A DNA stretch of 64,000 nt from a virus. This document shows, in pieces, positions 1 through 64,000 of the stretch. Where the stretch lies: positions 1 to 64,000 of the IMG/VR virus record IMGVR_UViG_3300032309_000911, one strand, 5' to 3'. The first letter of the stretch is position 1. Each line of letters starts with the position of its first letter. The position numbers were made by a program, and so were the translations under genes. The notes beneath the pieces were generated by a model. The model had not been told where the DNA came from. It made no database searches and worked only from the letters and a program-made list of their open reading frames with translations.

Positions 1-358
1 AAAATACGACAGTCAAGGTTTAAGACAGTTATTAAAAGCTGCTTTTGATCCTAAAATTATTTGGGATTTACCAGAAGGAACACCTCCTTACATAGCTAAC
101 GAGGCACCAGCTGGAACAGATCACACATCTTTATTAGATGAATCAAGAAAACTTTACCTTTTTATTAAAGGCGGAAGTAATATACCAAAAGTAAAAAAAG
201 AAACTCTTTATATACAAATGTTGGAAGCATTACATAAAGATGATGCTTTAGCATTAATTGCTATAAAAGAAAAAAATCTAAATCTAGTTTATAAAGGCCT
301 TACAGAAAACTGTGTAAAAGAAGCTTTTAACTGGAATGATGATTTTATGAGAAACTAA
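1..358 (+). CDS. C-terminal part of a conserved phage protein (DUF6433-like), 5' end outside window
   Basis: An open frame enters from the left edge (first full codon at base 2) and ends in TAA at 356-358, giving 118 visible residues. The text 'DSQGLRQLLKAAFDPKIIW' and a later 'LPEGTPPY' resemble the DUF6433 family of T4-like marine phages, whose function is not established. The family assignment is from memory of the sequence pattern and is moderate. The gene is the last of its transcription unit, because a hairpin follows directly after the stop codon. The start lies upstream of the window. Confidence 0.75.
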   Translation, partial: KYDSQGLRQLLKAAFDPKIIWDLPEGTPPYIANEAPAGTDHTSLLDESRKLYLFIKGGSNIPKVKKETLYIQMLEALHKDDALALIAIKEKNLNLVYKGLTENCVKEAFNWNDDFMRN

Positions 359-360
359 GC

Positions 361-395
361 ACTAAAGAGTGTTGTAAAAATGCAACACTCTTAGT
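361..395 (+). terminator. Hairpin terminator after the first gene
   Basis: AAGAGTGTTG (365-374) pairs with CAACACTCTT (383-392) around an 8-base loop; the flanking ACT/AGT can extend the pairing across one unpaired A. There is no strong T-run after it, so it may act as a processing or 3'-protecting hairpin as well as a terminator. It lies only two bases after the stop codon. Confidence 0.65.
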
Positions 396-445
396 AACCT
401 ATTGATATTAAAAACAAATATCTTTTCCATACACAAAAATAAAGC

Positions 446-474
446 TTGTAATTAACATATTTACATGTTATATT
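446..474 (+). promoter_or_regulatory. Sigma70-type promoter for the HTH gene
   Basis: TTGTAA (446-451), a 17-base spacer and TATATT (469-474) sit in the gap between the hairpin and the gene at 508. The predicted start near 481 would give a leader of about 27 bases without an obvious Shine-Dalgarno sequence. Confidence 0.55.
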
Positions 475-507
475 ATACCTATATTAACAACTATATAATG
501 AAACACT

Positions 508-897
508 ATGAAATATATAACCAATATAGATAACTTTGAGGATTATTTAATTGATGATTCTAATGAATATAATGAAATGAATGATTACTTAGATAATAAA
601 AAATTTACATTTGATAATATTGTAAAATTATATAAAAAACATTTTATTTCTAAAATGTATAAAGATTTAGACTTTTCATATGCTATTATAAGAAATTTTG
701 AAAGAGCTTATATATCGAATCAAGAAATATTAGATAGAAATATTTTTATTTTAAAAAGTAAAATTTTACATAATCTTTCTAATAAAGAAATAGCAGATAG
801 ATATAGTATATGTTCTACGACTGTTTCTAGTTTATATAAAAAAATGTTAAAAGACCTTAAAAACATTATACAAAAAACATATTTACAAAAACAATAG
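508..897 (+). CDS. Small helix-turn-helix protein, sigma-region-4-like
   Basis: A 129-residue, Lys/Asn-rich protein. Residues ~90-117 read as a helix-turn-helix: 'LSNKEIADRYSICSTTVSSL' has the pattern of LuxR/sigma region 4 type DNA-binding helices, with 'NKEIA' as first helix and 'CSTTVSSLYKK' as probable recognition helix. The N-terminal two thirds is acidic and unrecognised. It is the first gene after a terminator and has its own sigma70-type promoter, which suits a transcription regulator. No assignment to T4 gp55 or another named factor is possible from the sequence alone. Confidence 0.7.
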   Translation: MKYITNIDNFEDYLIDDSNEYNEMNDYLDNKKFTFDNIVKLYKKHFISKMYKDLDFSYAIIRNFERAYISNQEILDRNIFILKSKILHNLSNKEIADRYSICSTTVSSLYKKMLKDLKNIIQKTYLQKQ

Positions 898-910
898 AAA
901 GATAAATATT

Positions 911-1249
911 ATGAAGAAGTTTTTGATTTACATTACTATACTAGGTTTGCTAGTGTATGGCCTTTTAACCCTTTTTATGAAATCGGTTAAGGCTAGTGAA
1001 TATAATACGGCTGTTGTAGGCCACGTGATAACACAAAAGGTATCTGGCCAACCAGTTGATGCTTCTAAATTGATGGAACAAGAATTGGCACGAGTAGCAC
1101 ATTTGTTCGCTATTGATAGTATTAATATATTGCAGAAGTATTTACCTGCTATATTAGATAAAGCGGCCGCTGAATTAAGACTTGAAGCAGATAAATCATA
1201 TAAATGCAGTTTACTAAAGGATACAAAGATACAAGACGATTGTAAGTAA
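911..1249 (+). CDS. Small exported or membrane-anchored protein
   Basis: A 112-residue protein with an N-terminal signal/anchor: 'MKKFLIYITILGLLVYGLLT' is a lysine start followed by a hydrophobic run, with a possible cleavage site after 'VKA' near residue 28. The mature part is mostly helical and has two cysteines near the C-terminus (C198-type pair 'YKCSLL...DDCK'). No family is recognised. It lies 13 bases after the HTH gene and 3 bases before the SprT-like gene, so the three are probably co-transcribed. Confidence 0.7.
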   Translation: MKKFLIYITILGLLVYGLLTLFMKSVKASEYNTAVVGHVITQKVSGQPVDASKLMEQELARVAHLFAIDSINILQKYLPAILDKAAAELRLEADKSYKCSLLKDTKIQDDCK

Positions 1250-1252
1250 TGT

Positions 1253-1666
1253 ATGATAAAGGTAACTAAAAAGAAAGTTTTAACGATTAAAAAGAAACTT
1301 ATGCCATTGTTATCTTCAAAAGAAAAATATTCTACCACATATAAAGACATCAAAAAATATTTTAAAATACTCAATGAGGGACTATTTAACAATAAATTAT
1401 CACCTTTTAACGATATAGAAATTAAAGAATTAAAAAGACAAAAATGTATGGGTCAAGTTATTATAGTTGATTATGAGAGAAAAGGTACAAGAACTTTAAA
1501 ATTGGAAATGGATACAAAATACGATAATAAAAAAGATTTCTTGGAGACGTTAGCCCATGAAATGGTGCACCTTTATCAGTTTACACAGTTAAACGATAAT
1601 GGTAACCACAACAAACTATTTTATAGTTTTAGACCTAATCTAAAATATGTTGGTTTAAAATTATAA
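1253..1666 (+). CDS. SprT-like zinc metalloprotease
   Basis: A 137-residue protein with the SprT/M48-like zinc motif HEMVH (H102, E103, H106 in 'LAHEMVHLYQF') and a downstream third-ligand candidate H119 in 'NGNHNKLFYSF'. SprT-like domains are common in T4-like marine phages; the eukaryotic relative Spartan cleaves DNA-protein crosslinks. The phage protein is short and contains essentially only the catalytic domain. A role in clearing protein from DNA or attacking a host protein is an inference. The preceding gene ends 3 bases upstream. Confidence 0.82.
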   Translation: MIKVTKKKVLTIKKKLMPLLSSKEKYSTTYKDIKKYFKILNEGLFNNKLSPFNDIEIKELKRQKCMGQVIIVDYERKGTRTLKLEMDTKYDNKKDFLETLAHEMVHLYQFTQLNDNGNHNKLFYSFRPNLKYVGLKL

Positions 1667-1684
1667 ACAACCGAAGGATATATA

Positions 1685-2014
1685 ATGACACAAGTGATAA
1701 CAAAAAAGTTCAAAGATGAATACCTTAAATCATCTATTAAAAATTCTATTAAAGCAATAGAAGATTTTACCGAAAATCGGAGACGAGGAGATCAAATCGT
1801 TTATTATGAGGGTAATTTCCAAGAAGATGTTTTAAATAATTTTTCTAATAAAGAATCAGAAGAAATATTTAATAATATGAAAAAATACTTAAACGATTAT
1901 AGATTAATTTTTTTACAAAAGAAAATTAAAATTAATGACGTTAATACACAAGTTAGTGAATTAAACGAACCAAAACATTACTTTTCTTATATTGTAAGTA
2001 AAAGAGTATTTTAA
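1685..2014 (+). CDS. Conserved-looking hypothetical protein
   Basis: A 109-residue, charged, apparently soluble protein with no signal peptide or membrane segment. A Shine-Dalgarno-like GAAGG lies about 7 bases upstream of the ATG. I do not recognise a family. It sits between the SprT-like protease and the glucosaminidase on the same strand with short gaps, so it belongs to that operon. Confidence 0.65.
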   Translation: MTQVITKKFKDEYLKSSIKNSIKAIEDFTENRRRGDQIVYYEGNFQEDVLNNFSNKESEEIFNNMKKYLNDYRLIFLQKKIKINDVNTQVSELNEPKHYFSYIVSKRVF

Positions 2015-2026
2015 TTATATTCATAT

Positions 2027-2728
2027 ATGAAACCTAGACCTTGGTATTGGCACGTTAAATATAAGTGGCCACGAAAAATTAAATATCATATTAGACAATT
2101 AATGTCTATTATTGGTATTACTTTAATAGGATTTGGTATAGGTACGTTTTATCCTAACTTTATATCTCAACACAATGTTGAGGAAAAGGCAATAGACAAA
2201 ACTATAAAATGGGCCAAAGAAATTGGTTTCATGGAACCTAGAATAGAAACTTATAGTGATGAAATTTTTATCAAAACTATGCAAAAATGTATTGCTTATT
2301 TAAATTTAGAACTTCATAAAAATGAACAAATACCTGACGAACTTATTATCGCTCAGGCCATAATTGAAAGTAATGCTGGATTAAGTAGATTTGCACGTGA
2401 AGGAAACAATTTATTTGGAATAAGAGTATGGAATAAAGACGCAGGAATTTTACCACAAGGATATAACGATACATTATCTTGGAGAGTTAAATCATATAAT
2501 AGTAAATGTGCTTCTGTCCGAGATTACATTAAAATTTTAAATACAAAACAGGCATATTCTGAATTTAGGAAAATACGTGATAAACAGAATAGACTATGGG
2601 GGAAACCTGATGGTATAGAATTGGCACGTGGACTTGATAGTTGGAGTACTACAAAAGATTATGAACAACAAGTTATAAATATAATTAAGAAATTGAGACA
2701 AGATGGAAAGATCGTAATTAAAAGATGA
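2027..2728 (+). CDS. Membrane-anchored Bax/FlgJ-type glucosaminidase
   Basis: A 233-residue protein. Residues ~24-42 form a membrane anchor after a very basic N-terminus (type II, catalytic domain outside). Residues ~95-220 match the glucosaminidase fold (PF01832 type): 'IAQAIIESNAGLSRFAREGN' carries the probable catalytic Glu E114, followed by 'NLFGI' and the 'YNSKCASVRDYIKIL' segment typical of Bax-like proteins. It should cut peptidoglycan between glycan sugars. With the M15 peptidase at 6637 the phage has two unrelated wall hydrolases. A role in lysis or in superinfection control is possible. The stop overlaps the next gene in an ATGA junction. Confidence 0.85.
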   Translation: MKPRPWYWHVKYKWPRKIKYHIRQLMSIIGITLIGFGIGTFYPNFISQHNVEEKAIDKTIKWAKEIGFMEPRIETYSDEIFIKTMQKCIAYLNLELHKNEQIPDELIIAQAIIESNAGLSRFAREGNNLFGIRVWNKDAGILPQGYNDTLSWRVKSYNSKCASVRDYIKILNTKQAYSEFRKIRDKQNRLWGKPDGIELARGLDSWSTTKDYEQQVINIIKKLRQDGKIVIKR

Positions 2729-2865
2729 CAAAAGAAAGACCAAAAATATACGAGAGAAATCCTGATACAGGTGTAATACGTTGGCGATATGTTGATGAAT
2801 CACATGATAAGTTTGGATGGCCTAATTACGGCAGATTATTAAAAACAAAAAAGGAGAAAAAATGA
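2725..2865 (+). CDS. 46-residue conserved-looking small protein
   Basis: ATG at 2725 overlaps the glucosaminidase stop (ATGA), and its own stop overlaps the ATG of the membrane gene at 2862, so it is translationally coupled on both sides. The protein is basic at both ends and has aromatic residues in the middle ('GVIRWRYVDE', 'FGWPNYGRLL'). No function is recognised. The tight coupling and lack of alternative frames support it as real. Confidence 0.65.
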   Translation: MTKERPKIYERNPDTGVIRWRYVDESHDKFGWPNYGRLLKTKKEKK

Positions 2866-3137
2866 ACGAAGTACTATTTTTTGGTGGCGCAGCTCTTGTA
2901 ATAGGTTTAAGTTATTTTATGGGGTTTAAAAATGGGATTGATAAAAACTTAAAAGAACAAGTAAGGCAATTTTTACATGATATGACCGTATCTCAAATGG
3001 CACACACACATTTTATGCAAAAAGCAGCAAATGAAACAAAACTATTGTTAAAAAATTTAGGTATTAAAAACCCAAAAAATATAAAAGCACCTAAATTAAT
3101 GACATTGGAACAATTTGATTCTGAAAACAAAAAATAA
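2862..3137 (+). CDS. Single-span membrane protein with coiled cytoplasmic tail
   Basis: A 91-residue protein with one N-terminal membrane span ('VLFFGGAALVIGLSYFMGF', residues 4-22) and a helical tail. A strong Shine-Dalgarno AAGGAG precedes the start at 2851-2856. Family unknown. It is followed four bases later by a second membrane protein, suggesting that the two act together in the envelope. Confidence 0.7.
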   Translation: MNEVLFFGGAALVIGLSYFMGFKNGIDKNLKEQVRQFLHDMTVSQMAHTHFMQKAANETKLLLKNLGIKNPKNIKAPKLMTLEQFDSENKK

Positions 3138-3141
3138 TTAA

Positions 3142-4206
3142 ATGATATTAACCACACTATTATTCTTATCAGGTATTGCAGTATCTATTGTAGGTGCTTA
3201 TTATTCAATATTAGGATTAGCATCTTTATTTGCCGGCGCATATTGGGCAGTGGTAACAATGGGTATTACACTAGAAGCTGCAAAACTGGTAACAGTATCT
3301 TGGTTATATCGTAACTGGAATTTAAAAGAACTACCTAATTCAATAAGAATGTACTTGACATCTGCTGTTTTAATGCTTATGTTCATTACATCAATAGGCA
3401 TATTTGGGTTTTTATCTAAAGCACATTTAGATACAGCAGCACCAAATACTGGTAATAGATTATTAGTTAAGAATATTGAAAAACAAATAGAATCAGAAAA
3501 AAAAACAGTTGACGGTGCTCAAAAAATTGTAGATCAATTAGATAAAGCATTAGATAAGGTCATAGAGAAAGACGCTGACAAAGGTTTAGTAGAAAGACAA
3601 AAACAACAGAACGAGAGAAATAAAGCCAATAATATTATTGCCAATTCATCTAAAAAGATTACAGAATTATCAAATCAAAAACTTAAATACGACAAAGAGC
3701 AGTTATCTATAGACAAGGAAGTGGGGCCATTTAAATATGTTGCCGAAATTTTATTTGGTGATAGTGATAATGGTAATTTAGATAGAGCTGTTAGATTTAT
3801 TATTATATGTTTAATTATGGTATTTGACCCTTTAGCTGTATTAATGTTAGTTGCTTTTAATTCTTCTCTTAAAAATAAAGAATTAAATAATAAACAAACT
3901 TATAAAAACGAATATAGAATTACTTATCCCGAAGATTTAAAAACTAATGATTATACAAATAATTCTACTTCAACTGAATTAAAAACAAACAAATCTTCAA
4001 TTAAAGATATAATTTTAAAACAAATATTAGAAAAAATTAATGATAAAAATAAATCACAAAAAGAAAGAGATAGAGATTATCAAAAATTTGTACAAGAAAT
4101 AGGTGCTAAAGAACTTGAAGGATTAAGTCCAGATGAAATAAAAATAAAACTAGATCAAATTTATGATTGGAATGAAAAGAAAGGAAAAGATGAAAAAAAT
4201 AGTTAG
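3142..4206 (+). CDS. Multi-span membrane protein with long periplasmic/cytoplasmic coiled coil
   Basis: A 354-residue protein. Residues ~1-45 and ~70-92 hold two or three membrane spans, residues ~105-185 are a charged coiled coil, residues ~215-240 contain another span ('FIIICLIMVFDPLAVLMLVA'), and the C-terminal ~100 residues are soluble and charged. This architecture recurs in T4-like marine phages, but I know of no assigned function. Its 3' end contains the start of a lipoprotein gene in another frame, reminiscent of nested lysis (spanin) genes. Confidence 0.75.
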   Translation: MILTTLLFLSGIAVSIVGAYYSILGLASLFAGAYWAVVTMGITLEAAKLVTVSWLYRNWNLKELPNSIRMYLTSAVLMLMFITSIGIFGFLSKAHLDTAAPNTGNRLLVKNIEKQIESEKKTVDGAQKIVDQLDKALDKVIEKDADKGLVERQKQQNERNKANNIIANSSKKITELSNQKLKYDKEQLSIDKEVGPFKYVAEILFGDSDNGNLDRAVRFIIICLIMVFDPLAVLMLVAFNSSLKNKELNNKQTYKNEYRITYPEDLKTNDYTNNSTSTELKTNKSSIKDIILKQILEKINDKNKSQKERDRDYQKFVQEIGAKELEGLSPDEIKIKLDQIYDWNEKKGKDEKNS

Positions 4207-4327
4207 TATATTGTTATTATTAATTATTGTTGCTTGCACAACCACAAACACAACAACACAATCAGAACCTAAAACTGATTTTAATAAAATTATCAATGGT
4301 TTAAAAGCAATAGTAATACCAAATTAA
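4190..4327 (+). CDS. 45-residue lipoprotein, possible outer-membrane spanin-like
   Basis: The start at 4190 lies inside the 3' end of the membrane gene (17-base overlap, another frame). The product has a classic lipoprotein signal: 'MKKIVSILLLLIIVAC' with the lipobox V-A-C, so C16 would be lipidated, followed by a Thr-rich linker. Size and overlap resemble Rz1-type o-spanins, and a glucosaminidase lies upstream. It lacks the high proline content of many Rz1 proteins, so spanin function is only a suggestion. Confidence 0.7.
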   Translation: MKKIVSILLLLIIVACTTTNTTTQSEPKTDFNKIINGLKAIVIPN

Positions 4328-4329
4328 TG

Positions 4330-4358
4330 TTGACAAGAAATAAATTAAATGATATAAT
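4330..4358 (+). promoter_or_regulatory. Consensus sigma70 promoter (TTGACA-17-TATAAT)
   Basis: TTGACA (4330-4335), exactly 17 bases, then TATAAT (4353-4358): a perfect match to the bacterial housekeeping consensus. The expected start lies near 4365, two bases before the ATG at 4367. The downstream mRNA would therefore be essentially leaderless. Confidence 0.88.
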
Positions 4359-4366
4359 GAAAGTAT

Positions 4367-4516
4367 ATGAAGTTGAATCTTACAAATAAATTACAACAAA
4401 GACTTATAGATAACGCATTTAAAGCTTGTGAAAAAGCAGAATCTAAATGGGCAAAAAACTTTTGGTTTACCGTTTGGAAAAAATTGTGTCAAAGATATAA
4501 AAAAGGTATACATTAA
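4367..4516 (+). CDS. 49-residue basic protein, first gene of a leaderless unit
   Basis: ATG at 4367 is about two bases from the predicted transcription start of the perfect promoter just upstream, with no Shine-Dalgarno sequence. The protein is helical and basic, and its C-terminal half has conspicuous aromatic residues ('WAKNFWFTVWKKLCQRYKKG'). Its TAA shares a base with the ATG of the next gene (TAATG). No family is recognised. Confidence 0.7.
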   Translation: MKLNLTNKLQQRLIDNAFKACEKAESKWAKNFWFTVWKKLCQRYKKGIH

Positions 4517-5085
4517 TGAATATATTTTATTTAGATAAAGATCCTATAAAAGCGGCAGAAATGTCTTGTGATAAACACGTATGTAAAATGATTATAGAAT
4601 CGGCACAAATGCTATCAACAGCACATAGAGTATTAGATGGCCAAGAATTTACAGATAAAACGGCAAATGGCCGTAATATAAAAAGATGGCGACATCCAGA
4701 TAAAGACTTAGATAAAATTTTATATAAAGCCAGTCATATCAAACATCCAAGTACACAATGGGTAATGTATAATTTACATAATTATATATGGTTGTATAGA
4801 CACATGATGGCATTGCACTCACAATTTAAATTGAGATATAATAAATCAGAAGATCACATGACTATACAAAAACTAGGTAAGATATTAAAAGATGCTCCCA
4901 GAAGATTGCCAGTAAGAGATCAAAAAGAACCTACACCAGCAATGCCAGATGAATGTAAAGTACCAGGAGATTCAGTAGCTAGTTATAGAAAATACTATAT
5001 AATGAAGAAAAAAGATTTTGCTACTTGGAAATATCCAGCAGTAATGCCAAACTGGTACAAAAAAGGTATTGAAAATGCCTTCTAA
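4516..5085 (+). CDS. Conserved marine-phage protein of unknown function ('CDKHVCKMIIESAQ' family)
   Basis: A 189-residue protein beginning 'MNIFYLDKDPIKAAEMSCDK'. This opening, followed by a Cys/His/Met-rich helix and 'STQWV', is recognisable from many marine and T4-like phages, where it is annotated only as hypothetical. Conserved Cys/His residues (C19, H22, C24) could bind metal, but this is a guess. It is translationally coupled to the 49-residue gene and overlaps the next gene by 11 bases. Confidence 0.75.
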   Translation: MNIFYLDKDPIKAAEMSCDKHVCKMIIESAQMLSTAHRVLDGQEFTDKTANGRNIKRWRHPDKDLDKILYKASHIKHPSTQWVMYNLHNYIWLYRHMMALHSQFKLRYNKSEDHMTIQKLGKILKDAPRRLPVRDQKEPTPAMPDECKVPGDSVASYRKYYIMKKKDFATWKYPAVMPNWYKKGIENAF

Positions 5086-5329
5086 AGATGATAAAGAATT
5101 AAAAGAAGTTTATAATATAGTATTTCAAGAAGTTGCTCGTTTAATATTGGTTGAAAAAAAACAAACACAAATAGTTGCCGCAACACTATTAGCACAAGCA
5201 TTAAGGCTGTATAAATCATCTTTAAATGATTCTGATTTTTTAAGAATGTTAAAATCAATACCAGAATCGGCAGAGAATATTAGACCTTATGATGAATTAG
5301 AATCTAACAATAAACAAACCATAAATTAA
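5075..5329 (+). CDS. Hypothetical helical protein
   Basis: ATG at 5075 ('MPSKDDKELKEVYN', 84 residues) was chosen over an in-frame TTG at 5069 because AAGG at 5063-5066 is well spaced from it. The product is helical ('AATLLAQALRLYKSSL') and charged, without signal or membrane segments. It overlaps the gene before it by 11 bases and touches the next one (TAATG), so it is part of a coupled operon. Confidence 0.7.
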   Translation: MPSKDDKELKEVYNIVFQEVARLILVEKKQTQIVAATLLAQALRLYKSSLNDSDFLRMLKSIPESAENIRPYDELESNNKQTIN

Positions 5330-5535
5330 TGAAAATTACTAGAAAAAGAACCTTTGTTAAAGCTTTAATATATAGAATATGGATATTTACTATAACATAT
5401 TTATTGTTAATAATTACAGGACAATCATGGCATGATGCTATAATACCTACTATAGGTTTTAATTTTTTATTAACATTTACCTATTATAGTTATGATAGAT
5501 TATGGCAAAAAATAAAATGGGGAATAGAAAAATGA
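5329..5535 (+). CDS. DUF2061-like small membrane protein
   Basis: A 68-residue protein: 'RKRTFVKALIYRIWIFTITY' followed by a second span and 'YYSYDRLWQKIKWG' at the end. The K-x-x-x-R-I-W opening and the (H/D)RLW-x-K-I-x-W-G ending are the hallmarks of DUF2061 (PF09834), a two-span membrane family of unknown function found in bacteria and marine phages. The stop overlaps the ATG of the next gene. Confidence 0.8.
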   Translation: MKITRKRTFVKALIYRIWIFTITYLLLIITGQSWHDAIIPTIGFNFLLTFTYYSYDRLWQKIKWGIEK

Positions 5536-5939
5536 AAAAAATATTTTTTATATTTTTAATTTTTACATTCTTCATAAATTCTTCATATTCTAATACGTCA
5601 ACCACAACTATGACTGTAAGCGTTAGAGTTGTTGAAAATTATGAAAAAAATAAAATTATTAATGCTAACTATTTAATAAATGAAAATAAAATTACTATAC
5701 CTAATGATAAACCTTTAGTAGTATCTTTTGAAAAAGACAATACGAAAGTAACGCATATAATTCGAGAAATTGATTATAATTGTTGTTATTGTACACAAAA
5801 ATACATTGATGGTACTTATATTGATGAAGAAAGAAATTCTTATTTATTTGATAAAAGAACAAACAAATTAGCCGTAAATTATTCAAACCAAAATACAGGC
5901 AAAGTTATTTTTTGTCCTAAAATAAATATAAAAAAATAA
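5532..5939 (+). CDS. Exported protein of unknown function
   Basis: Start taken at 5532, giving an N-terminal 'MKKIFFIFLIFTFFINSSYS' signal peptide with cleavage probable after 'SYS'; an upstream ATG at 5502 in the same frame would put a hydrophilic segment before the signal. The mature ~116 residues are beta-rich and include a vicinal cysteine cluster 'YNCCYCTQKY' and one more Cys near the end, suggesting disulfides in the periplasm or a metal site. No family is recognised. ATGA overlap with the DUF2061 gene implies coupling. Confidence 0.7.
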   Translation: MKKIFFIFLIFTFFINSSYSNTSTTTMTVSVRVVENYEKNKIINANYLINENKITIPNDKPLVVSFEKDNTKVTHIIREIDYNCCYCTQKYIDGTYIDEERNSYLFDKRTNKLAVNYSNQNTGKVIFCPKINIKK

Positions 5940-5940
5940 T

Positions 5941-6246
5941 ATGCCAATATACAGTTTTGAAAATATTAAAACAGGAGAAGAATATACTGAACATTTATCA
6001 ATTTCAGAACTAGAAACTTATTTAAAAAAAAATAAAAATGTTAGACAAATATTTACGTCCCTAAATATTGTAGGTGGTGTATCGGGTTTAACTCATAAAA
6101 CAGATAGTGGTTGGCAAGACAATTTACAAAGAATAGCAGAAGCTCACCCAGGATCACCATTAGCTGAAAGATATAAAAAGAAATCTATTAAAGAAGTTAA
6201 AACAAAAGAAGTAATAAATAAACATAGGAAAAGAAAAAAATGGTAG
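5941..6246 (+). CDS. Conserved T4-like marine phage protein
   Basis: A 101-residue protein starting 'MPIYSFENIKTGEEYTEHLS', followed by 'GGVSGLTHKTDSGWQDNLQR' and 'EAHPGSPLAERY'. This layout is familiar from cyanophage genomes. The N-terminus resembles FmdB-type small proteins but lacks their zinc-binding CxxC pairs. The C-terminus is strongly basic. Function unknown. It starts one base after the previous stop and overlaps the next gene by seven bases. Confidence 0.75.
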   Translation: MPIYSFENIKTGEEYTEHLSISELETYLKKNKNVRQIFTSLNIVGGVSGLTHKTDSGWQDNLQRIAEAHPGSPLAERYKKKSIKEVKTKEVINKHRKRKKW

Positions 6247-6635
6247 ATAATAATATTCCAGATTACATGCGTGGTTTTGATCTTGATGAAGATTTTGGTT
6301 TTACACCAGTATCAAATAAACCCACAACAGAAACACCTTCTATTGATCCTAAAGTTATAGAAACTAATAACGTAGAATTATCTAAAATTAAATCTGATGT
6401 ATCTACTATTAAGTCTATGATAAATGAAATAATGGAAATTGTAAATGAAAAAGATTCCGTTTCTAAAGAAGTTGCAGATGCCACTACAGTACAGAGATTT
6501 AAAGATATCGAAAAAGTTATACTACCTTTTTTATACAATCTTAGTAAAAGTGATGAACCATATATACATTGGCCTAATAGAGGTCCAATTATTAAAGCTC
6601 AAATAGAAAAAATAATAAAATTAACAAGAGGATAA
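6240..6635 (+). CDS. Conserved phage protein with 'YIHWPNR' C-terminal motif
   Basis: A 131-residue protein: an acidic N-terminal segment ('DYMRGFDLDEDFGF'), a Ser/Thr-rich linker, a predicted coiled coil (residues ~50-75) and a C-terminal 'EPYIHWPNRGPIIKAQIEKI' motif that I recognise from T4-like cyanophage hypotheticals. Function not known. It overlaps the previous gene and is followed one base later by the M15 peptidase. Confidence 0.72.
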   Translation: MVDNNIPDYMRGFDLDEDFGFTPVSNKPTTETPSIDPKVIETNNVELSKIKSDVSTIKSMINEIMEIVNEKDSVSKEVADATTVQRFKDIEKVILPFLYNLSKSDEPYIHWPNRGPIIKAQIEKIIKLTRG

Positions 6636-6636
6636 T

Positions 6637-7098
6637 ATGAATTTAACAGAAAACGTATCATTAAAAGAATTAACTAAAAGTGAATCAGCAACAAGATTTG
6701 GCATTTCAAATGAACCAACTGAAGAAGCTTTAGAAAATTTACAAAAATTGGCAACACATATACTTCAACCAGTTAGAGATAATTTTGGTAAACCTTTAAT
6801 TATAACTTCAGGTTATAGATCGCCAGAGCTTTGTGTAAAGATAGGAAGTACAACAACCAGCCAACACACTAAAGGTCAAGCTGCAGACTTTGAAATTGGT
6901 GGTATTGCTAATAAAGATTTAAGCGATTGGATTCATCAAAACCTTGATTATGATCAATTAATATTAGAATTTTGGAAACCAGAAGATCCTAATAGCGGTT
7001 GGGTACACTGTTCTTATAAAGGTGAAGGATTGAATAGAAAACAATATCTAAGAGCCATAACAGAAAACGGTAAGACTAAGTACGAACCTATGATATAG
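6637..7098 (+). CDS. Peptidase M15 (D-Ala-D-Ala carboxypeptidase/endolysin type)
   Basis: A 153-residue single-domain protein. 'ITSGYRSPELCVKIGST', 'SQHTKGQAADFE' (H77, D84) and 'WVHCSY' (H124) give the zinc ligands of the M15_3 family (PF08291 type). Such enzymes cleave peptide crosslinks of peptidoglycan and serve as phage endolysins. It has no signal peptide, so it would need the holin-like protein (14715-15011) for release. It is the last gene of the run from 4367, and a new promoter starts right after it. Confidence 0.87.
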   Translation: MNLTENVSLKELTKSESATRFGISNEPTEEALENLQKLATHILQPVRDNFGKPLIITSGYRSPELCVKIGSTTTSQHTKGQAADFEIGGIANKDLSDWIHQNLDYDQLILEFWKPEDPNSGWVHCSYKGEGLNRKQYLRAITENGKTKYEPMI

Positions 7099-7129
7099 GC
7101 TTGACAAACCACCTATATTATGATATATT
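7093..7129 (+). promoter_or_regulatory. Sigma70 promoter with inverted repeat over the -35 box
   Basis: TTGACA (7101-7106), 17 bases, TATATT (7124-7129). The -35 box lies in the loop of an exact inverted repeat, ATATAGG (7093-7099) / CCTATAT (7112-7118), which could be an operator or the 3' hairpin of the upstream gene. The predicted start near 7136 is two bases before the ATG at 7138. Confidence 0.8.
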
Positions 7130-7137
7130 ATTAGAAT

Positions 7138-7818
7138 ATGCCTAAAGAATTTAAATTTGTTAAAGTTGATCCTAAAGTTTTACCCGATACCAAAGGTAAA
7201 AATATAGATGGTATAAGATTTTACGAAATTGATGGTAAATCATATCCATCAGTAACTTCCGTATTATCATTACTTAAAAAAGATTCATTACAAGAATGGA
7301 GAAATAAAGTTGGCGAATCTGTTGCCAATTGGGAAATGGGTAGAGCTGCTAGACGTGGTAAAGCAATGCACACATTAGTTGAACAATATTTACAAAATTT
7401 AACACCATCAATCAGAGATGTATTACCATTAGGTTTATTTAAACTTATAAGACCTTATGTAGATCAAATTGATAATATAAAAATGTTAGAAACTATTATG
7501 TACAGTAAAAAGTTAACACTTGCTGGACAGGTGGACTGTATTGCTGAATATAATGGTAAATTATCTGTAATAGATTTCAAGTCGGCTAATAAAGAAAGAG
7601 AAGAAGGTTGGATAGAAAATTACTTCTTACAAACTACAGCCTATGCCATGATGTATGAAGAATTATATGGCGAAAAAATAGATCAATTAGTAGTTATATT
7701 GGCCTGTGAAGATGGTATAGCTCAGTGCTTTATTAAAAATAAAGCAGACTATGAAAAGAAACTTATAGAATCAGTACAAAACTTTTACACACATTTTAAT
7801 AATAAACAAAAATCCTAG
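7138..7818 (+). CDS. PD-(D/E)XK exonuclease, MGME1/RecB-like
   Basis: A 226-residue nuclease. 'LAGQVDCIAEYNGKLSVIDF' continues into 'KSA', providing D133, D146 and K148 of the PD-(D/E)XK core; H78 in 'GKAMHTLVEQY' and Q165/Y169 in 'LQTTAYA' are the accessory RecB-family motifs. The layout matches the phage relatives of mitochondrial MGME1, a single-strand DNA exonuclease. It probably processes DNA ends in replication, recombination or host DNA breakdown. The gene has its own promoter and is predicted to be leaderless; no Shine-Dalgarno sequence is visible. Confidence 0.85.
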   Translation: MPKEFKFVKVDPKVLPDTKGKNIDGIRFYEIDGKSYPSVTSVLSLLKKDSLQEWRNKVGESVANWEMGRAARRGKAMHTLVEQYLQNLTPSIRDVLPLGLFKLIRPYVDQIDNIKMLETIMYSKKLTLAGQVDCIAEYNGKLSVIDFKSANKEREEGWIENYFLQTTAYAMMYEELYGEKIDQLVVILACEDGIAQCFIKNKADYEKKLIESVQNFYTHFNNKQKS

Positions 7819-7910
7819 TAGTAAATTATTTTAATAAATTTTTGCAAAATAGAATAATTTTTTAAAATTTAAAAAAAAAATCTTATTTTTAACTTATTTT
7901 TCTATTTAAC

Positions 7911-7939
7911 TTGACTTTCACAGAAAATTATACTATATA
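7911..7939 (+). promoter_or_regulatory. Sigma70-type promoter for the rhodanese gene
   Basis: TTGACT (7911-7916), 17 bases, TATATA (7934-7939), inside a 141-base gap that is otherwise A/T runs. Unlike the neighbouring promoters it leaves a leader of about 14 bases, which contains AAGGAG (7948-7953) before the ATG at 7960. Confidence 0.75.
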
Positions 7940-7959
7940 TTATTATAAAGGAGAAAAAA

Positions 7960-8871
7960 ATGAATATAATTAAAACAATAGTCCTGATTTGGACATTTTT
8001 TATAACTACAGTGGCATACTCTAATGAATTTTTAGTAACTACTGATTGGTTAGAAAAAAATTTAAACAACCCTAAACTTCGTATTGTTGAAGTAAGTACA
8101 GATACTGGTGTTTATGAAAGAGGTCATATACAAGGTGCTGTAAATATAAAATGGCACACAGACTTAGTTGATCCTATAAAAAGAGATATTGCTAGTAAAG
8201 AAAATTTACAAAAAACATTACAAGCACTAGGTATTAACAACGATAGTACTATCGTTATTTATGGAGATAACAATAACTGGTTTGCTGCTTGGGGTGCTTG
8301 GGTATTTGATGTATATGGAATAAAAAATGTTAAGTTACTAGATGGTGGTAGAAAAAAATGGGAATCAGAAAAAAGACCATTGACGCCAGTTGCTACATCA
8401 GTTAAAACAGGTAACATTTTGTTGTCAAATGCTAATAATACTTTAAGAGCAAGACTAACAGATGTTGTAGAAGTTGCCAATAAAAAATCTAATACGATTT
8501 TAGTTGACATTAGATCACCTGATGAATATAGTGGTAAAATTTTTGCACCACCAGGAGTTCAAGAGTTAGCAATTAGAGCTGGTCATATTCCAGGTGCGGT
8601 CAATGTTCCTTGGGCATCAGCAGTTGCACCAGATGGAACTTTTAAGTCTAAAGAAGAACTTAAAAAAATATATGGTGATGTAGGTGTTGATGAAAAGAAA
8701 ACTATTATCACATATTGCAGAATAGGCGAAAGATCAAGTCATACTTGGTTTGCACTTAAAAAAATATTAGGTTATGAAGTGAGAAACTATGATGGTTCTT
8801 GGACAGAATATGGTAATTCAGTAGGCAATCCAGTAGCCAATCCAGCAGGTACAGTTTGGGGTGGCAAATAA
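7960..8871 (+). CDS. Secreted two-domain rhodanese (thiosulfate/mercaptopyruvate sulfurtransferase type)
   Basis: A 303-residue protein with a signal peptide (residues 1-21, cleavage near 'AYS-NEF'). Two rhodanese domains follow: an inactive N-terminal one ('GHIQGAVNI', 'LLDGGRKKW') and a C-terminal one with the active loop 'YCRIGERSS' (C253). The CRxGxRS loop favours thiosulfate sulfurtransferase over mercaptopyruvate sulfurtransferase, whose usual loop is CGSGVT. It would move sulfane sulfur in the periplasm. This is a metabolic gene rather than a phage core gene and was probably taken from a bacterial host; it has its own promoter, Shine-Dalgarno sequence and terminator. Confidence 0.88.
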   Translation: MNIIKTIVLIWTFFITTVAYSNEFLVTTDWLEKNLNNPKLRIVEVSTDTGVYERGHIQGAVNIKWHTDLVDPIKRDIASKENLQKTLQALGINNDSTIVIYGDNNNWFAAWGAWVFDVYGIKNVKLLDGGRKKWESEKRPLTPVATSVKTGNILLSNANNTLRARLTDVVEVANKKSNTILVDIRSPDEYSGKIFAPPGVQELAIRAGHIPGAVNVPWASAVAPDGTFKSKEELKKIYGDVGVDEKKTIITYCRIGERSSHTWFALKKILGYEVRNYDGSWTEYGNSVGNPVANPAGTVWGGK

Positions 8872-8876
8872 CATTG

Positions 8877-8905
8877 ATGAGGTATGCAAAAATAACATAC
8901 CTCAT
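8877..8905 (+). terminator. Terminator hairpin after the rhodanese gene
   Basis: ATGAGGTATG (8877-8886) and CATACCTCAT (8896-8905) form a perfect 10-base-pair stem with a 9-base A-rich loop. No long T-run follows. It isolates the rhodanese gene as a single-gene unit. Confidence 0.75.
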
Positions 8906-8919
8906 ATGTTAAAATTACA

Positions 8920-8927
8920 TATAAATA
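8920..8927 (+). promoter_or_regulatory. T4-type late promoter
   Basis: Exact TATAAATA. The expected start is the A of the ATG at 8933, so the transcript would be leaderless. It follows directly after the rhodanese terminator. Confidence 0.75.
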
Positions 8928-8932
8928 ATATT

Positions 8933-9127
8933 ATGATAGAAAGATTAAAAGATTTAATAGCTAAAAATCACGCTGATAAACAGGTGCAAAAAAAGAATGA
9001 TATTCTATTGAAGAATAGAAAAGAAGTTGAAATTAATGGTAATGGTACTTCTGGTTACACAATAAAAGAAGGCGAACATAAAGGCACCGTACTAGGCCAC
9101 ATTACTAGAAGTCCCAAAGTAATATAA
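8933..9127 (+). CDS. 64-residue hypothetical protein, predicted leaderless late gene
   Basis: Start chosen at 8933 (MIERLKDLIAKNHADK...), the ATG that coincides with the predicted start of the late promoter. Longer in-frame starts at 8906 and 8861 would lie within or upstream of the terminator hairpin. The product is charged, with an N-terminal helix and a C-terminal Gly-rich beta segment ('GNGTSGYTIKEGEHKGTVLG'). No family recognised. Confidence 0.62.
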   Translation: MIERLKDLIAKNHADKQVQKKNDILLKNRKEVEINGNGTSGYTIKEGEHKGTVLGHITRSPKVI

Positions 9128-9131
9128 CTGG

Positions 9132-9159
9132 TTGACAAATACTCCATTTTGTGTATAAT
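9132..9159 (+). promoter_or_regulatory. Sigma70 promoter (TTGACA-16-TATAAT)
   Basis: TTGACA (9132-9137), 16 bases, TATAAT (9154-9159). The start near 9166 gives a short leader holding AAGGAG (9177-9182) before the ATG at 9189. Confidence 0.82.
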
Positions 9160-9188
9160 ATAATTATTAACTAAACAAGGAGTAAATA

Positions 9189-9368
9189 ATGTTTACTACA
9201 AGAAATCTAATTATCGCTGCTGCTGTTGTGGTAGTTTTAGTATTAGGTTATATTGCATTTAAACCTTCTAAAAAGGTTGATGTAACGCCTACTAAACCAG
9301 CTGCAACACAACAAGTTGCCCCAGCAAAACCTGCTGAGCCAGCTAAAAAAGACGAAAAGAAGAAGTAG
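9189..9368 (+). CDS. 59-residue single-span membrane protein with Pro/Ala/Lys tail
   Basis: Residues ~7-24 ('LIIAAAVVVVLVLGYIAF') form one membrane span. The remaining residues are a low-complexity tail of PAKPAEPAKK type, resembling the periplasm-spanning linkers of small inner-membrane proteins. It has its own consensus promoter, a good Shine-Dalgarno sequence and a terminator, which points to strong single-gene expression. Function unknown; interference with the host envelope is a guess. Confidence 0.72.
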   Translation: MFTTRNLIIAAAVVVVLVLGYIAFKPSKKVDVTPTKPAATQQVAPAKPAEPAKKDEKKK

Positions 9369-9380
9369 TTAATTAAAAAT

Positions 9381-9402
9381 CTGGAGGGGTTAAACCCTCC
9401 AG
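9381..9402 (+). terminator. GC-rich terminator hairpin
   Basis: CTGGAGGG (9381-9388) pairs with CCCTCCAG (9395-9402) around GTTAAA. One of the few GC-rich hairpins in the window; it separates the small membrane gene from the late promoter four bases further on. Confidence 0.78.
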
Positions 9403-9405
9403 ATG

Positions 9406-9413
9406 TATAAATA
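9406..9413 (+). promoter_or_regulatory. T4-type late promoter
   Basis: Exact TATAAATA, followed by a leader of about 30 bases with AAAGGAG before the ATG at 9449. Confidence 0.8.
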
Positions 9414-9448
9414 GAAATGCTATTAACACACACACAAAGGAGAAAAAA

Positions 9449-9787
9449 ATGGCAACAACATCAAAAAACGGATATGAAATCCGATCAGACCTATTAGGTC
9501 TAGCAAAACAAATCGTTGATTTTAATTTTCAAGCTCAAGTAACTAGTTTTGAATATAAAATTAAAAAAGACGGCGACCAAGTAGTGCAAGAGTTTAAAGT
9601 ACCAACACTTCAAGCAACAGACATTATTAATATTGCAAAACAATTTAATGATTTTGTTACAAATGGTGATGTAATGAAACAAGCACAAGAAAATCTAGAA
9701 AAAGTACAAGAGTTGGTAAAACCTTATGCTGAAGCATATCAAAATACAGTAAAAGCATTTTACCCAAATTTAAAGAACGGTAAGTAA
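9449..9787 (+). CDS. Conserved T4-like marine phage hypothetical protein
   Basis: A 112-residue soluble, largely helical protein. The opening 'NGYEIRSDLLGLAKQIVDFN' and 'VPTLQATDIINIAKQFNDFV' follow a pattern seen in many cyanophage hypotheticals. A late promoter, a strong Shine-Dalgarno sequence and the terminator upstream suggest abundant late expression. Function unknown. Confidence 0.75.
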   Translation: MATTSKNGYEIRSDLLGLAKQIVDFNFQAQVTSFEYKIKKDGDQVVQEFKVPTLQATDIINIAKQFNDFVTNGDVMKQAQENLEKVQELVKPYAEAYQNTVKAFYPNLKNGK

Positions 9788-9788
9788 T

Positions 9789-9950
9789 ATGTTTCCATAT
9801 AACCCTTGCGAAAACAAATGGTTATCTGATAGTAAAAAAGGTGGTCAAGTTGATAAGAAACCTGGCCATCTTTTACCAGGTCAATCTTTTATAAATTATT
9901 TGAAAGATAAACTTAAAAAAAAACACTACCTATTATTTAAAAAGAACTAA
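9789..9950 (+). CDS. 53-residue basic protein
   Basis: ATG at 9789 is one base after the previous stop. The protein starts 'MFPYNPCENKW', has a Gly/Pro centre ('KKPGHLLPGQSF') and ends in a lysine-rich helix. No family recognised; the coding reading is supported by tight packing between neighbours. Confidence 0.6.
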   Translation: MFPYNPCENKWLSDSKKGGQVDKKPGHLLPGQSFINYLKDKLKKKHYLLFKKN

Positions 9951-9958
9951 ATATAATT

Positions 9959-10156
9959 ATGATAAAAACAATTATTGTTACTACTATATTAATACTATTA
10001 GCATTAGCAATTATAGGTGTTATACGTTCCGATAATACACAATTTACATTGTTAAAAGCATCACCAGAAATTGATCGTAAAGAAAAGATAGCATTTAAGT
10101 TTATGTTAATGATGATAATACTTTTTGTATTATTGTTCATCACTTCTTGGTTCTAA
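9959..10156 (+). CDS. Two-span small membrane protein
   Basis: A 65-residue protein with spans at residues ~3-21 and ~45-63 separated by a charged loop ('RSDNTQFTLLKASPEIDRKEK'-like region). Family unknown. It lies between the late 9449 unit and the gp33 promoter. Confidence 0.7.
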   Translation: MIKTIIVTTILILLALAIIGVIRSDNTQFTLLKASPEIDRKEKIAFKFMLMMIILFVLLFITSWF

Positions 10157-10165
10157 AGAATTTAC

Positions 10166-10194
10166 TTGACATTCTTTATAATATATGATATAAT
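10166..10194 (+). promoter_or_regulatory. Consensus sigma70 promoter of gp33 (TTGACA-17-TATAAT)
   Basis: TTGACA (10166-10171), 17 bases, TATAAT (10189-10194): a second perfect consensus promoter. Counting seven bases from the -10 box places the start on the A of the gp33 ATG (10201), i.e. a leaderless mRNA for the late-transcription factor. Confidence 0.88.
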
Positions 10195-10200
10195 TATATA

Positions 10201-10413
10201 ATGAACTCAAAAGAATTTTCTTTAAAGATAGAACAGTTAGTAAAAGAAAAAAAAGGCATTTCTCACATGGATGCTGTAATTTTATATTGTGAAGAAAACG
10301 ATATAGATCCTTCTACAGTTGCATCTTTATTAACAAAAGCATTAAAAGATAAAATAACAGTAGAAGCTCAAAATTTAAATTATATTCCTAAAACTGGACA
10401 GTTGCCAGTGTAA
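10201..10413 (+). CDS. 33: gp33-like late-transcription coactivator
   Basis: A 70-residue protein. 'SHMDAVILYCEENDIDPSTV' followed by a 'LLTKALKDKITVEAQNLNYI' segment aligns by pattern with T4 gp33 ('...YLEATTAFLEENSI...'), which binds the RNA polymerase flap and links it to the sliding clamp for late transcription. T4 gp33 is 112 residues; this one lacks most of the N-terminal extension. Its place directly before gp59 and close to gp32 repeats the T4 order 33-59-32, which strengthens the call. It would activate the TATAAATA promoters found across this window. Confidence 0.82.
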   Translation: MNSKEFSLKIEQLVKEKKGISHMDAVILYCEENDIDPSTVASLLTKALKDKITVEAQNLNYIPKTGQLPV

Positions 10414-10415
10414 TC

Positions 10416-11024
10416 ATGGTCAATGGATTTGATGTATATAAAATATATCTTGCAGTTAAATTACACTTTACAACGGATAGTTATGATTACCATAAATATG
10501 AAGGAAAGGTTAATTGTAAACTAGAAACTTTTACCAAGAACAATGCTAGATATTTTTTTCATAAACTTGGAACCAAATATAATAAAGATGATATATTATG
10601 CTTTTTTGTCGCTAATTTTTTATCTGATAGTAACAAGTGGATAGGAGACCTTACAAGAAATGATGGACAAGATGTGTACCTTGATTGGAAAAAACGTAAT
10701 GAAGCCTTTGATTACCATTTTAGAAGTGATTGCTTATATATTATCAATGACTTTACTAATAAGCACCTTTCTTTTGATGATGGTTTTAACTCTTTTGGTG
10801 GGCAGCATCCTAGATTTTTTCAGTTGGTTTTATCAAAAAATATATCCTACGAAAGTGCAATAGTCTTTAATGAGATTTTAGGATTTAGTAAACGTTGGGA
10901 TAAAGAAATTACTGAAAAGGTGGTTTGGCCTATTCATTCAAAAAGAATAAAGAAATATACACCTTTTGTTAAATATAATCTTACGACAGTAAAATTGATA
11001 CTGAAAGAAATATTTGTAAAATGA
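10416..11024 (+). CDS. 59: gp59-like helicase loader
   Basis: A 202-residue protein (T4 gp59 is 217). 'GFDVYKIYLAVKLHFTT' and 'YHKYEGKVNC', then 'ARYFFHKLGTKY' and 'FFVANFLSDSNKWIGDL', are typical of gp59, which loads the gp41 helicase onto gp32-coated forked DNA. The position between gp33 and gp32 agrees. No Shine-Dalgarno sequence is evident; it starts two bases after the gp33 stop. Confidence 0.88.
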   Translation: MVNGFDVYKIYLAVKLHFTTDSYDYHKYEGKVNCKLETFTKNNARYFFHKLGTKYNKDDILCFFVANFLSDSNKWIGDLTRNDGQDVYLDWKKRNEAFDYHFRSDCLYIINDFTNKHLSFDDGFNSFGGQHPRFFQLVLSKNISYESAIVFNEILGFSKRWDKEITEKVVWPIHSKRIKKYTPFVKYNLTTVKLILKEIFVK

Positions 11025-11248
11025 ATAAAATAAAATGGACAGGAGCATCACTTAATATTACAGCTTCTATAATACAGGCCACAGCTATCGTTTCATTACA
11101 ATGGATTGCATGGATATTTTTAATATTATCTGTAATTATATGGGGTTATGTTGCTTATAAAGAAAAAGATTTTGCAAGATTAACACAACAAACAGTTTTT
11201 ATAGTAATTGCAAGTATAGCATTATATAATTGGTTAAAACATGTCTAA
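11021..11248 (+). CDS. Three-span small membrane protein
   Basis: A 75-residue hydrophobic protein with spans near residues 8-26, 28-46 and 56-73. ATGA overlap with gp59 and an 8-base overlap with the next gene place it firmly in the operon. No family recognised. Confidence 0.68.
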   Translation: MNKIKWTGASLNITASIIQATAIVSLQWIAWIFLILSVIIWGYVAYKEKDFARLTQQTVFIVIASIALYNWLKHV

Positions 11249-12077
11249 TATATTTTTAATAGGTAATGGTGAAAGTAGAAAAGGTTTTAATTTAGACACA
11301 TTAAAAACTTACGGCAAAGTTTATGGTTGCAATGCTCTTTACAGAGAATATAAACCAGATGTACTAATATCAGTTGATCATGGTATAATGCACGAGATAT
11401 ATCATAGTGGTTACTGTTATGATAATGAAACTTGGTTTAGAGATTGGACTAGATGTCCAGATTTTATGTATGAGAGTTTAGTTTATGCTGGCCTTTCTAA
11501 AATAGATATAGATGAAATAAATAAATGGCATGTTAAAAATGAAAATGCAAAAACAGATGAAAAAGAATTTGTTATGCACGGTGCCAATTTATCAGGTCTT
11601 GTAACAATATTAAATAAAGATAAATCTAAATTTCAAAAAAATATAAATTCAAATCAATTGTGTATTAGTTGGGTTAAAGAAAATGATAAGGCTCATAATA
11701 TAAATGATGTAATGCCTGGAAATAGAGATTTAGGATGGGCGGCTGGTCCTACTTCTGGTTACATTGCAGTTAAAAATGAAAAACCTAAAAATGTTTATTT
11801 AATAGGACACGATTTAGTAAGTAATAATAACCTTGTAAATAATCTTTATAAAGGAACAAAACACTATGTTATACCTGAACATCAAGAAACACCAGCAATT
11901 AATTGGATAGTACAATGGAAAGATTTGTTTATTACAAATCCTGATATATCATTCTATAAAGTAAATAAAGAAGTAGATGGTGTTGATAAAGTTAATCAAA
12001 GAATTAATGAATGGCATACTGTAAAAAATTTGAAGTATATTGATTATAGTCAGCTTGACAAAATACTTAAATCGTGA
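11241..12077 (+). CDS. Rossmann-like 'IGNGESRKG' protein, possibly glycosyltransferase-related
   Basis: A 278-residue protein opening 'MSNIFLIGNGESRKGFNLD', a glycine-rich nucleotide-binding type loop, then 'VYGCNALYREYKPDVLISVD', 'AAGPTSGYIAV' and 'NVYLIGHDL'. The pattern is found in phage hypotheticals and is reminiscent of DUF115/GT42-like folds (sugar-nucleotide-using enzymes), but no catalytic residue can be assigned. The 3' end of this gene contains the promoter for the next one. Confidence 0.6.
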   Translation: MSNIFLIGNGESRKGFNLDTLKTYGKVYGCNALYREYKPDVLISVDHGIMHEIYHSGYCYDNETWFRDWTRCPDFMYESLVYAGLSKIDIDEINKWHVKNENAKTDEKEFVMHGANLSGLVTILNKDKSKFQKNINSNQLCISWVKENDKAHNINDVMPGNRDLGWAAGPTSGYIAVKNEKPKNVYLIGHDLVSNNNLVNNLYKGTKHYVIPEHQETPAINWIVQWKDLFITNPDISFYKVNKEVDGVDKVNQRINEWHTVKNLKYIDYSQLDKILKS

Positions 12078-12083
12078 TATATT
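12055..12083 (+). promoter_or_regulatory. Sigma70 promoter inside the end of the previous gene
   Basis: TTGACA (12055-12060), 17 bases, TATATT (12078-12083). The start predicted at 12090 is the A of the next ATG, again a leaderless arrangement. Confidence 0.82.
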
Positions 12084-12089
12084 GAAAAT

Positions 12090-12221
12090 ATGTATATTAG
12101 AATATTAGATTATTTAATTGGTACATTGACCAATTTAAGAAAAAAAGCAAGAACGCCTAATCTTAAAGGTAGTATGACGGTTAAGGAATGGGCATCTAAG
12201 AACAAAAAGTCATATAAATAA
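12090..12221 (+). CDS. 43-residue basic protein, predicted leaderless
   Basis: A short basic protein ('YIRILDYLIGTLTNLRKKAR', then 'MTVKEWASKNKKSYK'). It coincides exactly with a strong sigma70 promoter, and its last codons contain the late promoter for gp32. Family unknown. Confidence 0.65.
   Translation: MYIRILDYLIGTLTNLRKKARTPNLKGSMTVKEWASKNKKSYK
12213..12220 (+). promoter_or_regulatory. T4-type late promoter of gp32
   Basis: Exact TATAAATA spanning the stop codon region of the 43-residue gene. It leaves a leader of about 47 bases before gp32, which contains GGAG ahead of the ATG. Confidence 0.78.
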
Positions 12222-12272
12222 TAATGATAGCGATTATACAGCTAACACAAATACAAACATACGGAGAATACA

Positions 12273-13169
12273 ATGGACTTTAATACATTAAAAACAAGCC
12301 ACTCTAACTTTGATAAACTTACCAAAGCATTAGAAGCTAACCTCAATCCTGAGGATATTAATAAAACATCAAAAGACAAATATACAGACGATAGAATATG
12401 GAAACCAGAACTAGATAAAACTGGTAGTGGTTATGCCGTTATTCGTTTCTTACCTGCTTCTGAAAAAGAAGAAATGCCATGGGTAAGAGTTTGGTCTCAT
12501 GCCTTTCAAGATAAAGGTGGTTGGTATATTGAAAACTCATTAACAACTTTAAATCAAAAAGATCCTGTTAGTGAAGAAAATACTAGACTATGGAATTCAG
12601 GTGTTGAATCTGATAAAGAGATAGCAAGAAAAAGAAAAAGAAAATTATCTTACTACTCTAATATATTGGTTGTTAGTGATCCTGCTCATCCAGAAAATGA
12701 AGGTAAAACATTTATATTCAAATATGGTAAAAAAATATTTGATAAGATTACCGAAGCAATGCAACCAGCATTTGAAGATGAACAGCCAATTAATCCATTT
12801 GATTTTTGGAAAGGTGCAAACTTTAAACTGAAAATCAGAAAAGTTGATGGTTATTGGAACTATGACAAATCTGAATTTGAGCCTGTTAAGGCAGTTGCTG
12901 ATAATGATGAGAAGATTAAAGCAATCTGGTCTAAACAGTACCCTCTAATGCCTTTCTTGGCCCCTAGTAATTTTAAGACCTATGATGAACTCAAAGAGAA
13001 ACTGAATAGGGTAATTACGGGAACTAGAAGTGCTGCAACTATTGAAAGCGCCGAACTCCCTCCGGTTAAATCCAATGGTTCAGTAAAAAGTAATGGTAAA
13101 ACTACTCAATCTGCTGTTGATGATGACGATACGTTATCTTACTTTAGTAAATTGGCAGATGACGAGTAA
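12273..13169 (+). CDS. 32: gp32-like single-stranded DNA-binding protein
   Basis: A 298-residue protein (T4 gp32 is 301). N-terminal basic cooperativity segment; core with 'GGWYIENSLTTLNQKDPV', 'RKRKRKLSYYSNILVVSDP' and 'ENEGKTFIFKYGKKIFDKI'; very acidic C-terminal tail 'DDDDTLSYFSKLADDE' of the type that recruits partner proteins. It coats single-stranded DNA in replication and recombination. There is no cysteine anywhere, so the zinc ribbon of T4 gp32 (H64, C77, C87, C90) is lost, as in cyanophage relatives. It follows gp33 and gp59 and ends at a strong terminator. Confidence 0.95.
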   Translation: MDFNTLKTSHSNFDKLTKALEANLNPEDINKTSKDKYTDDRIWKPELDKTGSGYAVIRFLPASEKEEMPWVRVWSHAFQDKGGWYIENSLTTLNQKDPVSEENTRLWNSGVESDKEIARKRKRKLSYYSNILVVSDPAHPENEGKTFIFKYGKKIFDKITEAMQPAFEDEQPINPFDFWKGANFKLKIRKVDGYWNYDKSEFEPVKAVADNDEKIKAIWSKQYPLMPFLAPSNFKTYDELKEKLNRVITGTRSAATIESAELPPVKSNGSVKSNGKTTQSAVDDDDTLSYFSKLADDE

Positions 13170-13192
13170 AATCTCTCTCTACTAATACTTTG

Positions 13193-13216
13193 ATGGTGGC
13201 CAGAAATGGCCACCAT
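13193..13216. terminator. Strong bidirectional terminator (GAAA tetraloop)
   Basis: ATGGTGGCCA (13193-13202), loop GAAA, TGGCCACCAT (13207-13216): a perfect 10-base-pair stem capped by a GNRA tetraloop, followed by TTTAAA. It sits exactly between the convergent gp32 and the minus-strand tail gene ending at 13217 and should stop transcription from both sides. Confidence 0.88.
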
Positions 13217-14707
13217 TTAAACCGATACTGATGGTGCGTTTAAATTAATAAATGTACGATCAAAATTAGAAACTTCCATATTCATCACTGTAGGACTAGA
13301 TTGATTGACGTTTGATACTGTATTGTTAGGTGCAATTAAAGTGTTATTATTAGATGTTGGTTGTTTCATATAATCTTTACTACCATTAATTAAAGATTCT
13401 TGTAATTTATTTCTTTCCATTAATGGAATAATATTTTTTGATGGAGTGGTTGTTGTATCAGGAGAATACATATCTGTAAAATTTTGTTTTTCAATTTTAG
13501 GTATAGTATCTTTAGATTTATTATAATCATATAATTTTTTAGCACCAAAACCTAAAGCACCAACACCTGCTATACCAGCAATAGCACCTAATATTCCTGG
13601 ACTTGCTAATGCACCTAAACCACCAATCGCCGAACCAGCACCTCTAGCAACACCTGCAGCTGCACTACCCACACCACCTCTGCCACCAAATCCTAATAAA
13701 TTACCAATAGAACCACCAATACTTTTCATACCATTACCTAAAAATTTCATTCCACTAGTAAATAAATTAAGTACTTTGTTTAAACCTGTAAATTTATTTG
13801 TTATACTTAATATTTCCTGACCCATACCTTTAAAGTATCTAAACATTTCTACAGGCTGCATTAAACCCTGTTTCATTGTACTAAAAACAGAACCAATAGT
13901 TTCTCCTATTGGGCCAGTTGTTTGCATTTTATTTTCAGGTGTAACACCCATTGCAGATTTTCTTTTTTCTAAACCAGATTCAAGTTTAGATAATCTTACT
14001 CTATTTTTAGCTAACTGTTCACCTTGTTGAGGTGATAATTCACCTCTTCTAAGTGCTTTTTCTTCTTCAATTATTTTCTTTTTATATTCATTAATTTGTT
14101 TTTCTTTTAATAATAGTTTTTCTTTTTCTAATTTTTCATCTTTAAATGATTTGATTTGTAATTTACCAGTTTCTCTATTAATAAAAGTTAATATGCCTTG
14201 TTGTCTTAATATTTCTTGTTGTTTAAGAGATTCAACAATTTTTTCTTTTAAAATTTCTTTTTCTTGGTTGCGTTGTTCTTTTCTATCATTAGTAATTCTT
14301 ATTAACTTATCAAGATTTACTGATAATTCTTTACTAAAATTTTTAAGATTTATACCAAATCTTTGTTGTAAAGTTTCAATCATATCTAAAGCTCTAGATT
14401 GATCATCTTCTTTAGAAGATTTTAATAATTCACCTATTTTAAATAATTCACTTTCAATTGAAGGAACAATTGCTTTAGTGCTTGATACTATTGTTGTTTG
14501 AACTTTATCTACGATTGTTTGAGTAATACTTCTAATGGCCTTTGTAAGAGTTTCAGACCCTATTGTACCACCAGATTGTTCGGCATATTCTTTAACTGAT
14601 CTTAATAGACCTGCTTTTTTCAATAAATCGCCTCTACCCATACCTACTTCTTCAGGCCTTTTACCTATTGCCAAATAATCTGAATCGTCTATAAAATCTT
14701 TAGCCAT
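13217..14707 (-). CDS. Tail/baseplate-associated structural protein with coiled coil and Gly-rich segment
   Basis: A 496-residue protein: an N-terminal helical region, a long charged coiled coil (~150-260), a Gly/Ala-rich hydrophobic stretch (~330-400, e.g. 'GSAIGGLGALASPGILGAIA'), and a C-terminal Asn/Ser/Thr-rich part ending 'DRTFINLNAPSVSV'. It is last in a minus-strand operon with the holin-like gene, gp26 and gp54, so a virion tail role is likely. A gp29-like (tape measure/hub) function is possible by position only; no family motif settles it. Confidence 0.6.
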   Translation of the reverse strand: MAKDFIDDSDYLAIGKRPEEVGMGRGDLLKKAGLLRSVKEYAEQSGGTIGSETLTKAIRSITQTIVDKVQTTIVSSTKAIVPSIESELFKIGELLKSSKEDDQSRALDMIETLQQRFGINLKNFSKELSVNLDKLIRITNDRKEQRNQEKEILKEKIVESLKQQEILRQQGILTFINRETGKLQIKSFKDEKLEKEKLLLKEKQINEYKKKIIEEEKALRRGELSPQQGEQLAKNRVRLSKLESGLEKRKSAMGVTPENKMQTTGPIGETIGSVFSTMKQGLMQPVEMFRYFKGMGQEILSITNKFTGLNKVLNLFTSGMKFLGNGMKSIGGSIGNLLGFGGRGGVGSAAAGVARGAGSAIGGLGALASPGILGAIAGIAGVGALGFGAKKLYDYNKSKDTIPKIEKQNFTDMYSPDTTTTPSKNIIPLMERNKLQESLINGSKDYMKQPTSNNNTLIAPNNTVSNVNQSSPTVMNMEVSNFDRTFINLNAPSVSV

Positions 14708-14714
14708 CTAGTTG

Positions 14715-15011
14715 TTAACCTATTTGTTCTTCTTTTTTAGCTTCTAGTTTTTTAGTTTCAATTTTTTCTTGTGTTCTACCGTAAGCAGATATACCTAATA
14801 CGGCACCCATGCAAATATGAAAGAATCCAGCACCTTGCAACGTTAATGGATTCCATTGTGTAAACACAATTTGTTTTAAATATGTTGCTTGTGCTAAATT
14901 CCATAGAATTGGAAATATTACAAAATCAAATGCACATACAGCAAGATATAACCAACCCATTGCTGGACGCCATTTAGTATTAAAACTTGTTTCTTTATTT
15001 TCTAAACTCAT
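14715..15011 (-). CDS. Holin-like three-span membrane protein (GTA holin family type)
   Basis: A 98-residue protein: 'KWRPAMGWLYLAVCAFDFVI' at the start, then 'FPILWNLAQ', and a later span 'FFHICMGAVLGISAYGR', with a basic C-terminus. The W-R-P-x-x-GW opening, the F-P-I-L-W segment and a short cytoplasmic tail are typical of the '3TM holin for gene-transfer release' family (PF11351 type). It would make the inner-membrane lesion that lets the M15 or other hydrolase reach the wall. It lies inside the tail operon, far from the hydrolases, and its ATG overlaps the stop of the 42-residue gene. Confidence 0.78.
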   Translation of the reverse strand: MSLENKETSFNTKWRPAMGWLYLAVCAFDFVIFPILWNLAQATYLKQIVFTQWNPLTLQGAGFFHICMGAVLGISAYGRTQEKIETKKLEAKKEEQIG

Positions 15012-15136
15012 TGACTCTCCCTTTGTCTTTTTTCGTTTTCTTCTTTAATATAGGCCACCAATAGTGATACGTAAATATCACGCTCCCATGGTAACATATT
15101 TTCAATCTCAGTTAATGAATATTTATGATGATTCAT
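15008..15136 (-). CDS. 42-residue small tail-operon protein
   Basis: Starts 29 bases after the gp26 stop and overlaps the holin-like ATG (ATGA). The core 'LPWERDIYVSLLVAYIKEEN' has the shape of small conserved proteins that follow gp26 in T4-like marine phages. A baseplate-hub assembly role (gp51-like position) is possible but unproven. Confidence 0.65.
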   Translation of the reverse strand: MNHHKYSLTEIENMLPWERDIYVSLLVAYIKEENEKRQRESQ

Positions 15137-15165
15137 TAATGCAAAGTTAGTTTCGAAGTAGGCCT

Positions 15166-15903
15166 CTAGGCTGCTGTGGGCGAGGCCAATTCGAAAAAAT
15201 CTGCAATTCCAGTTAATGTTACTTTACTTTTAACACCTGTTTTAGGATTAGTTATTTCAACTTCATGTTTAAGTCTAGGCATTGTATCAAAAAATGATCT
15301 AATCTTAACAAAGGCTTCTTGTGGTAAAGATTCTACAAATTCTCTTAATTCTTCTTTAGTTGTATCTTTTGCTGGATATATTTTATCACCTTCAAAAATA
15401 TGATCTATACAATCTATTAGTATATTAAATATACTTTCTATTTGTACATTGTTTATATTCTTGCCCACTTCATAATTTTTCAGCGTAGGATATCTTAATA
15501 CTAAACCTAAATTCTTTTTAGGATCTATTATTATTTTATTTGTATGATCATCATCAACCTGAACTTCAACTTTAGTTAAATCAACTTCTGTTTCAACATA
15601 AGTAACACCATCATCAGGACATATTGTCCTAAATTTTGCTATTTCTGATACAGATTTTGCTCTTACATTTAAAAATATATATTCTAAATCAAATATAGGC
15701 AAAGAATCTACATTTAAAGAATTGAAAGTACAAGCATTTACTATATCTTTTAAAGCATTAATCATTTGCTGATTATCACCTGTTTCTAAAGCAATAAACA
15801 ACACCTTTTCTTCTTTTACTAGAAATGGTCTGTACTTGATTTTTTTATTTTCTGATGGTAACGTCAATTCATACGTAGGCACATCAATCTTTGGTAACGC
15901 CAT
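15166..15903 (-). CDS. 26: gp26-like baseplate hub subunit
   Basis: A 245-residue protein (T4 gp26 is 208) with the T4 baseplate-hub pattern: 'YRPFLVKEEKVLFIALETGD' at the N-terminus, a central 'RTICPDDG' turn, 'GLVLRYPTL' and a C-terminal helical part ending 'LTGIADFFELASPTAA'. It belongs to the hub module that forms under the tail tube. It has a good Shine-Dalgarno (AAGGAG) and lies between gp54 and the small 42-residue gene. Confidence 0.85.
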   Translation of the reverse strand: MALPKIDVPTYELTLPSENKKIKYRPFLVKEEKVLFIALETGDNQQMINALKDIVNACTFNSLNVDSLPIFDLEYIFLNVRAKSVSEIAKFRTICPDDGVTYVETEVDLTKVEVQVDDDHTNKIIIDPKKNLGLVLRYPTLKNYEVGKNINNVQIESIFNILIDCIDHIFEGDKIYPAKDTTKEELREFVESLPQEAFVKIRSFFDTMPRLKHEVEITNPKTGVKSKVTLTGIADFFELASPTAA

Positions 15904-15920
15904 AATTAACTCCTTTTATA

Positions 15921-16910
15921 TTATAAATTAAGTGGTGGTAAATTACCGAATGGAGGGAATACTCTACCACCTGTAATACCCCCAATTGGAATACGTCTTT
16001 TTAATCCTTCTAATACATCTATACCAGCACGTCTTAATTCTGGTGGTAATTTATTTAGAAGGCCTCCAAAAGCACCATATCCACTTTTAACTGTAACATC
16101 TCTAAATGCAGGCGATCCAACTTCTATATTGCCTGCCTTATCTAAGAAATAGTTAACCCAATATCTAAATGTAAATGTTACATTAAATGTTTGAACAGCA
16201 TTAGCTTCGTAATTATATTCAACAGGCCCTATAATTTTAGGGAATACATCATATAATTGAACGGCATAAGTTATATCATCTCTTTCATTACGACTAGCAA
16301 ATTGACCTAATTGGTAAATATTTACATCTGATACGTAATTATCGTAAAAATTATAATTATTAGATTGATTGCTATATACAGCTGATTGCCATAATTCAAA
16401 ATACGATCTTTCTCTTAAAAATTTATCTGTATAAAATGTTGCTTGAATATCAGCAGATTTATGATCAAAAGCAATTTTATATGCTGGCCCATGATGTCTA
16501 ATTTCTTTTGTTTGTATATCTCTATCAGGCATAGCAATAGCAGAACAAAATGCTTGAACTCTCCTTTGATTTGCTTTTTGAACTGCCTGCATATCACCAG
16601 CAGATTTGAATGTAGTTAGTTGTTCGTAGTTATCGCCTGATATACCTTGTTGTGTTGGGTCATCTAATCCTGTTAAACCAGCACCACCACTTTTTGGTAA
16701 ATTAAACTCAACATAAAATCTTGCCTTACGAGCAAAACCTTCCGCTTCATTAACATATGATTGAAAGCGGCCAATAGTAGTTTCAGGATTTCCACCTGGT
16801 TTTTGTCTAAAGCGTGGATCATTTTCCACATTATCAAGTGAACGATCACGTGGTAATCCTAATCTTATATCAAAACCACCAATACGAACACCACCTCTTA
16901 AAATTGCCAT
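15921..16910 (-). CDS. 54: gp54-like baseplate/tail-tube initiator
   Basis: A 329-residue protein (T4 gp54 is 320). 'GFARKARFYVEFNLP' near residue 57 resembles the N-terminal beta-structure shared by tail-tube-like proteins, and the C-terminal half has 'VQLYDVFPKIIGPVEYNYEA' and 'FNVTFTFRYWVNYF' typical of the gp54/gp48 tube-initiator fold. It should sit on the hub and start tail-tube polymerisation together with gp48, whose gene lies divergently close by. Good Shine-Dalgarno; one-base overlap with the preceding gene. Confidence 0.75.
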   Translation of the reverse strand: MAILRGGVRIGGFDIRLGLPRDRSLDNVENDPRFRQKPGGNPETTIGRFQSYVNEAEGFARKARFYVEFNLPKSGGAGLTGLDDPTQQGISGDNYEQLTTFKSAGDMQAVQKANQRRVQAFCSAIAMPDRDIQTKEIRHHGPAYKIAFDHKSADIQATFYTDKFLRERSYFELWQSAVYSNQSNNYNFYDNYVSDVNIYQLGQFASRNERDDITYAVQLYDVFPKIIGPVEYNYEANAVQTFNVTFTFRYWVNYFLDKAGNIEVGSPAFRDVTVKSGYGAFGGLLNKLPPELRRAGIDVLEGLKRRIPIGGITGGRVFPPFGNLPPLNL

Positions 16911-17464
16911 TAGATCATACTCCTTGATGAACTATATACACGAGTATCAGTTGCACCTTGAAATTGTTGTACAGGTAAATAACATGCAATAGCGGCCTGT
17001 GTTAAATCTATTTTTAAAAATCTTGATCTAACATGTTTATACAAATATTTTTTAATAGTTGGTTTAACTAATGGTATAGATTTAACTCTACGCCAACTAA
17101 CATCTAATCTTGTAGTTGAATCTAATTTATTGTTTGTAGCCCAACGTTGCATATTTTCTAATAACCTTAATCTTAGTACAGGTGGTAAATAGTGAAAATT
17201 TAATCCACTAAACCCTCCTGGTATTACTTCTAAAGGCAATACTAATGGAAAAGTATCATAAAAAGGCAAAGTTTTTTTATATTTTGGATCATAAAAAAAT
17301 AAATTCAATAAACCAATATTTGGTCTTGCTGTTAATTTGCCTTGACTCATCAGTTTGTTAGCAGTTATTCTATCTGCTACAGAAGATATAGCTTCTTTAT
17401 ACCATGTTGCTGATTTTGTTGTATCTCCTTGTTTTTTAACAAGGTTGTCTAATATATTTGCCAT
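16910..17464 (-). CDS. Conserved virion-assembly protein between gp4 and gp54
   Basis: A 184-residue basic protein. The segment 'LLNLFFYDPKYKKTLPFYDT' followed by 'VIPGGFSGLNFHYLPPVLRL' is a signature I recognise from many T4-like phages, in some annotated as DNA end protector (gp2) and in others as hypothetical; I cannot decide which is right. Its basic, Arg/Lys-rich C-terminal half would suit nucleic-acid or head-neck contact, in line with neighbour gp4. The promoter-like CATAAATA just upstream suggests near-leaderless expression. Confidence 0.65.
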   Translation of the reverse strand: MANILDNLVKKQGDTTKSATWYKEAISSVADRITANKLMSQGKLTARPNIGLLNLFFYDPKYKKTLPFYDTFPLVLPLEVIPGGFSGLNFHYLPPVLRLRLLENMQRWATNNKLDSTTRLDVSWRRVKSIPLVKPTIKKYLYKHVRSRFLKIDLTQAAIACYLPVQQFQGATDTRVYSSSRSMI

Positions 17465-17470
17465 TTACTA

Positions 17471-17478
17471 TATTTATG
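17471..17478 (-). promoter_or_regulatory. Late-promoter variant CATAAATA (minus strand)
   Basis: On the minus strand CATAAATA lies six bases before the ATG at 17464, the same spacing as at the exact late promoters of 8933 and 29325. One mismatch to TATAAATA, so moderate. Confidence 0.45.
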
Positions 17479-17913
17479 TTAGTTATAGACACCTATATCT
17501 TTTTCAGTGAATATTTTAAACTCCAAACCTTGTCCTTCGCAATATGTTTTGGCTGCAGTCCATTTAGCTTGATTTTTAAGATATTCTAATTGTTCACGTA
17601 CAAAGTATTTGGTTTGTTTTTTAGGTGCTTTTGGTGGGAAACATTGTTTATATGGTTTAATTTCTACCATATATTTTTTACCATTTTTTAACTTAAAAAT
17701 GAAATCTGGAAAGTATCTATGAATACGATAATCAATAGGTGATCTATATGTAATAGGCATTTCTTCACTTGCCCAAAATTCTACATGATCATTTTTATCC
17801 AAATAAACCATCATGCGTCTCTCTAATAGTGAACGATATACTATTCTATTAGGATCACCAACGTATTTTTTAGGGTGTATTGGTTTATATATTCCTTTAT
17901 AACTCTTTGTCAT
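17479..17913 (-). CDS. 4: gp4-like head completion protein
   Basis: A 144-residue protein (T4 gp4 is 150). 'NPRK'-type start 'PIHPKKYVGDPNRIVYRSLL' continuing as 'ERRMMVYLD', then 'YFPDFIFKLKNGKKYMVEIK', which also has the look of a TnsA/PD-(D/E)XK-like core (D and E-x-K). Gp4 completes packaged heads before tail joining. First gene of the minus-strand tail operon. Confidence 0.88.
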   Translation of the reverse strand: MTKSYKGIYKPIHPKKYVGDPNRIVYRSLLERRMMVYLDKNDHVEFWASEEMPITYRSPIDYRIHRYFPDFIFKLKNGKKYMVEIKPYKQCFPPKAPKKQTKYFVREQLEYLKNQAKWTAAKTYCEGQGLEFKIFTEKDIGVYN

Positions 17914-17919
17914 ATCACA

Positions 17920-17927
17920 TATAAATA
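17920..17927 (+). promoter_or_regulatory. T4-type late promoter of the gp48 operon
   Basis: Exact TATAAATA in the divergent gap between gp4 and gp48; leader of about 19 bases with AAAGG before the ATG at 17952. A CATAAATA variant on the opposite strand (17954-17947) could serve gp4. Confidence 0.78.
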
Positions 17928-17951
17928 TTACTATTAATCATAAAGGTATTT

Positions 17952-19121
17952 ATGGGCTTAGGAAAAGTCGCTAATATAGTACAAAACAATTTAGGTAATC
18001 TTACAGGTGGTGGTTTAGTAGGTGTTGTAGGTGGTATTGTTGGTGCTGTATTAGATAAAGGTAAAAATAGCGTACAGACAAATGCGGCTGCGGCTAAAAT
18101 ATTAAACAAATCTCCATTAGAATTAAACGACACAAGTCCTACTTCTCACATGAAACAAAATCCATACGAATATGGCACAGTATGGTATCCTGAAAATGTA
18201 CAAAATTTAGGAACAGGCCATTACATGTTGTTTGATATCATTGTAAACGACAAAACTACATATCAAAATACAAAATTTAATAATACTAAAATTAATCCTA
18301 ATAAAAATGGTGTCATCAATAATTTTGGTTATGATACATCAGATCAAGCAGGTTCGCAAAAAGGATTTTCAAGTAGAGTTGCAAAATTAAAAACAGGCGA
18401 AAGTAGAATTACACAATTATCTTCAGGCATAAACAAATTTGGTAAACATACACATAATTTTGTAACAGATACAGTCGTACTTTATACACCACCAGGATTA
18501 AAAACAAGTTATAAAGTAGATCACGAAGGTGCAGAAACAGGTATGTTAGGTAATTTAGCGGGTTTTATAGGTGGTGGAGTTCTTACTTCAACAGGAGAAT
18601 TAGCAGGTAGATTAAAAGAAACAGGCTTACAATTTGCTACTGAAGTAGCAGCTATGGGTTTAGCCATAATACCGGGTGGTGGTGATTTAAAAGCAGTATT
18701 GCAAAAAAATACAGGCAGAGCATTTAATAATAATTTAGAAATGACTTTCAGAGGTGTGCCTATGAGAGAATTTACATTTACCTTCGAATTTGCACCTAAA
18801 AATAAAAGAGAATTGAAAAGCGCACAACAAATAATTAATTTATTTAAATTTCACATGCACCCAGAATTAGGTTGGGGAAATGATTTTATAGTACCATCAG
18901 AATTTCAAATGACTTACATGTATATGGAAAACCAAAACTCATATATTCCTAAGATTAGCCGTTGTGTGTTAAAAAGTTTAGATTTACAACATGGCGATGA
19001 AGGAGTGTTTAGTACGTTTGTAGCAGATGAATTTGGTGCTGCCCCTATCTATACTAAAATGACATTAACTTTTGCTGAAACAGAGATAATGACCAAAAAA
19101 ACAATAGCAGACGGAATGTAA
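17952..19121 (+). CDS. 48: gp48-like baseplate tail-tube cap/junction protein
   Basis: A 389-residue protein (T4 gp48 is 364). Gly-rich N-terminus, then 'DTVVLYTPPGLKTSYKVDHE', 'NNLEMTFRGVPMREFTFTFE' and 'FAPKNKRE', and 'FKFHMHPELG', all characteristic of gp48, which caps the hub and nucleates the tail tube. Followed one base later by gp53. Confidence 0.88.
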   Translation: MGLGKVANIVQNNLGNLTGGGLVGVVGGIVGAVLDKGKNSVQTNAAAAKILNKSPLELNDTSPTSHMKQNPYEYGTVWYPENVQNLGTGHYMLFDIIVNDKTTYQNTKFNNTKINPNKNGVINNFGYDTSDQAGSQKGFSSRVAKLKTGESRITQLSSGINKFGKHTHNFVTDTVVLYTPPGLKTSYKVDHEGAETGMLGNLAGFIGGGVLTSTGELAGRLKETGLQFATEVAAMGLAIIPGGGDLKAVLQKNTGRAFNNNLEMTFRGVPMREFTFTFEFAPKNKRELKSAQQIINLFKFHMHPELGWGNDFIVPSEFQMTYMYMENQNSYIPKISRCVLKSLDLQHGDEGVFSTFVADEFGAAPIYTKMTLTFAETEIMTKKTIADGM

Positions 19122-19122
19122 A

Positions 19123-19656
19123 ATGTATTTTTCTTATTTTCCAAAAGGCCTATACGATTTAAAAGGTGATGGCAATACAAAATTAGTTACCGATTTAATG
19201 CGTAGAATCAAAGTTAGATCAAAAATTTTAAATCAAGCAAGTTTATATGATTTGTATGACGTGCCTGAAGGAGAAACACCTGAAATGACTGCATATAAAC
19301 ATTTTGGTAGTACTTCACTTCATTGGGTTATATTGTTAACAAATGACATAACAGATAGATATTATGGGTGGCCTTTAACAACAAATGAATTTGAAAACTA
19401 TTTAACAGAAAAATATACAAATCCAGACGGCATACATCATTATGAAATTCAACAATCAAGTGGCAAAACAACAAGTGAAGGCCCAAGTGATTATTCATAT
19501 TTAATAGAAGTTAACAGTGATACGCCAAATGCTGTATCAGTATCTAATAGAGAATATGAACAGAGAATACAGGATCAAAAAAGACAAATCAAATTATTAA
19601 ATACAACATATTTACCTGCTTTTTTAGAAGAATTTGAAAACTTAATGGCAAAATAA
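19123..19656 (+). CDS. 53: gp53-like baseplate wedge subunit
   Basis: A 177-residue protein (T4 gp53 is 196). 'MYFSYFPKGLYDLKGDGN' and 'YKHFGSTSLHWVILLTNDIT' followed by 'DRYYGWPLT' form the gp53 signature; gp53 joins wedges around the hub. It is packed between gp48 and the hub gene with 1-base gaps. Confidence 0.9.
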   Translation: MYFSYFPKGLYDLKGDGNTKLVTDLMRRIKVRSKILNQASLYDLYDVPEGETPEMTAYKHFGSTSLHWVILLTNDITDRYYGWPLTTNEFENYLTEKYTNPDGIHHYEIQQSSGKTTSEGPSDYSYLIEVNSDTPNAVSVSNREYEQRIQDQKRQIKLLNTTYLPAFLEEFENLMAK

Positions 19657-19657
19657 A

Positions 19658-21154
19658 ATGAACATATATGATACACTTGACGTTGGTGAAATAAACAGAC
19701 CCGGCGATTATAAATTATCCGACATCAATTTAATATCTTATCAAAGCGAAGATAGAAGTTCAGAACCATTTAAAGTAAGTATTGAAACACTTGTTGTAGA
19801 TATGAACATCTATGAAAGCATACACAATAAAACTTTATCTGGCAACCTATTAATCGTTGATAGTCAGAACGTAGTAGGTACATTACCTCTTACAGGCCAC
19901 GAAAGATTGGAATTCAAATTCTTTACGCCTTCATTATCTAAAGGTTACGATTTTAGTGTTGCAAATGGCAATCCAATGTATGTTTACAAAATAAGCAAAA
20001 GACAACAGGTAAATCCTAGAGCACAAATGTATCTATTGCATTTTTGCAGTAAAGAAATGTTACAAAACGAATTAGTTGTTGTATCTAATGCACAAACCGA
20101 TACTTACGCCAATATGGTTGCCAATATCACCAGAAATCCTGATTTTTTAAATTCAGCAAAGAACATTTATATTGAACCATCAATTGGTTTACATAAACAC
20201 ATATTTACACGAATAAGACCTTTTGATGCCATTGATACATTGGCACTTCAAACAAGAAGTGAAAAATATTACAATTCAGGTTATTACTTTTATGAAACAG
20301 GAGATGGTTTTAATTTCCGTTCGTTAGAAAGTATGTTAGCCGTAGAGGCCAATACAGCCAGACCTGCATTGGCCACTTTTAGACCTAAACCTGCCAATAT
20401 AAGAGACGGCGGTAATAAAGATATTAAAAACGAAATGCAGATTGCCATGAAATACACAATCACAGATCAATTTGACACATTAAAGAATTTAAGAAATGGT
20501 GTATTTGCATCTAAACTTATTACACATGATCAATTAAATAAAACCATAGAAGAAACAGTTTTTGATTATAATGTAGAATACGAAAACTTTATACACACCG
20601 AAAATGGGCCAGATGGTACAAAAACAGACAACACAAGTATATTACCATTACACAAAAGAGAAGGCGCATTTTTATCAGACTTTCCAGAACCCACATTATA
20701 TCTATGGCCGCAAACATCACAAACACATTATACAAATAACACGCCAATAGAGATTGCACCACAGAAAGAGATATTACAAAGGCGCCTATCGCAAAGACTG
20801 GCCTTTACATCATTTAAATTAGAACTTACTGTGCCAGGATTTACAGGTTTACAGGCAGGTGATCTTATTACTTTTGAAATGCCTTCTTATCAACCAGTAG
20901 GCGAGGCCGAGGCATTAGACAGAGATCCATACGTATCAGGAAGATATCTGGTTACTTCTATACGCCACCAATTAAATCGTAGAATGAATAAACACATAAT
21001 GGTCTTAGAGTGTATGAAAGACAGCGTCCGAAGACCTTATCCTGAAGAAAACGTAGATACATTTATAGGTAAAGAAAAAGAACGTAGAGGCGTAATAGAT
21101 ATATACGAACTAGACAGAATTTATACAAATTCTTTAGATGGTATTTTTAGTTAG
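19658..21154 (+). CDS. gp27-like baseplate hub protein
   Basis: A 498-residue protein. The N-terminal part ('YESIHNKTLSGNLLIVDSQN') and central 'IRPFDAIDTLALQTRSEKYY' with 'GYYFYETGDGFNFRSLESM', plus a C-terminal 'VPGFTGLQAGDLITFEMPSY' beta domain and 'SGRYLVTSIRH', follow the layout of gp27/VgrG-type hub proteins of marine T4-like phages. Longer than T4 gp27 (391). Its position directly before gp5, with which gp27 forms the central puncturing complex, supports the call. Ends at a terminator-like hairpin. Confidence 0.72.
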   Translation: MNIYDTLDVGEINRPGDYKLSDINLISYQSEDRSSEPFKVSIETLVVDMNIYESIHNKTLSGNLLIVDSQNVVGTLPLTGHERLEFKFFTPSLSKGYDFSVANGNPMYVYKISKRQQVNPRAQMYLLHFCSKEMLQNELVVVSNAQTDTYANMVANITRNPDFLNSAKNIYIEPSIGLHKHIFTRIRPFDAIDTLALQTRSEKYYNSGYYFYETGDGFNFRSLESMLAVEANTARPALATFRPKPANIRDGGNKDIKNEMQIAMKYTITDQFDTLKNLRNGVFASKLITHDQLNKTIEETVFDYNVEYENFIHTENGPDGTKTDNTSILPLHKREGAFLSDFPEPTLYLWPQTSQTHYTNNTPIEIAPQKEILQRRLSQRLAFTSFKLELTVPGFTGLQAGDLITFEMPSYQPVGEAEALDRDPYVSGRYLVTSIRHQLNRRMNKHIMVLECMKDSVRRPYPEENVDTFIGKEKERRGVIDIYELDRIYTNSLDGIFS

Positions 21155-21164
21155 GCTGAAAGAA

Positions 21165-21200
21165 TCTCAGAGTCCGACCGCTCCGAGACCGAAATTTTTT
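21165..21200 (+). terminator. Rho-independent terminator after the hub gene
   Basis: TCTCAGAG (21165-21172) pairs with CTCCGAGA (21181-21188), one A-C mismatch, followed by a T6 run at 21195-21200. A second hairpin GGCCAT-ATCA-ATGGCC lies at 21216-21231. Confidence 0.65.
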
Positions 21201-21409
21201 AGGGCTATGTAGAAAGGCCATATCAATGGCCACCTTACATAAGACGAGAGAATGGCCCACTAAATATTAAAGATAACTTATGAAACAAGTGAGTATAATA
21301 TGCAAATGAATATAGAAACCATAAGAATATGCAATATTATATCTCCGATAGGTTATGTAAGATATTATATTAAGATTATATTCTAATGGTATCAGAGGAG
21401 GCCAAAGAG

Positions 21410-21547
21410 ATGAGTAAAGTAATTGAATGGTTAATGAACCTGAAAGATAAAGTCGTGCTAGCGCACTCCTTGTCTAATTGTATATGGGTTTATTACGGTG
21501 CCATTGCGTTTTGTGTGTTTTATATGGTGGCCAGATGGCCTGCGTAG
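21410..21547 (+). CDS. 45-residue single-span membrane protein
   Basis: ATG at 21410 is preceded by GAGGAGG (21395-21401), a strong Shine-Dalgarno about 8 bases upstream. The product 'MSKVIEWLMNLKDKVVLAHS' continues into a membrane span ('YYGAIAFCVFYMVARW'). It is the only well-supported gene in the 462-base interval between the hub gene and gp5; the rest of that interval (21206-21409) has hairpins and only a weak 28-codon frame at 21300. Base composition is higher in GC than in the neighbours. Confidence 0.6.
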   Translation: MSKVIEWLMNLKDKVVLAHSLSNCIWVYYGAIAFCVFYMVARWPA

Positions 21548-21567
21548 AAACGGAGAAATAGGTAAAA

Positions 21568-21624
21568 ATGACGTGTGTTGAAGTGTTATTATCAGGCGAG
21601 CTAACGAAAGGCCATTATGTATAA
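21568..21624 (+). CDS. Possible 18-residue leader peptide before gp5
   Basis: ATG at 21568 opens an 18-codon frame ('MTCVEVLLSGELTKGHYV') that ends eight bases inside gp5. A GGAG lies 16 bases upstream, which is far for a Shine-Dalgarno. It could couple translation to gp5 or be chance; confidence is low. Confidence 0.3.
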   Translation: MTCVEVLLSGELTKGHYV

Positions 21625-22693
21625 CGAAAACTTTATGGGACTAGGAGGGTTTTACTGGTTCTCTGGCGTTGTAGAGGATAGACAAGATCCTCTGAAAGCA
21701 GGCCGTGTTCGTGTAAGAATAGTTGGCCAGCATACAACAGACAAGTTAATATTACCTACGGCCGATTTACCATGGGCCTTAGTGATGTTGCCAGTAACGG
21801 CCAGCGGCGTAAGTGGTATAGGAAATTCGGCGACCGGACTACTCGAAGGGAGTTGGGTGTTTGGGTATTTTCGTGATGGGTTGAGATGCCAAGAGCCAGT
21901 TATATTAGGTAGTTTACCAGGTAGGCCAACCGAGCCCTGTGAACCTTCTAAGGGTTTTAATGACCCAAGAGGTTTATTACCCAAATATGTAAATGAGCCT
22001 GATGTCAATCGTCTGGCCGTACATGATCCTTTAAAACCACATCCTAGTCTGGCCATCAGAGAACAGGCCAGAACGTTAGGTGTACCAACGGCGGACTTCA
22101 ATCCTTATACAGCAGCGGACGGATCGGTTATATCAGCATCGGACGGAACTACATGGAGTCAACCTGAGTTGCCTTATGCGGCCGTTTATCCATACAATCA
22201 TGTATATGAAAGTGAATCTGGCCATATCATAGAGTTTGATGATACAAAGGACAACGAGAGAATACACCTTCGCCACATGTCCGGTACAGGTACAGAGATT
22301 CACCCCAATGGCGACCAGACCACCATTACCAAGAATATAACAACAATCAACAATGGCCAGTCTAACCATTATATCACAGGCGACTCTAATACCACTATAG
22401 ATGGCCACCATAAGTTATTCATTAACAAATCAGGCGAGACCAATAACCACTACGATATACACATTGGGCCAAATGCCTCTATTAATATAATTGTAGAAAC
22501 AGGTGATATAAACCTTGTAACTGGCCAAGGCAAAGTAAATGTAAATGCAGGCGGCGATTACAATCTAAAGGTTGGCGGTAATATGACAGTTACAGTAGCA
22601 GGTGAGTTTAATCAAAGAGTAGATGGTGGTTCTATATTAAACACATCAGGCACTGTGGTCATCACAGGTGAGACAATTGATCTTAACCCATAA
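21617..22693 (+). CDS. 5: gp5-like central spike, lacking the lysozyme domain
   Basis: A 358-residue protein (T4 gp5 is 575). The N-terminal OB-fold shows 'YWFSGVVEDRQDPLKAGRVR' and 'LPWALVMLPVTASG'; from ~residue 230 short repeats such as 'GDSNTTIDG', 'NVNAGGDYNLKVGGNMTV' match the triple beta-helix needle. The T4 lysozyme insert is absent, as in marine relatives, so wall digestion on entry must come from another protein or be unnecessary. The gene is conspicuously GC-rich (a sample line, 22021-22080, is 28/60 G+C) compared with about 20-30% elsewhere, and favours GGCC-containing codons. AAAGG precedes the start. Confidence 0.87.
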   Translation: MYNENFMGLGGFYWFSGVVEDRQDPLKAGRVRVRIVGQHTTDKLILPTADLPWALVMLPVTASGVSGIGNSATGLLEGSWVFGYFRDGLRCQEPVILGSLPGRPTEPCEPSKGFNDPRGLLPKYVNEPDVNRLAVHDPLKPHPSLAIREQARTLGVPTADFNPYTAADGSVISASDGTTWSQPELPYAAVYPYNHVYESESGHIIEFDDTKDNERIHLRHMSGTGTEIHPNGDQTTITKNITTINNGQSNHYITGDSNTTIDGHHKLFINKSGETNNHYDIHIGPNASINIIVETGDINLVTGQGKVNVNAGGDYNLKVGGNMTVTVAGEFNQRVDGGSILNTSGTVVITGETIDLNP

Positions 22694-22902
22694 TGACGGC
22701 CAGCAGTAGCTGGAGCAAAAGTCTAATCTATAAAGACTCATAATGGTATACTACAACTAAGACAGGCCTTTATTCTAAAGCAGGCCTCTATGATATTCCT
22801 ATAGGAAACCTCGGAGGTTCCAGGATCTGTTAAAATGTTGATAGTATCTTTAGTGGCGGAAAATTTCCTGGTATATTTTACGTGTTCCAGGTTTATATCT
22901 AA
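22693..22902 (+). pseudogene. Remnant of a small gene interrupted by two in-frame TAA codons
   Basis: One reading frame starts at the ATG overlapping the gp5 stop (TAATG), gives 16 codons ('MTASSSWSKSLIYKDS'), TAA at 22741-22743, then 29 protein-like codons ('TKTGLYSKAGLYDIPIGNLG'), TAA at 22831-22833, and 22 more codons ('NVDSIFSGGKFPGIFYVF') to TAA at 22900-22902. All three pieces are in the same frame and look like ordinary coding text. I read it as a decayed gene; short separate peptides or chance are alternatives. It lies in the GC-richer segment with gp5. Confidence 0.5.
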
Positions 22903-22905
22903 ATA
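22898..22905 (+). promoter_or_regulatory. Late-promoter variant TCTAAATA before the IscA-like gene
   Basis: TCTAAATA ends eight bases before the ATG at 22913; the expected start is about two bases before the ATG. One mismatch to TATAAATA. Confidence 0.45.
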
Positions 22906-22912
22906 GTAGTAT

Positions 22913-23245
22913 ATGGCAGATATCATTACATTAACGGACAAGGCAAAAGACTATCTTATTGGTATTATGGCCAAATCAGGTAAAAGATATGTATTTCTAC
23001 AAGCCAAAGGTGGTGGTTGTGCAGGTTTTAAATATGATTGGTCTTATCCAGATGAGGTAGATTTAGACAGTAAAGATACATATATTCATTTAGATGAAGG
23101 ATATTCTTTGGTGATTGATCGTTACAGTGCATTTAAATTAATAGGCATGAACATTGATTATGTTGAAAGTATATCTGGTTCTAGTTTAGAAATTAATAAT
23201 CCAAATGCTACATCTACTTGTGGATGTGGTGAGTCTTTTTCTTAG
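22913..23245 (+). CDS. IscA/HesB-type iron-sulfur carrier protein
   Basis: A 110-residue protein with the three A-type carrier cysteines: C36 in 'KGGGCAGFKYDW' and C103/C105 in the terminal 'CGCGESFS'. A-type proteins carry or hand over Fe-S clusters. A phage copy might support Fe-S enzymes during infection; this phage itself encodes at least four radical SAM proteins that need [4Fe-4S] clusters, so the two may be linked (inference). It ends convergently with the hydroxylase gene (4-base overlap). Confidence 0.9.
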   Translation: MADIITLTDKAKDYLIGIMAKSGKRYVFLQAKGGGCAGFKYDWSYPDEVDLDSKDTYIHLDEGYSLVIDRYSAFKLIGMNIDYVESISGSSLEINNPNATSTCGCGESFS

Positions 23246-23811
23246 GGATTGTTTGGCGACATAGGCACGTCAAAGATAAAAGCAATACGTTCTGCTGGCC
23301 CTATATTTTCAGCCATGTGGTTTTTCTTATTATCAAACCAAAAGAAAGTTCCTGGTTCTACTACAATTACCTCTTTTGTATTATCGTCATCGCCATCGTC
23401 CCAAACTGTGTAGCGATATATACCTTTAATTGCTAAATGATAACGATCTTTTGTATAATAGTATTTACCTTGATCAATATGTTTACCTGTAATTTCGCCT
23501 GGCGGTGTATTTAAAAATGCACAACGACCTACTCTTAACGATTTTGAGGCTATCCATTGTTGAATGGCTGTGTGTCTAGTTGTTGCCTCTGTTGGTACAC
23601 AAATTTCTGTATCACCTATAAATTCATCAGGTTTAGAAACACCACCCATAACTAATTGAAGTACGCCTGATTTAACAATCTTAGTATGAGGATCTTGACG
23701 ATCAACACCTTTCATACGGCCTACATTACCCCAATCTTCAGGATATTGTTCCAACTGTTCACGTATTTTAGATACGTCTATATTCTTTTCAATAATACGT
23801 ATGTTCTTCAT
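23242..23811 (-). CDS. Aspartyl/asparaginyl beta-hydroxylase-like 2OG oxygenase
   Basis: A 189-residue protein with the Fe(II) triad H111-x-D113 ('GKHIDQGKYY') and H165 ('NKKNHMAENIG'), and R175 in 'GPAERIAFIFDVP' for 2-oxoglutarate. 'DRYHLAIKGIYRYTV' and 'EPGTFFWFD' are characteristic of the Asp/Asn beta-hydroxylase family (PF05118 type). It may hydroxylate a side chain of a phage or host protein; the substrate is unknown. Last gene of a minus-strand operon that begins with the secreted nuclease. Confidence 0.85.
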   Translation of the reverse strand: MKNIRIIEKNIDVSKIREQLEQYPEDWGNVGRMKGVDRQDPHTKIVKSGVLQLVMGGVSKPDEFIGDTEICVPTEATTRHTAIQQWIASKSLRVGRCAFLNTPPGEITGKHIDQGKYYYTKDRYHLAIKGIYRYTVWDDGDDDNTKEVIVVEPGTFFWFDNKKNHMAENIGPAERIAFIFDVPMSPNNP

Positions 23812-23903
23812 TTACGAAGTATATCTTTAAAGATTAATACCCAAAGACCAATTACAGAAATCACGGCCACTAAGAATAATGTACTTAATATTAATTCTAA
23901 CAT
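23808..23903 (-). CDS. 31-residue single-span membrane micro-protein
   Basis: 'MLELILSTLFLVAVISVIGL' and 'WVLIFKDILRK': one membrane span with a basic end. A GAGG Shine-Dalgarno lies 4-7 bases upstream, and the stop overlaps the hydroxylase start (ATGA). Coupling on both sides supports it despite its size. Confidence 0.6.
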   Translation of the reverse strand: MLELILSTLFLVAVISVIGLWVLIFKDILRK

Positions 23904-23904
23904 A

Positions 23905-23976
23905 TTACCTCATTGAATAATAAGATGATGCTATCACCACAACAAGCACTATCATTATAATATAAAAAGTTGACAT
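23905..23976 (-). CDS. 23-residue membrane micro-protein
   Basis: 'MSTFYIIMIVLVVVIASSYY' plus three residues: one hydrophobic span and nothing else. It begins one base after the nuclease stop and ends one base before the next micro-gene. The position in a gap-free operon is its main support. Confidence 0.45.
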   Translation of the reverse strand: MSTFYIIMIVLVVVIASSYYSMR

Positions 23977-23977
23977 A

Positions 23978-24409
23978 CTAATTACACCATGATTGTTTAG
24001 CTTCGCCATAGTATTCTCTAGCGTAACCATTTTTAATTAATAATGATCTTAGACTTTGACCATCTAAGATAACATCACCTAATACACGACCACCAAATTT
24101 ATCCCAATTAGCAATTGCAACTTCTATCTTTTTAGCAGATGCAACGGACTTTTTTGTAAATTCTGTAGCGGCAAGACCTTTTGTATTTTCAGATTCACAT
24201 TTAGCACGGAATCCTTTTTCTGGTGTATCAACACCATAGACACGAATCAGTAATTCTTTTTTAAGTGGATCTGGTAAAAACTTTGCTTCAAAACCTACAG
24301 TATCACCATCTAATACTCTTGTTACTTTGTAGTCATACTTTTTCATTTCTACGTCCTTCGCCAGCGCTAAAGTAGGTAGAAACATTAATAGAAATAATAT
24401 TATTCTCAT
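23978..24409 (-). CDS. Secreted staphylococcal-nuclease-like enzyme
   Basis: Start placed at 24409 (MRIILFLLMFLPTLALAKDV), which gives a clean signal peptide cleaved after 'ALA'; the upstream ATG at 24445 would add a hydrophilic segment and lies in the promoter. The mature part has 'VTRVLDGDTVGF', 'IRVYGVDTPEKG' and 'ALIKNGYARE'-type text of the SNase family (Ca2+-dependent DNA/RNA cleavage). Periplasmic location suggests nucleic-acid salvage or exclusion of incoming DNA. The promoter places the transcript start at the ATG. Confidence 0.87.
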   Translation of the reverse strand: MRIILFLLMFLPTLALAKDVEMKKYDYKVTRVLDGDTVGFEAKFLPDPLKKELLIRVYGVDTPEKGFRAKCESENTKGLAATEFTKKSVASAKKIEVAIANWDKFGGRVLGDVILDGQSLRSLLIKNGYAREYYGEAKQSWCN

Positions 24410-24416
24410 AGTATAT

Positions 24417-24445
24417 AATATACAATATTTATTCAAAAATGTCAA
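24417..24445 (-). promoter_or_regulatory. Sigma70 promoter of the nuclease operon (minus strand)
   Basis: Read on the minus strand: TTGACA (24445-24440), 17 bases, TATATT (24422-24417). The start near 24410 is one base before the ATG at 24409. It is divergent to the late promoter at 24455. Confidence 0.82.
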
Positions 24446-24454
24446 GCGTTTTTT

Positions 24455-24462
24455 TATAAATA
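24455..24462 (+). promoter_or_regulatory. T4-type late promoter
   Basis: Exact TATAAATA, about 10 bases from the minus-strand early promoter. Leader of about 22 bases with AAGGAG (24479-24484) before the ATG at 24490. Confidence 0.8.
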
Positions 24463-24489
24463 CTAATGCCTAATAACAAAGGAGTTTAT

Positions 24490-24663
24490 ATGGCTAGAAA
24501 AAAAATCAAGACTCCTGAAGATATCATTAACGATATTAAAGAAAAACAATCTGAAATTGACGATTTATTGTACAACTTAGAAGATACTATAAGTGTTTCC
24601 TCTGATGAGGATATTTCCGACTTTGATGAGGAAGAGGAAATAGACGAAACAGACGAAGAATAA
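24490..24663 (+). CDS. 57-residue protein with extremely acidic tail
   Basis: Start at 24490 chosen because AAGGAG is well spaced from it; an in-frame ATG at 24466 lies only three bases past the promoter box. The basic N-terminus ('MARKKIKTPEDIINDIKEKQ') is followed by an almost purely Asp/Glu tail ('DISDFDEEEEIDETDEE'). Such two-faced small proteins can mimic DNA or serve as scaffolds; here this is only a thought. Late promoter upstream and terminator downstream make it a single late unit. Confidence 0.7.
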   Translation: MARKKIKTPEDIINDIKEKQSEIDDLLYNLEDTISVSSDEDISDFDEEEEIDETDEE

Positions 24664-24680
24664 CAACAATCTATATTTCA

Positions 24681-24702
24681 GGTGCCTAGGTAACTAGGCA
24701 CC
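24681..24702 (+). terminator. Terminator hairpin
   Basis: GGTGCCTAG (24681-24689), loop GTAA, CTAGGCACC (24694-24702): a perfect 9-base-pair stem, followed by CTTT. Confidence 0.8.
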
Positions 24703-24725
24703 CTTTGACACAACAAAGGATTTAA

Positions 24726-24893
24726 ATGACCAACAAATACATAGGTTTAATAATAATTGGCATTATTTTTATTGGTTTAAGTTATCTATATTTTTCTATC
24801 CTTTGTCAAAGCAGACGTTATATTAAAAAAGTTAAAAAATTAAAAAAATTAAAGATACTTTCTCAAAGATTAAGGAGAAAACGTGGCTGGTAG
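24726..24893 (+). CDS. 55-residue single-span membrane protein with basic tail
   Basis: Residues ~5-25 form a span ('YIGLIIIGIIFIGLSYLYF'); the remaining half is very basic ('RRYIKKVKKLKKLKILSQRL'). AAAGG lies 5 bases upstream of the ATG. Its last 11 bases overlap the next gene, whose GTG start and Shine-Dalgarno are inside it. Confidence 0.62.
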   Translation: MTNKYIGLIIIGIIFIGLSYLYFSILCQSRRYIKKVKKLKKLKILSQRLRRKRGW

Positions 24894-25119
24894 AAAACCT
24901 AAATTAAAAACACTTAAAAGAAAAGCACCAAAGATACCAGATTTTACATGTCCTGATATAGATCACATTATTAGTTACATTGAAGATAGTGATAAACTAG
25001 GTCGTGGTCAGTTAGCTTATTTTAAAAGACGTATGGAAAAATTAAGAAACTCTAATGATAAGTTACGAGATAGTGGTATCTATTGGTATGAAGAAATAAA
25101 AAAGTTATTAGATAAATAA
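24883..25119 (+). CDS. Basic hypothetical protein with GTG start
   Basis: GTG start at 24883 with AAGGAG at 24872-24877; no other suitable start. The 78 residues are basic at the N-terminus ('AGRKPKLKTLKRKAPKIPDF') and helical in the centre ('LAYFKRRMEKLRNSNDKLRD'). No family recognised. Confidence 0.68.
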   Translation: MAGRKPKLKTLKRKAPKIPDFTCPDIDHIISYIEDSDKLGRGQLAYFKRRMEKLRNSNDKLRDSGIYWYEEIKKLLDK

Positions 25120-25123
25120 TAAT

Positions 25124-25303
25124 ATGTACACGCACAGACAAAACGAACCTGAATACAATGCAGGTAACTTACAAGAATATGATTACGAATTGGAATGGAT
25201 TGAGTGTTTATGTAACAACACTTATAACTGTAATCATTTGGTTACAGCATTTACATATCCTTGGTTAAATTTAAATCATCAACCTCTTTACACCAATCAG
25301 TAA
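25124..25303 (+). CDS. 59-residue hypothetical protein overlapping an opposite-strand gene
   Basis: ATG at 25124 lies six bases after GATAAATA (25111-25118), a late-promoter variant, so the predicted start coincides with the ATG. The product is acidic with a Cys-rich middle ('LEWIECLCNNTYNCNH'). Its last 53 bases overlap, on the other strand, the end of the gene at 25251-25406. One of the two may not be expressed. Confidence 0.45.
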   Translation: MYTHRQNEPEYNAGNLQEYDYELEWIECLCNNTYNCNHLVTAFTYPWLNLNHQPLYTNQ

Positions 25304-25406
25304 TTTCTTCTTTTAACATTACGTTAGAAAATCCTTTATACTTAACAAGATAACATTTTCCCCAAGAGCCTTCATAATTGATATCAATAATTTCTGGTCT
25401 ATCCAT
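25251..25406 (-). CDS. 51-residue hypothetical protein
   Basis: 'MDRPEIIDINYEGSWGKCYL' and 'NVMLKEEITDWCKEVDD' look like ordinary soluble coding sequence. It overlaps the upstream membrane gene by eight bases, as the last gene of a three-gene minus-strand operon. It also overlaps the + strand gene at 25124 by 53 bases at the 3' ends. Confidence 0.55.
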   Translation of the reverse strand: MDRPEIIDINYEGSWGKCYLVKYKGFSNVMLKEEITDWCKEVDDLNLTKDM

Positions 25407-25626
25407 TTAAATAATATATAATAAGTCCTATAGCAGTAACAATAGCGAATATGAGATTGGTAACAACTAAAGACATTTCTTTCCACATAATACTTACAAT
25501 CAACCAAACAATAGCACCAAGTCCTAATATCATTGGGCCGGCAGGATAATAACCAAGAGAGTTAACTAAACTACCAACTATTAATATTCCTGTAGCAACC
25601 CATTTTAAAATTTGATCTGATTTCAT
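25399..25626 (-). CDS. Small membrane protein conserved in marine T4-like phages
   Basis: Start at 25626 ('MKSDQILKWVATGILIVGSL'; 75 residues) rather than the TTG at 25635. Three hydrophobic segments with 'NSLGYYPAGPMILGLGAIVW' and 'SIMWKEMSLVVTNLIFA'. I recall similar sequences in cyanophages, without known function. It overlaps the preceding stop (TAATG). Confidence 0.7.
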   Translation of the reverse strand: MKSDQILKWVATGILIVGSLVNSLGYYPAGPMILGLGAIVWLIVSIMWKEMSLVVTNLIFAIVTAIGLIIYYLNG

Positions 25627-25760
25627 TAAATACAACCAATTATACAGTTAGATGTGCCATAAGCAACCATATATTTTGCTCCGATATAAAATAAAGCATA
25701 ACTTCCTAATACAATAGAAGCAACAAGTAACAATGATTTAACATCTTCTTTAGTAAACAT
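25626..25760 (-). CDS. 44-residue single-span membrane protein
   Basis: 'MFTKEDVKSLLLVASIVLGS' followed by a hydrophobic span and 'GTSNCIIGCI' at the end (two cysteines, possible disulfide or palmitoyl-like site). AAGGAC upstream is a reasonable Shine-Dalgarno. First gene of the minus-strand trio; TTGTTT-17-TATATT further upstream on the minus strand may be its promoter. The 164 bases between this gene and the one at 25925 contain only divergent promoter elements and A/T runs. Confidence 0.6.
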   Translation of the reverse strand: MFTKEDVKSLLLVASIVLGSYALFYIGAKYMVAYGTSNCIIGCI

Positions 25761-25908
25761 TATATTTTAGTCCTTTTTTGTTGTTAATACATATAATATA
25801 CACTGTATTTTTACTTAAAACAAGCGAAAAATGCAATTTTTTAAAAATAAAAGGCAATTAAATCAGTAACTTAATCAAATGTTGCAAAAATACAACAAAA
25901 AAATTGAT

Positions 25909-25916
25909 TATAAATA
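25909..25916 (+). promoter_or_regulatory. T4-type late promoter of the PAAR/fibre operon
   Basis: Exact TATAAATA. The start at about 25922 leaves only a 3-base leader before the ATG at 25925. Confidence 0.75.
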
Positions 25917-25924
25917 GTAAATAT

Positions 25925-26071
25925 ATGATTGATTTTGATAAAATTGATGATTTGTCATTTATGATTGATGATAATGATTCTAAAAAACTAAAAAAGGTGA
26001 AAAAAAATGGCAAAAAAATTTGCAAACAACGCAAACTCATTAAAAAACGCAGGCAAACCAAAAAGAACTAG
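25925..26071 (+). CDS. 48-residue protein, acidic then basic
   Basis: The product begins 'MIDFDKIDDLSFMIDDNDSK' and ends in a Lys/Arg stretch. Its last 65 bases overlap the next gene in another frame. It may be the first gene of the late operon, or merely a translated leader that passes the ribosome to the AAGGTGA ahead of 26007. Confidence 0.45.
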   Translation: MIDFDKIDDLSFMIDDNDSKKLKKVKKNGKKICKQRKLIKKRRQTKKN

Positions 26072-26156
26072 TATTGGTCGTGGATTTCATAGTAAATCTA
26101 TGATGAATAAACATAAAAGAAGAAGTTTTAAAGCTTACAGAGGCCAAGGAAGATAA
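26007..26156 (+). CDS. 49-residue very basic protein ('HKRRSFKAYRGQGR' end)
   Basis: ATG at 26007 with AAAGGTGA about 8 bases upstream. 'RTSIGRGFHSKSMMNKHKRR' and the terminal 'SFKAYRGQGR' are shared, as far as I recall, by small proteins of T4-like marine phages. High Arg/Lys content suggests RNA, DNA or ribosome contact. Function unknown. Confidence 0.68.
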   Translation: MAKKFANNANSLKNAGKPKRTSIGRGFHSKSMMNKHKRRSFKAYRGQGR

Positions 26157-26165
26157 AAAAAATAA

Positions 26166-26456
26166 ATGCCAGCAATTTGTAGAGTAAATTTAGATAGACA
26201 TATAGGTCATGCTTGTTTAAAAATGCCCTATCATCAAACTCCTTACAAAACTGGTTCTGAAAATGTTTTTATAAATGGAGAAAAAGCAGTTAGAATTGGA
26301 GATACTTGTGCTTGTACAGATCCTGCTATTGAAGGAAGTATAACAGTGTTTATAAATGGCATAGGCGTACATAGAAAAGAAGATGCAACAGGTGGACACG
26401 GCTGTTGGGTTCCAAATAAAGCGGCCACAGGTTCAGAAAACGTATTTGCGGGATAA
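26166..26456 (+). CDS. PAAR-repeat spike-tip protein
   Basis: A 96-residue protein with PAAR text: 'PYKTGSENVFINGEKAVRIG', Cys/His residues ('DTCACTDP', 'GGHGCW') that can bind a metal ion at the tip, and a duplicated 'TGSENVF' motif near both ends. PAAR proteins cap the gp5/VgrG needle (T4 gp5.4). It should sharpen the membrane-puncturing device. It heads the fibre/baseplate block. Confidence 0.88.
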   Translation: MPAICRVNLDRHIGHACLKMPYHQTPYKTGSENVFINGEKAVRIGDTCACTDPAIEGSITVFINGIGVHRKEDATGGHGCWVPNKAATGSENVFAG

Positions 26457-26457
26457 T

Positions 26458-26634
26458 ATGGCAGAATTAGACGCATCAGGTTTAACCTTTACAAGTCAAC
26501 CAACAAAAGCAGAAACAGAACGTTTTGAATATGCTGCTTTTGGATATTTTGATAAAAATCCGGGTATAGTTGGTAACAATTATAAAAGTTATATTGGCAT
26601 TTATTATAATGATGAAGGAGATAAAACAGATTAA
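26458..26634 (+). CDS. 58-residue virion-associated-looking protein
   Basis: Start at 26458, one base after the PAAR stop (the longer frame from 26383 would overlap PAAR). '[20 protein letters not shown]' and '[17 protein letters not shown]' are acidic and beta-like. Its stop shares a base with the next ATG (TAATG). Unknown function; co-expressed with the PAAR tip and a fibre. Confidence 0.62.
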
Positions 26635-28076
26635 TGACTATAACTTATAGAAATGTAAAAGGAGAAGCTTTAACCTATGATGAAATGGATGAAAATATCC
26701 GTGATTTGTATGAAGATACAACTATTGATAGGGTTTTAGGAAATGGAAATACAACAACAAAAAATTTAAATGTAGGTTCTTTAAATGCTACTACTATTAC
26801 ACTTAATGGATCTCCTTTAGCCGGACTAGGTTATACGGGATCAAAAGGAGATTCAGGATATACAGGATCACAAGGCCCAGCAGGAGGTTATACCGGCTCA
26901 CAAGGTTACACAGGTTCGCTTGGTTATACAGGTTCTAAAGGCGACACAGGTTACACAGGATCTAAAGGCGATATAGGCTATACAGGTTCTAAAGGTGATT
27001 TAGGCTATACAGGCAGTTTAGGATATACAGGTTCTAAAGGCGATACAGGTTACTCAGGATCAAAAGGTGATTTAGGTTATTCGGGATCAATTGGATATAC
27101 AGGATCTCAAGGTTCAATAGGTTACACAGGTTCACAAGGAGTAACAGGTTATACAGGTTCACAAGGTTCAATAGGTTATACAGGAAGTTTAGGTTATACA
27201 GGTTCACAAGGAGTAACAGGTTATACAGGTTCACAAGGTTCAATAGGTTATACAGGTTCTACCGGTGCTGGATACACAGGTTCACAAGGAGTAACAGGTT
27301 ATACAGGTTCACAAGGTTCAATAGGTTATACAGGTAGTCAGGCCACATTAACTGCCGGAACTTATATTGTTCGTGGAAAAATAAACGGTGTTGTAACTGC
27401 AAATAACGGAGTTGATATCGTATTACCCTTTATTGATGATATTGATCCAAACAATTGGTGGGATCCAACAGCAAAAAAATTTACTCCAACCGTAGCGGGT
27501 TATTATGTTGTAACTTTTGTTGTATGGTGGGATGCTGCTTCTATTACCAACAATCAAAATAATATTCAAATTAGAAAAAATAATAATACTGTTACCATTT
27601 CTCAAACCAATCTTCACAGTGCAACAGGATATTCTCAAATTGCAACTGATTTAGTTTACATGAATGGTAGTAGTGATTATTTGGATTTTACTGTATATAC
27701 AGCAAATACAACGAGTCAAACAATTAATTCTTCTGGTAATGGAACATATTTTGAAGCTGCTTTACATTCTTATGGATTACAAGGTTATACAGGTTCACAA
27801 GGTAATATTGGTTATACTGGTTCAGCATCCACTGTTATAGGTTATACAGGCAGTTCAGGTTATACAGGTTCAAAAGGCGATATTGGATATACAGGAAGTC
27901 AAGGTATAACAGGATATACAGGGTCAAATTTTAACGGATATTTAACAACAAATTGGTCTGTTAGAGAATCTTCTGGCACATTAATATTTTCATATTCAGG
28001 AGCAGATAAGATGAAAATTGATTCTAGTGGTAATTTAACTGTGATAGGAAACGTAACAGGTTATGGAACAATCTAA
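26634..28076 (+). CDS. Collagen-like tail fibre protein
   Basis: A 480-residue protein. Residues ~1-60 are a short head domain ('[18 protein letters not shown]'), residues ~65-240 and ~385-430 are Gly-X-Y triplets in nonapeptide units such as GYTGSKGDT and GYTGSQGSI, and between them is a jelly-roll-like globular domain (~240-380, '[17 protein letters not shown]' C1q/TNF-like). The triple-helix stretch is almost free of proline. A C-terminal beta domain ends '[13 protein letters not shown]'. Likely trimeric host-binding fibre. Confidence 0.85.
26829..27345 (+). repeat. Collagen-type 27-base coding repeats
   Basis: About twenty tandem 27-base units encoding G-Y-T/G-S-x/G-x-x. A smaller block lies near 27780-27930. 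Identical stretches between units make the region prone to recombination. Confidence 0.85.
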
Positions 28077-29077
28077 TGACGTTACAATCATCAGGCAGTA
28101 TTTCATTAAGTGATATAAATGTTGAATTAAGAAATTCATCAACTCAAATAATTTCTTTAAATGATAGTAGTGTCAGAACACTATTAAATGTTCCGTCTGG
28201 TACTATTTCTTTAAGTGATGCTTATGGCAAATCTAATAGAGTACAAATAAATTATATTATATCTTCAAACTCACAACAACTATCATTAAATCCTACAACT
28301 TTTACAAATTACATAGCTGGAAAAAGCGATATAACAATTACAGTAAATTCAGGAGTTTATGTTTGGTCTGATTCAACTTCTGTCGCTGGATTAATTATTA
28401 CTGATGGTTTAGTTTCAGGAGATACTTTAAAATTAGTAAATAACGGATATATTATTGGAAAAGGTGGCAAAGGAGGAAATGGAATTAATGCTCCAAATAC
28501 TACGTCAGCTGGAAATGGAGGCCCTGCTCTTTCAATATTTAATAATATAACTATTGATAATCTTTCTTATATTGCAGGAGGTGGTGGTGGAGGAGGTGGC
28601 AATAATAGTGCGCTTTCAGATTCTTCTGTTAGAGGAGGAGGCGGAGGTGGAGCCGGCGGTGGAGATGGAGGAAATGGAGCTAACTCTGGAGGTTTTTTAA
28701 ATGGCATAGGAGGATCAGGCGGTTCAGTAGGAAATTCAGGAGCAAACGGAGGTAATTCAGGAATTGCAGGAGGCGGAGGAGGAAGAATTTTACCAGGCAA
28801 TGGTGGAGGGGGTGGAGCTGGTGGAGGAGCAGGAGGAGGTGGAGGAAGAAATTTCAATGGATTTTCAGGCGGGTCTTCAAACAATTCTGGTCAAAATGCT
28901 ACAGGTGGAGAAGCTGTCTATGGTAATGCCGCAGGTGGAGGTGGTTGGGGAGCATCAGGTGGATATACTAATGTAGGATGGTTACAATCTGGAGGAACAG
29001 GAGGTAAAGCAATAAATTTAAATGGATATTCAGTAACATATATAACTACAGGTAATGTATGGGGTGCAGTATCATAA
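28076..29077 (+). CDS. Glycine-rich adhesin-like tail protein
   Basis: A 333-residue protein. The N-terminus 'LQSSGSISLSDINVELRNSS' with 'SGTISLSDAYGKSN' is a common attachment module in marine phage tail proteins. A beta domain follows, then residues ~165-300 carry many polyglycine runs ('AGGGGGGGGNNS', 'GGGGAGGGAGGGGG') interspersed with Asn/Ser. This resembles the polyglycine type II sandwich of T-even gp38 adhesins such as phage S16. Host-receptor recognition is therefore likely (inference). Confidence 0.72.
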   Translation: MTLQSSGSISLSDINVELRNSSTQIISLNDSSVRTLLNVPSGTISLSDAYGKSNRVQINYIISSNSQQLSLNPTTFTNYIAGKSDITITVNSGVYVWSDSTSVAGLIITDGLVSGDTLKLVNNGYIIGKGGKGGNGINAPNTTSAGNGGPALSIFNNITIDNLSYIAGGGGGGGGNNSALSDSSVRGGGGGGAGGGDGGNGANSGGFLNGIGGSGGSVGNSGANGGNSGIAGGGGGRILPGNGGGGGAGGGAGGGGGRNFNGFSGGSSNNSGQNATGGEAVYGNAAGGGGWGASGGYTNVGWLQSGGTGGKAINLNGYSVTYITTGNVWGAVS

Positions 29078-29089
29078 GGAAAGGAAAAT

Positions 29090-29302
29090 ATGAAAAAATA
29101 TAATGTATTTAATCAATTAACAGGAAAACCAGAAGAGGCTTCAACTTATGAAGAAGCTTTAATTTTGCAAAAGAAAATAAAAGATGAGTATTATACTTCA
29201 ATTGAAGGTTTATTTACTATAACAGTTTTAGTTAAAAATGAAGATGAGACGTGGACACAAAGTGTTTCAGATAATCAAGGAAATCCTTTAATCAATCCAT
29301 AA
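29090..29302 (+). CDS. 70-residue hypothetical protein
   Basis: A short protein ('KYNVFNQLTGKPEEASTYEE', 'NEDETWTQSVSDNQGNPL'), with GGAAAGG-type Shine-Dalgarno before the ATG. The start resembles small proteins following fibre genes in marine phages. Possibly a fibre chaperone or minor tail part; not recognised. Confidence 0.6.
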   Translation: MKKYNVFNQLTGKPEEASTYEEALILQKKIKDEYYTSIEGLFTITVLVKNEDETWTQSVSDNQGNPLINP

Positions 29303-29307
29303 TATCT

Positions 29308-29315
29308 TATAAATA
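29308..29315 (+). promoter_or_regulatory. T4-type late promoter of the baseplate wedge operon
   Basis: Exact TATAAATA; the ATG of gp25 follows nine bases after the box, so the leader is about four bases. Confidence 0.78.
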
Positions 29316-29324
29316 TTAATACTT

Positions 29325-29750
29325 ATGCCAAATTACGATGCCTCTAGCACAAACAACAGTAAACGTGCTAATGTAAAATACAAAGATTTAGACTTGGATT
29401 TTGGCCGTAATGTAGTAACTAGTGATGTAAATAAATTAACAGATGTTGAAGCTGTTAAAAGAAGTGTTAGAAATTTGATTAATACTTCTCATTTTGAAAG
29501 GCCTTTTCATCCTGAAATAGGTTCTAGTGTTAGAGCTATGTTATTTGAATTAATGACACCTCTTACAGCATTAAACCTACAAAGAAAAGTACAAGAGGTT
29601 TTGGTAAATTTTGAACCTAGAATTAAATTAGTTCAAATTGCAGCAAGACCAAACTATGATAATAATGCTTATGATTTGACAATTTATTTTTATGTAATTG
29701 GTTCGAATGAATTGGTAACAGTACAAACATTTTTAGAAAGACTAAGATAA
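29325..29750 (+). CDS. 25: gp25-like baseplate wedge subunit
   Basis: A 141-residue protein (T4 gp25 is 132). 'DVEAVKRSVRNLINTSHFER' with 'PFHPEIGSSVRAMLFE' is the gp25/GpW-lysozyme-like signature, and the end 'NELVTVQTFLERLR' fits. Gp25 starts sheath assembly on the baseplate. It is the first gene of the wedge operon 25-6-(7)-8. Confidence 0.92.
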   Translation: MPNYDASSTNNSKRANVKYKDLDLDFGRNVVTSDVNKLTDVEAVKRSVRNLINTSHFERPFHPEIGSSVRAMLFELMTPLTALNLQRKVQEVLVNFEPRIKLVQIAARPNYDNNAYDLTIYFYVIGSNELVTVQTFLERLR

Positions 29751-29751
29751 G

Positions 29752-31608
29752 ATGGCAAGTAATAAATTAGAAGTATCAGATTTTGATTTTGATAATATAA
29801 AAAGCAATTTAAGAACATTTTTACAAAGTCAATCAGAATTTTCAGATTATAATTTTGAAGGATCTGGTTTTGCCGTTCTTTTAGACACATTAGCCTATAA
29901 CACACATTATCTAGGATTCAACGCTAATATGTTAGCAAACGAAATGTATTTAGATAGTGCTGATATAAGAAAAAATATTGTATCTTTAGCAAAAATGTTA
30001 AATTATACTCCATCTTCTGTCAGAGCTCCTGTAGCAAATTTAAATATCACTGTCAATGATGCAACAGGGTCAACTTTAACATTATCCAAAGGAACAATAT
30101 TTACAACTTCTGTTTTAGGAACAACTTATCAATATATAACAAATCAAGATTATACCATTTCTCCTGTAAATGATGTTTACAATTTTTCAAGTGTAAATGT
30201 TTATGAAGGAACATTGGTAACCTATAGATATACAGTAGATAAAAATGATCCTGATCAAAAATTTGTAATCAATAGTTTAAATGCTGACACAACGACACTA
30301 AAAGTTTCTATACAAAACAGTTCTACAGATACAACTACAAATGTCTATTCATTAGCCGGTGGTTTTAATGGAGTAACAAGTACATCTAATGTTTATTTTT
30401 TACAAGAAGGAGAAGAAGGAAAATTTGAAATTTATTTTGGTGATGGTGTTATAGGTTCTTCTTTATCTGATGGTAATATCATAATATTAGAATATATTGT
30501 TACAAACAGAGATCAATCAAATGGTGCATCTTCTTTTACATTGTCAACTACGATTGGTGGATTTTCGGACATATCTATAGTTACAAATTCAGCATCACAA
30601 GGTGGAACAACGGCAGAATCTAAAGAGTCAATTCGTTTCAATGCACCTTTAAATTATGCAGCTCAAAACAGAGCTGTAACAACAACTGACTATGAAACGA
30701 TTGTCAAATCAATTTATCCAAATGCTTTATCTGTAAGTGCTTGGGGCGGAGAAAATGATGAGACGCCTGTTTATGGTGTTGTAAAAATTGCTATAAAAGC
30801 AAAAAGCGGTTCTACACTTACAAATACAACAAAAGCAAGTATAGTTACAGCATTAAAACCTTACAATGTTGCTTCTGTAAGGCCTGTTATTGTAGATCCT
30901 GAAAAAACTTCTATTTTAATTACAAGTAATGTAAAATATGATTCAAGATTAACAACAAAAACTTCTGACACTTTAAAATCGGACGTTATTAATACTTTAA
31001 CAAATTATAACACAGATACATTACAAAAATTTGATGGCATATTCAGATATTCCAAAGTTGTAGGTTTAATAGACAATACTGATACTAGTATAGTATCAAA
31101 CATAACTACTATTAAAATACGAAAAAATTTTACTCCAACTTTAAATTCTTCTACAAGATATGATATCTATTTTAGAAACTCTTTATACAATCCTGTATCT
31201 GGTTATAATGCTTCTCAAGGAGGAATTTTAGAATCAAGTGGTTTTAAAATTAATGGTGATACAACAAACGTTTATTACTTAGATGATGATGGCGTTGGAA
31301 ATATAAGAAGATATAGATTATTGAATGGTGTTAGAACATATGCTAATAATACTCAAGGAACAATTAATTATTCTACAGGCCAAATTACATTAACATCTTT
31401 AAATATAACTAATGTAGAAAATATTAGAAATCAAACATCAACTGCAATTGAATTAACTGTTAAACCAAATTCTAATGATATAGTTCCTGTAAGAGATCAA
31501 ATCGTAGAAATTGATATACAAAATTCTTATATTACAGTTCAATCAGATGCTTTTGTTGGAGGTTCGGCAGAAGCAGGAGTAGGTTACACAACAACAACTA
31601 GCTATTAA
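29752..31608 (+). CDS. 6: gp6-like baseplate wedge subunit
   Basis: A 618-residue protein (T4 gp6 is 660). 'DFDFDNIKSNLRTFLQSQSE' opening, 'LDTLAYNTHYLGFNANMLAN' and 'MYLDSADIRKNIVSLAKMLN', then 'PLNYAAQNRAVTTTDYETIV' form the gp6/J-like baseplate pattern. Gp6 builds the ring that holds wedges together. One base after gp25. Confidence 0.92.
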   Translation: MASNKLEVSDFDFDNIKSNLRTFLQSQSEFSDYNFEGSGFAVLLDTLAYNTHYLGFNANMLANEMYLDSADIRKNIVSLAKMLNYTPSSVRAPVANLNITVNDATGSTLTLSKGTIFTTSVLGTTYQYITNQDYTISPVNDVYNFSSVNVYEGTLVTYRYTVDKNDPDQKFVINSLNADTTTLKVSIQNSSTDTTTNVYSLAGGFNGVTSTSNVYFLQEGEEGKFEIYFGDGVIGSSLSDGNIIILEYIVTNRDQSNGASSFTLSTTIGGFSDISIVTNSASQGGTTAESKESIRFNAPLNYAAQNRAVTTTDYETIVKSIYPNALSVSAWGGENDETPVYGVVKIAIKAKSGSTLTNTTKASIVTALKPYNVASVRPVIVDPEKTSILITSNVKYDSRLTTKTSDTLKSDVINTLTNYNTDTLQKFDGIFRYSKVVGLIDNTDTSIVSNITTIKIRKNFTPTLNSSTRYDIYFRNSLYNPVSGYNASQGGILESSGFKINGDTTNVYYLDDDGVGNIRRYRLLNGVRTYANNTQGTINYSTGQITLTSLNITNVENIRNQTSTAIELTVKPNSNDIVPVRDQIVEIDIQNSYITVQSDAFVGGSAEAGVGYTTTTSY

Positions 31609-31610
31609 TT

Positions 31611-34124
31611 ATGGCTAATTTTAAAAATAAAATATCCAATTTACTTACTTCACAAGTACCTGATTTTGTACTTGAAGATCATCTTAAATTTGTAGAATTT
31701 TTAAAAACATATTATACATTTATGGAAGCTGCCGAATTGGTGGTTACAAGTGTACAAACAACTGATGGTATAAGACTAGAAACTGAAACTGATCAAGAAA
31801 ATAATTTATTATTAGATGGTTCTCGTGTTGAATCTGAAAAAACTATTTTAGATGCTGGCGATAAAATAATTTTAGAAAGTTCTTCTTATGGTAAATTTAT
31901 TAAAGGAGAAATAGTTACAGGACAAACATCAAAAGCAACATCAACCATACTTGCTGAAGATTTAGATAATAATAAATTGTTTGTTGTTGCACAAGACAAA
32001 TTTATTAAAGGAGAAACAATATTAGGTTCTTCTTCTAATGCAAGTGCTGTAATTAATAATTATAGACCAAATCCTGTAAACAATATACAAGAATTATTAA
32101 ATTTTAGAGATCCTGATAAAGCAATATCAAACTTTTTAATTAATTTTAGAAATGAATTTTTAGCAACATTACCTGAAAATTTAAATAATAATATTAATAA
32201 AAGGAATTTAATTAAAAATATAAAATCTTTATATCAATCTAAAGGTACTAAAATAGGTAATGAATTATTTTTTAGATTATTATTTAACGAAGCTTCAGAA
32301 ACAATTTATCCTAGAGAACAAATATTAAGAGTATCTGATGGTAAATTTACAGTTAATAAAATATTAAGATCGTTAGAGTTAGAAGGAGAAACATTAAATT
32401 TAATAGGAAGAACTATAACTGGTAAAACTTCCGGTGCAACCGCAGTAGTAGAAAACGTAAGTAAATTTCTAATAGGATCTAATACTGTTTCTGAATTTAT
32501 CTTAAACGAAGATAGTATTCAAGGAACATTTTTGATTGGAGAACAAATCAATGGAACAGTAAACGACACAGACGATATTTTAATTAAAGCAACAATTACA
32601 GGAATTCCTATTTCACATACAATAACAAATTCAGGAGTTTTGCACGAAGAATCTGAAAATGTATCTATTGTAGGAGGAGGTGAAGGGGCTATAGTACAAA
32701 CTAAGTCTATAGGTTCAGGTAGTATTTCTGAAATTATAATTGATAATCCTGGTTTGGGTTACTCAATAGGCGATGAATTAACTTTTGATAATACAAATAC
32801 AAACGGATCGGGTGCGGCCGGATTTATTTCAATAGTTAATGGTGGTATTATTTTAGAAGATGGTTCAAACGACAGAATCACTTTAGAAGAAGCGACAACA
32901 CAAGAAGATACTTATTCAGGAAATAAATTTGTACAAGAATTTGGTACAGGTATAGGAGATATAACAGATGTTTATCTGTATAATGGTGGTAGTGGATATA
33001 CAAAATTACCCACAATAACTATTTCATCAACAGGTAATAATGCAGTTTTAAAAGCTTACACTACGACTATTGGTAATGTATTAGATTTGAAAATATTAGA
33101 ATATGGTAAAGGTTATGAAAATTCTCCAACACCTCCTACTTTAAATTTATATAAAAATTTAATATTAACAAACATTTCAGGAATTTTCATAGAAGGAGAA
33201 ACAGTAACTACTAGTACTTCGGTTACAGCAGTTGTTGTTAATTATAATCAAGATACAGGATTATTAGTATTAAAAAATAGTTCAGGAACTATAACACAAA
33301 ATTTAACAATATCTGGAGGTTCATCAGGAGCTACAGGTACAATTGCAAGATCAAATTCAGCCACAGCATCTTTGAATATTGGTTCAATTGCTAATACCGA
33401 AGGAGTTTATATAAATGAAGATGGATTTGTTTCTGAAAATACTATAAGAATACAAGACTCTTTATATTATCAAGATTTTTCTTATGTTATAAAAGTTGGC
33501 CGTTCTATAACAGAATGGAGAGATACTTTCAAAAAAACAATGCACACATCAGGTTTTTATCTTACAGGTCAAGTTAATATTAATTCAAGACTAAATGTTA
33601 AAGTTAGATTTCCTATAATAGGTGCTGTATCTTTACAATCAGAAGAGCCGTTATTCAGTATTCTTAATACTTTATTTTCTACAATATTTGGTAGAAGATT
33701 AGGTACTATAGATGATGGTACAACTTTAAGAGCAAATTCTCAATTAGGTATTAAAGCAGATTTAAACACATCTACTATATCTCCTTTCTCAAATACTACT
33801 AGAGATATTACTTTAAAAAGAGCTCCTATAGGCATTTCTGTAGAATCTAGAGTAAGAGGTATTATTAATGGAACTAAAGTTAATAACGGTTTTGTTTATG
33901 CTGGCCCCAGATATGGAACTATTAATAGAGAAATTTTTAAAACTTTTGCTTTATCCGGAACAAATTATTCTATTGCAGAATTAAGTAATAATGTTACATT
34001 TGGAACTAAAACATCATTGGACGGTAATGATAATACTCTTTTATTTTCTTCGAGTAATTTAGGCAGAGGTATTAAAACCAAGTTAACTATGCCTTCCGAA
34101 ATCACTACGATAACCATACCATAA
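31611..34124 (+). CDS. Large baseplate wedge protein at the gp7 position
   Basis: An 837-residue protein between gp6 and gp8, where T4 has gp7 (1032 residues). The start 'KISNLLTSQVPDFVLEDHLK' is typical of marine T4-like phages. The body contains several beta modules of the pattern G-E-x-V-T-G-x-T-S-x-A-T, e.g. 'KGEIVTGQTSKATSTI' and 'LIGRTITGKTSGATAVV'. Assignment as gp7 counterpart rests on position and size, not on clear similarity. Confidence 0.65.
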   Translation: MANFKNKISNLLTSQVPDFVLEDHLKFVEFLKTYYTFMEAAELVVTSVQTTDGIRLETETDQENNLLLDGSRVESEKTILDAGDKIILESSSYGKFIKGEIVTGQTSKATSTILAEDLDNNKLFVVAQDKFIKGETILGSSSNASAVINNYRPNPVNNIQELLNFRDPDKAISNFLINFRNEFLATLPENLNNNINKRNLIKNIKSLYQSKGTKIGNELFFRLLFNEASETIYPREQILRVSDGKFTVNKILRSLELEGETLNLIGRTITGKTSGATAVVENVSKFLIGSNTVSEFILNEDSIQGTFLIGEQINGTVNDTDDILIKATITGIPISHTITNSGVLHEESENVSIVGGGEGAIVQTKSIGSGSISEIIIDNPGLGYSIGDELTFDNTNTNGSGAAGFISIVNGGIILEDGSNDRITLEEATTQEDTYSGNKFVQEFGTGIGDITDVYLYNGGSGYTKLPTITISSTGNNAVLKAYTTTIGNVLDLKILEYGKGYENSPTPPTLNLYKNLILTNISGIFIEGETVTTSTSVTAVVVNYNQDTGLLVLKNSSGTITQNLTISGGSSGATGTIARSNSATASLNIGSIANTEGVYINEDGFVSENTIRIQDSLYYQDFSYVIKVGRSITEWRDTFKKTMHTSGFYLTGQVNINSRLNVKVRFPIIGAVSLQSEEPLFSILNTLFSTIFGRRLGTIDDGTTLRANSQLGIKADLNTSTISPFSNTTRDITLKRAPIGISVESRVRGIINGTKVNNGFVYAGPRYGTINREIFKTFALSGTNYSIAELSNNVTFGTKTSLDGNDNTLLFSSSNLGRGIKTKLTMPSEITTITIP

Positions 34125-34129
34125 ATGAG

Positions 34130-34166
34130 TATAAATAATAATAAGTTTGAAAAACTTGTATAAATA
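34130..34166 (+). promoter_or_regulatory. Two tandem T4-type late promoters before gp8
   Basis: Exact TATAAATA at 34130-34137 and again at 34159-34166, 29 bases apart, in the 60-base gap between the gp7-position gene and gp8. The second leaves a leader of about 13 bases. Confidence 0.75.
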
Positions 34167-34184
34167 TAACTAAAGAAATTAAAT

Positions 34185-35654
34185 ATGCCAGCAATTATAA
34201 CAAATAAATTTAGAATACACAATAGTGAACAATTTGCAGAATCTTTTTCTGAACCAGCGTCTAATCTTTATTATCTAGGAATAGGTAGACCTCAACCATT
34301 TGCAACACAAACAAGAGGTGATCTAAGAACAGATAATCAAGGAACAGATAGTGCATCTATAACTCCAGCAGATAGTATATCGGAAGAATTTTATACATAT
34401 GATGATTTGCTTGCTGTAAAAAAAATTACAGCATCAGACGTATCTTATGTAATACCTAGAAGAAACTGGACAACAGGAACAACTTACGACATCTATAGAA
34501 ACGATTACGGCAATAGAATTACAGGAACAACAACAACTCAAACTTCAAATAGTGGTGCAACAACTTTATTTGATGCTACTTTTTATGTTTTAACAGCAGA
34601 TAGAAATGTTTATAAATGTTTAAACAATAATAACAATTCTGCTTCAACAACAGAACCAACAGGAACTTCTATTAATATTATAACAACAGCTGATGGTTAT
34701 AAGTGGAAATATATGTACACTTTGACAGCTTCACAACAAGCAAATTTTTTATCAACAGATTTTATGGCTGTAGCAACAAATGCTACAGTATCATCCGCTG
34801 CTGTAGATGGCGCTATCAACATTGTAAAAATTAAATCTGCTGGTTCAGGTGGAACAAACGGAACATATACAAGTATTCCAATTCGTGGAGATGGTTCTTC
34901 AGGAACAGTTACAGTTGTGGTTTCGGGTGGAGCAGTAACATCAGTTACTGTTACAAATATAGGAACAGGTTATACTATTGCTTATATTCGTAATGCAGAT
35001 ATAGTTTCTGCTGGTGCTACAGGTTTATCAGGTGCTGAATTAGATTGTATTGTAGAACACAAAGGCGGACACGGTTTTGATGCTGTAAAAGAATTGGGTG
35101 GATTTTTTGTAATGTTAAACGTAAATTTAGAAGGAACGGAATCTTCAAATACTGGAGATTTCACTTCTGAAAACGATTTTAGAAGAATAGTATTAATAAG
35201 AGATCCATATTCTAGTGGAACAGCTGCTAGCGCTACAACATTAAGAGCAACAAAAGCAGTTAGATTTGCTTCATCACCAACTCCAGGAACTTTTCAAGTA
35301 GATGAAAAAATATCTCAAGCGACAACAGGTGCTGTAGGAAAAGTTGTTGAGTGGGACGCTACTAATAGAATATTACATTACATACAAACTAGATTCAATG
35401 ATGAGGGTCTTGATAGTAATGGTAATTTAACAGCGTTTAGCGGAGCAAACGTTATTACAGGAGCAACTTCAAGTGCTACAGGAACTCCAAGTTCAGTTGC
35501 AAGTGAAACTGCCGACCAAATTACGTTTACTAATGGTTATAAAGGATCAGAGTTGGACAGACATAAAGGTGATGTGTTATATATTGAAAATAGAGCACCA
35601 ATAACAAGAGCATCCGACCAAACTGAGAATATTAAATTAGTAATTGAGTTTTAG
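34185..35654 (+). CDS. 8: gp8-like baseplate wedge subunit
   Basis: A 489-residue protein (T4 gp8 is 334). 'AIITNKFRIHNSEQFAESFS' and 'NLYYLGIGRPQPF', then 'ADGYKWKYMYTLTASQQANF', are classical gp8 features in marine phages. It carries an extra C-terminal beta region with the same 'IGTGYT'/'TTGAVGKVVEWD' modules as the neighbours. Own pair of late promoters. Confidence 0.9.
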   Translation: MPAIITNKFRIHNSEQFAESFSEPASNLYYLGIGRPQPFATQTRGDLRTDNQGTDSASITPADSISEEFYTYDDLLAVKKITASDVSYVIPRRNWTTGTTYDIYRNDYGNRITGTTTTQTSNSGATTLFDATFYVLTADRNVYKCLNNNNNSASTTEPTGTSINIITTADGYKWKYMYTLTASQQANFLSTDFMAVATNATVSSAAVDGAINIVKIKSAGSGGTNGTYTSIPIRGDGSSGTVTVVVSGGAVTSVTVTNIGTGYTIAYIRNADIVSAGATGLSGAELDCIVEHKGGHGFDAVKELGGFFVMLNVNLEGTESSNTGDFTSENDFRRIVLIRDPYSSGTAASATTLRATKAVRFASSPTPGTFQVDEKISQATTGAVGKVVEWDATNRILHYIQTRFNDEGLDSNGNLTAFSGANVITGATSSATGTPSSVASETADQITFTNGYKGSELDRHKGDVLYIENRAPITRASDQTENIKLVIEF

Positions 35655-35662
35655 GGAGAAAT

Positions 35663-38600
35663 ATGCCAAGTCCAACAGACTTTAACCTTTCGCCTTATTT
35701 TGATGATTATAATGAGTCGAAAAAATTTCATAGAATATTGTATAGACCTTCTTTTGCTGTACAAGCTAGAGAATTAACACAATCTCAATCAATTCTTCAA
35801 AATCAAATTGAAAGAGTATCCGATCACCTTTTTGAAAAAGGAACAATGGTTATTCCTGGTGAAATTGGATTTGATCTGAATTATTATGCTGTTAAATTAA
35901 CATCTAAAACATATTCTTCAATATCAGATTATATTGGTAAACAATTAACAGGTGTTACATCAGGCGTTATAGGTATTTGTGTTAATGCTGTTGCTAATGA
36001 TGGAACAGATCCTGATACTTTATATGTAAAATACAATAAAACAGGAACAAATAATACTTCTGTTGCATTTTCTAACGGAGAAACAATTAATGCTACGGCA
36101 ATCGGTAGCGTTACTGTTTTAGCATCAGCTGTTGTAAATTCTACAGCAACAGGTTCAGCAGCCAATATTGCAGAAGGTGTTTATTACATTAACGGTTTTC
36201 ATGTATCTGTAACAGAACAAACTTTAATTTTAGACAAATATACAAACACACCTAGTTACAGAGTAGGTTTAACTATTACTGAAAGTTTTATAACACCAAA
36301 TGATGATGTCTCTTTAGTTGATAATGCTCAAGGTTCTTCAAATGCAAATGCACCAGGAGCTCATAGATTCAAAATAGATTTAACATTAGCTAAAAGAACA
36401 TTAACATCAACTGATGATTCTAATTTTGTAGAATTATTAAGATTATCAAATGGTATTAGATTAAATCAAGTTACTAGAACTAATTATGCTGTATTAGAAG
36501 ATAATATGGCGAGAAGAACGTATGATGAATCAGGAGACTACACTGTTAGAGATTTTGATTTAGATATTAGAGAACATATTGTTGATGGTAATAATAGAGG
36601 TATATACACTTTAGCACAAGGTGGAAATCCAGCAAAATTAGCGATAGGTGTTGGTCCAGGTAAAGCTTATGTTAAAGGATATGAAATAGAAACTATTGGA
36701 ACAACTTTTATAGATTCTGATAAAGCAAGAGATTACGATTCCGAAAATAATTTTAATACAAGATTTGATGTAGAAAATTATGTTAATGTAACTAACGTAT
36801 ATGGAACTCCTGATATAGGATTTGTATCTAGCGATGTTGAGGCATTTAAAAATGTAAATTTATATGATACGGCAACATCTTCAAGAGGTACTGAACAATC
36901 TACAACAGGTGTAACTGTACCACAAATAGGTAGAGCTAAATCAAAAGGATTTGAATTAAATAGTGGTACGGCAAGTTCTAATATATTTGCTAGCTCTTCT
37001 TTAACAAACGCTGTTTATAAACATTATCTATTTGATATAGAAATGTTTACTCATTTAAATATTAAAACAGCAGTAGATTTTACCGATGGAGAAAAAGTAA
37101 CAGGAGGAACTTCAGGTGCTTATGGATATGTTCAATCTTTAGATTCAACAAAATCTTCAGCAGTAACAAGTATTTCTGTTGCAAATCCTGGAGTTGTAAC
37201 TTTAAGTTCACATTCTTTTAAAGAAGGACAACAAATTACTTTAACTGGTGGTTCTTTTAGTATTGACTCTGTTGCATATTCTAGCGGTACAGTATTTACT
37301 GTAAAAAATCCAACAACAAACACTTTTCAATTATATAATTCTGCCGGAACATCTACAGTAAACGTAACTGCTTATAGTTCAGCTCCAACAGCTGCACATG
37401 GAGTTGTTGTACTTAATAATGTAACAGGAATTTTTGTTGCTGGTGAAACAATAACAGGAAACACTTCTTCATTAACAGCTGTTATTCAAGATAATAGATA
37501 TGGATTTAATGGTGTACAAACTTTTGATTTTACTTCAGTAAAACAAATTGGTATGTCCGGTTCTCCAACATATACTTCTGATGTTTCTACAGATTCAACT
37601 TATGGTGATAATTATACACTGTTTGGTTCATTGTCAGTAGCAAATAGTGGAACAACAGTTACAGGATTTGGTACACTATTTAGTGCTGAATTAAGAGTTG
37701 GAGATAGTATAACATTTACTACTGATGCGGGAAGTTCTATAACTAGAATAATTGAATCTATTTCTTCCAATACAAGTTTACAATTATTAACTGCTGTTGG
37801 TGGTTCAGATGTATCTACAAAAACAATTGCAGTTAGAAAACGAGGAAAATTACAAGGTTCAAATAAAAATATTTCAATATTTGAATTGCCTTATAGTGTT
37901 ATAAAAACATTAAAAACTACAGCTAATGGTGGAATTACAGATACAAATTTTAAAGTAAGACGACACTTTACAACAACATTATCTTCAGGAAGTGCAACAA
38001 TAACTGCTGGAACAAATGAAATATTTTCAAGTTTAACTGAAAAAGATTTCTCTGTTTCTATAATGAGTATTGGTTCAGCAACAGCAGGTGCAGTAGGAGA
38101 TGTTTTAAGTCTTTCAGGAAATAACCATAATGGTAGTGCTATATTTACATTAGGTGGTTCTCCTACAGGAAAAACTTTAACTTTAAATTTTGGAACAAAT
38201 TATTCTAATGCTAAAATTAAAATATTAGCAACAGTTAATCGTTCAGTTGCAGGTTCCAAAACAAAAACACTTAATGCAAATTCTACAAAACAAGTATCTA
38301 GTCAATCAGAAATAGAATCTGGTATTATTAGTTTAGGAAAAGCAGATATTTACGTTATTAATAATATTTACATGTCAGCAAATTTTTCAACTAATGCTAC
38401 AACTTCAGATACAAATGTTACTGCTAGATTTATTTTAGATAACGGACAAAGAGATAATTTTTACGACATAGGTAGAATTAAATTAAAAACAGGAGCTATA
38501 ACTCCAACTGGCCGTTTATTAATAGATTTCGATTACTATTCTCATGGTTCAGGAGATTATTTTGACGTAGATTCTTATTCAGGTTCTTCTGATTATGAAA

Positions 38601-41600
38601 ATATAACTGAATATACTTCTGATACTACAGGCAAAACATATAAATTGAGAGATTGTTTAGATTTTAGACCGAGAGTTGATGACGCATCAACAATAACAAG
38701 TTCAGGACAAGATAGACAATATAGCGGAACAGGAGCTTCAACTATAGATATAGTTCAATTTGGTTCTGATGTTAGTACCGATTTAGAATATTATTTGCCA
38801 AGAATAGATAAAGTATTTTTAGATAAAGATGGAAATTTAAAAATAGTAAAAGGTTCTAGTTCTTTAAATCCTCAAGTACCTAAAGGTCTTGAAAATGCTA
38901 TGCACCTTTACACTATATTTTTAAATGCTTATACTTTAAGTACTTCAGATTTAAAAATCAAAAAAATAGATAATAAACGATATACTATGAGAGATATTGG
39001 TGCTTTAGAAAAAAGAATTTCTAATGTTGAATATTACACACAATTATCTTTATTGGAAGCAAATGCTCAATCATTACAAATACAAGATGCTGAAGGATTT
39101 GACAGATTCAAAAATGGATTTATTGTAGATAATTTTACAGGTCATGGTATAGGAGATGTAGGAAATTTAGATTACAAATGTTCTATGGATATGGCAGGTG
39201 GATATGTAAGGCCTATGTTTAATTCTGAATCGGTACAATTAACAGAAGCTACTAACGAAGGAAATACTACAGTTACAAACACTAACAGATCATCAGCTAA
39301 TTATCAAAAAACAGGAGATTTAATTACTCTACCTTATACAGAAACAACTTTAATAAATCAACCTTATGCTAGCAAATATATTAATGTAAATCCTTTTAAC
39401 GTATTTACATGGGCAGGTTCTGTTACACTTGATCCTCCAGGAGATGAATGGAAAGAAACTAACAGAGCGCCTGATTTAATAATAAATGAACAAGGCGGTT
39501 TCGATACTATGGTTTCTAATCTAGGAAATCCTAATTTAGAAAGTGTTGAAATTGATACTGTATGGAATGAATGGCAAGATTTCTGGCAAGGAACTCCTTC
39601 AGAATCTACAGAACAAACTAATTCATATATAGGAAGAGTTGGAGGAACAACTGTTAGATTTGGTGATTTTACAACTACTACAGCACAACAAATTTCTCAA
39701 ACAAGAACAGGTATCAGATCAGCTATAGTTCCTCAAGTTGTAAGAACATCTTTAGGAGATAAAATAGTTAATATTGCATTTATACCTTTTATTAGAAGTA
39801 GAACTATCAATTTTACAGCTACTAGATTAAAACCAAATACAAGATTGTATCCTTTCTTTGATAATATTTCTATTACGCCTTATGTTACGCCTACAGGTGG
39901 TTCATTAGGTGGAAATTTAGTAACGGATTCTAATGGTGCAGTATCAGGAACTTTTATCATACCTGATGCAACTGTAAATTCTAATCCTAGATGGAGAACA
40001 GGTCAAAGATTATTCAGATTAACAAGTTCATCTACAAATTCTTCTTCAGATGTTGAAACTTCAGCTGAAGCAGATTATATAGCTAAAGGTTCTTTAGAAA
40101 CAGTACAAAACACAATTGTGTCAACGAGAGAACCTCAATTAGTTAGACAAACTGTTAGCGATACTAGAAATATTACTAGAACATCTACAAGAACAACAAC
40201 AGAAGTTATACAATGGATTGATCCAATAGCTCAAACTTTCTTAGTTGATGATACAGGTGGTGTATTTGTAACATCTATTGAAACATATTTTCAATCAAAA
40301 GATTCTAATATTCCAGTTACATTACAAATTAGAGAAGTTATAAATGGAACTCCATCAAGAACAATTGTTCCTTTTGGTGAGGTTGTATTAAATCCTAGTC
40401 AAGTAAGTATTAGTGATGATGCTACGGTTTCTACTAAATTTAGTTTTCCTTCTCCTGTTTACTTACAAGAAAAAACTGAATATGCTTTTTGTCTATTAAG
40501 TAATTGTAATAACTATAATGCTTTTGTTGCAAGATTAGGAGATACACAAATAGGATCAGATAGAACAATATCTCAAAACCCTTATGCAGGTGTTTTATTT
40601 AAATCTCAAAACGGTTCTACTTGGACACCAGAACAGATGGAAGATATTAAATTTAAAATTAATAGAGCTGAATTTGAAAATGCAACTGGTACTGTTACTT
40701 TAGTAAATGATATTTTACCTACAAGAACACTGCCTACTAATTCTTTAAGAACAACAAATAGTTCAGGTGTAATTAGAGTATTCCATAAAAATCACGGTAT
40801 GCACGGCACATCAAACAATGTTACTATTGCAGGAGTTGCTGCTGGCACTTATAATGGTATCACTCACACACAAATTAATGGAACATACACAAGTATTTCT
40901 AATGTAACTTTAGACAGTTATGATATTACAACGGTTGGAACTGCAACTGCTACAGGAGATATTGGCGGTTCAACAGTTACAGTTACTCAAAATAGATTAT
41001 TTGATGTTGCTTGTTTAAATTTATCAACATTAACAGTTCCAGGAACAACTATAAATTATACTATGAGAACAACTACTGGTAAATCAATACATGGTACAGA
41101 AACAGAATTCAATTTAGCTGCTGCTTCTGACTTTATAAATGTAAATACAGGAGACAACATTTACTTTACATCTCCTCAATTAGTTGCAAGTTCTATAAAT
41201 GAAACAAATGAAATGGCAGGAAATAAATCTTTGTTTGTTAATCTAACTTTAACTACATCTAACACTAAACTTTCTCCTGTGTTAGATACTAAACGTATTA
41301 GTATGGTTGCTGTGCAAAATAGATTAAATAATCCAACATCAGGAAATACACCAAATTATATTTCAGACACAGCTTCAACAGGAACATCATCAGCTGCCGT
41401 TTATTTAACACGATCTGTAGTTTTAGAAAATGCTTCTACATCATTAGACGTTAGACTAACTCAAAATGTTAGATCAAGTTCTTCTGTTAAAGTTTATTAC
41501 AGAACAACAAGTGCTTCTGAAGTTAGAAATATAAATGATTTATCTTGGGTTCCATTTAATATAGATGGTGGTGAAGATATTTCTGTAACGCCTTCGGAAG

Positions 41601-41746
41601 ATGATTTTACGTTTAAAGAATACAAATATTCAGTAACAGGAATTAAAGAATTTACAGCATTTCAAATTAAAATAGTTATGAAAGGGTCGATTTCTTCTTA
41701 TCCTCCAATTATAAGAGATTTAAGAGGAATCGCTTTAGCGGCTTAA
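35663..41746 (+). CDS. Giant DUF4815-type baseplate/virion structural protein
   Basis: A 2027-residue protein, the longest gene here. 'FHRILYRPSFAVQARELTQS' and 'QSILQNQIERVSDHLFEKGT' mark DUF4815 (PF16075 type). The middle holds repeated beta modules ('GEKVTGGTSGAYGYV', 'VAGETITGNTSSLTAVI'), and the last third has a tail-like 'KYSVTGIKEFTAFQIKIVMK' domain. It occupies the place of T4 gp10 after gp8 and is probably its functional counterpart, joining short fibres or peripheral wedge parts. GGGAG Shine-Dalgarno. Confidence 0.82.
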   Translation: MPSPTDFNLSPYFDDYNESKKFHRILYRPSFAVQARELTQSQSILQNQIERVSDHLFEKGTMVIPGEIGFDLNYYAVKLTSKTYSSISDYIGKQLTGVTSGVIGICVNAVANDGTDPDTLYVKYNKTGTNNTSVAFSNGETINATAIGSVTVLASAVVNSTATGSAANIAEGVYYINGFHVSVTEQTLILDKYTNTPSYRVGLTITESFITPNDDVSLVDNAQGSSNANAPGAHRFKIDLTLAKRTLTSTDDSNFVELLRLSNGIRLNQVTRTNYAVLEDNMARRTYDESGDYTVRDFDLDIREHIVDGNNRGIYTLAQGGNPAKLAIGVGPGKAYVKGYEIETIGTTFIDSDKARDYDSENNFNTRFDVENYVNVTNVYGTPDIGFVSSDVEAFKNVNLYDTATSSRGTEQSTTGVTVPQIGRAKSKGFELNSGTASSNIFASSSLTNAVYKHYLFDIEMFTHLNIKTAVDFTDGEKVTGGTSGAYGYVQSLDSTKSSAVTSISVANPGVVTLSSHSFKEGQQITLTGGSFSIDSVAYSSGTVFTVKNPTTNTFQLYNSAGTSTVNVTAYSSAPTAAHGVVVLNNVTGIFVAGETITGNTSSLTAVIQDNRYGFNGVQTFDFTSVKQIGMSGSPTYTSDVSTDSTYGDNYTLFGSLSVANSGTTVTGFGTLFSAELRVGDSITFTTDAGSSITRIIESISSNTSLQLLTAVGGSDVSTKTIAVRKRGKLQGSNKNISIFELPYSVIKTLKTTANGGITDTNFKVRRHFTTTLSSGSATITAGTNEIFSSLTEKDFSVSIMSIGSATAGAVGDVLSLSGNNHNGSAIFTLGGSPTGKTLTLNFGTNYSNAKIKILATVNRSVAGSKTKTLNANSTKQVSSQSEIESGIISLGKADIYVINNIYMSANFSTNATTSDTNVTARFILDNGQRDNFYDIGRIKLKTGAITPTGRLLIDFDYYSHGSGDYFDVDSYSGSSDYENITEYTSDTTGKTYKLRDCLDFRPRVDDASTITSSGQDRQYSGTGASTIDIVQFGSDVSTDLEYYLPRIDKVFLDKDGNLKIVKGSSSLNPQVPKGLENAMHLYTIFLNAYTLSTSDLKIKKIDNKRYTMRDIGALEKRISNVEYYTQLSLLEANAQSLQIQDAEGFDRFKNGFIVDNFTGHGIGDVGNLDYKCSMDMAGGYVRPMFNSESVQLTEATNEGNTTVTNTNRSSANYQKTGDLITLPYTETTLINQPYASKYINVNPFNVFTWAGSVTLDPPGDEWKETNRAPDLIINEQGGFDTMVSNLGNPNLESVEIDTVWNEWQDFWQGTPSESTEQTNSYIGRVGGTTVRFGDFTTTTAQQISQTRTGIRSAIVPQVVRTSLGDKIVNIAFIPFIRSRTINFTATRLKPNTRLYPFFDNISITPYVTPTGGSLGGNLVTDSNGAVSGTFIIPDATVNSNPRWRTGQRLFRLTSSSTNSSSDVETSAEADYIAKGSLETVQNTIVSTREPQLVRQTVSDTRNITRTSTRTTTEVIQWIDPIAQTFLVDDTGGVFVTSIETYFQSKDSNIPVTLQIREVINGTPSRTIVPFGEVVLNPSQVSISDDATVSTKFSFPSPVYLQEKTEYAFCLLSNCNNYNAFVARLGDTQIGSDRTISQNPYAGVLFKSQNGSTWTPEQMEDIKFKINRAEFENATGTVTLVNDILPTRTLPTNSLRTTNSSGVIRVFHKNHGMHGTSNNVTIAGVAAGTYNGITHTQINGTYTSISNVTLDSYDITTVGTATATGDIGGSTVTVTQNRLFDVACLNLSTLTVPGTTINYTMRTTTGKSIHGTETEFNLAAASDFINVNTGDNIYFTSPQLVASSINETNEMAGNKSLFVNLTLTTSNTKLSPVLDTKRISMVAVQNRLNNPTSGNTPNYISDTASTGTSSAAVYLTRSVVLENASTSLDVRLTQNVRSSSSVKVYYRTTSASEVRNINDLSWVPFNIDGGEDISVTPSEDDFTFKEYKYSVTGIKEFTAFQIKIVMKGSISSYPPIIRDLRGIALAA

Positions 41747-41747
41747 T

Positions 41748-41966
41748 ATGAAATTAAAAGTTCAAGGTTATGATTCTTTGGTTAGAGACACAAATTCTAA
41801 CGCTATTATTAATACAAATAGAAAAGAATACGAATTGTATATGAATAGAATAAAAGCTCGTGAAAAACAAAGTGATGAAATAAGAACTGCGGTTAAAGAA
41901 ATAAATACTTTAAAAACAGAATTACAAGATATTAAAAATTTATTAAAAGAGGTTTTAAAAAAATAA
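41748..41966 (+). CDS. 72-residue coiled-coil protein
   Basis: An N-terminal stretch 'YDSLVRDTNSNAIINTNRKE' and a C-terminal heptad helix ('ELQDIKNLLKEVLKK'). Such small coiled-coil proteins follow the DUF4815 gene in marine phages and may link baseplate and fibre. One base after the previous stop. Confidence 0.68.
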   Translation: MKLKVQGYDSLVRDTNSNAIINTNRKEYELYMNRIKAREKQSDEIRTAVKEINTLKTELQDIKNLLKEVLKK

Positions 41967-41969
41967 CAA

Positions 41970-43331
41970 ATGGCTTATACTATAATAAACACCACTGATA
42001 CACTAGAACAGATGCGAGTTAAGTTAAATAACTTGACTACTAATGATTTTGGTGATCCTTCAATTTTAGCTGGTGCAGGTATTACATCAACATCTATTAC
42101 AGGTGCTGTCGTAGAATTAGCTAATGTTGCATATTCTCAAGCTGGTTTTCGTATTGAAGATTCTACTTCTTCTTTTCAACAAATTGGTGCTGGTCAAACT
42201 TTAAGAGTTTTAGGAACATCAAATCAAATTAATGCTGTTGTAAGTGCTACAGATACTTTAACAATAAGTTTACCTAGTAACGTAACTATACCTAATAATT
42301 TAACAGCTAATGGTACATTGCACACATTGGGTACAATAGAAATTAGTGGAAATAATATTAGATCAACAGATTCTACAACTGTTAGAATTAATGATTCTTT
42401 AAATGTAAACGGTAGTATTTCAGCAACTTCTGTATCATCAACAGGCGCTGTTTCTGGTACAACTATAACAGGAACAGGTGCGGTTTCTGGTACAACTATT
42501 ACAGGTTCTTCAACAATACAAGGTACAGATTTAGTATTAACTTCAGGTGGAATAACTTTTGAAGGAGCAACCGATAACACATTTGAAACTACACTAGCGA
42601 TTACAGATCCAACGCAAGACAGAACAATTACAGTACCAAATATAACAGGTACTATTGTTACAACAGGAGATACAGGTACAGTTACTAGTACAATGATTGC
42701 TGATGGTACAATTGTAAATGCGGATATTGCTGATGGAACAATTAGAGGTGCCAAATTAAATGTATCTTCAGATAGTGTAACTTTTGCTAACGTAACTGCT
42801 ACTAATTTTACAGGAACAGCTTCAATAGCAACAACAGTTACTTTAAATGCGAATAATACGAATAATGAAACGGTTTATTTAACATTTTCAGATACCGCTA
42901 CAGGTAATCAAACTTTAGAAACGGATACAAGTTTATCTTATAATCCTTCAACAAATATATTATCTACAACAGCTACTCAAGCACAATATGCCGATTTAGC
43001 TGAGATTTATGATACAGATAAAAATTATGATATAGGTACAGTAGTTATGGTTGGCGGAAATAAAGAAGTTACAGAATGTTTTGTAGGTAAAAGAGCACTA
43101 GGTGTCATATCAGATAGACCTGCTTTTTTAATGAACTCTAAAGCAAAAGGTCAACCAGTTGCATTAAAAGGACGTGTTAAAGTAAAAGTTACAGGCGATG
43201 TTAAAAAAGGCGATGAATTAGTTGCAGGTAATGGTGGTTTTGCCACAACAATAAGTGAAGAATTTACAAAAGTATTTGCAATTGCTTTGGAAGATAATGA
43301 TAAAGGACTTATCGAGGCAATTATACTATAA
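41970..43331 (+). CDS. Tail fibre-like protein with C-terminal 'ADLAEIY' domain
   Basis: A 453-residue protein: N-terminal attachment module ('YTIINTTDTLEQMRVKLNNL'), Thr/Ser-rich beta-helix-like middle ('SGTTITGTGAVSGTTITGSS'), and a C-terminal domain starting 'QAQYADLAEIYDTDKNYDIG' with 'GKRALGVISDRPAFLMNSKA', a frequent C-terminal module of cyanophage fibre proteins. Likely structural. Ends just before the radical SAM locus. Confidence 0.8.
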   Translation: MAYTIINTTDTLEQMRVKLNNLTTNDFGDPSILAGAGITSTSITGAVVELANVAYSQAGFRIEDSTSSFQQIGAGQTLRVLGTSNQINAVVSATDTLTISLPSNVTIPNNLTANGTLHTLGTIEISGNNIRSTDSTTVRINDSLNVNGSISATSVSSTGAVSGTTITGTGAVSGTTITGSSTIQGTDLVLTSGGITFEGATDNTFETTLAITDPTQDRTITVPNITGTIVTTGDTGTVTSTMIADGTIVNADIADGTIRGAKLNVSSDSVTFANVTATNFTGTASIATTVTLNANNTNNETVYLTFSDTATGNQTLETDTSLSYNPSTNILSTTATQAQYADLAEIYDTDKNYDIGTVVMVGGNKEVTECFVGKRALGVISDRPAFLMNSKAKGQPVALKGRVKVKVTGDVKKGDELVAGNGGFATTISEEFTKVFAIALEDNDKGLIEAIIL

Positions 43332-43336
43332 TCCTG

Positions 43337-43354
43337 CTGTAATAAATATTACAG
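43337..43354 (+). promoter_or_regulatory. Palindromic late-promoter variant before the modification locus
   Basis: CTGTAATA-AATATTACAG is an inverted repeat whose middle contains AATAAATA (43341-43348), one mismatch from the late consensus. The predicted start near 43354 is two bases before the ATG at 43356. The same hairpin could terminate the fibre transcript. Confidence 0.5.
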
Positions 43355-43355
43355 T

Positions 43356-43802
43356 ATGATTGATGCTTTAAATGATGAATTAATATCTTTCACAAGATAC
43401 GAAAATAATCAAATAATCTATATAGACAAAAACGGCAAAGATTACAAAGTTAAAGATGAAATAACTTATGGTAATTGGATTAAAAATTATAAAAATATTC
43501 CACATATAAAAGTTGAAGGATTAGAAGATAATAATTATCATCTTCAATTATTAAAACAATACAATTTGAATTTTAAAATGAAAAATGTGCACCTTTTTTA
43601 TAATCAGTTTGGCGGGTTTTCTTTTCCTGAACATTCAGATGATATAGATGTATTATTGTGTGTTATTAAAGGTGGTAAAAAAGTATATACGGATAATTAT
43701 CCTGTTTTGGTGAAAGAAGGACAAGCAATATCTATACCTAAAGGTGTCAAACATAGAGTTGAAAGTTTACCGTTTACTTGGGCATTAAGTATAGGATATT
43801 AA
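43356..43802 (+). CDS. Cupin/JmjC-like putative Fe(II) oxygenase
   Basis: A 148-residue protein. 'GGFSFPEHSDDIDVLLCVIK' provides H93-x-D95 and 'ISIPKGVKHRVESLPF' provides H133, the HxD...H metal triad of cupin-fold 2OG/Fe(II) enzymes, with the typical G-(Q)-A-I-x-I-P-x-G-V-x-H strand. It starts the modification locus and is followed 16 bases later by the first radical SAM gene. Substrate unknown; modification of a fibre residue is the contextual guess. Confidence 0.7.
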   Translation: MIDALNDELISFTRYENNQIIYIDKNGKDYKVKDEITYGNWIKNYKNIPHIKVEGLEDNNYHLQLLKQYNLNFKMKNVHLFYNQFGGFSFPEHSDDIDVLLCVIKGGKKVYTDNYPVLVKEGQAISIPKGVKHRVESLPFTWALSIGY

Positions 43803-43818
43803 GTATAGGATATAAAGA

Positions 43819-44856
43819 ATGAATTGGATGTTTTATATAAAGACAACTGAAACTTGTCAATTAAATTGCAAACATTGTTTCACTAGTGGTATTAATGGTA
43901 AAAAAATTTATTTTGATTATTTTAAAACAATAGATTTTATAAAAAGATTCAGACAATATTTTGATAGTAACGAAGATTCTATTCATTTTGAATTTCATGG
44001 GGGTGAACCTTTTTTAGCACCAGTATCTCACATGCAAAAAGTATATGATGAATGTAAAGATTTATGGAAAAATAGTACTTTTGGTATTACAACAAATTTA
44101 GTATTTAAATTAAAAGAAGAACACTATGAATTTATTAAGGGGCCTTTAAATAATCGTTTAGGTACAAGTTGGGATCCTAAAATAAGATTTGAAAATGATG
44201 CACAATATAATCTGTGGGAAAAAAACGTAAAAGATTTATTAAATAAAGGCGTTACAATAAAATTGTTTATCAGCGTAACTAAAGATACTATTAATATAGA
44301 ACCTATTAAACTATTAAAATGGATAAAACAATTAGGAGTACAAGAAATTTCTTTTGAAAGACTAACAGGTAATGGAAATGCAAAATTGCATCCTGAAATA
44401 TTCCCTGATAACATAGAACAGGATAAATGGTTTTTAAAAATGCACCATCAATCAAAAGAAAATAATTGTAGAAGTTGGTTTGATAATGAAACATTAGAAG
44501 TTATATACAGTAAGTTTGAAACAGGTTTTTTAAAAGGTGGTACTTTCTGTAGAGATTGTGAACAAAAGATTTTTACATTAAATGCTGATGGTACAATATC
44601 AGGTTGTCCAAATGCGGCGCCAGAGTTTCAATTTGGACACATAAATGACGATATTAAAAGTCTTATAAATAGTCCCAAAAGAATAGAAAACATCGCTTGT
44701 GAACGTGCAAGAAATCCTTTATGTTTTTCTTGTGAGGTTTTTGAGTTTTGTGGAGGTGATTGCCACCAACTTGCTTGGCAAGGTGATATATGTGGTGCAC
44801 CAAAAAGTTTAATGAAAGAGTTAAAATTAGGTATAAAATATGGTAACATTAACTAA
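43819..44856 (+). CDS. Radical SAM/SPASM protein 1, adjacent to the Cys-tail protein
   Basis: A 345-residue protein. 'TTETCQLNCKHCFTSG' holds the CxxxCxxC [4Fe-4S] site (C13, C17, C20) and 'FHGGEPFLAP' the GGE SAM-binding motif. The C-terminal SPASM part has 'GTFCRDCEQ', 'GTISGCPNAAP', 'NPLCFSCEVFEFCGGDC' and a last C before 'GAPK', enough to bind auxiliary Fe-S clusters. SPASM enzymes typically modify peptides (e.g. sactipeptide or sulfatase maturases). Its last 17 bases overlap the start of the CHxS-tailed protein, so enzyme and probable substrate are translationally coupled. Confidence 0.9.
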   Translation: MNWMFYIKTTETCQLNCKHCFTSGINGKKIYFDYFKTIDFIKRFRQYFDSNEDSIHFEFHGGEPFLAPVSHMQKVYDECKDLWKNSTFGITTNLVFKLKEEHYEFIKGPLNNRLGTSWDPKIRFENDAQYNLWEKNVKDLLNKGVTIKLFISVTKDTINIEPIKLLKWIKQLGVQEISFERLTGNGNAKLHPEIFPDNIEQDKWFLKMHHQSKENNCRSWFDNETLEVIYSKFETGFLKGGTFCRDCEQKIFTLNADGTISGCPNAAPEFQFGHINDDIKSLINSPKRIENIACERARNPLCFSCEVFEFCGGDCHQLAWQGDICGAPKSLMKELKLGIKYGNIN

Positions 44857-45412
44857 TCCAGTTACGCCGCAAAATATAGTAGATAGATTTAAAGATTTGG
44901 TTACAGATGTAGCTAATACAAGTATAATTTGGGGAACAGATAATAAACCATTTTCAGAAATGCCAGATGCTAATTACGCTGGTACAATATCAGGAACTAC
45001 TATTAATGTTACTGGTTCTAATATTGCTATTACAGGAGATTTAATAACAGCTTCTACAATTAAATCTGTATTAGAAACAGAAACAGCTCTATATACAAAT
45101 ATTAGACAACAAAGAGCTATACTAAATGTAACAGGTGGTGGAGGAAATACAGGATCGAGACCGACTCCAGGAATAATTTATGATCAAACAAATGTAGCTA
45201 ATTTATCTGTAGATAATAGAGCATCGTTAGGATCCATTTCTAGTTCAAATGTAGATGCGGGACAAATAATAGACGATTTAAATTTAGAGACATATTTTGG
45301 AAATTTAGCAACGGCTTATGATGCTGTTAGAACTACGGCCGTAACACAACAAATAGATGTATGTCATGCTAGTTGTCATAGTTCATGTCATGGATCAAGA
45401 GGAAGAAGATAA
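44840..45412 (+). CDS. Fibre-like protein with C-terminal (CHxS)3-RGRR tail, probable modification substrate
   Basis: A 190-residue protein. The N-terminal part ('NPVTPQNIVDRFKDLVTDVA', 'NTSIIWGTDNKPF') resembles marine phage fibre/tail proteins; the middle is beta-rich with a Gly linker. The last 16 residues are CHAS-CHSS-CHGS-RGRR: the only cysteines (C175, C179, C183) and the only histidines of the protein lie in this tail. Such a concentrated C-terminal core behind a long leader-like part, coupled to a radical SAM/SPASM gene, resembles RiPP precursors; the H-x-S spacing recalls His-Xaa-Ser (Hxs) systems. Metal binding or disulfides are alternatives. Confidence 0.75.
   Translation: MVTLTNPVTPQNIVDRFKDLVTDVANTSIIWGTDNKPFSEMPDANYAGTISGTTINVTGSNIAITGDLITASTIKSVLETETALYTNIRQQRAILNVTGGGGNTGSRPTPGIIYDQTNVANLSVDNRASLGSISSSNVDAGQIIDDLNLETYFGNLATAYDAVRTTAVTQQIDVCHASCHSSCHGSRGRR
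45362..45397 (+). repeat. Three 12-base coding repeats for Cys-His-x-Ser
   Basis: TGTCAT followed by two variable codons, three times in a row (TGT CAT GCT AGT, TGT CAT AGT TCA, TGT CAT GGA TCA). The Ser codon varies while the protein pattern is kept, suggesting selection on the peptide. Confidence 0.85.
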
Positions 45413-46104
45413 TGAATATAATTGAAACAATAGTTCCAATATCGATAGATAATTTAAAAAAACATTTTACGGACAAAGAAACATTTTATTTAATTGATTA
45501 TAAAAATAGTGAATTGAAAGGTAAAAAATTATTAACATATTTAAGTAATTTAGACTTACCTTCCGATATCAAAGAGCCTGATTTGGAATTAATAAAAGAA
45601 TATTTGCATAGCATTACTTTAGTTAATATTAATTCATTAGAAAACATTGTTATAGATATTCTTTTAGAATATAAAGGCATTTCTAAAACCAATAAGTATG
45701 AAACATTTATTAAAGAAAATAAAGATATAATTTCTTTATGGTCTGATAAGTTAGACAGTTTAAGTGTATTCAACATGTATATTGTAAATTCTGATGAATT
45801 TAAACAATATGCCAATTCTTTTATAAAAGATGATACTGCAAGTTTAGAAGGTGTTAATTTTGTAAGTTTATTAAAACAAGAAAGATTTTATCTATTCTAC
45901 AATAAACTAAATAGTAATATCAAATTCTATACTCATTATTTTAATGATTATATGTTTAGAGGTAAAAATCTTTATGAATTTTGGGCTACGTCCAAAAATC
46001 CTATGTTTTTATTAACTTGGGGAATAACACAAGGAAAAGGTAAAGATTATATAGAAGCTAAAATTAAAGATAAGGAAATTATAAAAAATGTTGCATTTAT
46101 TTAA
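45412..46104 (+). CDS. Unknown protein of the modification locus, 230 residues
   Basis: Start at 45412 (MNIIETIVPISIDNLKKHFT), sharing the A of the previous stop (TAATG). A soluble helical protein without Cys, signal or membrane segments; contains 'YMFRGKNLYEFWATSKNPMF' near the C-terminus. No family recognised. Because it is locked between the substrate-like gene and another unknown gene, it may be a peptide-recognition or chaperone-like partner (inference). Confidence 0.68.
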   Translation: MNIIETIVPISIDNLKKHFTDKETFYLIDYKNSELKGKKLLTYLSNLDLPSDIKEPDLELIKEYLHSITLVNINSLENIVIDILLEYKGISKTNKYETFIKENKDIISLWSDKLDSLSVFNMYIVNSDEFKQYANSFIKDDTASLEGVNFVSLLKQERFYLFYNKLNSNIKFYTHYFNDYMFRGKNLYEFWATSKNPMFLLTWGITQGKGKDYIEAKIKDKEIIKNVAFI

Positions 46105-47173
46105 TAAAACATATTTAGAATTTGATGATAAAATAGAATTAAATTTTGATCGAGTAATTATTTCAGATGTAAATGGTGTAAATATATTGGATTCTTTAGA
46201 TAAAGTTGTTCAAGGAAAATTATTAAAATATGGTAAAAATTTAGACAATTTTAATTTTGTTAATTTAATAACTGAAATAAATTCTTATGGACAATCATCT
46301 AACAAAAAATTAGTAATATATTGCGATAAGTTAAATTATATTAAATTCGCAACTAAATGGTTAAAAACAATATTGCCAAATTTAGATTTAAATAATTTTT
46401 CAAAATTAATAGAATTAACAATTTATAAAGAAAGAATAATTAGTAATTCTCAAATGCAATCAGTAATACCTGTAAAACAAGATATTTTATGGGAAGGATT
46501 AGGAGATATATCATCTTCATTTAATTCAATAACAGTTTCTAATGAAGATAGACAATCTATAAAAAATTTAAATTTAAAATATTCTTATGAATTTCTTTTA
46601 GCTGATCATTTTAGCGGGTCATCTAATTATACATCTTCACTTACAACAATAGTGCATTTATTTTTGCAAAGATGGTTTAAAGAGTTATTTAAAGATAATA
46701 GAGAAATGGTATTGTTAAATCTTTTAAATAAAAATTTTCAAACAGCATTAAGTTTTACAGAAAGTAATATTGATTTAACTAAATCAAATCCTATAACTGG
46801 AGTTTCTTCTTTACAATTTTATTCTGATGAAAATATTTGGTCTAAAGAAAACTCATGTAAAGTTGAAGGATTAACACAAATACAAATAGATGGTTTACGA
46901 AATTTAGTTAAAAAAATTTACGGTGATGTGGAAGGCATGGAAATAGACAACGCTGTGTTTGGTATGCTTGATTATTTAGAATATGCAGCCAAAACTTCTA
47001 TCACTACAGAAGAATTAAATACTATATTAAATTATGTTGTAACAAATCCATTTGATACTTGTTTAATACCAAAATTTGATTTTCAAAATGTAAACTTTGT
47101 TTTTGTACAACACCTTTTAAATTTAAAGAGAGATAATAACACAGAGGTACTTACAAAGTTTAGATTATTATAG
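46088..47173 (+). CDS. Unknown protein of the modification locus, 361 residues
   Basis: Overlaps the previous gene by 17 bases; AAGGAAAT lies about 10 bases upstream of the ATG. A soluble helical protein ('NLNLKYSYEFLLADHFSGSS', 'YGDVEGMEIDNAVFGMLDYL') with few cysteines (C104, C272, C337 region) and no recognisable motif. I cannot assign a fold. It precedes radical SAM protein 2 by seven bases. Confidence 0.68.
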   Translation: MLHLFNKTYLEFDDKIELNFDRVIISDVNGVNILDSLDKVVQGKLLKYGKNLDNFNFVNLITEINSYGQSSNKKLVIYCDKLNYIKFATKWLKTILPNLDLNNFSKLIELTIYKERIISNSQMQSVIPVKQDILWEGLGDISSSFNSITVSNEDRQSIKNLNLKYSYEFLLADHFSGSSNYTSSLTTIVHLFLQRWFKELFKDNREMVLLNLLNKNFQTALSFTESNIDLTKSNPITGVSSLQFYSDENIWSKENSCKVEGLTQIQIDGLRNLVKKIYGDVEGMEIDNAVFGMLDYLEYAAKTSITTEELNTILNYVVTNPFDTCLIPKFDFQNVNFVFVQHLLNLKRDNNTEVLTKFRLL

Positions 47174-47180
47174 GATTGCA

Positions 47181-48227
47181 ATGCGTGAATTTTTGATTGA
47201 TCCTAAAAGAGATCCTGAACAGGAATATACAATTCATTTATTTGAATTTTGTAATTTAAGTTGTGCTTTCTGTTGGCAAAATCATCAAGATAAAATAGGC
47301 ATAGACACGGTTCTTGATAAATTAGAACCTATTGAAAGATTTGTTAGTAAAGAATATAAAAATAAGATTACTCTTAATTTGATGGGTGGCGAAGTATTTG
47401 CGCCTAGTATTTATACTAAACAATTAAATGAAGCCTATAAACAATTATCTTTAGGCATTCAAAAAATTGCAGACAAATATAACAAACAATGTTCTTTAAA
47501 TTGGGTGTCAAATTTAGTTACTGATAAGTTAGATTTGATTGAAGATTTATTACAATACTCCAAAGACAATCATATTAAAGCACGTTTAACAACATCATAC
47601 GATCCTCGTGGCCGTTTTAATCCAAAACAATTCGAAGTGTTTAAAAAAAATGTAGATTATTTTAAAGATAGAGTAACGTGTTTTTCTTGTTTATTAACTA
47701 AACCAAATATAGAATATTATTTAACTGAGGGTGATGAATATTTTGATTATCTTTATAACAATGGTAAATATATTTACTTTGATTATTATATGCCTGATGA
47801 ACACGCTAAATTTAATATGCCAAGTGATGAATTACTTTTAAAATTCTTTAAACATTGTGTTGACAAATATCCTAATGTGCATCCTGTAAAAGATTGGATT
47901 TTTAATAAAAAAAATTACGCTTCATGTAGAGTTAGTAAATTGGTATTAGCTGATGGAACTTTATGTATGTGTGGCAACTTGGTACAAGACAAAAAATCAT
48001 TAAGTATGTACAAATCGCCTATTAAACGTATGAACAATAATGAAATTGAAAACAAATTTTTAGAAAAATATAATTGTGCTTCTTGTGAGTTTTTGGATAG
48101 GTGTACATTAGGATGTTTTATGAATCACGATTACAAATATAAGGAGGAGCTGAATGAGTGTGTCTATAAACTTACGCACAGATATATCGAAGATGTACGA
48201 GTACAACGAGGATACATCGCTTATTAA
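47181..48227 (+). CDS. Radical SAM/SPASM-type protein 2
   Basis: A 348-residue protein. 'LFEFCNLSCAFCWQNH' gives C24, C28, C31; 'NLMGGEVFAP' is the GGE motif. The C-terminus has 'YASCRVSK', 'GTLCMCGNL', 'NCASCEFLDRCTLGCFMNHD' and a later Cys, fitting SPASM/twitch auxiliary clusters. Overlaps the following gene by 74 bases, an unusually long overlap, with the next gene's strong Shine-Dalgarno inside the coding sequence. Likely acts on a peptide or protein substrate. Confidence 0.88.
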   Translation: MREFLIDPKRDPEQEYTIHLFEFCNLSCAFCWQNHQDKIGIDTVLDKLEPIERFVSKEYKNKITLNLMGGEVFAPSIYTKQLNEAYKQLSLGIQKIADKYNKQCSLNWVSNLVTDKLDLIEDLLQYSKDNHIKARLTTSYDPRGRFNPKQFEVFKKNVDYFKDRVTCFSCLLTKPNIEYYLTEGDEYFDYLYNNGKYIYFDYYMPDEHAKFNMPSDELLLKFFKHCVDKYPNVHPVKDWIFNKKNYASCRVSKLVLADGTLCMCGNLVQDKKSLSMYKSPIKRMNNNEIENKFLEKYNCASCEFLDRCTLGCFMNHDYKYKEELNECVYKLTHRYIEDVRVQRGYIAY

Positions 48228-48726
48228 TATCAAATTACCTAAAAATATTGATGTTAAATTGGATAATCTTCCTGTAAAACAACCATATATTCCTAGAATA
48301 TGTGGTAGACAAGCTCACATGTTTATTTGGTGGGGAACTAAAGAAACCGACCCGGACATTTATGAACAAACTTTAAAAAATAAAAATGAAGAACAATGGA
48401 TAACTTGTGATGAAATTTGGAAATTAGAAAAAGGTATTTCCTCAATTCATATATATGACACTGAAATTATTGTAGGATGTGTTAAATATTCTGGTGTTTT
48501 GAAAAAAAAAACTATACATGAAAGAAAAAAATTTATTAGACAAATGTGGAATGATATAGTAAGTATGTTTAAAGATAAAAAAATTATTGTTCCTGTAGGT
48601 TCATATTTAGAATATATAAGTTTGTCAATAAATTTAACAAAAATACAACACGAACCTTATCAAAAAAGATTTTTAAATCCATTAGGTTTTAAAAAACAAG
48701 GAAATTATTGGATAAGATGGACCTAA
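48154..48726 (+). CDS. Unknown protein, weakly acetyltransferase-like
   Basis: A 190-residue protein whose start is set by AAGGAGG at 48141-48147 inside the radical SAM 2 gene. 'HMFIWWGTKETDPDIYEQTL' and the C-terminal 'KKIIVPVGSYLEYISLSI' with 'LNPLGFKKQGNYWIRW' recall GNAT-like phage proteins, but a clear acetyl-CoA loop (Q/RxxGxG/A) is missing. Tight overlap with both neighbours indicates a joint function with the radical SAM enzymes. Confidence 0.6.
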   Translation: MSVSINLRTDISKMYEYNEDTSLINIKLPKNIDVKLDNLPVKQPYIPRICGRQAHMFIWWGTKETDPDIYEQTLKNKNEEQWITCDEIWKLEKGISSIHIYDTEIIVGCVKYSGVLKKKTIHERKKFIRQMWNDIVSMFKDKKIIVPVGSYLEYISLSINLTKIQHEPYQKRFLNPLGFKKQGNYWIRWT

Positions 48727-49808
48727 TAATTAAACCAACAGAATTGTGTAATTTTAAATGTACTTTTTGTTCTAGCACTAAAATAGCGGAACACAAAAAA
48801 GATGTATTATCGCTTGAACAAATATTTACATTTTTAAAAAGATTTCCTCAAACAAGAACAATTATAGTTAATGGAGGCGATCCTTTAATGATGGAACCAG
48901 AATACTATTGGAAAATTATTGAATGGTTGGATAAAAACGATTACGATACATCTATTGCATTAACTACAAATTTATGGCCATTCTATAAAAAACCAGACAA
49001 ATGGGTTAATTTATTTAACAATGAAAGAGTTGGTGTAACTACATCTTTTCAATATGGAGGTGGCCGTCTTAAAGGAGATTTAACAGAATTTACAGAAGAA
49101 GATTTTTGGAAATGTTCAAATGCTATGTTAGAATATTGTGGTTATAGGCCAGATTTTATATCTGTTATTGTTCCTGAAAACGAAAAAGATGCAATTAAAA
49201 ATGTAGAACTTGCAAAACGTATGAGTGAAGATATTGTACCTGATGGAACAATGCACAATTTTACACGTCATAGTAAGACTGGTGTGGAATGTAAATTAAA
49301 TTATGCAATGTCTAGTGGCGATCAAGGTAAACCTTATTTGTTAAGTAAGATATATCAGATATACGTAGAAATATGGAAACGTGGTCTTGCACCTTGGGAA
49401 TTTAATACAAAACAAATGATACAAAGATTAAACAATGATAGAACATCTTGTCCTCAAAATCGCAAATGCGATACTGGAATACGTGCATTAAATCCTAGCG
49501 GAGATTATTATTCTTGTGGTGCTTTTGGTGATGATAAAGACAAAACCATAGATTTTGATAGAGAAATGAAAGGAGAGTTTTTTACTCCTTTACAAGATGA
49601 TTTAAATTTGCTTAGTATGAAGAAATCTTGTTTTACTTGTCCTATGTTTAATATATGTAATGGTTGCAGAAAAACAATTAAGGATTTTAAACATCACGGA
49701 GTTGTAGAAGAACATTGCAAACTTATGAAAACCATAGCACCGGACATAATTAAATCTAATGGACTAAATATTGAAGTAACACCTTATATAGATGAAAGTG
49801 TATTATGA
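48717..49808 (+). CDS. Radical SAM/SPASM protein 3
   Basis: Start at 48717 (MDLIIKPTELCNFKCTFC), in preference to a TTG at 48708. C11, C15, C18 form the CxxxCxxC site; 'IVNGGDPLMM' is the GGE-equivalent. The C-terminus shows 'SCPQNRKCDTG', 'YYSCGAFGD', 'SCFTCPMFNICNGCRK' and a last Cys in 'EEHCKLM', a SPASM-like set. Overlaps the gene before by 10 and the 2OG gene after by 4 bases. Confidence 0.88.
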   Translation: MDLIIKPTELCNFKCTFCSSTKIAEHKKDVLSLEQIFTFLKRFPQTRTIIVNGGDPLMMEPEYYWKIIEWLDKNDYDTSIALTTNLWPFYKKPDKWVNLFNNERVGVTTSFQYGGGRLKGDLTEFTEEDFWKCSNAMLEYCGYRPDFISVIVPENEKDAIKNVELAKRMSEDIVPDGTMHNFTRHSKTGVECKLNYAMSSGDQGKPYLLSKIYQIYVEIWKRGLAPWEFNTKQMIQRLNNDRTSCPQNRKCDTGIRALNPSGDYYSCGAFGDDKDKTIDFDREMKGEFFTPLQDDLNLLSMKKSCFTCPMFNICNGCRKTIKDFKHHGVVEEHCKLMKTIAPDIIKSNGLNIEVTPYIDESVL

Positions 49809-50326
49809 TTAATGATTTTTTAACAAAAGGTTTTATTATATTAAATGATAAAGATCCTTTTAAATTTATAGATATCAATGATATACAATGGACTGATGCC
49901 GGTCATGTAGGTTTGCAAGTAGTTATTAAAGAAGAAAAAATACAAAATGAACTATTAACAACTCAAAAATATCTAGGTGAGAAATACGTAAAACAAATAG
50001 ATTCGAATTACAAACTTGCTAATAAAATAGATTTAGTAAATGGCATGGATGAGGCTACTTTGGTTTGGCATAACGATTTAATAGAAGGACCAAATCTTTG
50101 CATTTTAACTTATTTTGATGATATGGATGTTGATATTGGAGGTGCTATTTGTTTTAGAAAAACAGAAACAAAAGAAGATTTAATAAAACATTACCCTAAA
50201 AAAAATGATATTCTTATTATGAATCAAAGTTTAAAATATGAACATATAGTTACACCTCTGAAATTAAAACTTCCTAGACGAGTGGCCAGTTTTAATTATT
50301 ATATAGATGAAAGGTTGACAAAATGA
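49805..50326 (+). CDS. 2OG-Fe(II) oxygenase-like protein
   Basis: A 173-residue protein. 'ATLVWHNDLIEGPNLCILTY' supplies H89-x-D91 and 'LKYEHIVTPLKLKLPRRVAS' supplies H147 and the 2-oxoglutarate-binding R158/R159, matching the prolyl-4-hydroxylase-like layout. 'IGGAICFRKT' is the usual strand between them. A hydroxylase in a radical SAM cluster suggests multi-step tailoring of one substrate. ATGA overlaps at both ends. Confidence 0.8.
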   Translation: MINDFLTKGFIILNDKDPFKFIDINDIQWTDAGHVGLQVVIKEEKIQNELLTTQKYLGEKYVKQIDSNYKLANKIDLVNGMDEATLVWHNDLIEGPNLCILTYFDDMDVDIGGAICFRKTETKEDLIKHYPKKNDILIMNQSLKYEHIVTPLKLKLPRRVASFNYYIDERLTK

Positions 50327-50901
50327 AAGAAGGATTTAATAATTTGTGGCCTACTATCATATTAAAAGATATTATAAAAGATAAACCATTATTAGATGAT
50401 GTAACAAATTATACATTAACAAAATATGGGTTAGATAATAAGATATCAGCAGATATTAAATATCAAAATCTATTTGATGATAATTATTATAACAAGTTTA
50501 GATACAACATAGTAATACCTTTTTTTGAAAAATATTTGCAAGAAAATGTAGGTATTAGTTTGAAAGATAAAAAATATACTATGAGAGCATGGTTAACGGG
50601 TTATGGTGTTTCTTATTCTATGCCAAAACACAATCATTCAGGTTCTCATTTGAGTGCGGTATTTTATTTACTATCCGAAGATAATCATCTAGGAGGATCT
50701 TTAGTAATAAATGACCCTCGTTTTAATGCAAATAGAGGTTATACGCCTGATTTTAAAAAATGGTTTGAAAAAGAAATGTTTAATCCAAAAACAGGAGATA
50801 TTTTAATATTTCCAAGTTTTACTTATCATAGTGTTGACACTTATTATGGAAAATTAAGATTAGCTATGCCTGTTGATCTAATATTATATAATGATGAATA
50901 A
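50323..50901 (+). CDS. 2OG-Fe(II) oxygenase, family-5 type
   Basis: A 192-residue protein with 'RAWLTGYGVSYSMPKHNHSG' followed by 'SHLSAVFYLLS', 'GGSLVINDPRF', and 'TGDILIFPSFTYHSVDTY' with 'KLRLAMPVDL'. This order (H103/H105, H169, R179) matches the putative 2OG-FeII_Oxy_5 family (PF13759 type), widespread in marine phages. Substrate unknown. It overlaps the fourth radical SAM gene by 11 bases. Confidence 0.85.
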   Translation: MKEGFNNLWPTIILKDIIKDKPLLDDVTNYTLTKYGLDNKISADIKYQNLFDDNYYNKFRYNIVIPFFEKYLQENVGISLKDKKYTMRAWLTGYGVSYSMPKHNHSGSHLSAVFYLLSEDNHLGGSLVINDPRFNANRGYTPDFKKWFEKEMFNPKTGDILIFPSFTYHSVDTYYGKLRLAMPVDLILYNDE

Positions 50902-51820
50902 TATAACAGTATCTATAAATCCAAGTTATTTTTGTAATTTTAGATGTAATTTTTGTTATCTCGCAACTGAACAATTAGGTGATCAAAAAAAAATATCATT
51001 ATCAATACTAGATAAAAGATTAAAAGAAATTAGTAAAGTTAGAAATATAGAATGGGTTGATCTATATGGTGGAGAAATAGGCGCATTAAAAAAGGATTAT
51101 TTTTATGGATTAAAAGATGTAGTAAGAAAATATTACAAAGATAAAATTAATATAATAACCAATTATTCTATGTTACACGAAGGATTTTTTAAAGACGATT
51201 TTTATTTAAGTGTAAGTTATGATTTCGAAGCAAGAGAAAAATCCGATTTAGTTTATAATAATATGTTTCAGAGTACGGTGCCTATTGCAGTATTAATACT
51301 TGCAAGTCAAAAGGTAATAGAAATGAACGTAGATGATATGATAAACAAATTAAATCTTTGTTCTAGTATAGAAAGCGTGGAAATTAAACCATATTCAATA
51401 AATCAAGCAAATGAACAATATGTTACACATAAAGATTTTGAATTGTTTGTGCAAAAATGGATTGAAAGTCCTGTAATAAAAAAATTTGATTTTATAAATG
51501 AAGGAAAAATAATTCAAAGTTTAAATAAAGAATACAACGCATTTTCAAACAATCATGTTTATATAACTCCTAATGGAAATTTTGCTGTATTAGAATTTGA
51601 TAAAAATGATAAAGAGTATTTTTTAGAATTAAGTTCTATTAAAGAATATATAAAATGGGCAGAACAAGAACCAATAAAAAATATTTCAGATATATGTAGA
51701 AAATGTAAATATTACGGTCATTGTTTAACTGAACATTATCGTTATGTAAAAGATTTAAATAACAGTTGTAATGGATATAAAGGATTATTAGAATATTATG
51801 GAAAAAGAATGGAAAATTAG
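50891..51820 (+). CDS. Radical SAM protein 4 with reduced auxiliary-cluster region
   Basis: A 309-residue protein (a second ATG at 50894 is equally possible). 'NPSYFCNFRCNFCYLATE' is the CxxxCxxC site and 'DLYGGEIGAL' the GGE motif. The C-terminus has only 'ICRKCKYYGHCLTEH' and 'NSCNGYKG', fewer Cys than a full SPASM domain. Shortest of the four; could use one auxiliary cluster. Overlaps the next gene by 23 bases. Confidence 0.87.
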   Translation: MMNNITVSINPSYFCNFRCNFCYLATEQLGDQKKISLSILDKRLKEISKVRNIEWVDLYGGEIGALKKDYFYGLKDVVRKYYKDKINIITNYSMLHEGFFKDDFYLSVSYDFEAREKSDLVYNNMFQSTVPIAVLILASQKVIEMNVDDMINKLNLCSSIESVEIKPYSINQANEQYVTHKDFELFVQKWIESPVIKKFDFINEGKIIQSLNKEYNAFSNNHVYITPNGNFAVLEFDKNDKEYFLELSSIKEYIKWAEQEPIKNISDICRKCKYYGHCLTEHYRYVKDLNNSCNGYKGLLEYYGKRMEN

Positions 51821-52193
51821 ACAAGCATTATATCACAAATTAAATAGTGATTATACTGACGATCTAAAAAAGATAAAAATAGAAATAAGTAGCGATATTG
51901 TTGAAAATTGTATAAGATATTTTTATAATACCGATATGCCTTTTATATACCCGTCAAAAAGTTATGTGGTGGCCATTTGTTATGCCTATTGGTTATCAAA
52001 AGACTTTGGTGAAGATTTTTATGAATTGTTAAACGATAAAGATTTGTTATATGGAAACGACCCATATTTTAAAACATATGAAGAAGATACTAAAACGTAT
52101 GATGAAATATTAAAAAAGGTTATGCCTCTTGATGAAAATAAAGGTATAGTGCCAGACATAAAGAATTATTATATGGCTGAATTTTTTATATAA
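51798..52193 (+). CDS. Conserved marine-phage hypothetical at the end of the locus
   Basis: A 131-residue protein with 'YPSKSYVVAICYAYWLSKDF' and 'LLNDKDLLYGNDPYFKTYEE', a text I recall from several T4-like marine phages, always of unknown function. Starts within the radical SAM 4 gene (23-base overlap), so it is part of the same operon and may be a regular partner of it. Confidence 0.72.
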   Translation: MEKEWKIRQALYHKLNSDYTDDLKKIKIEISSDIVENCIRYFYNTDMPFIYPSKSYVVAICYAYWLSKDFGEDFYELLNDKDLLYGNDPYFKTYEEDTKTYDEILKKVMPLDENKGIVPDIKNYYMAEFFI

Positions 52194-52196
52194 ATA
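52189..52196 (+). promoter_or_regulatory. T4-type late promoter
   Basis: Exact TATAAATA overlapping the stop codon of the preceding gene; leader of about 23 bases with AAAGGTGA before the ATG at 52225. Confidence 0.75.
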
Positions 52197-52224
52197 ATAA
52201 TGTAACAATATAAAGGTGAATGAT

Positions 52225-52437
52225 ATGACAATTAATATAAACGGTAAAGAATATGACGAAACTAAGTTTGATGATATATTAAAAAATTACATTATAGCTA
52301 GACAAGAAATACAAAACAGTAGAGTTCGCATGATTATGGAACTTGAAAAAGTTGATGTTCTTACGAACTATTATAATGCTAAAATTAATGAAGAATTAAA
52401 AAAATTAGAAGAACCAAAAGAAGAAATAAAAGAATAA
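52225..52437 (+). CDS. 70-residue coiled-coil protein
   Basis: Start at 52225 (MTININGKEYDETKFDDILK) because AAAGGTGA is correctly spaced; a GTG at 52216 lies within that Shine-Dalgarno. The centre is a helix ('VLTNYYNAKINEELKKLEEP'), charged and Cys-free. Possibly a small virion or assembly protein; unrecognised. Confidence 0.65.
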   Translation: MTININGKEYDETKFDDILKNYIIARQEIQNSRVRMIMELEKVDVLTNYYNAKINEELKKLEEPKEEIKE

Positions 52438-52441
52438 AAAA

Positions 52442-52789
52442 ATGGCAGGTATAGCAAACTTATCAATAGACGCCGGCGCTACATTTACAAGTGATGTATT
52501 AGTACAGAATGATGATGGTACTGCTTTTAATTTAACAGGTTATACAGCTCAAGGTAAAATGTCTCAAGGATATTCTGCCACATATCAAAGAGTATATTTT
52601 GATATTACTATCTATCAAGCTGATGGAATAGTAACAATAGGTTTAGATCCTGCAACAACTGCTCAGTTAGAGGATGGCCGTTGGGTTTATGATGTAGAAA
52701 TAACTAATGTAGCCGATAGTACAGTAACACGTGTTGTTGAAGGTATTATTACAGTTTATCCAGGTGTAGTTTCTACTTACAATCCTTAA
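52442..52789 (+). CDS. Small beta-rich structural protein
   Basis: A 115-residue protein: 'NLSIDAGATFTSDVLVQNDD' and 'GTAFNLTGYTAQGKM', 'EDGRWVYDVEITNVADSTVT' and 'RVVEGIITVYPG'. This Ig-like/BppU-N-like beta pattern is common in marine phage virion proteins. It likely decorates fibre or baseplate. Convergent with the glycosyltransferase gene, with a 4-base overlap of 3' ends and no visible terminator. Confidence 0.72.
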   Translation: MAGIANLSIDAGATFTSDVLVQNDDGTAFNLTGYTAQGKMSQGYSATYQRVYFDITIYQADGIVTIGLDPATTAQLEDGRWVYDVEITNVADSTVTRVVEGIITVYPGVVSTYNP

Positions 52790-54117
52790 TCGAAAAATTT
52801 ATTTGTAGGTATTTTTATTTCTACATTGTTTTTAGAAAAATGATAATCTCCATCTGGGCCATTATCACAAAAAGGTCCTGAAATTAATCTAAAACCTAAA
52901 TCTTCAACATACTTAATTACTTCATCTCTTAAAGGTGCGCCTTTGTTATATTCTACTATTTGTAATTCTAATATTAAATCTTTACAATGTTTTAAAGCTT
53001 CTTTAGATCCTTTTAAAACATCCAATTCAGCACCTTGTACATCTATTTTTATTAAGTCCGGCATAGGCAGATTTCTTGAACTTATAATACTATCTAAAGT
53101 TTTAGTTTTATATAATTTTTTATTACTTTCATTATACAATCTATTAGATTCAGAACTGATTTGTTCGTTTTCTTTATAATAACTATTTCCACCAGGATGA
53201 TAAGTGTTTTTATAAAAATTAACTTCTTTATCTGTTCTATCACTTAGTACACCTATATGGTATTGTAAATTGTTTTCTTTGTATAAAAATTCACATTCTG
53301 ACATTGCTTCAAAAACAACATACTCAGCATTTGGCCATATTGTTTTAGCTTCACTTGTCCAATGTAGTACACAAGCACCTATATCGTAAATTACTTTTGG
53401 TGATATGTTTAAACTTTTCAAATAATCTACGTGTATTTGAGGTAACAATCTTTTAGTTGATAAATCTTTTAATCTATCAGTTATATTAATTTCTTTTTTA
53501 TTTACAGTTGGAGTATTAGGTGTACTTTCCACTTTAAAAATCGTATTACCTATATGTTCACAATGTACTGTTGTATCAGCAAATATTTCAAAACCTTTTG
53601 CTTTAACTTTTCTACAAAAATCAACATCTTCTGATATTGTATTTTTATGATCTATTGCTGAATGATAAACAAAATGAGGATAAGGTATCGATCTAAAAAC
53701 TTCTCCTTTAATTAATACACAACCCATTCCACAAGCTGCTAATTCAACTAATGGAGTATCCTTTATTTTTTCAAATGGTATATTTGAACAACCACCTCTA
53801 TCATTGTGTTCATAAACTTCTAATATATGTTCGTTTTCTTTTCTTTGTATGTAAAGACCTGATATCATGTCTTTATTATGACTTAAAAGTTTTTTAAGTG
53901 TATCTGTTGAAAAAGAAATATCACTATCTACTGAAAACAAATAATCATAATGAGTTGCCCAATGTGCTATTAAATTTCTTATTTGATCTATTTGATAACC
54001 AAAGAAAAATTGTAATTCTGTAGTATAACCATCGGGAATTTCAAGGTCATAAATGGCCTTCATTGTTTTTGTTTCAACGTATTTGTTTGTTGGTATAGCT
54101 ATTAATATTTTTTTCAT
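52786..54117 (-). CDS. Fusion of GT-A glycosyltransferase-like and FkbM methyltransferase domains
   Basis: A 443-residue protein. Residues ~1-200: GT-A-like with 'YLFSVDSDISFSTDTL' (D-x-D metal motif), 'AACGMGCVLIKGEVF' and 'EDVDFCRKVKAKGFEI'. Residues ~235-430: FkbM-type SAM methyltransferase with 'VIYDIGACVLHWTSEA' and 'LIKIDVQGAELDVLKGSKEA'. The two parts probably add and O-methylate a sugar. Overlaps the upstream glycosyltransferase gene by 4 bases, forming a two-gene minus-strand operon beside the fibre genes. Confidence 0.85.
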   Translation of the reverse strand: MKKILIAIPTNKYVETKTMKAIYDLEIPDGYTTELQFFFGYQIDQIRNLIAHWATHYDYLFSVDSDISFSTDTLKKLLSHNKDMISGLYIQRKENEHILEVYEHNDRGGCSNIPFEKIKDTPLVELAACGMGCVLIKGEVFRSIPYPHFVYHSAIDHKNTISEDVDFCRKVKAKGFEIFADTTVHCEHIGNTIFKVESTPNTPTVNKKEINITDRLKDLSTKRLLPQIHVDYLKSLNISPKVIYDIGACVLHWTSEAKTIWPNAEYVVFEAMSECEFLYKENNLQYHIGVLSDRTDKEVNFYKNTYHPGGNSYYKENEQISSESNRLYNESNKKLYKTKTLDSIISSRNLPMPDLIKIDVQGAELDVLKGSKEALKHCKDLILELQIVEYNKGAPLRDEVIKYVEDLGFRLISGPFCDNGPDGDYHFSKNNVEIKIPTNKFFD

Positions 54118-56141
54118 TGATTTAATATCCTGTTTGCGTTTTTAGTTTGTTCTTCAGAGTTTACTTTATAATCATTTAAAGCGTGTGTGTCATTATAGTT
54201 ATAAACAATGTCTTGTACTACTTTAATACTTTCAGGTTGACATTTTTCTATTAGAGAATAGAAAATAGAACCATCGCCTCCTGCTTTATACCATTTTCCA
54301 TTTTCATCTTTAAACATACTTTCATCAATATTTTCTAAAAGATATGCTTTAAATGTTCTTAAATGAGTATAAGGCATGTTCCAATTAAATTTGTATTGTC
54401 TATATTTCTTTTCTTTTTTAATTTGTTCTGGATAAGGTTGAGACACTAAAGGTATATTATCTACCATTGACCAACATGAACCATAACTAAACTCAGTTGT
54501 ACCATCATAAATATTATTATAAAAATGAAATATTTGATTATCGTTTACTAAAGAATCATCACCATCTAAAAACATTACAATATCATCACGTTCACAAAAT
54601 TTGTTTATTGATTCTATTTGATTTCTTACAGCGCCTTTATTTTCTTTATTTCTTATTACTTTAATCTTATCACTTTCATATTTTTTAGCCAACTCATAAG
54701 TATTATCTGTAGAACAATCATCAATAACAACCATTAAATAATTATCATAATCTTGTGTAATAACCGATTCAATACATCTTTCAATATATTTAGAAGCATT
54801 ATAAGTAGGTGAAATTATAACAATCTTTTGTTCTTTATTTCTAGGTAAATAATTTTCTTCATAATTATTAAATCTTCTACCAAATACTTTTTTAACCCTA
54901 GAATTAATATGACTTACTTCTTTATATTCTTCTTTTGAAAGATATGCGCCTAATTTTTTATAGATGTGTTGTTTCCATTGTAATGCAATTGAATCCCAAC
55001 CAACAATACCTTTTATGATATTACAAGAATACATTTTTTGTTGATGTAAGTATCTATTAGCATTGGCCTGTAAAACCATATTTACAAATTTATTTTCTTG
55101 TTCTTTTTTATCAATAAACTTAAAAAGACTATTTGGTTCTATTGCATAATCCATTAAATAGCATGCCTGTTCAACTGCTGTTTCTTCTAAAGCTCCAAAA
55201 CGAGTTGTAATTAAAGGAGTGTTATATGCTAAAGATTCTAAAGTTGAAATACCAAATGTTTCAGGAAAGGCACCAGGAAATAACATAAAGCTGGCTTTTG
55301 CCATTAATTCTGCTATTTCTGATTGTTTAATTATTCCTGTAAATTCGATATCTAACTTTTTATATTTTTCATCAGCAACTAATTGTCTCCATTTTTTTTC
55401 TTGTTCATCTGGTTCAGCATTTTCTCTAAATCTATAATATCCACCAATTACTTTTAATTTGGCTTCAGGTATTTGTTGTTTGATTCTTTCCCACATATTT
55501 TCAACTAGAGGCAACATACCTTTTGTAACAGAGGCATTATAAACATATAAATGAGGATCTTTTTGTCTTATGTCTATTTCATCTTTGTAAAGTACGATAC
55601 CATTACGTGTCATAAACATATGAGATTTAAGTACTTCAAAATTTCTTCTTTTACCATGATCACACGTAGTTACATAAGAAGTATGAAAATCTGAAAGGGT
55701 AAATATTTCATCCATATCTTTATGAACAATCATATCTTCTAATAAATGATCGCCTTTAGCAAAAGTATCGTGCATCCACATTGCTTTAAATTTAGCATTT
55801 TGTTTTATTTTAGAATATCTTTGAGGTTTAAAATTTTCAAATTGATTATATAAGTGTGGTGGTAAAAACGGTATTACTGTTCTCGAAGATATAACTACAT
55901 CAAAACTAAAATCATTTTTATAATCTAATATAGTGTGATCTATATATTGAACATTATCAAATATTCCTTCTTTTGATTCTTTATCTATACAATTATTAAA
56001 TACGGTTACTTTAAAATTTTTTTTAGCTAATTCTTTTGCAAGTAAAATTACGGCTGATTCTGATCCTCCTAAACCTCTTTTGTTTAAGGTATCGCCGTCA
56101 TAAGTCAATCCAATAATGTCAATAATAGCTATAGAAATCAT
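54114..56141 (-). CDS. Two-domain glycosyltransferase (GT4-like plus GT2)
   Basis: A 675-residue protein. N-terminal ~400 residues: GT-B fold with 'GGSESAVILLAKELAKKNFK', 'YNASVTKGMLPLVENMWERI' and 'MLFPGAFPETFGISTLESLA', the GT4 donor-site E-x7-E type. C-terminal ~225 residues: GT2 with 'VIISPTYNASKYIERCIESV', 'VVIDDCSTDNTYELAKKYES' and 'IVMFLDGDDSLV' (D-x-D). It could add two sugars in succession. The likely acceptors are the neighbouring fibre proteins or a host surface glycan. Confidence 0.87.
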   Translation of the reverse strand: MISIAIIDIIGLTYDGDTLNKRGLGGSESAVILLAKELAKKNFKVTVFNNCIDKESKEGIFDNVQYIDHTILDYKNDFSFDVVISSRTVIPFLPPHLYNQFENFKPQRYSKIKQNAKFKAMWMHDTFAKGDHLLEDMIVHKDMDEIFTLSDFHTSYVTTCDHGKRRNFEVLKSHMFMTRNGIVLYKDEIDIRQKDPHLYVYNASVTKGMLPLVENMWERIKQQIPEAKLKVIGGYYRFRENAEPDEQEKKWRQLVADEKYKKLDIEFTGIIKQSEIAELMAKASFMLFPGAFPETFGISTLESLAYNTPLITTRFGALEETAVEQACYLMDYAIEPNSLFKFIDKKEQENKFVNMVLQANANRYLHQQKMYSCNIIKGIVGWDSIALQWKQHIYKKLGAYLSKEEYKEVSHINSRVKKVFGRRFNNYEENYLPRNKEQKIVIISPTYNASKYIERCIESVITQDYDNYLMVVIDDCSTDNTYELAKKYESDKIKVIRNKENKGAVRNQIESINKFCERDDIVMFLDGDDSLVNDNQIFHFYNNIYDGTTEFSYGSCWSMVDNIPLVSQPYPEQIKKEKKYRQYKFNWNMPYTHLRTFKAYLLENIDESMFKDENGKWYKAGGDGSIFYSLIEKCQPESIKVVQDIVYNYNDTHALNDYKVNSEEQTKNANRILNQ

Positions 56142-56158
56142 TTAAATAAAGTTAAAAT

Positions 56159-56170
56159 TATTTATAAATA
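56159..56170. promoter_or_regulatory. Bidirectional palindromic late promoter
   Basis: TATTTATAAATA is an exact 12-base palindrome. It contains TATAAATA on the + strand (56163-56170), serving the fibre gene at 56213, and TATAAATA on the - strand (56166-56159), serving the glycosyltransferase gene starting at 56141. Confidence 0.78.
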
Positions 56171-56212
56171 TACAGTAACATAATTTAATTAAAATGTCAA
56201 TAAAATAAAAGT

Positions 56213-59200
56213 ATGCCAGTAATAAAAGGTCCTACACAACAAGTAAGAGTAACATTACCATCTAAAGGTGGGCCAGGTTATACAGGTTCACAAGGCCCAA
56301 TAGGTTATACAGGTTCTGCCGGAACAGGTGGTGGTGGAGGAGGATACACAGGCAGTCAAGGTTACACAGGTTCTCAAGGCTACACAGGATCTTTAGGTTA
56401 TACAGGATCTATAGGTTATACAGGTTCTGCTGGTTCAACAGGATTTACCGGTTCAAAAGGAGATACAGGATCATTAGGTTATACAGGATCAGCAGGTGTT
56501 GGTTATACAGGTTCTGCTGGCGTAGGATTCACAGGTTCAAAAGGAGATTCAGGCTCTACAGGATACACAGGATCGGTGGGTGTTGGTTATACAGGTTCTG
56601 CTGGTGTAGGATTTACAGGTTCAGCTGGTGTAGGATTTACAGGTTCAGCTGGCTCAGCTGGTGCTACAGGTTACACAGGTTCAGCTGGTTCAACAGGAGC
56701 TACAGGTTATACTGGTTCAGCCGGCGTTACAGGATTTACCGGTTCTGTTGGTTCAGCAGGCGCTACAGGATTTACAGGATCTGCTGGAGCTGGATTTACC
56801 GGATCAGCTGGCTCTACAGGATTTACCGGTTCAAAAGGTGATATAGGATATACAGGTTCAACAGGAGCTGGTTATACAGGTTCGGCTGGCTCTACAGGAT
56901 TTACCGGTTCAAAAGGTGATACAGGATTTACAGGTTCAACAGGAGCTGGTTATACAGGTTCGGCTGGCGCTACAGGATTTACCGGTTCAAAAGGTGATAC
57001 AGGATTTACCGGTTCAACAGGAGCTGGTTATACAGGTTCAGCAGGTACTAATGGATATACAGGATCAAAAGGAGATTTAGGATTTACAGGATCTGCCGGT
57101 GCTGGATTTACCGGTTCAGCTGGCGCTACAGGATTTACAGGTTCTGCTGGTTCAGATGGTGCTACAGGATTTACAGGTTCAGCAGGAGCTGGTTATACAG
57201 GTTCGGCTGGCGCTACAGGATTTACAGGTTCTGCTGGCTCAGCTGGTGCTACAGGTTACACAGGTTCAAAAGGTGCTGACGGTATAATTGGTGTTGATGG
57301 TTATACTGGTAGTCAAGGTTATACAGGTTCAGCTGGCTCAGCAGGAGCAACAGGTTTTACAGGATCAAAAGGTGATCAAGGCACACAAGGTTTTACAGGA
57401 TCAGCAGGTGTTGGTTATACAGGTTCAGCAGGTATTAATGGATATACAGGATCAAAAGGAGATTTAGGATTTACAGGATCTGCCGGTGCTGATGGAGATA
57501 TTTACCATACAACATCAACTACAAATTTAAATCTTTCTACTTACGCTCTTACTGATACTATTACATTAACAACAGTAGATTTAGGATTAGACTATTCACC
57601 ACAACAAACAATTATAATTGCTTCAACAGCAACTCCTACAAATCATATACATGCTAAAGTTTTAACTTACAATGTAGGTACAGGTGTTTTAACTGCTGAA
57701 GTTACTAATATAGATAACGCCGCTAACAGTTCTTTAAGTTCTTGGGAAATTAATTTAGATGGTGCTGTAGGTATTAGAGGTTATACGGGATCAAAAGGCG
57801 ATGTAGGATATGTTGGTTCAAAAGGTGATATAGGATATACAGGCTCTAAAGGTGATATAGGATATACCGGTTCAAAAGGAGATTTAGGTTATACAGGATC
57901 TTTAGGTTATACCGGATCAGAAGGAAATTTAGACGTAACTACAGCTGCTACTCCTCCTTCAAGTGCTCAATATGGAGATGTTTGGATTGATGAATCAACA
58001 GGCGTACAATATTTTTATTATACAGATGGAGATACTGATCAATGGGTAGAATTTTCAAACGTAGGATTAAAAGGTTATACTGGTTCACAAGGTAATATAG
58101 GATATACAGGTTCTGCTGGAACTATAGGTTACACAGGTTCAGCTGGAATAGGATATACAGGATCGCAAGGTAATATAGGATATACAGGTTCTGCTGGAAC
58201 TATAGGTTATACAGGTTCAGCCGGAATAGGATATACAGGTTCTGCTGGAACTATAGGTTATACAGGTTCTGTTGGTTCACAAGGTTCTTTAGGATATACA
58301 GGTTCAATAGGTGCTCAGGGTAATATTGGTTATACAGGCTCTGTAGGTTCTACAGGTTTTACAGGATCGGCAGGAGCTACAGGTTTTACAGGCTCACTAG
58401 GAAATATTGGATTTACAGGTTCTGCTGGTTCAGCAGGCTCAACAGGTGCTACAGGTTTTACAGGTTCTTTAGGAAATATTGGATATACAGGCTCTGCAGG
58501 AGCTGGTTACACAGGCTCACAAGGTGTTATAGGATATACAGGTTCAGCTGGTGCAGGTGGCAGTGGACCATTTGCCGTTTGTAATACATCAAACATTGTA
58601 TCTACCGGCGCTGGCTTATGTACAGGAACTGGCGGTACTGGTACACATAACTTTTTTGCTGGCGAGTGTGCTGGTGCATGTAATACAACAGGTGAACGTA
58701 ATATTTTTATAGGTAAATATGCTGGCCGTTGTAATAGAGGTGGATACTTAAATACATTTTTAGGAAATGATGCAGGACGTTCTAATACTACAGGATCTCA
58801 AAATACATTTATAGGTTATGGTGCTGGTTGTTGCAATACTACCGGTAGTAATAATTTTTATGTTGGTACATTAGTCGGTCAATATGCTACTACATCAAGT
58901 CATAATATTTTTATAGGAGATCAAGCTGGTAAAGAATTAAGAACTGGCTCTTATAATTTTGTTTTCGGAAGATTTGCTGGGAAAAATTTAAACACTGCAT
59001 GTGATAATATTTTTGTAGGTCGCCGTGCAGGTGAATGTTCTACAGGTTCCGGTAATATATTTTTAGGTTCTCAGGCTGGATGTAGATCTGGAACGACCAG
59101 TGGAAACTTTTTTGCAGGAACTAGTGCAGGTTGGTATAATACTACAGGTTCTAATAATTTAATTCTTGGACAAGCTGCAGGTTGTGTTAACACCGTAGGT

Positions 59201-59995
59201 AGTTATAATACTTTTTTAGGTATGTTTTCTGGATATTGTCCAAGCTTGTCCACTGGTAACACTTCAGGTTCTAATAATATTTTTATAGGTTGTGAATCCA
59301 TTGGAGATGGAGCTAGTTGTTCAAATCAAATTGTTTTAAGAGCAGGATCTAATACACTTAAAGTTAGTTCTACTGGAGTATTTACATTAAATGGCACGAC
59401 AGTTGGTTCAGGTTCAGCCGGTTATGCAGGTTCAAGAGGTTATACTGGTTCACAAGGTGATATCGGTGCATCAGGTTATACAGGGTCTAAAGGTGATCCA
59501 GGTGGTTATACAGGTTCTCAAGGTACTACAGGTTATACAGGTTCTAAAGGAGATGCAGGTGGTTATACAGGTTCTCAAGGTACTACAGGTTATACTGGAA
59601 GTGCGGGAACTGGAGCTTCTGCTAGGTCAACATCTTCTGTTACATCTTCATCATTAACAGATGGAAATTCTGAAAATTTAACAATTACAGGTTTTAAAGG
59701 TTATGCTTTATTAAAAATACAAACATCTGCTGCCGCATGGGTAAGAATTTATACAGATACAACATCACGTAGTAACGATAGTTCAAGATCAGAATTAACA
59801 GATCCATCTCCTGGTTCAGGAGTTATTGCTGAAGTAATAACAACAGGCAATCAAACTATTTTAATATCGCCTGCAGTTTTAGGATTTAATAATGAAAATC
59901 CTATAGTTACAAATATTCCTATAACTGTAAAAAATAAAAGTGGAGGCACTACTGCAATTACAATTACATTGACAATAATACAATTAGAAATTTAA
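56213..59995 (+). CDS. Giant collagen-like fibre protein with Cys-rich beta-roll domain
   Basis: A 1260-residue protein. Residues ~20-425, ~520-575, ~620-785 and ~1065-1130 are Gly-X-Y collagen-like blocks ([27 protein letters not shown]). Between them are two small globular domains also found in the fibre at 61790. Residues ~790-1030 consist of ~20-residue repeats of the type N-x-F-I-G-x-x-A-G-x-C-N-T-T-G with many cysteines ('GYGAGCCNTTGSNNFYVG'). The C-terminus is beta-rich. A trimeric host-contact fibre is likely; neighbouring glycosyltransferases and protease may process it. Confidence 0.87.
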   Translation: MPVIKGPTQQVRVTLPSKGGPGYTGSQGPIGYTGSAGTGGGGGGYTGSQGYTGSQGYTGSLGYTGSIGYTGSAGSTGFTGSKGDTGSLGYTGSAGVGYTGSAGVGFTGSKGDSGSTGYTGSVGVGYTGSAGVGFTGSAGVGFTGSAGSAGATGYTGSAGSTGATGYTGSAGVTGFTGSVGSAGATGFTGSAGAGFTGSAGSTGFTGSKGDIGYTGSTGAGYTGSAGSTGFTGSKGDTGFTGSTGAGYTGSAGATGFTGSKGDTGFTGSTGAGYTGSAGTNGYTGSKGDLGFTGSAGAGFTGSAGATGFTGSAGSDGATGFTGSAGAGYTGSAGATGFTGSAGSAGATGYTGSKGADGIIGVDGYTGSQGYTGSAGSAGATGFTGSKGDQGTQGFTGSAGVGYTGSAGINGYTGSKGDLGFTGSAGADGDIYHTTSTTNLNLSTYALTDTITLTTVDLGLDYSPQQTIIIASTATPTNHIHAKVLTYNVGTGVLTAEVTNIDNAANSSLSSWEINLDGAVGIRGYTGSKGDVGYVGSKGDIGYTGSKGDIGYTGSKGDLGYTGSLGYTGSEGNLDVTTAATPPSSAQYGDVWIDESTGVQYFYYTDGDTDQWVEFSNVGLKGYTGSQGNIGYTGSAGTIGYTGSAGIGYTGSQGNIGYTGSAGTIGYTGSAGIGYTGSAGTIGYTGSVGSQGSLGYTGSIGAQGNIGYTGSVGSTGFTGSAGATGFTGSLGNIGFTGSAGSAGSTGATGFTGSLGNIGYTGSAGAGYTGSQGVIGYTGSAGAGGSGPFAVCNTSNIVSTGAGLCTGTGGTGTHNFFAGECAGACNTTGERNIFIGKYAGRCNRGGYLNTFLGNDAGRSNTTGSQNTFIGYGAGCCNTTGSNNFYVGTLVGQYATTSSHNIFIGDQAGKELRTGSYNFVFGRFAGKNLNTACDNIFVGRRAGECSTGSGNIFLGSQAGCRSGTTSGNFFAGTSAGWYNTTGSNNLILGQAAGCVNTVGSYNTFLGMFSGYCPSLSTGNTSGSNNIFIGCESIGDGASCSNQIVLRAGSNTLKVSSTGVFTLNGTTVGSGSAGYAGSRGYTGSQGDIGASGYTGSKGDPGGYTGSQGTTGYTGSKGDAGGYTGSQGTTGYTGSAGTGASARSTSSVTSSSLTDGNSENLTITGFKGYALLKIQTSAAAWVRIYTDTTSRSNDSSRSELTDPSPGSGVIAEVITTGNQTILISPAVLGFNNENPIVTNIPITVKNKSGGTTAITITLTIIQLEI
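56270..57490 (+). repeat. Long collagen-type coding repeat block
   Basis: Tandem Gly-X-Y codons in 18- to 27-base units dominated by GGTTCAGCTGG / GGATTTACAGG variants; further blocks lie near 57775-57930, 58070-58560 and 59410-59610. Units are often identical over 20-40 bases. Confidence 0.87.
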
Positions 59996-59996
59996 A

Positions 59997-61655
59997 ATGT
60001 CTGATAAAAAAGAATACATTGTTACTGTACGTAATAGGTCAGATATAGATTCTTTTTATGATGATATGGATAGTAATTTTGGCACAGAATTTATTCCTGA
60101 TAGAAAAGTAGAAATTGCACACGTAAGAGAAATTAGCAGAAATACACATTATTATTTAACTGATGAAGAAGCTAGTTTATTGCGAAGTGAACCTAGAGTT
60201 TTATCTGTACAATTATTACCTAAAGAATTGGGTATTGAACCTATACCTCTTTGGTCTCAAACAGGAAATTTTGAAAAAAGTAATTCAATAGACACAAATG
60301 ATAAAAATTGGGGACTGTATAGTGTAACGGCAGGAGAAAAATTAAATAATTGGGGAACAAACGGTTCTTTCACACAAACAAATCAAACAATTTATACAAC
60401 ATCTTCAGGAAAAAATGTTGATGTTATAATAGTCGATTCGCATATAAATGGAAATCATCCTGAGTTTGCTGTAAATGCGGATGGAACAGGAGGAAGTAGA
60501 TTTAATGCTTATAATTGGTTTCAACACAGTGCAGCTTTAGGATTTACAACAACTCAACCATATTCTTATAGTAACGTTGCAGGTAATCATGGCACTCACG
60601 TTGCCGGTACAGCTGTAGGAAATACTCAAGGATGGGCAAGAGATGCAAACATTTATAATATTGAATTTAATTATACAAGTGCTGGACGTCCTAATGGACA
60701 ATGGGATTTATTTTTGTATGATTATTTAAGAGAATTTCATAGAACTAAATCTATTAATAATGTTACAGGAAGAAAAAATCCAACAATTGTAACAAATAGT
60801 TGGGGATATGCTTATGTAGATATTGGTTTACCTATTACAGATGAAGTAACTTATAGAGGTACAACGACATCATTAGCAGGATTGACATCAAATGAAAGAA
60901 AAGTAATTTTAGAAAATAATGGTGTTCCTTCTCCGTTCGGTTCTTTAAAACAAACTCCAGCTAGAGTTGCAGCTCTTGATGCTGATGTTATAGATGCTAT
61001 AGAAGATGGATTAATATTTGTAGGAGCTTCAGGAAATTCTTATTGGAATTGTGCAACTCCTGGTCATGTAGATTATGATAATAACGTATATGTGAGTGCA
61101 ACAGGTTATAACACCATTTTTCATTCAAGAGGCATGTCTCCAGGATGTGCTGGTAATGCAATTTGTGTAGGAAGTGTAGGAACTTTTGTAGCAGAAAATA
61201 AGTCAGATTTTAGTAATTATGGAAGTCGTGTAGATGTCTATGCTCCTGGTAGATTTATAACTTCCTCGGTATATAACTCAACAGCATCTTCCGAATTTGG
61301 AATTACATTAGTTGATGACCCTAGAGATTCAAATTATAAAATAGGTTCAATTTCTGGTACAAGTATGGCCACTCCACAAGTTACAGGTATTTTAGCTTGT
61401 CTTTTGGAAACTTTTCCTTCTTTAACACAAGACGAATGTGTAACATATTTGCAAAATAATTCTACTTTAAATAGAATAACATCTACAGGCGGAAATGCAG
61501 GTGATTATTTGTCATTAGGTGATTCTTCAAATAATAGATATTTGTTTTATAAAAAAGAAAGAGGATTAACAGGATATGTAGCAATAAACACTGTTAAAAA
61601 TAGATCAAGTACAGGAAATGTGTATCCTAGAACAAAAATTAGAAGATACGGTTAA
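59997..61655 (+). CDS. Subtilisin-like serine protease (S8)
   Basis: A 552-residue protein. Residues ~1-80 look like an I9-type propeptide ('EYIVTVRNRSDIDSFYDDMD', 'EPRVLSVQLLPKEL'). The catalytic triad is D147 ('VIIVDSHINGNHPEF'), H198 ('GNHGTHVAGTA') and S456 ('SGTSMATPQVTG'), with the oxyanion Asn in 'VGASGNSYWN'. No signal peptide. Between two paralogous collagen-like fibres, it may cut fibre precursors, be a virion enzyme that degrades host surface protein, or cleave a modified precursor; nothing in the sequence decides. It ends 'NVYPRTKIRRYG'. Confidence 0.92.
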   Translation: MSDKKEYIVTVRNRSDIDSFYDDMDSNFGTEFIPDRKVEIAHVREISRNTHYYLTDEEASLLRSEPRVLSVQLLPKELGIEPIPLWSQTGNFEKSNSIDTNDKNWGLYSVTAGEKLNNWGTNGSFTQTNQTIYTTSSGKNVDVIIVDSHINGNHPEFAVNADGTGGSRFNAYNWFQHSAALGFTTTQPYSYSNVAGNHGTHVAGTAVGNTQGWARDANIYNIEFNYTSAGRPNGQWDLFLYDYLREFHRTKSINNVTGRKNPTIVTNSWGYAYVDIGLPITDEVTYRGTTTSLAGLTSNERKVILENNGVPSPFGSLKQTPARVAALDADVIDAIEDGLIFVGASGNSYWNCATPGHVDYDNNVYVSATGYNTIFHSRGMSPGCAGNAICVGSVGTFVAENKSDFSNYGSRVDVYAPGRFITSSVYNSTASSEFGITLVDDPRDSNYKIGSISGTSMATPQVTGILACLLETFPSLTQDECVTYLQNNSTLNRITSTGGNAGDYLSLGDSSNNRYLFYKKERGLTGYVAINTVKNRSSTGNVYPRTKIRRYG

Positions 61656-61668
61656 AAAAAATGAAAAT

Positions 61669-61749
61669 TATAAATAAATGTATTAAATTAAATTTTTTTA
61701 AAAAATATTTTTTAAAAAATCGTTTTTGACAATTTTTTTTGTATAAATA
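61669..61749 (+). promoter_or_regulatory. Two T4-type late promoters and an AT-hairpin before the second fibre
   Basis: Exact TATAAATA at 61669-61676 and 61742-61749. Between them lies an A/T-only imperfect inverted repeat (about 61690-61720). The second box leaves a leader of about 35 bases with AAAAGG before the ATG at 61790. Confidence 0.72.
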
Positions 61750-61789
61750 ATTATAAATTAACTTAACTAAAAAGGTTAAATAGACAAAT

Positions 61790-64000
61790 ATGCCAACTAT
61801 AAATTTTCCTTCAAGCCCCTCGATTAATCAAACCTATACATTAGGTACTCGTACATGGAAGTGGAATGGAAGTGCTTGGGAGTTAGTACCTCTTACAGCC
61901 GGTTTTACAGGTTCTAAAGGAGATATCGGTTACACAGGTTCAAGAGGAGATACAGGTTATGTTGGTTCTCAAGGAGATTTAGGTTATACTGGTTCACAAG
62001 GTGATATCGGATATACAGGTTCAAAAGGCGACACAGGTTTTGTTGGTTCTAAAGGAGATATCGGTTACACTGGTTCAAAAGGTGATATCGGATATACAGG
62101 TTCAAAAGGCGATCAAGGAATTCAAGGAGATACAGGTTACACTGGTTCTAAAGGAGATATCGGTTACACTGGTTCTAAAGGAGATATCGGTTATACAGGT
62201 TCACAAGGTGATCAAGGTATTCAAGGAGATCAGGGTTACACAGGTTCTAAAGGCGATCAAGGTTATACAGGATCAAAAGGTGATCAAGGTTATACAGGTT
62301 CACAAGGTGATCAAGGTATTCAAGGTTATACAGGATCAAAAGGTGATATCGGTTACACAGGTTCTAAAGGCGATCAAGGTTATACAGGATCAAAAGGTGA
62401 TATCGGTTATACAGGATCAAAAGGCGATCAAGGTTACACAGGTTCAAAAGGTGATATCGGTTACACAGGTTCTGCTGGTACAGACGGTGCCGACGGAGAT
62501 GTTTATCACACTACATCTACAACAACTTTAAATTTATCAACATATGGTCTTGGTGATACTATAACATTAACTACTGTTGATTTAAATTTAGATTATTCAG
62601 CTCAACAAACAATTTTAATTGCATCAACTGCTACACCAACGAATCATTTACATGCTCAAGTATTAACTTACAATCCAGGTACGGGTGTTTTAACTGCTAC
62701 AGTTACAGATATTGCTAATGCTACAAATAGTTCTGAAAGTTCATGGCAAATTAATCTAAACGGTGCTGTAGGTATTCAAGGTTATACAGGATCAAAAGGC
62801 GACACAGGTTTTGTTGGTTCAAAAGGTGATATCGGTTACACAGGATCAAAAGGCGACACAGGTTACACTGGTTCTAAAGGAGATATCGGATACACTGGTT
62901 CTAAAGGAGATATCGGTTATACAGGCTCTAAAGGCGATCAAGGTTATGCTGGTTCACAAGGTATTCAAGGTGATACAGGTTACACAGGTTCACAAGGCGA
63001 TATAGGTTACACAGGTTCACAAGGCGATATCGGATATACAGGTTCACATGGTTACACTGGTTCTAAAGGTGATATAGGTTACACAGGATCAAAAGGTGAT
63101 ACAGGTTACGTAGGTTCAAAAGGTGATATCGGATATACAGGTTCACATGGTTATACTGGTTCTCAAGGTGATATCGGTTACACAGGTTCTAAAGGCGATC
63201 AAGGTTATACAGGATCAAAAGGTGATCAAGGTTATACTGGTTCTCAAGGAGATATTGGTTACACAGGTTCAAAAGGAGATACAGGTTATGTAGGATCAGA
63301 AGGTAATTTAACAATTACAACTTCTGCTACTCCTCCTTCAGGCGCTCAATATGGAGATATTTGGTTAGATCAAAATTCTGGTATTCAATATTTCTGGTAC
63401 AATGATGGAAATTCAGATCAGTGGGTAGAATTTGCTAACCAAGGTATTGTAGGATTTACAGGTTCACAAGGTGCTATAGGTTACACAGGTTCATCAGGTG
63501 GCGGCGGTGGCGGTGGCCCATTTGCTGTATGTAGTACAACAAATATAGTATCTACAGGTACATCTATTACAGCGGGTACAGGTGGAACAGGAGACAAAAA
63601 TAACTTTTTAGTTGGAAATTGCGCTGGTGAATGTATTACAACGGGCGGATATAACGTTGTTCTTGGAAAAGATGCTGGACGATTAAATAATTTTTCTAAT
63701 AACGTATTTATAGGAGGTCGTGGTGGATATAACGCTACAGGCAACTATAGCGTTGCTTTAGGTTATTCGGCTTTATCTGGTGGTAATGGTGCTTGTAGAA
63801 TTGCTATAGGTTATCAAGCAGGTCAAAATTCTGGTCAAAATACTATATCTTTAGGTCGTTGTGCAGGATATTCTGCGGGACAACAAAATATTATGGTGGG
63901 CTCATATACTGGAAGATGTACAACTGGCGAAGGTAACATAATGTTAGGAAGTGTTACTGGTGAATGTAATACTACAGGAAATTTTAATACTTTTATAGGT
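61790..64000 (+). CDS. Second collagen-like fibre protein, 3' end outside window
   Basis: Open from ATG 61790 to the window edge (737 codons). Head 'MPTINFPSSPSINQTYTLGT' and 'RTWKWNGSAWELVP' is a common fibre/attachment module. Then Gly-X-Y blocks (~61905-62490, ~62775-63310) built mostly of [12 protein letters not shown] nonapeptides. Two globular inserts ('GDVYHTTSTTTLNLSTYGLG' and 'TTSATPPSGAQYGDIWLDQN') are paralogous to those of the fibre at 56213. It ends in the same Cys-containing NxFxGxxAG beta-roll repeats ('FLVGNCAGECITTG'). The true C-terminus is not visible. Confidence 0.87.
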   Translation, partial: MPTINFPSSPSINQTYTLGTRTWKWNGSAWELVPLTAGFTGSKGDIGYTGSRGDTGYVGSQGDLGYTGSQGDIGYTGSKGDTGFVGSKGDIGYTGSKGDIGYTGSKGDQGIQGDTGYTGSKGDIGYTGSKGDIGYTGSQGDQGIQGDQGYTGSKGDQGYTGSKGDQGYTGSQGDQGIQGYTGSKGDIGYTGSKGDQGYTGSKGDIGYTGSKGDQGYTGSKGDIGYTGSAGTDGADGDVYHTTSTTTLNLSTYGLGDTITLTTVDLNLDYSAQQTILIASTATPTNHLHAQVLTYNPGTGVLTATVTDIANATNSSESSWQINLNGAVGIQGYTGSKGDTGFVGSKGDIGYTGSKGDTGYTGSKGDIGYTGSKGDIGYTGSKGDQGYAGSQGIQGDTGYTGSQGDIGYTGSQGDIGYTGSHGYTGSKGDIGYTGSKGDTGYVGSKGDIGYTGSHGYTGSQGDIGYTGSKGDQGYTGSKGDQGYTGSQGDIGYTGSKGDTGYVGSEGNLTITTSATPPSGAQYGDIWLDQNSGIQYFWYNDGNSDQWVEFANQGIVGFTGSQGAIGYTGSSGGGGGGGPFAVCSTTNIVSTGTSITAGTGGTGDKNNFLVGNCAGECITTGGYNVVLGKDAGRLNNFSNNVFIGGRGGYNATGNYSVALGYSALSGGNGACRIAIGYQAGQNSGQNTISLGRCAGYSAGQQNIMVGSYTGRCTTGEGNIMLGSVTGECNTTGNFNTFIG
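61905..63310 (+). repeat. Collagen-type coding repeats of the second fibre
   Basis: Tandem 27-base units (GGT TAT ACA GGT TCA AAA GGC GAT plus a variable codon), in two blocks separated by a globular insert at about 62495-62770. Proline is nearly absent from the encoded triplets. Confidence 0.87.

Follow-up and report, generated by a model that had tools for sequence, protein, structure and literature searches.

A recurrent phage cassette of radical SAM and oxygenase genes that may modify the conserved Cys-His tail of a putative fibre-tip protein

Radical SAM/SPASM maturases of RiPPs, such as those of the ranthipeptide (PapB), darobactin, dynobactin and cyclophane families, combine a radical SAM core with a SPASM domain and are encoded next to a ribosomal substrate that carries a short C-terminal target motif. 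Sulfatase- and other protein-maturing radical SAM enzymes modify a Cys or Ser of a protein that then keeps the modification. In the Hxs system, two maturases of the radical SAM type accompany a substrate with an HxS motif (Haft and Basu, cited in PMC9062424). Radical SAM, cupin and 2OG genes also appear in the genome papers of the jumbo phages FLC6, S13, DT01 and RP12/RP31, but the parts of those papers covered here do not tie them to a tailed protein. Finally, the mosaic adhesive trimer (MAT) fibres of Bdellovibrio bacteriovorus are phage-type S74 fibres in a predatory bacterium (PMC10769870), and the main text of that report uses the terms 'radical SAM' and 'cysteine' 0 times each.

We analysed a window of 64,000 nucleotides from the viral record IMGVR_UViG_3300032309_000911, in which T4-type baseplate genes precede 12 tightly packed genes at 43356-52193 (Table 1). 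These encode four radical SAM proteins, one cupin, two 2OG-Fe(II) oxygenase-like proteins, four unknowns (45385, 46088, 48154 and 51798) and one tailed protein of 190 residues. A sequence-only reading of the same DNA had counted 11 genes and three unknown proteins, numbers that an open reading frame check of the interval raised to 12 and four; all the frames it claimed were found at or adjoining the positions it gave, and the 17-base overlap that it noted between 43819 and 44840 is exact. The listed overlap of 28 bases between 45385 and the tailed gene may come from a start codon called too early, because the consensus of its relatives starts at an internal Met.

The cassette resembles RiPP maturase systems in the radical SAM core and SPASM domain of rSAM1 and in the place of its gene next to that of the proposed substrate, and in 69 of 69 loci a conserved-core ribosomal product lies beside a putative modifying enzyme. 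Unlike in those systems, the proposed substrate is a folded protein of 190 residues near baseplate genes, and there are several radical SAM enzymes and oxygenases per substrate. Unlike sulfatase maturase systems, the cassette has no sulfatase gene. With Hxs it shares the HxS motif, here as a CHxS repeat that is C-terminal and mostly present in three copies.

Table 1. Features of the cassette and its 5' neighbour, in window coordinates
Feature	Position	Strand	Basis
Fibre-type neighbour just 5' of the cassette	41970..43331	+	tail-fibre PHROG, E 3.7e-9
Cupin-fold putative Fe oxygenase, HxD...H, cassette gene 1	43356..43802	+	Cupin_2, E 6.5e-6, just under cutoff
rSAM1, radical SAM/SPASM, peptide-maturase-like	43819..44856	+	CxxxCxxC; TIGR04085 above cutoff
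Tailed protein, putative substrate: folded body 1-174, CHxS tail 175-190	44840..45412	+	alignment; AlphaFold
C-terminal tail CHASCHSSCHGSRGRR, proposed modification site	45362..45409	+	invariant C/H/R columns
pA, partner common to all full loci, phrog_20767	45385..46104	+	59/59 full loci
pB, partner protein	46088..47173	+	55/59 full loci
rSAM2, radical SAM with SPASM-like Cys	47181..48227	+	59/59 full loci
Accessory protein	48154..48726	+	28/59 full loci
rSAM3, radical SAM; alternative ATG start 48717	48708..49808	+	Pfam Radical_SAM above cutoff; 55/59 full loci
2OG-Fe(II) oxygenase-like, HxD...H	49805..50326	+	2OG-FeII_Oxy_3, E 7.5e-5, below cutoff
2OG-Fe(II) oxygenase, HxH...H	50323..50901	+	2OG-FeII_Oxy_5, E 5.9e-11, above cutoff
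rSAM4, radical SAM, short Cys-bearing C-terminal part	50891..51820	+	Radical_SAM, E 1.1e-6, 0.1 bit under cutoff
Small protein phrog_20737, final cassette gene	51798..52193	+	phrog_20737, E 6e-44

The tailed protein ends in CHASCHSSCHGSRGRR. As the sequence-only reading had it, Cys and His are confined to a (CHxS)3-RGRR tail: the only cysteines lie at 175, 179 and 183 and the only histidines at 176, 180 and 184, in a pattern that occurs a single time in the whole 86.5-kb record. An alignment of 59 proteins over 398 columns has as its sole invariant columns the nine C, H and R of the tail, an invariance forced by the search pattern or regular expression that chose the rows. Ser and Gly were left free by the pattern, and among the 111 clusters (70% body identity) into which 183 distinct tail proteins fall, the Ser of the three repeats is present in 98, 83 and 98 clusters and the G of RGRR in 100. 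Asn also occurs at the fourth repeat position; 13 such loci were read, with the tail in 11 and a contig end cutting the other 2. By blastp the bodies form 11 families, two of which hold 169 of the 183 proteins and five of which are singletons, one of these a fragment. In the bodies, 0.15% of residues are Cys, whereas five other cassette families have 0.7-1.3%. The tail codons show synonymous variation even as the bodies diverge: the tail is under selection at the protein level.

AlphaFold (mean pLDDT 89.4) predicts a folded body followed by a low-confidence tail (54 over the last ten residues). A fold search of the body against the PDB gave no usable match, which does not make the fold new, and the fold is therefore no proof of a fibre role. 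The protein has no Pfam match at cutoff, Peptidase_S74 included, and no NCBIfam match at E<=1. Searching annotated phages by tblastn with the complete tailed protein gave no match because the body diverges, and the tail was then reached through its neighbour genes.

One scan of viral contigs yielded 360 relatives of rSAM1. Eighty viral loci reached through rSAM1 were fetched; too little downstream DNA excluded 11 of them (leaving 69) and, for the upstream comparison, too little upstream DNA excluded 1 (leaving 79). A protein ending CHxxCHxxCHxxRxRR adjoins rSAM1 in every one of the 69, each of which has at least 1.5 kb downstream; these encode 60 distinct tail proteins, and counts over them are not independent events, because they share a single body family and some of the contigs are nearly the same. 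The tail stands beside rSAM1 for reasons other than chance, given that it holds the same place in every one of these loci and occurs once in the 86.5-kb record. The cupin lies 5' of rSAM1 in 78 of 79 loci, L107 being the one without it. Where at least 7.5 kb follow rSAM1 (59 loci), rSAM1, the tail, pA and rSAM2 are always present, pB and rSAM3 are found in 55 loci each, the cupin in 57 and at least one 2OG oxygenase in 58. The profile of 51798 drifted into rSAM4, so long matches were reassigned by length. An association between 48154 and Asn in the tail (Fisher p 0.005, one of 24 tests, phylogeny not controlled) was set aside.

The same linkage recurs beyond these loci. A second set of 42 has strict tails in 39 and variant arrays in 3. 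In a third arrangement, with a type-2 rSAM1 (43 of 80 loci examined), the tail was found in 21 of 43: seven on the side first searched, and 14 among the other 36 records, where it lies on the opposite strand some 10-12 kb downstream. All nine records of this arrangement with at least 15 kb downstream carry it, and the 22 without it all have at most 10.9 kb downstream of rSAM1 and decide nothing. One record has a further tail copy at 28 kb. RGRR is not universal, since two related records have an array without it; rSAM2 has no match in these two. Of 102 tail loci with flanking sequence, 4 have no radical SAM gene in the DNA examined and 15 more have one by motif only. Different body families share tail and cassette, and seven jumbo-phage records, which include one phage twice, have an rSAM1 with 40-52% identity. 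Cultured phages carry the cassette (the loci of FLC6, SURPRISE13 and DT01 were read), as do Bdellovibrionota genomes. A query with a Bacteriovoracaceae rSAM1 found no viral relative. The tail thus recurs beside radical SAM genes in other phages and in Bdellovibrionota, and homologous radical SAM loci lacking a Cys-tailed partner, which the sequence-only reading had named as counter-evidence, did not turn up wherever enough DNA was available (69 of 69, 42 of 42 including the three variants, and 9 of 9).

All four radical SAM proteins contain CxxxCxxC and are listed by Pfam under Radical_SAM, with E values from 1.3e-4 to 7.7e-9 and only 48708 passing the curated cutoff. Against the SPASM model TIGR04085 (cutoff 27 bits) rSAM1 scores 34.5, rSAM3 24.7 and rSAM2 20.1, and rSAM4 is not listed. 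The four best models for rSAM1 are the PapB, sulfatase, TIGR04083 and HxsB maturases, none of which reaches its cutoff: PapB comes first at 55.4 bits, far under its equivalog cutoff of 340, and anaerobic sulfatase maturase second at 46.5, with a cutoff of 349.45. The nearest solved sequences to its profile include an anaerobic sulfatase maturase and 5wgg, which we take to be CteB. The comparison with Hxs drawn by the sequence-only reading holds as an analogy and fails as membership, which we rejected: HxsB reaches 44.2 of 370 bits and HxsC 32.5 of 267.9, and the tailed protein lacks any NCBIfam match at the threshold above. The expected oxygenase-type motifs are in place, HxD in 43356 and 49805 and HxH in 50323; of the two 2OG-Fe(II) candidates, 50323 also passes its Pfam cutoff and 49805 stays below. 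A Peptidase_S39 match to 49805 lies below cutoff as well (15.6 of 21 bits). pB matches no PHROG and no Pfam family. The model of pA (pLDDT 87.8) has no PDB match at E<=0.001 (best Z 3.6), which again does not make its fold new.

We consider it likely that the locus is a RiPP-like maturation cassette that modifies the CHxS tail of a virion protein at the fibre tip. The 190-residue protein would be a small tail or fibre-tip protein whose folded body serves a virion role and as a handle, with the flexible C-terminal (CHxS)3-RGRR extension as the substrate. rSAM1 with pA, and usually pB, followed by rSAM2, rSAM3 and often rSAM4, would act on the repeat, probably to form cross-links or couplings centred on Cys and His. 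Tail residues would be hydroxylated or oxidised by the cupin and the 2OG oxygenases, with an accessory set that varies by phage. The finished tail would stay on the protein, displayed at the fibre, where it probably touches the target-cell envelope. The order of steps and the function are, like the chemistry and the pairing of enzymes with substrate, inferred.

Whether the tail stays attached is where the strongest competing explanation differs. The body could be a large, proteusin-like leader from which the CHxS tail is cut off to leave the cell as a free RiPP-type product, a metallophore, toxin or anti-competitor. We regard this as unlikely, even though RiPP maturases are the closest likeness of rSAM1, the AlphaFold model pairs a folded body with a low-confidence tail, and the Arg-rich end could conceivably be trimmed. 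Unlike RiPP clusters, the cassette shows no peptidase or exporter domain at the Pfam cutoff in its twelve proteins; one could be hidden in the four that lack a recognised domain. Two observations on fibre and virion context also argue against release. In the L379 variant a Peptidase_S74 fibre chaperone is fused after the CHxS array, and in Atu_ph07 the virion-gene cluster defined by mass spectrometry ('CDS 170-215') has the tail gene gp170 as its limit and first member. As further fibre context, S74-domain genes adjoin the cassette in 3 of 3 Bdellovibrionota genomes tested, a link shared with MAT fibres, and the protein just 5' of the window's cassette (41970..43331) has a borderline match to Peptidase_G2, an autoproteolytic chaperone domain (24.5 bits, cutoff 25). 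The description of the tailed protein as virion-type did not stand from its sequence by itself, given no Pfam match at cutoff, and gains independent, indirect support from the Atu_ph07 cluster, the L379 fusion and the Bdellovibrionota neighbours, with the place of the cassette after baseplate genes as a further indirect pointer; in the window phage, the protein would by comparison be located in the virion too.

Less probable still is an unmodified metal-binding or disulfide tip formed by the three CH pairs, with the cassette acting on another substrate. Cys and His are classical ligands of Zn and Fe, and metal-tipped phage spikes are known, but the co-occurrence of rSAM1 and tail in 69 of 69 loci, and of tail and cassette across different body families, argues against it, as does the strong conservation of Ser and the terminal Arg residues, neither of which is required by a Cys/His site. 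Another alternative takes the cassette's radical SAM and oxygenase genes for auxiliary metabolic or DNA-repair genes placed beside structural genes by accident. We think it very improbable: the DT01 paper connects the six radical SAM genes of that phage with DNA repair and host metabolism (PMC8541153), but synteny with the tail gene recurs in jumbo phages, in Bdellovibrionota genomes and in other viral contigs, and rSAM1 has a SPASM domain of the peptide or protein maturase type. A c-type haem site is the least probable of all, although CHxSCH literally fits the haem motif CxxxCH, since haem attachment of this type is extracytoplasmic, Pfam finds no cytochrome c maturation domain in the twelve proteins and the radical SAM genes would be left unexplained.

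The maturation cassette that we favour appears to be undescribed, no account of it having been found in searches of an open-access library (bioRxiv and most subscription papers excluded), and the proposed enzymatic modification of the tail looks like a new way to finish a virus particle. We give an even chance to the broader proposal that tailed phages of several lineages have in common with some predatory Bdellovibrionota a machine for building an elaborate multi-residue modified peptide, a 'warhead' or cofactor, on a fibre-tip protein, to engage or breach the target envelope. With 360 rSAM1 relatives, and with the cassette present in cultured phages, existing virions can be examined directly by mass spectrometry. 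If our reading is true, the radical SAM clusters of jumbo phage genomes would be explained, a strictly conserved target motif would be at hand for trying new enzymes, and phages would complete part of the particle through several steps of radical and oxygenase chemistry, of a kind described to date for cofactors and peptide natural products. Phage adsorption would be tied to the prey-contact fibres of predatory bacteria, and, should the broader proposal hold, virion parts finished by enzymes with RiPP-type chemistry would form a class.

The window, the initial 64 kb of a record 86.5 kb long, carries twelve tightly packed ORFs at 43356-52193, all on one strand and preceded by T4-type baseplate and fibre genes; the sequence-only reading was right about the packing and had counted eleven genes. 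Pfam lists Radical_SAM for all four radical SAM proteins (rSAM1-rSAM4), with the curated cutoff passed by rSAM3 only, and the SPASM domain model is passed by rSAM1 and not by rSAM2, rSAM3 or rSAM4. 2OG-FeII_Oxy_5 is matched above the Pfam cutoff by ORF 50323, and the matches of the cupin and ORF 49805 lie below it. No curated RiPP-maturase model is reached by the radical SAM proteins of the window. The minus-strand pair downstream of the cassette is possibly a separate surface-sugar module.

Coordinates of the window cassette, in gene order, and of features in related loci
Feature	Position	Strand
Window, cupin	43356	
Window, rSAM1	43819	
Window, tailed protein (190 aa)	44840..45412	
Window, partner pA	45385	
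Window, partner pB	46088	
Window, rSAM2	47181	
Window, accessory protein	48154	
Window, rSAM3	48708	
Window, 2OG-Fe(II) oxygenase-like	49805	
Window, 2OG-Fe(II) oxygenase-like	50323	
Window, rSAM4	50891	
Window, small protein	51798	
Window, region encoding a 443-aa protein besides the glycosyltransferase-type one	52786-56141	minus
Window, glycosyltransferase-type protein	54114-56141	minus
L144, four-repeat tail	L144:8105-8878	
L379, body, repeats and Peptidase_S74	L379:7053-8000	
Burkholderia phage cassette, dihydrofolate reductase genes	L004:18406-19583	
Burkholderia phage cassette, dihydrofolate reductase genes	L006:18319-19532	
Bdellovibrionota cassette, radical SAM protein	L255:8571-10307	

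As judged from sequence, the tail and not the body is the conserved unit of the tailed protein. At a body identity of 70% the 183 distinct tail proteins group into 111 clusters, and blastp linkage sorts them into 11 body families; two of these families contain 169 of the 183, and five are singletons (one a fragment). Tail Cys, His and three Arg are fixed across the 111 clusters, for which the search pattern is partly responsible; the Ser of the repeats (98, 83 and 98 of 111) and the Gly of RGRR (100 of 111) are not forced by it. When the set is limited to proteins retrieved by routes other than the tail DNA pattern (69 distinct ones), the tail codons for Cys, His, Ser and Arg show synonymous variation and 57 of the 69 bodies are Cys-free, body Cys content being 0.15% versus 0.7-1.3% in five other cassette families. 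The sole invariant columns in a 398-column alignment of 59 tail proteins are the nine tail Cys, His and Arg. The L144 tail has four CHxN repeats ending RSRR, and repeat number can therefore vary.

Radical SAM loci without a Cys-tailed partner, which would have spoken against the sequence-only reading, were not seen: given enough DNA, no cassette in three rSAM1 query sets lacks a tail. At the limits used, tblastn with rSAM1 and tblastn with pA matched the same seven phage records (six jumbo phages). Five of these jumbo-phage loci were read, and in each the protein encoded directly behind rSAM1 ends CHxSCHxSCHx[SA]R[SG]RR, on bodies of three sequence families. An rSAM1 profile found 360 relatives in viral contigs, and in the best 80 of these an ORF ending CHxxCHxxCHxxRxRR lies within 2.5 kb of rSAM1 at all 69 loci with at least 1.5 kb downstream, which encode 60 distinct tail proteins, every one of the window's body family; a cupin lies upstream of rSAM1 at 78 of 79. 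All 59 loci that extend at least 7.5 kb downstream have the tail, rSAM1, pA and rSAM2; 58 have one or more 2OG oxygenases, 57 the cupin, 55 pB, 55 rSAM3 and 37 rSAM4, with long matches of one drifted profile reassigned.

The rSAM1 of phage DT01, the second query, gave 45 loci, 42 with enough DNA; 39 of the 42 carry the strict tail, and the other three depart from it, one reading CHTSCHSNCNCNRGRR and two having arrays of four repeats that lack RGRR. The third, rSAM1 from a tandem-tail locus, gave 80; of the 43 examined, seven have a tail within 9.5 kb of rSAM1 and a further 14 have one elsewhere in the record, about 10-12 kb away on the opposite strand. Among the records with no tail inside 9.5 kb, every one that extends 15 kb or more downstream (9/9) has the tail, and the 22 loci without a visible tail all have at most 10.9 kb downstream. 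At many tandem-type loci (L274-L353) rSAM1 lies this far from the tail pair on the opposite strand, so that short contigs falsely look tail-less.

Conversely, at least 120 viral stretches match the DNA pattern of the tail, and 119 of 120 contain an ORF ending in it. Profiles find a radical SAM ORF in 83 of the 102 tail stretches with enough flank. Of the remaining 19, 15 encode a protein that bears a GCxxxCxGC motif, and four have neither in the available DNA. The one motif-only protein tested had no Pfam match at E<=0.01, and such proteins support the linkage more weakly than profile matches do. Among the matches listed, 23 of 120 tail stretches have two tail genes (including L114, L137, L145, L146, L165, L195 and L197); in 21 of the 23 both proteins are 124-140 aa with bodies sequence-unrelated to the window protein, and these pairs often adjoin proteins with the GCxxxCxGC motif.

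The cassette architecture would work much as RiPP maturation does, but no peptidase or exporter domain reaches cutoff in the window cassette. The proposed likeness to Hxs systems holds as an analogy, the window proteins reaching the cutoffs of neither Hxs nor sulfatase-maturase models. Genome papers list radical SAM, cupin and 2OG genes, and one connects its six radical SAM genes with DNA repair and with the metabolism of the host (PMC8541153); searches of an open-access library yielded no description of such a cassette, in keeping with the earlier impression that it is undescribed. The cassette fails tests that define the known systems closest to it and would be new as a system, its modification chemistry being putative.

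The near-invariance of a core of rSAM1, pA, rSAM2 and, mostly, rSAM3, pB and the cupin suggests a common modification that this core would make, and the variability of the oxygenases suggests that they would carry out lineage-specific finishing. No rSAM2 homologue was found in two related records without RGRR (fragments of 36.6 and 98.9 kb), where a 2OG oxygenase occupies the cupin position; rSAM2 is present in three control records with RxRR. With one clade and fragment records, there is only a hint that RGRR is a target or a recognition signal of rSAM2 or the cupin. The cassettes of the Burkholderia phages include two adjacent genes annotated as dihydrofolate reductase, and the one tested matches DHFR_1 (E 1.3e-46).

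The AlphaFold model of the tailed protein has a mean pLDDT of 89.4, with the last ten residues down to 54. A PDB fold search with the body model matched no entry; among viral models it matches a 296-aa protein of phage Atu_ph07 (17% identity, query TM 0.58), assigned to gp170 from protein length, and on the basis of such matches some sequence-unlike bodies appear to share one predicted fold. Longer proteins of Myoviridae sp. ctijX18 (BFVD A0A8S5USJ7, A0A8S5USJ8 and A0A8S5USV2) also match the body fold, with query TM 0.52.

In L379, a locus with a composite protein, the body is followed by four CHx repeats and, directly after the array, Peptidase_S74 (E 1.5e-11). This chaperone is an autoprocessing trimeriser of phage fibres, and the array would therefore lie near the new C-terminus if it self-cleaves. 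By eye, a long fibre-like or collagen-repeat gene precedes the tail at the five tandem-tail loci read (L114, L165, L184, L188 and L231) and at L215, which has a single tail of the tandem body type; Pfam finds collagen in this gene at L165 and L215 and no match at L188 and L114. The tailed protein of Atu_ph07 is gp170 by locus tag, and the numbering, checked by counting accessions, fits the portal gp198 of the genome paper (PMC6102473). That paper places most virion proteins found by ESI-MS/MS in clusters CDS 31-76, CDS 170-215 and CDS 284-329 (PMC6102473); since the second starts at gp170, the cluster limit coinciding with its gene, virion detection of gp170 is implied rather than shown.

Outside phages, the tail DNA pattern occurs in 19 stretches of bacterial or archaeal contigs, 16 of them with a tail ORF; the Frankia, Pseudoalteromonas and Bordetella matches lack one and are probably chance. 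Phage contigs may account for some of the 16 (bins of Rhodobacteraceae, Rickettsiales and Euryarchaeota). Among 368 genomes of Bdellovibrionota, the phylum to which the Halobacteriovoraceae genome belongs, 10 match, one of them through a simple repeat, leaving nine; by eye, the flanks resemble ordinary chromosomal genes in four of five genomes fetched, the fifth being uninterpretable. One cassette of this phylum (L255) encodes a radical SAM protein with a B12-binding match below cutoff, possibly a methyltransferase step. A cassette neighbour carries Peptidase_S74 in all three genomes tested, and in two of these neighbours the N-terminal methylation motif of pilins also passes its cutoff. From these neighbours, and from S74 fibres of Bdellovibrio that act at prey contact (PMC10769870), we infer that the tailed protein would function in target-cell contact.

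Follow-up and report, generated by a model that had tools for sequence, protein, structure and literature searches.

The window analysed here, a stretch of 64,000 nucleotides, belongs to a viral record of 86.5 kb from a T4-like phage. After the genes for baseplate wedge proteins comes a variable region that includes tail-fibre-like genes, one of which adjoins, on the upstream side, a cassette composed of four radical-SAM enzymes (rS1 to rS4), a cupin, two 2OG-Fe(II) oxygenase-like proteins and further proteins with no assigned function. The gene for the protein under study, named A, lies between rS1 and u45409. The features of the region are as follows:

41970–43331, plus strand: tail-fibre-like protein whose C-terminus resembles an intramolecular chaperone (Peptidase_G2, E 2.1e-5, marginally below the cut-off; phrog_19602, tail fiber)
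43356–43802, plus strand: cupin-like protein, 148 aa (PF07883, E 6.5e-6, marginally below the cut-off)
43819–44856, plus strand: rS1, radical-SAM/SPASM protein, 345 aa (phrog_1802, E 1.3e-68; SPASM TIGR04085, 34.5 bits, cut-off 27)
44840–45412, plus strand: protein A, 190 aa (Cys/His-free body, residues 1–174; C-terminal tag, residues 175–190)
45362–45409, plus strand: tag (CHxS)3-RGRR (CHxS units 45362–45397; RGRR 45398–45409)
45412–46104, plus strand: u45409, 230 aa (phrog_20767)
46088–47173, plus strand: u46088, 361 aa (recurrent in rS1 loci)
47181–48227, plus strand: rS2, radical-SAM protein, 348 aa (phrog_1802, E 6.2e-44; CxxxCxxC)
48154–48726, plus strand: u48154, 190 aa, open reading frame within the cassette
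48708–49808, plus strand: rS3, radical-SAM protein, 366 aa (PF04055, 36.4 bits, over the cut-off; phrog_1802)
49805–50326, plus strand: og1, 2OG-Fe(II) oxygenase-like protein, 173 aa (PF13640, E 7.5e-5, under the cut-off)
50323–50901, plus strand: og2, 2OG-Fe(II) oxygenase, 192 aa (PF13759, 43.1 bits, over the cut-off; phrog_81)
50891–51820, plus strand: rS4, radical-SAM protein, 309 aa (phrog_1802, E 7.5e-28; CxxxCxxC)
51798–52193, plus strand: u51798, 131 aa (phrog_20737), recurrent cassette member

The start of A overlaps the 3' end of rS1 by 17 nt, and its stop codon (45410–45412) overlaps the start of u45409 (TAATG). All four radical-SAM proteins carry a CxxxCxxC motif near the N-terminus, at residues 13, 24, 14 and 15 of rS1 to rS4, respectively; with a PF04055 cut-off of 29.5, rS3 scores above it (36.4), and rS2 (27.0) and rS4 (29.4) fall just under. 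A scan for promoters and terminators gave results no better than those obtained on shuffled sequences.

Translation of the open reading frame 44840–45412 ends in ...QQIDV-CHAS-CHSS-CHGS-RGRR-stop, with the single units at 45362–45373, 45374–45385 and 45386–45397, in agreement with the original prediction of three CHxS units and RGRR at the extreme C-terminus. The body was likewise correctly described as lacking Cys and His (0 of each in the first 174 residues), and the Ser codon does differ between the units (AGT, TCA, TCA), the ground on which a slippage event had been doubted. A slippage origin of the repeat is ruled out by 227 distinct tagged proteins in which C, H and R are constant and the x residues vary. 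Chance is ruled out as well, both by the expectation across the open reading frames of the window (about 6e-16 occurrences) and by the comparison of internal matches with C-terminal loci elsewhere, reported below.

A search of viral metagenomes for the C-terminal CHxS motif, as had been proposed, showed that the tag recurs widely. Specifically, at least 119 viral stretches in an IMG/VR scan matched a degenerate DNA pattern for CHxSCHxSRGRR and, among the matches listed, 158 of 158 translated tags ended exactly at the stop codon. A scan for CH..CH..CH..RxRR with a different Arg codon found 81 stretches, nearly all of them C-terminal. When 275 viral loci were considered, fetched via the tag pattern or via a neighbouring enzyme, the tag stood at the exact end of the open reading frame in 259, and the motif was internal just once among open reading frames of at least 60 aa, in a repetitive frame.

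BLAST groups the 227 unique tagged proteins into 12 clusters, and the bodies are low in Cys (0.34% vs 1.54%). An alignment of 66 homologues of A has a mean column identity of 25% and, apart from the three C, three H and three R of the tag, none of its columns is invariant. Homologues that keep the body and lose the tail had been named as contrary evidence; what we found is an invariant tail on a diverging body. The PHROGs comparison gave the same picture: only residues 162–190 of A match, to the C-terminus of phrog_35144, the family of FLC6 gp72 ('unknown function'), so that gp72 matches end to end, whereas the window protein matches with its last 29 residues (the tag) and not with its body. 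We conclude that the CHxS tail is a conserved C-terminal tag.

The number of units varies and reaches four in locus L227 (8105–8878). Doubled cores of 3+3 CHxx units are present in L259 (7832–8515) and L260 (7956–8660), these three being jumbo-phage tags. Together with the HxS repeats of the Bdellovibrionota locus L405, this variation in the units indicates core-like behaviour of the tag.

The association between tag and enzymes was assayed in both directions. In the reverse test, viral loci were fetched with the rS1 alignment alone, taking the best-scoring 80 of 348 relatives. The tag was present in 75 of the 75 testable loci; in the other five the sequence ends less than 250 nt from rS1. All 75 tags have the three C-H pairs and R-x-R-R, and the fourth unit position is Ser in 73, 63 and 64 of them for units 1, 2 and 3, respectively. 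Among the 50 rS1 loci whose downstream sequence extends for 6.9 kb or more, u45409 follows the tagged gene in all 50, rS2 and the cupin are each found in 49, and u46088 in 48; rS3, rS4 and the oxygenases are undercounted in this set, where the flanks end. In the forward test, a radical-SAM gene lay within the analysed stretch at 154 of 198 tag loci; for the remaining tag loci, rS1 was found elsewhere in the record in 31 of 40, the nine without it being records of 5.6 to 39 kb.

Two arrangements were observed. In the first, the order is cupin-rS1-A-u45409-...; in the second, tandem tagged proteins of about 130 aa follow a tail-fibre-like gene, and the enzymes lie kilobases away on the other strand. 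The association, being both adjacent and distant, thus does not rest on adjacency alone. In addition, a scan of bacterial genomes, with internal motif matches as control, found cassette genes beside 0 of 26 internal matches versus 12 of 16 C-terminal loci (Fisher p = 1.6e-7). All together, these data indicate that, genetically, the tag cannot be separated from radical-SAM/SPASM enzymes.

The original prediction had offered a modified core peptide, a metal-binding tail or a disulfide anchor, and the strict enzyme linkage, a connection that this prediction had not made, makes the first the best supported. In the other two, the tail would hold metal (iron, copper, zinc) or form disulfides with no enzymatic rebuilding, and the radical-SAM enzymes would act elsewhere. 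The three invariant Cys-His pairs fit such a tail, and Cys-free bodies would prevent wrong disulfides; however, the strict co-occurrence with rS1 is left unexplained, and the L405 tag, with one Cys and four HxS units, fits poorly, so that we regard this explanation as improbable. Metal binding after modification is compatible with the enzyme-substrate explanation. On the evidence of sequence and gene neighbourhood, it is likely that the tag is the substrate ('core') of the surrounding radical-SAM enzymes.

In radical-SAM RiPPs (ranthipeptides/PapB, sactipeptides, darobactin/dynobactin-type and CXXX-repeat peptides), the enzymes are encoded beside a short repeated Cys-containing substrate. The same is seen here with radical-SAM/SPASM enzymes, and the RiPP arrangement of a ribosomal precursor beside putative modifying enzymes was found in every testable locus of the reverse test. 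Of the weak profile matches obtained with rS1 and rS3, the best are to PapB and DynA. Unlike those systems, the cassette enzymes score below every cut-off of the curated peptide-maturase families, and far below (55.4 bits against 340 for the PapB ranthipeptide maturase profile NF047865); the substrate is the C-terminus of a 130–360 aa, probably structural, protein; several enzymes and oxygenases occur together; and the carriers are mainly phages. The cassette yielded neither an identifiable leader nor a RiPP recognition element. The AlphaFold model of u45409 (pLDDT 92) matched nothing in a fold search against the PDB (best E 1.1), and this protein is therefore not established as a known RiPP recognition domain.

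Enzymes resembling peptide maturases and core-like repeats of variable unit number would also be expected of a strict RiPP, in which the tag would be modified, cut off and released, the free peptide acting as bacteriocin, metallophore or signal, with R-x-R-R as a follower or protease site. Against it, no recurrent protease or exporter was seen in the cassettes examined. RGRR had been proposed as a recognition site for a subtilisin-like protease encoded at 59997. This protein is a real subtilase (PF00082), but within the limited flanks it has no relative at any other tag locus, and its processing of RGRR is not supported. Moreover, the conserved folded body and the virion-protein cluster of phage Atu_ph07 (PMC6102473) favour a protein kept whole. 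Release of a free peptide is accordingly unlikely. In the window, the subtilase gene directly follows that of a 1260-aa collagen-repeat protein (the pair spanning 56213–61655); collagen-type relatives were found at 12 other loci and subtilase relatives at none.

The AlphaFold model of A has a mean pLDDT of 88.7, with a confident body and a tag of low confidence. The predicted fold resembles that of a 296-aa protein of Atu_ph07, equal in length to gp170, and of several other viral proteins, which indicates a common fold for some of the sequence clusters. Three BFVD entries of 504–660 aa from Myoviridae sp. ctijX18 (A0A8S5USJ8, A0A8S5USJ7 and A0A8S5USV2) also match it. A fold search of the model against the PDB gave no match, and no known adhesin or receptor-binding domain was found for the window protein in Pfam and the PDB. 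At L003 (4201–5569), the N-terminus of A is fused to Gly_rich_2 (PF21722) in a 308-aa open reading frame, and the remainder of A with the tag forms a separate one of 140 aa; the fusion is confined to this split version. The split form, a natural domain swap belonging to one lineage, occurs also in L051, L110, L310–L312 and L314.

An invariant tag on differing bodies is what a recognition signal would look like, and the tag might then only dock the enzymes, the modified residues lying in another part of A or in a fibre protein encoded nearby. Yet the body offers, in the alignment of 66 homologues, no invariant residue as a possible target, and the CHxS unit shows the variation in number and period that is typical of a core. 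We give little credit to this explanation, and retain the tag itself as the probable substrate.

The cassette is found again in marine phages of the T4-like type. Relatives of rS1 with 40–52% identity are encoded directly upstream of a tag-ending gene in isolated jumbo phages, namely Atu_ph07 (Agrobacterium), Phosso (Sinorhizobium), FLC6, FLC8 and SURPRISE13/S13 (Burkholderia) and pPa_SNUABM_DT01 (Pseudomonas), where the tagged genes are annotated 'hypothetical protein'. These isolates were retrieved through rS1, not through A: tblastn of A and of its 25-aa tail against isolated phages returned nothing, the low-complexity filter probably masking the tail, and a tandem-type tagged protein had no match among the isolates either. 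In FLC6, two adjacent dihydrofolate-reductase genes, gp77 and gp78, lie amid the radical-SAM genes of the cassette (L121, 18319–19532).

For Atu_ph07, virion proteomics by ESI-MS/MS delimited a virion-protein cluster 'CDS 170-215' (PMC6102473). The tagged protein of this phage, whose C-terminal peptide ends ...VDFCHSSCHASCHNSR, is gp170, the first gene of that cluster, and the numbering of the record agrees with the paper for gp198, gp204 and gp215. From the cluster boundary, we infer that gp170 itself is present in Atu_ph07 virions, and this cluster underlies the reading of A as a virion protein. Overall, a place for A among virion or adhesion proteins is more likely than not.

Across 84,980 species genomes, a scan found the C-terminal tag in Bdellovibrionota and in phage-like contigs; the contigs outside Bdellovibrionota look like phage on account of the shared cassette. 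rS1 is encoded in 16 of 291 sampled Bdellovibrionota genomes, once on a 4.15-Mb contig, and no phage genes were recognised in the Bdellovibrionota cassette stretches examined. In the tree built for rS1, one well-supported set unites 15 of 16 labelled Bdellovibrionota rows with a few viral sequences, a mixture that points to exchange of the cassette between phages and these bacteria. Beside several of the Bdellovibrionota cassettes lies a prepilin-like protein that carries a Peptidase_S74 chaperone domain (L383, 13956–15143; L384, 6655–7692; L399, 9683–10783). These prepilin-like proteins are also neighbours of a conserved protein ending in GRHWVK.

The Bdellovibrionota tags include the variants CHSACHDNCHSSRGRR, YCHGNFPPPCHGSRGRR, CHSNHCSHSNHGSRGRR and CHSSHSSHSSHSSRGRR. 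The last is a plain His-Xaa-Ser repeat, which suggests that the enzymes read H-x-S rather than Cys alone. Such a repeat recalls the Hxs system, in which the His-x-Ser repeat protein HxsA is encoded with the radical-SAM maturases HxsB and HxsC. Here too a repeated-motif protein is encoded with at least two radical-SAM enzymes, and in L405 the tag is simply an HxS repeat; in contrast to Hxs, the unit is mostly CHxS with a period of four, RxRR closes both the tag and the protein, and about four radical-SAM enzymes are present. Membership of the Hxs system is ruled out by the profile scores. Specifically, the HxsA profile TIGR03979 did not match the window protein, gave 16 bits for the L405 tag against a cut-off of 121.65 and exceeded its cut-off in 0 of 59 Bdellovibrionota genomes, and the maturase profiles gave 44.2 against 370 for rS1 (HxsB, TIGR03978) and 32.5 against 267.9 for rS3 (HxsC, TIGR03977). 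Despite this mismatch, the CHxS tag system may work by analogy with Hxs.

Three observations place A in an attachment context: the tail-fibre-like genes upstream, the Gly_rich_2 fusion and the S74 prepilin-like proteins near the Bdellovibrionota cassettes. Bdellovibrio bacteriovorus is known to handle its prey by means of phage-like fibres, many of them with S74 domains (PMC10769870). Like phage tail adhesins and these MAT fibres, the tagged gene adjoins fibre genes with Peptidase_G2 or S74 chaperone domains; unlike them, A has no Pfam or PDB domain, and the passages of PMC10769870 considered here describe no such tag on MAT fibres.

The explanation that we favour on balance is that the tag is modified by the cassette and that the product stays on A and has a role in attachment. 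In this scheme, A would be made as a folded, Cys-poor body with a flexible C-terminal tag, whose Cys, His and Ser residues rS1 to rS4, with u45409 and u46088, would rebuild or crosslink, assisted in many genomes by the 2OG-Fe(II) oxygenases; R-x-R-R would act as a recognition or handle element. The presence of four radical-SAM enzymes and oxygenases suggests that modifications of several kinds are made, not just a single crosslink repeatedly. In contrast to an ordinary RiPP, the product would probably not be cut free. A would be incorporated into the virion close to the tail fibres or, in Bdellovibrionota, into an adhesion structure, and would serve attachment to Gram-negative cells. Since the invariant tag is almost always accompanied by the radical-SAM set, these phages probably build a chemically modified tip on a tail protein. 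More tentatively, and with the odds somewhat against so detailed a picture, the exposed C-terminus could bear a prosthetic tip of crosslinked Cys-His-Ser units, possibly loaded with metal, that acts as a RiPP-like receptor ligand on the virus particle. Such a tip, if real, would be made by a dedicated radical-SAM cassette common to contractile-tailed phages and predatory bacteria.

In the open-access literature, we found no report of the CHxS tag or of a substrate for phage radical-SAM genes, and a phage adhesin with a modified tip is of a kind not described in the papers found. Phage host-recognition regions have been reported to contain radical-SAM genes as an odd cassette lacking a substrate, namely in pelagimyophages (PMC7029224), in Burkholderia phage S13 (PMC11898562), whose receptor is the flagella according to the same paper, and in Aeromonas phage 332-Vera, in which their number is termed 'highly unusual' (PMC12390700). 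These papers and PMC8066314 treat the genes only as unusual or accessory, and the term 'radical SAM' is absent from a review of jumbo phages (PMC7824862). The tag supplies a probable substrate for these orphan cassettes, at hundreds of viral loci. If our explanation is true, phages use radical chemistry to extend an adhesin past the twenty amino acids, a device also present in bacteria that prey on bacteria.

Finally, the fibre region of the window also contains, on the minus strand, genes for an FkbM-type methyltransferase and a two-domain glycosyltransferase (52786–56141).
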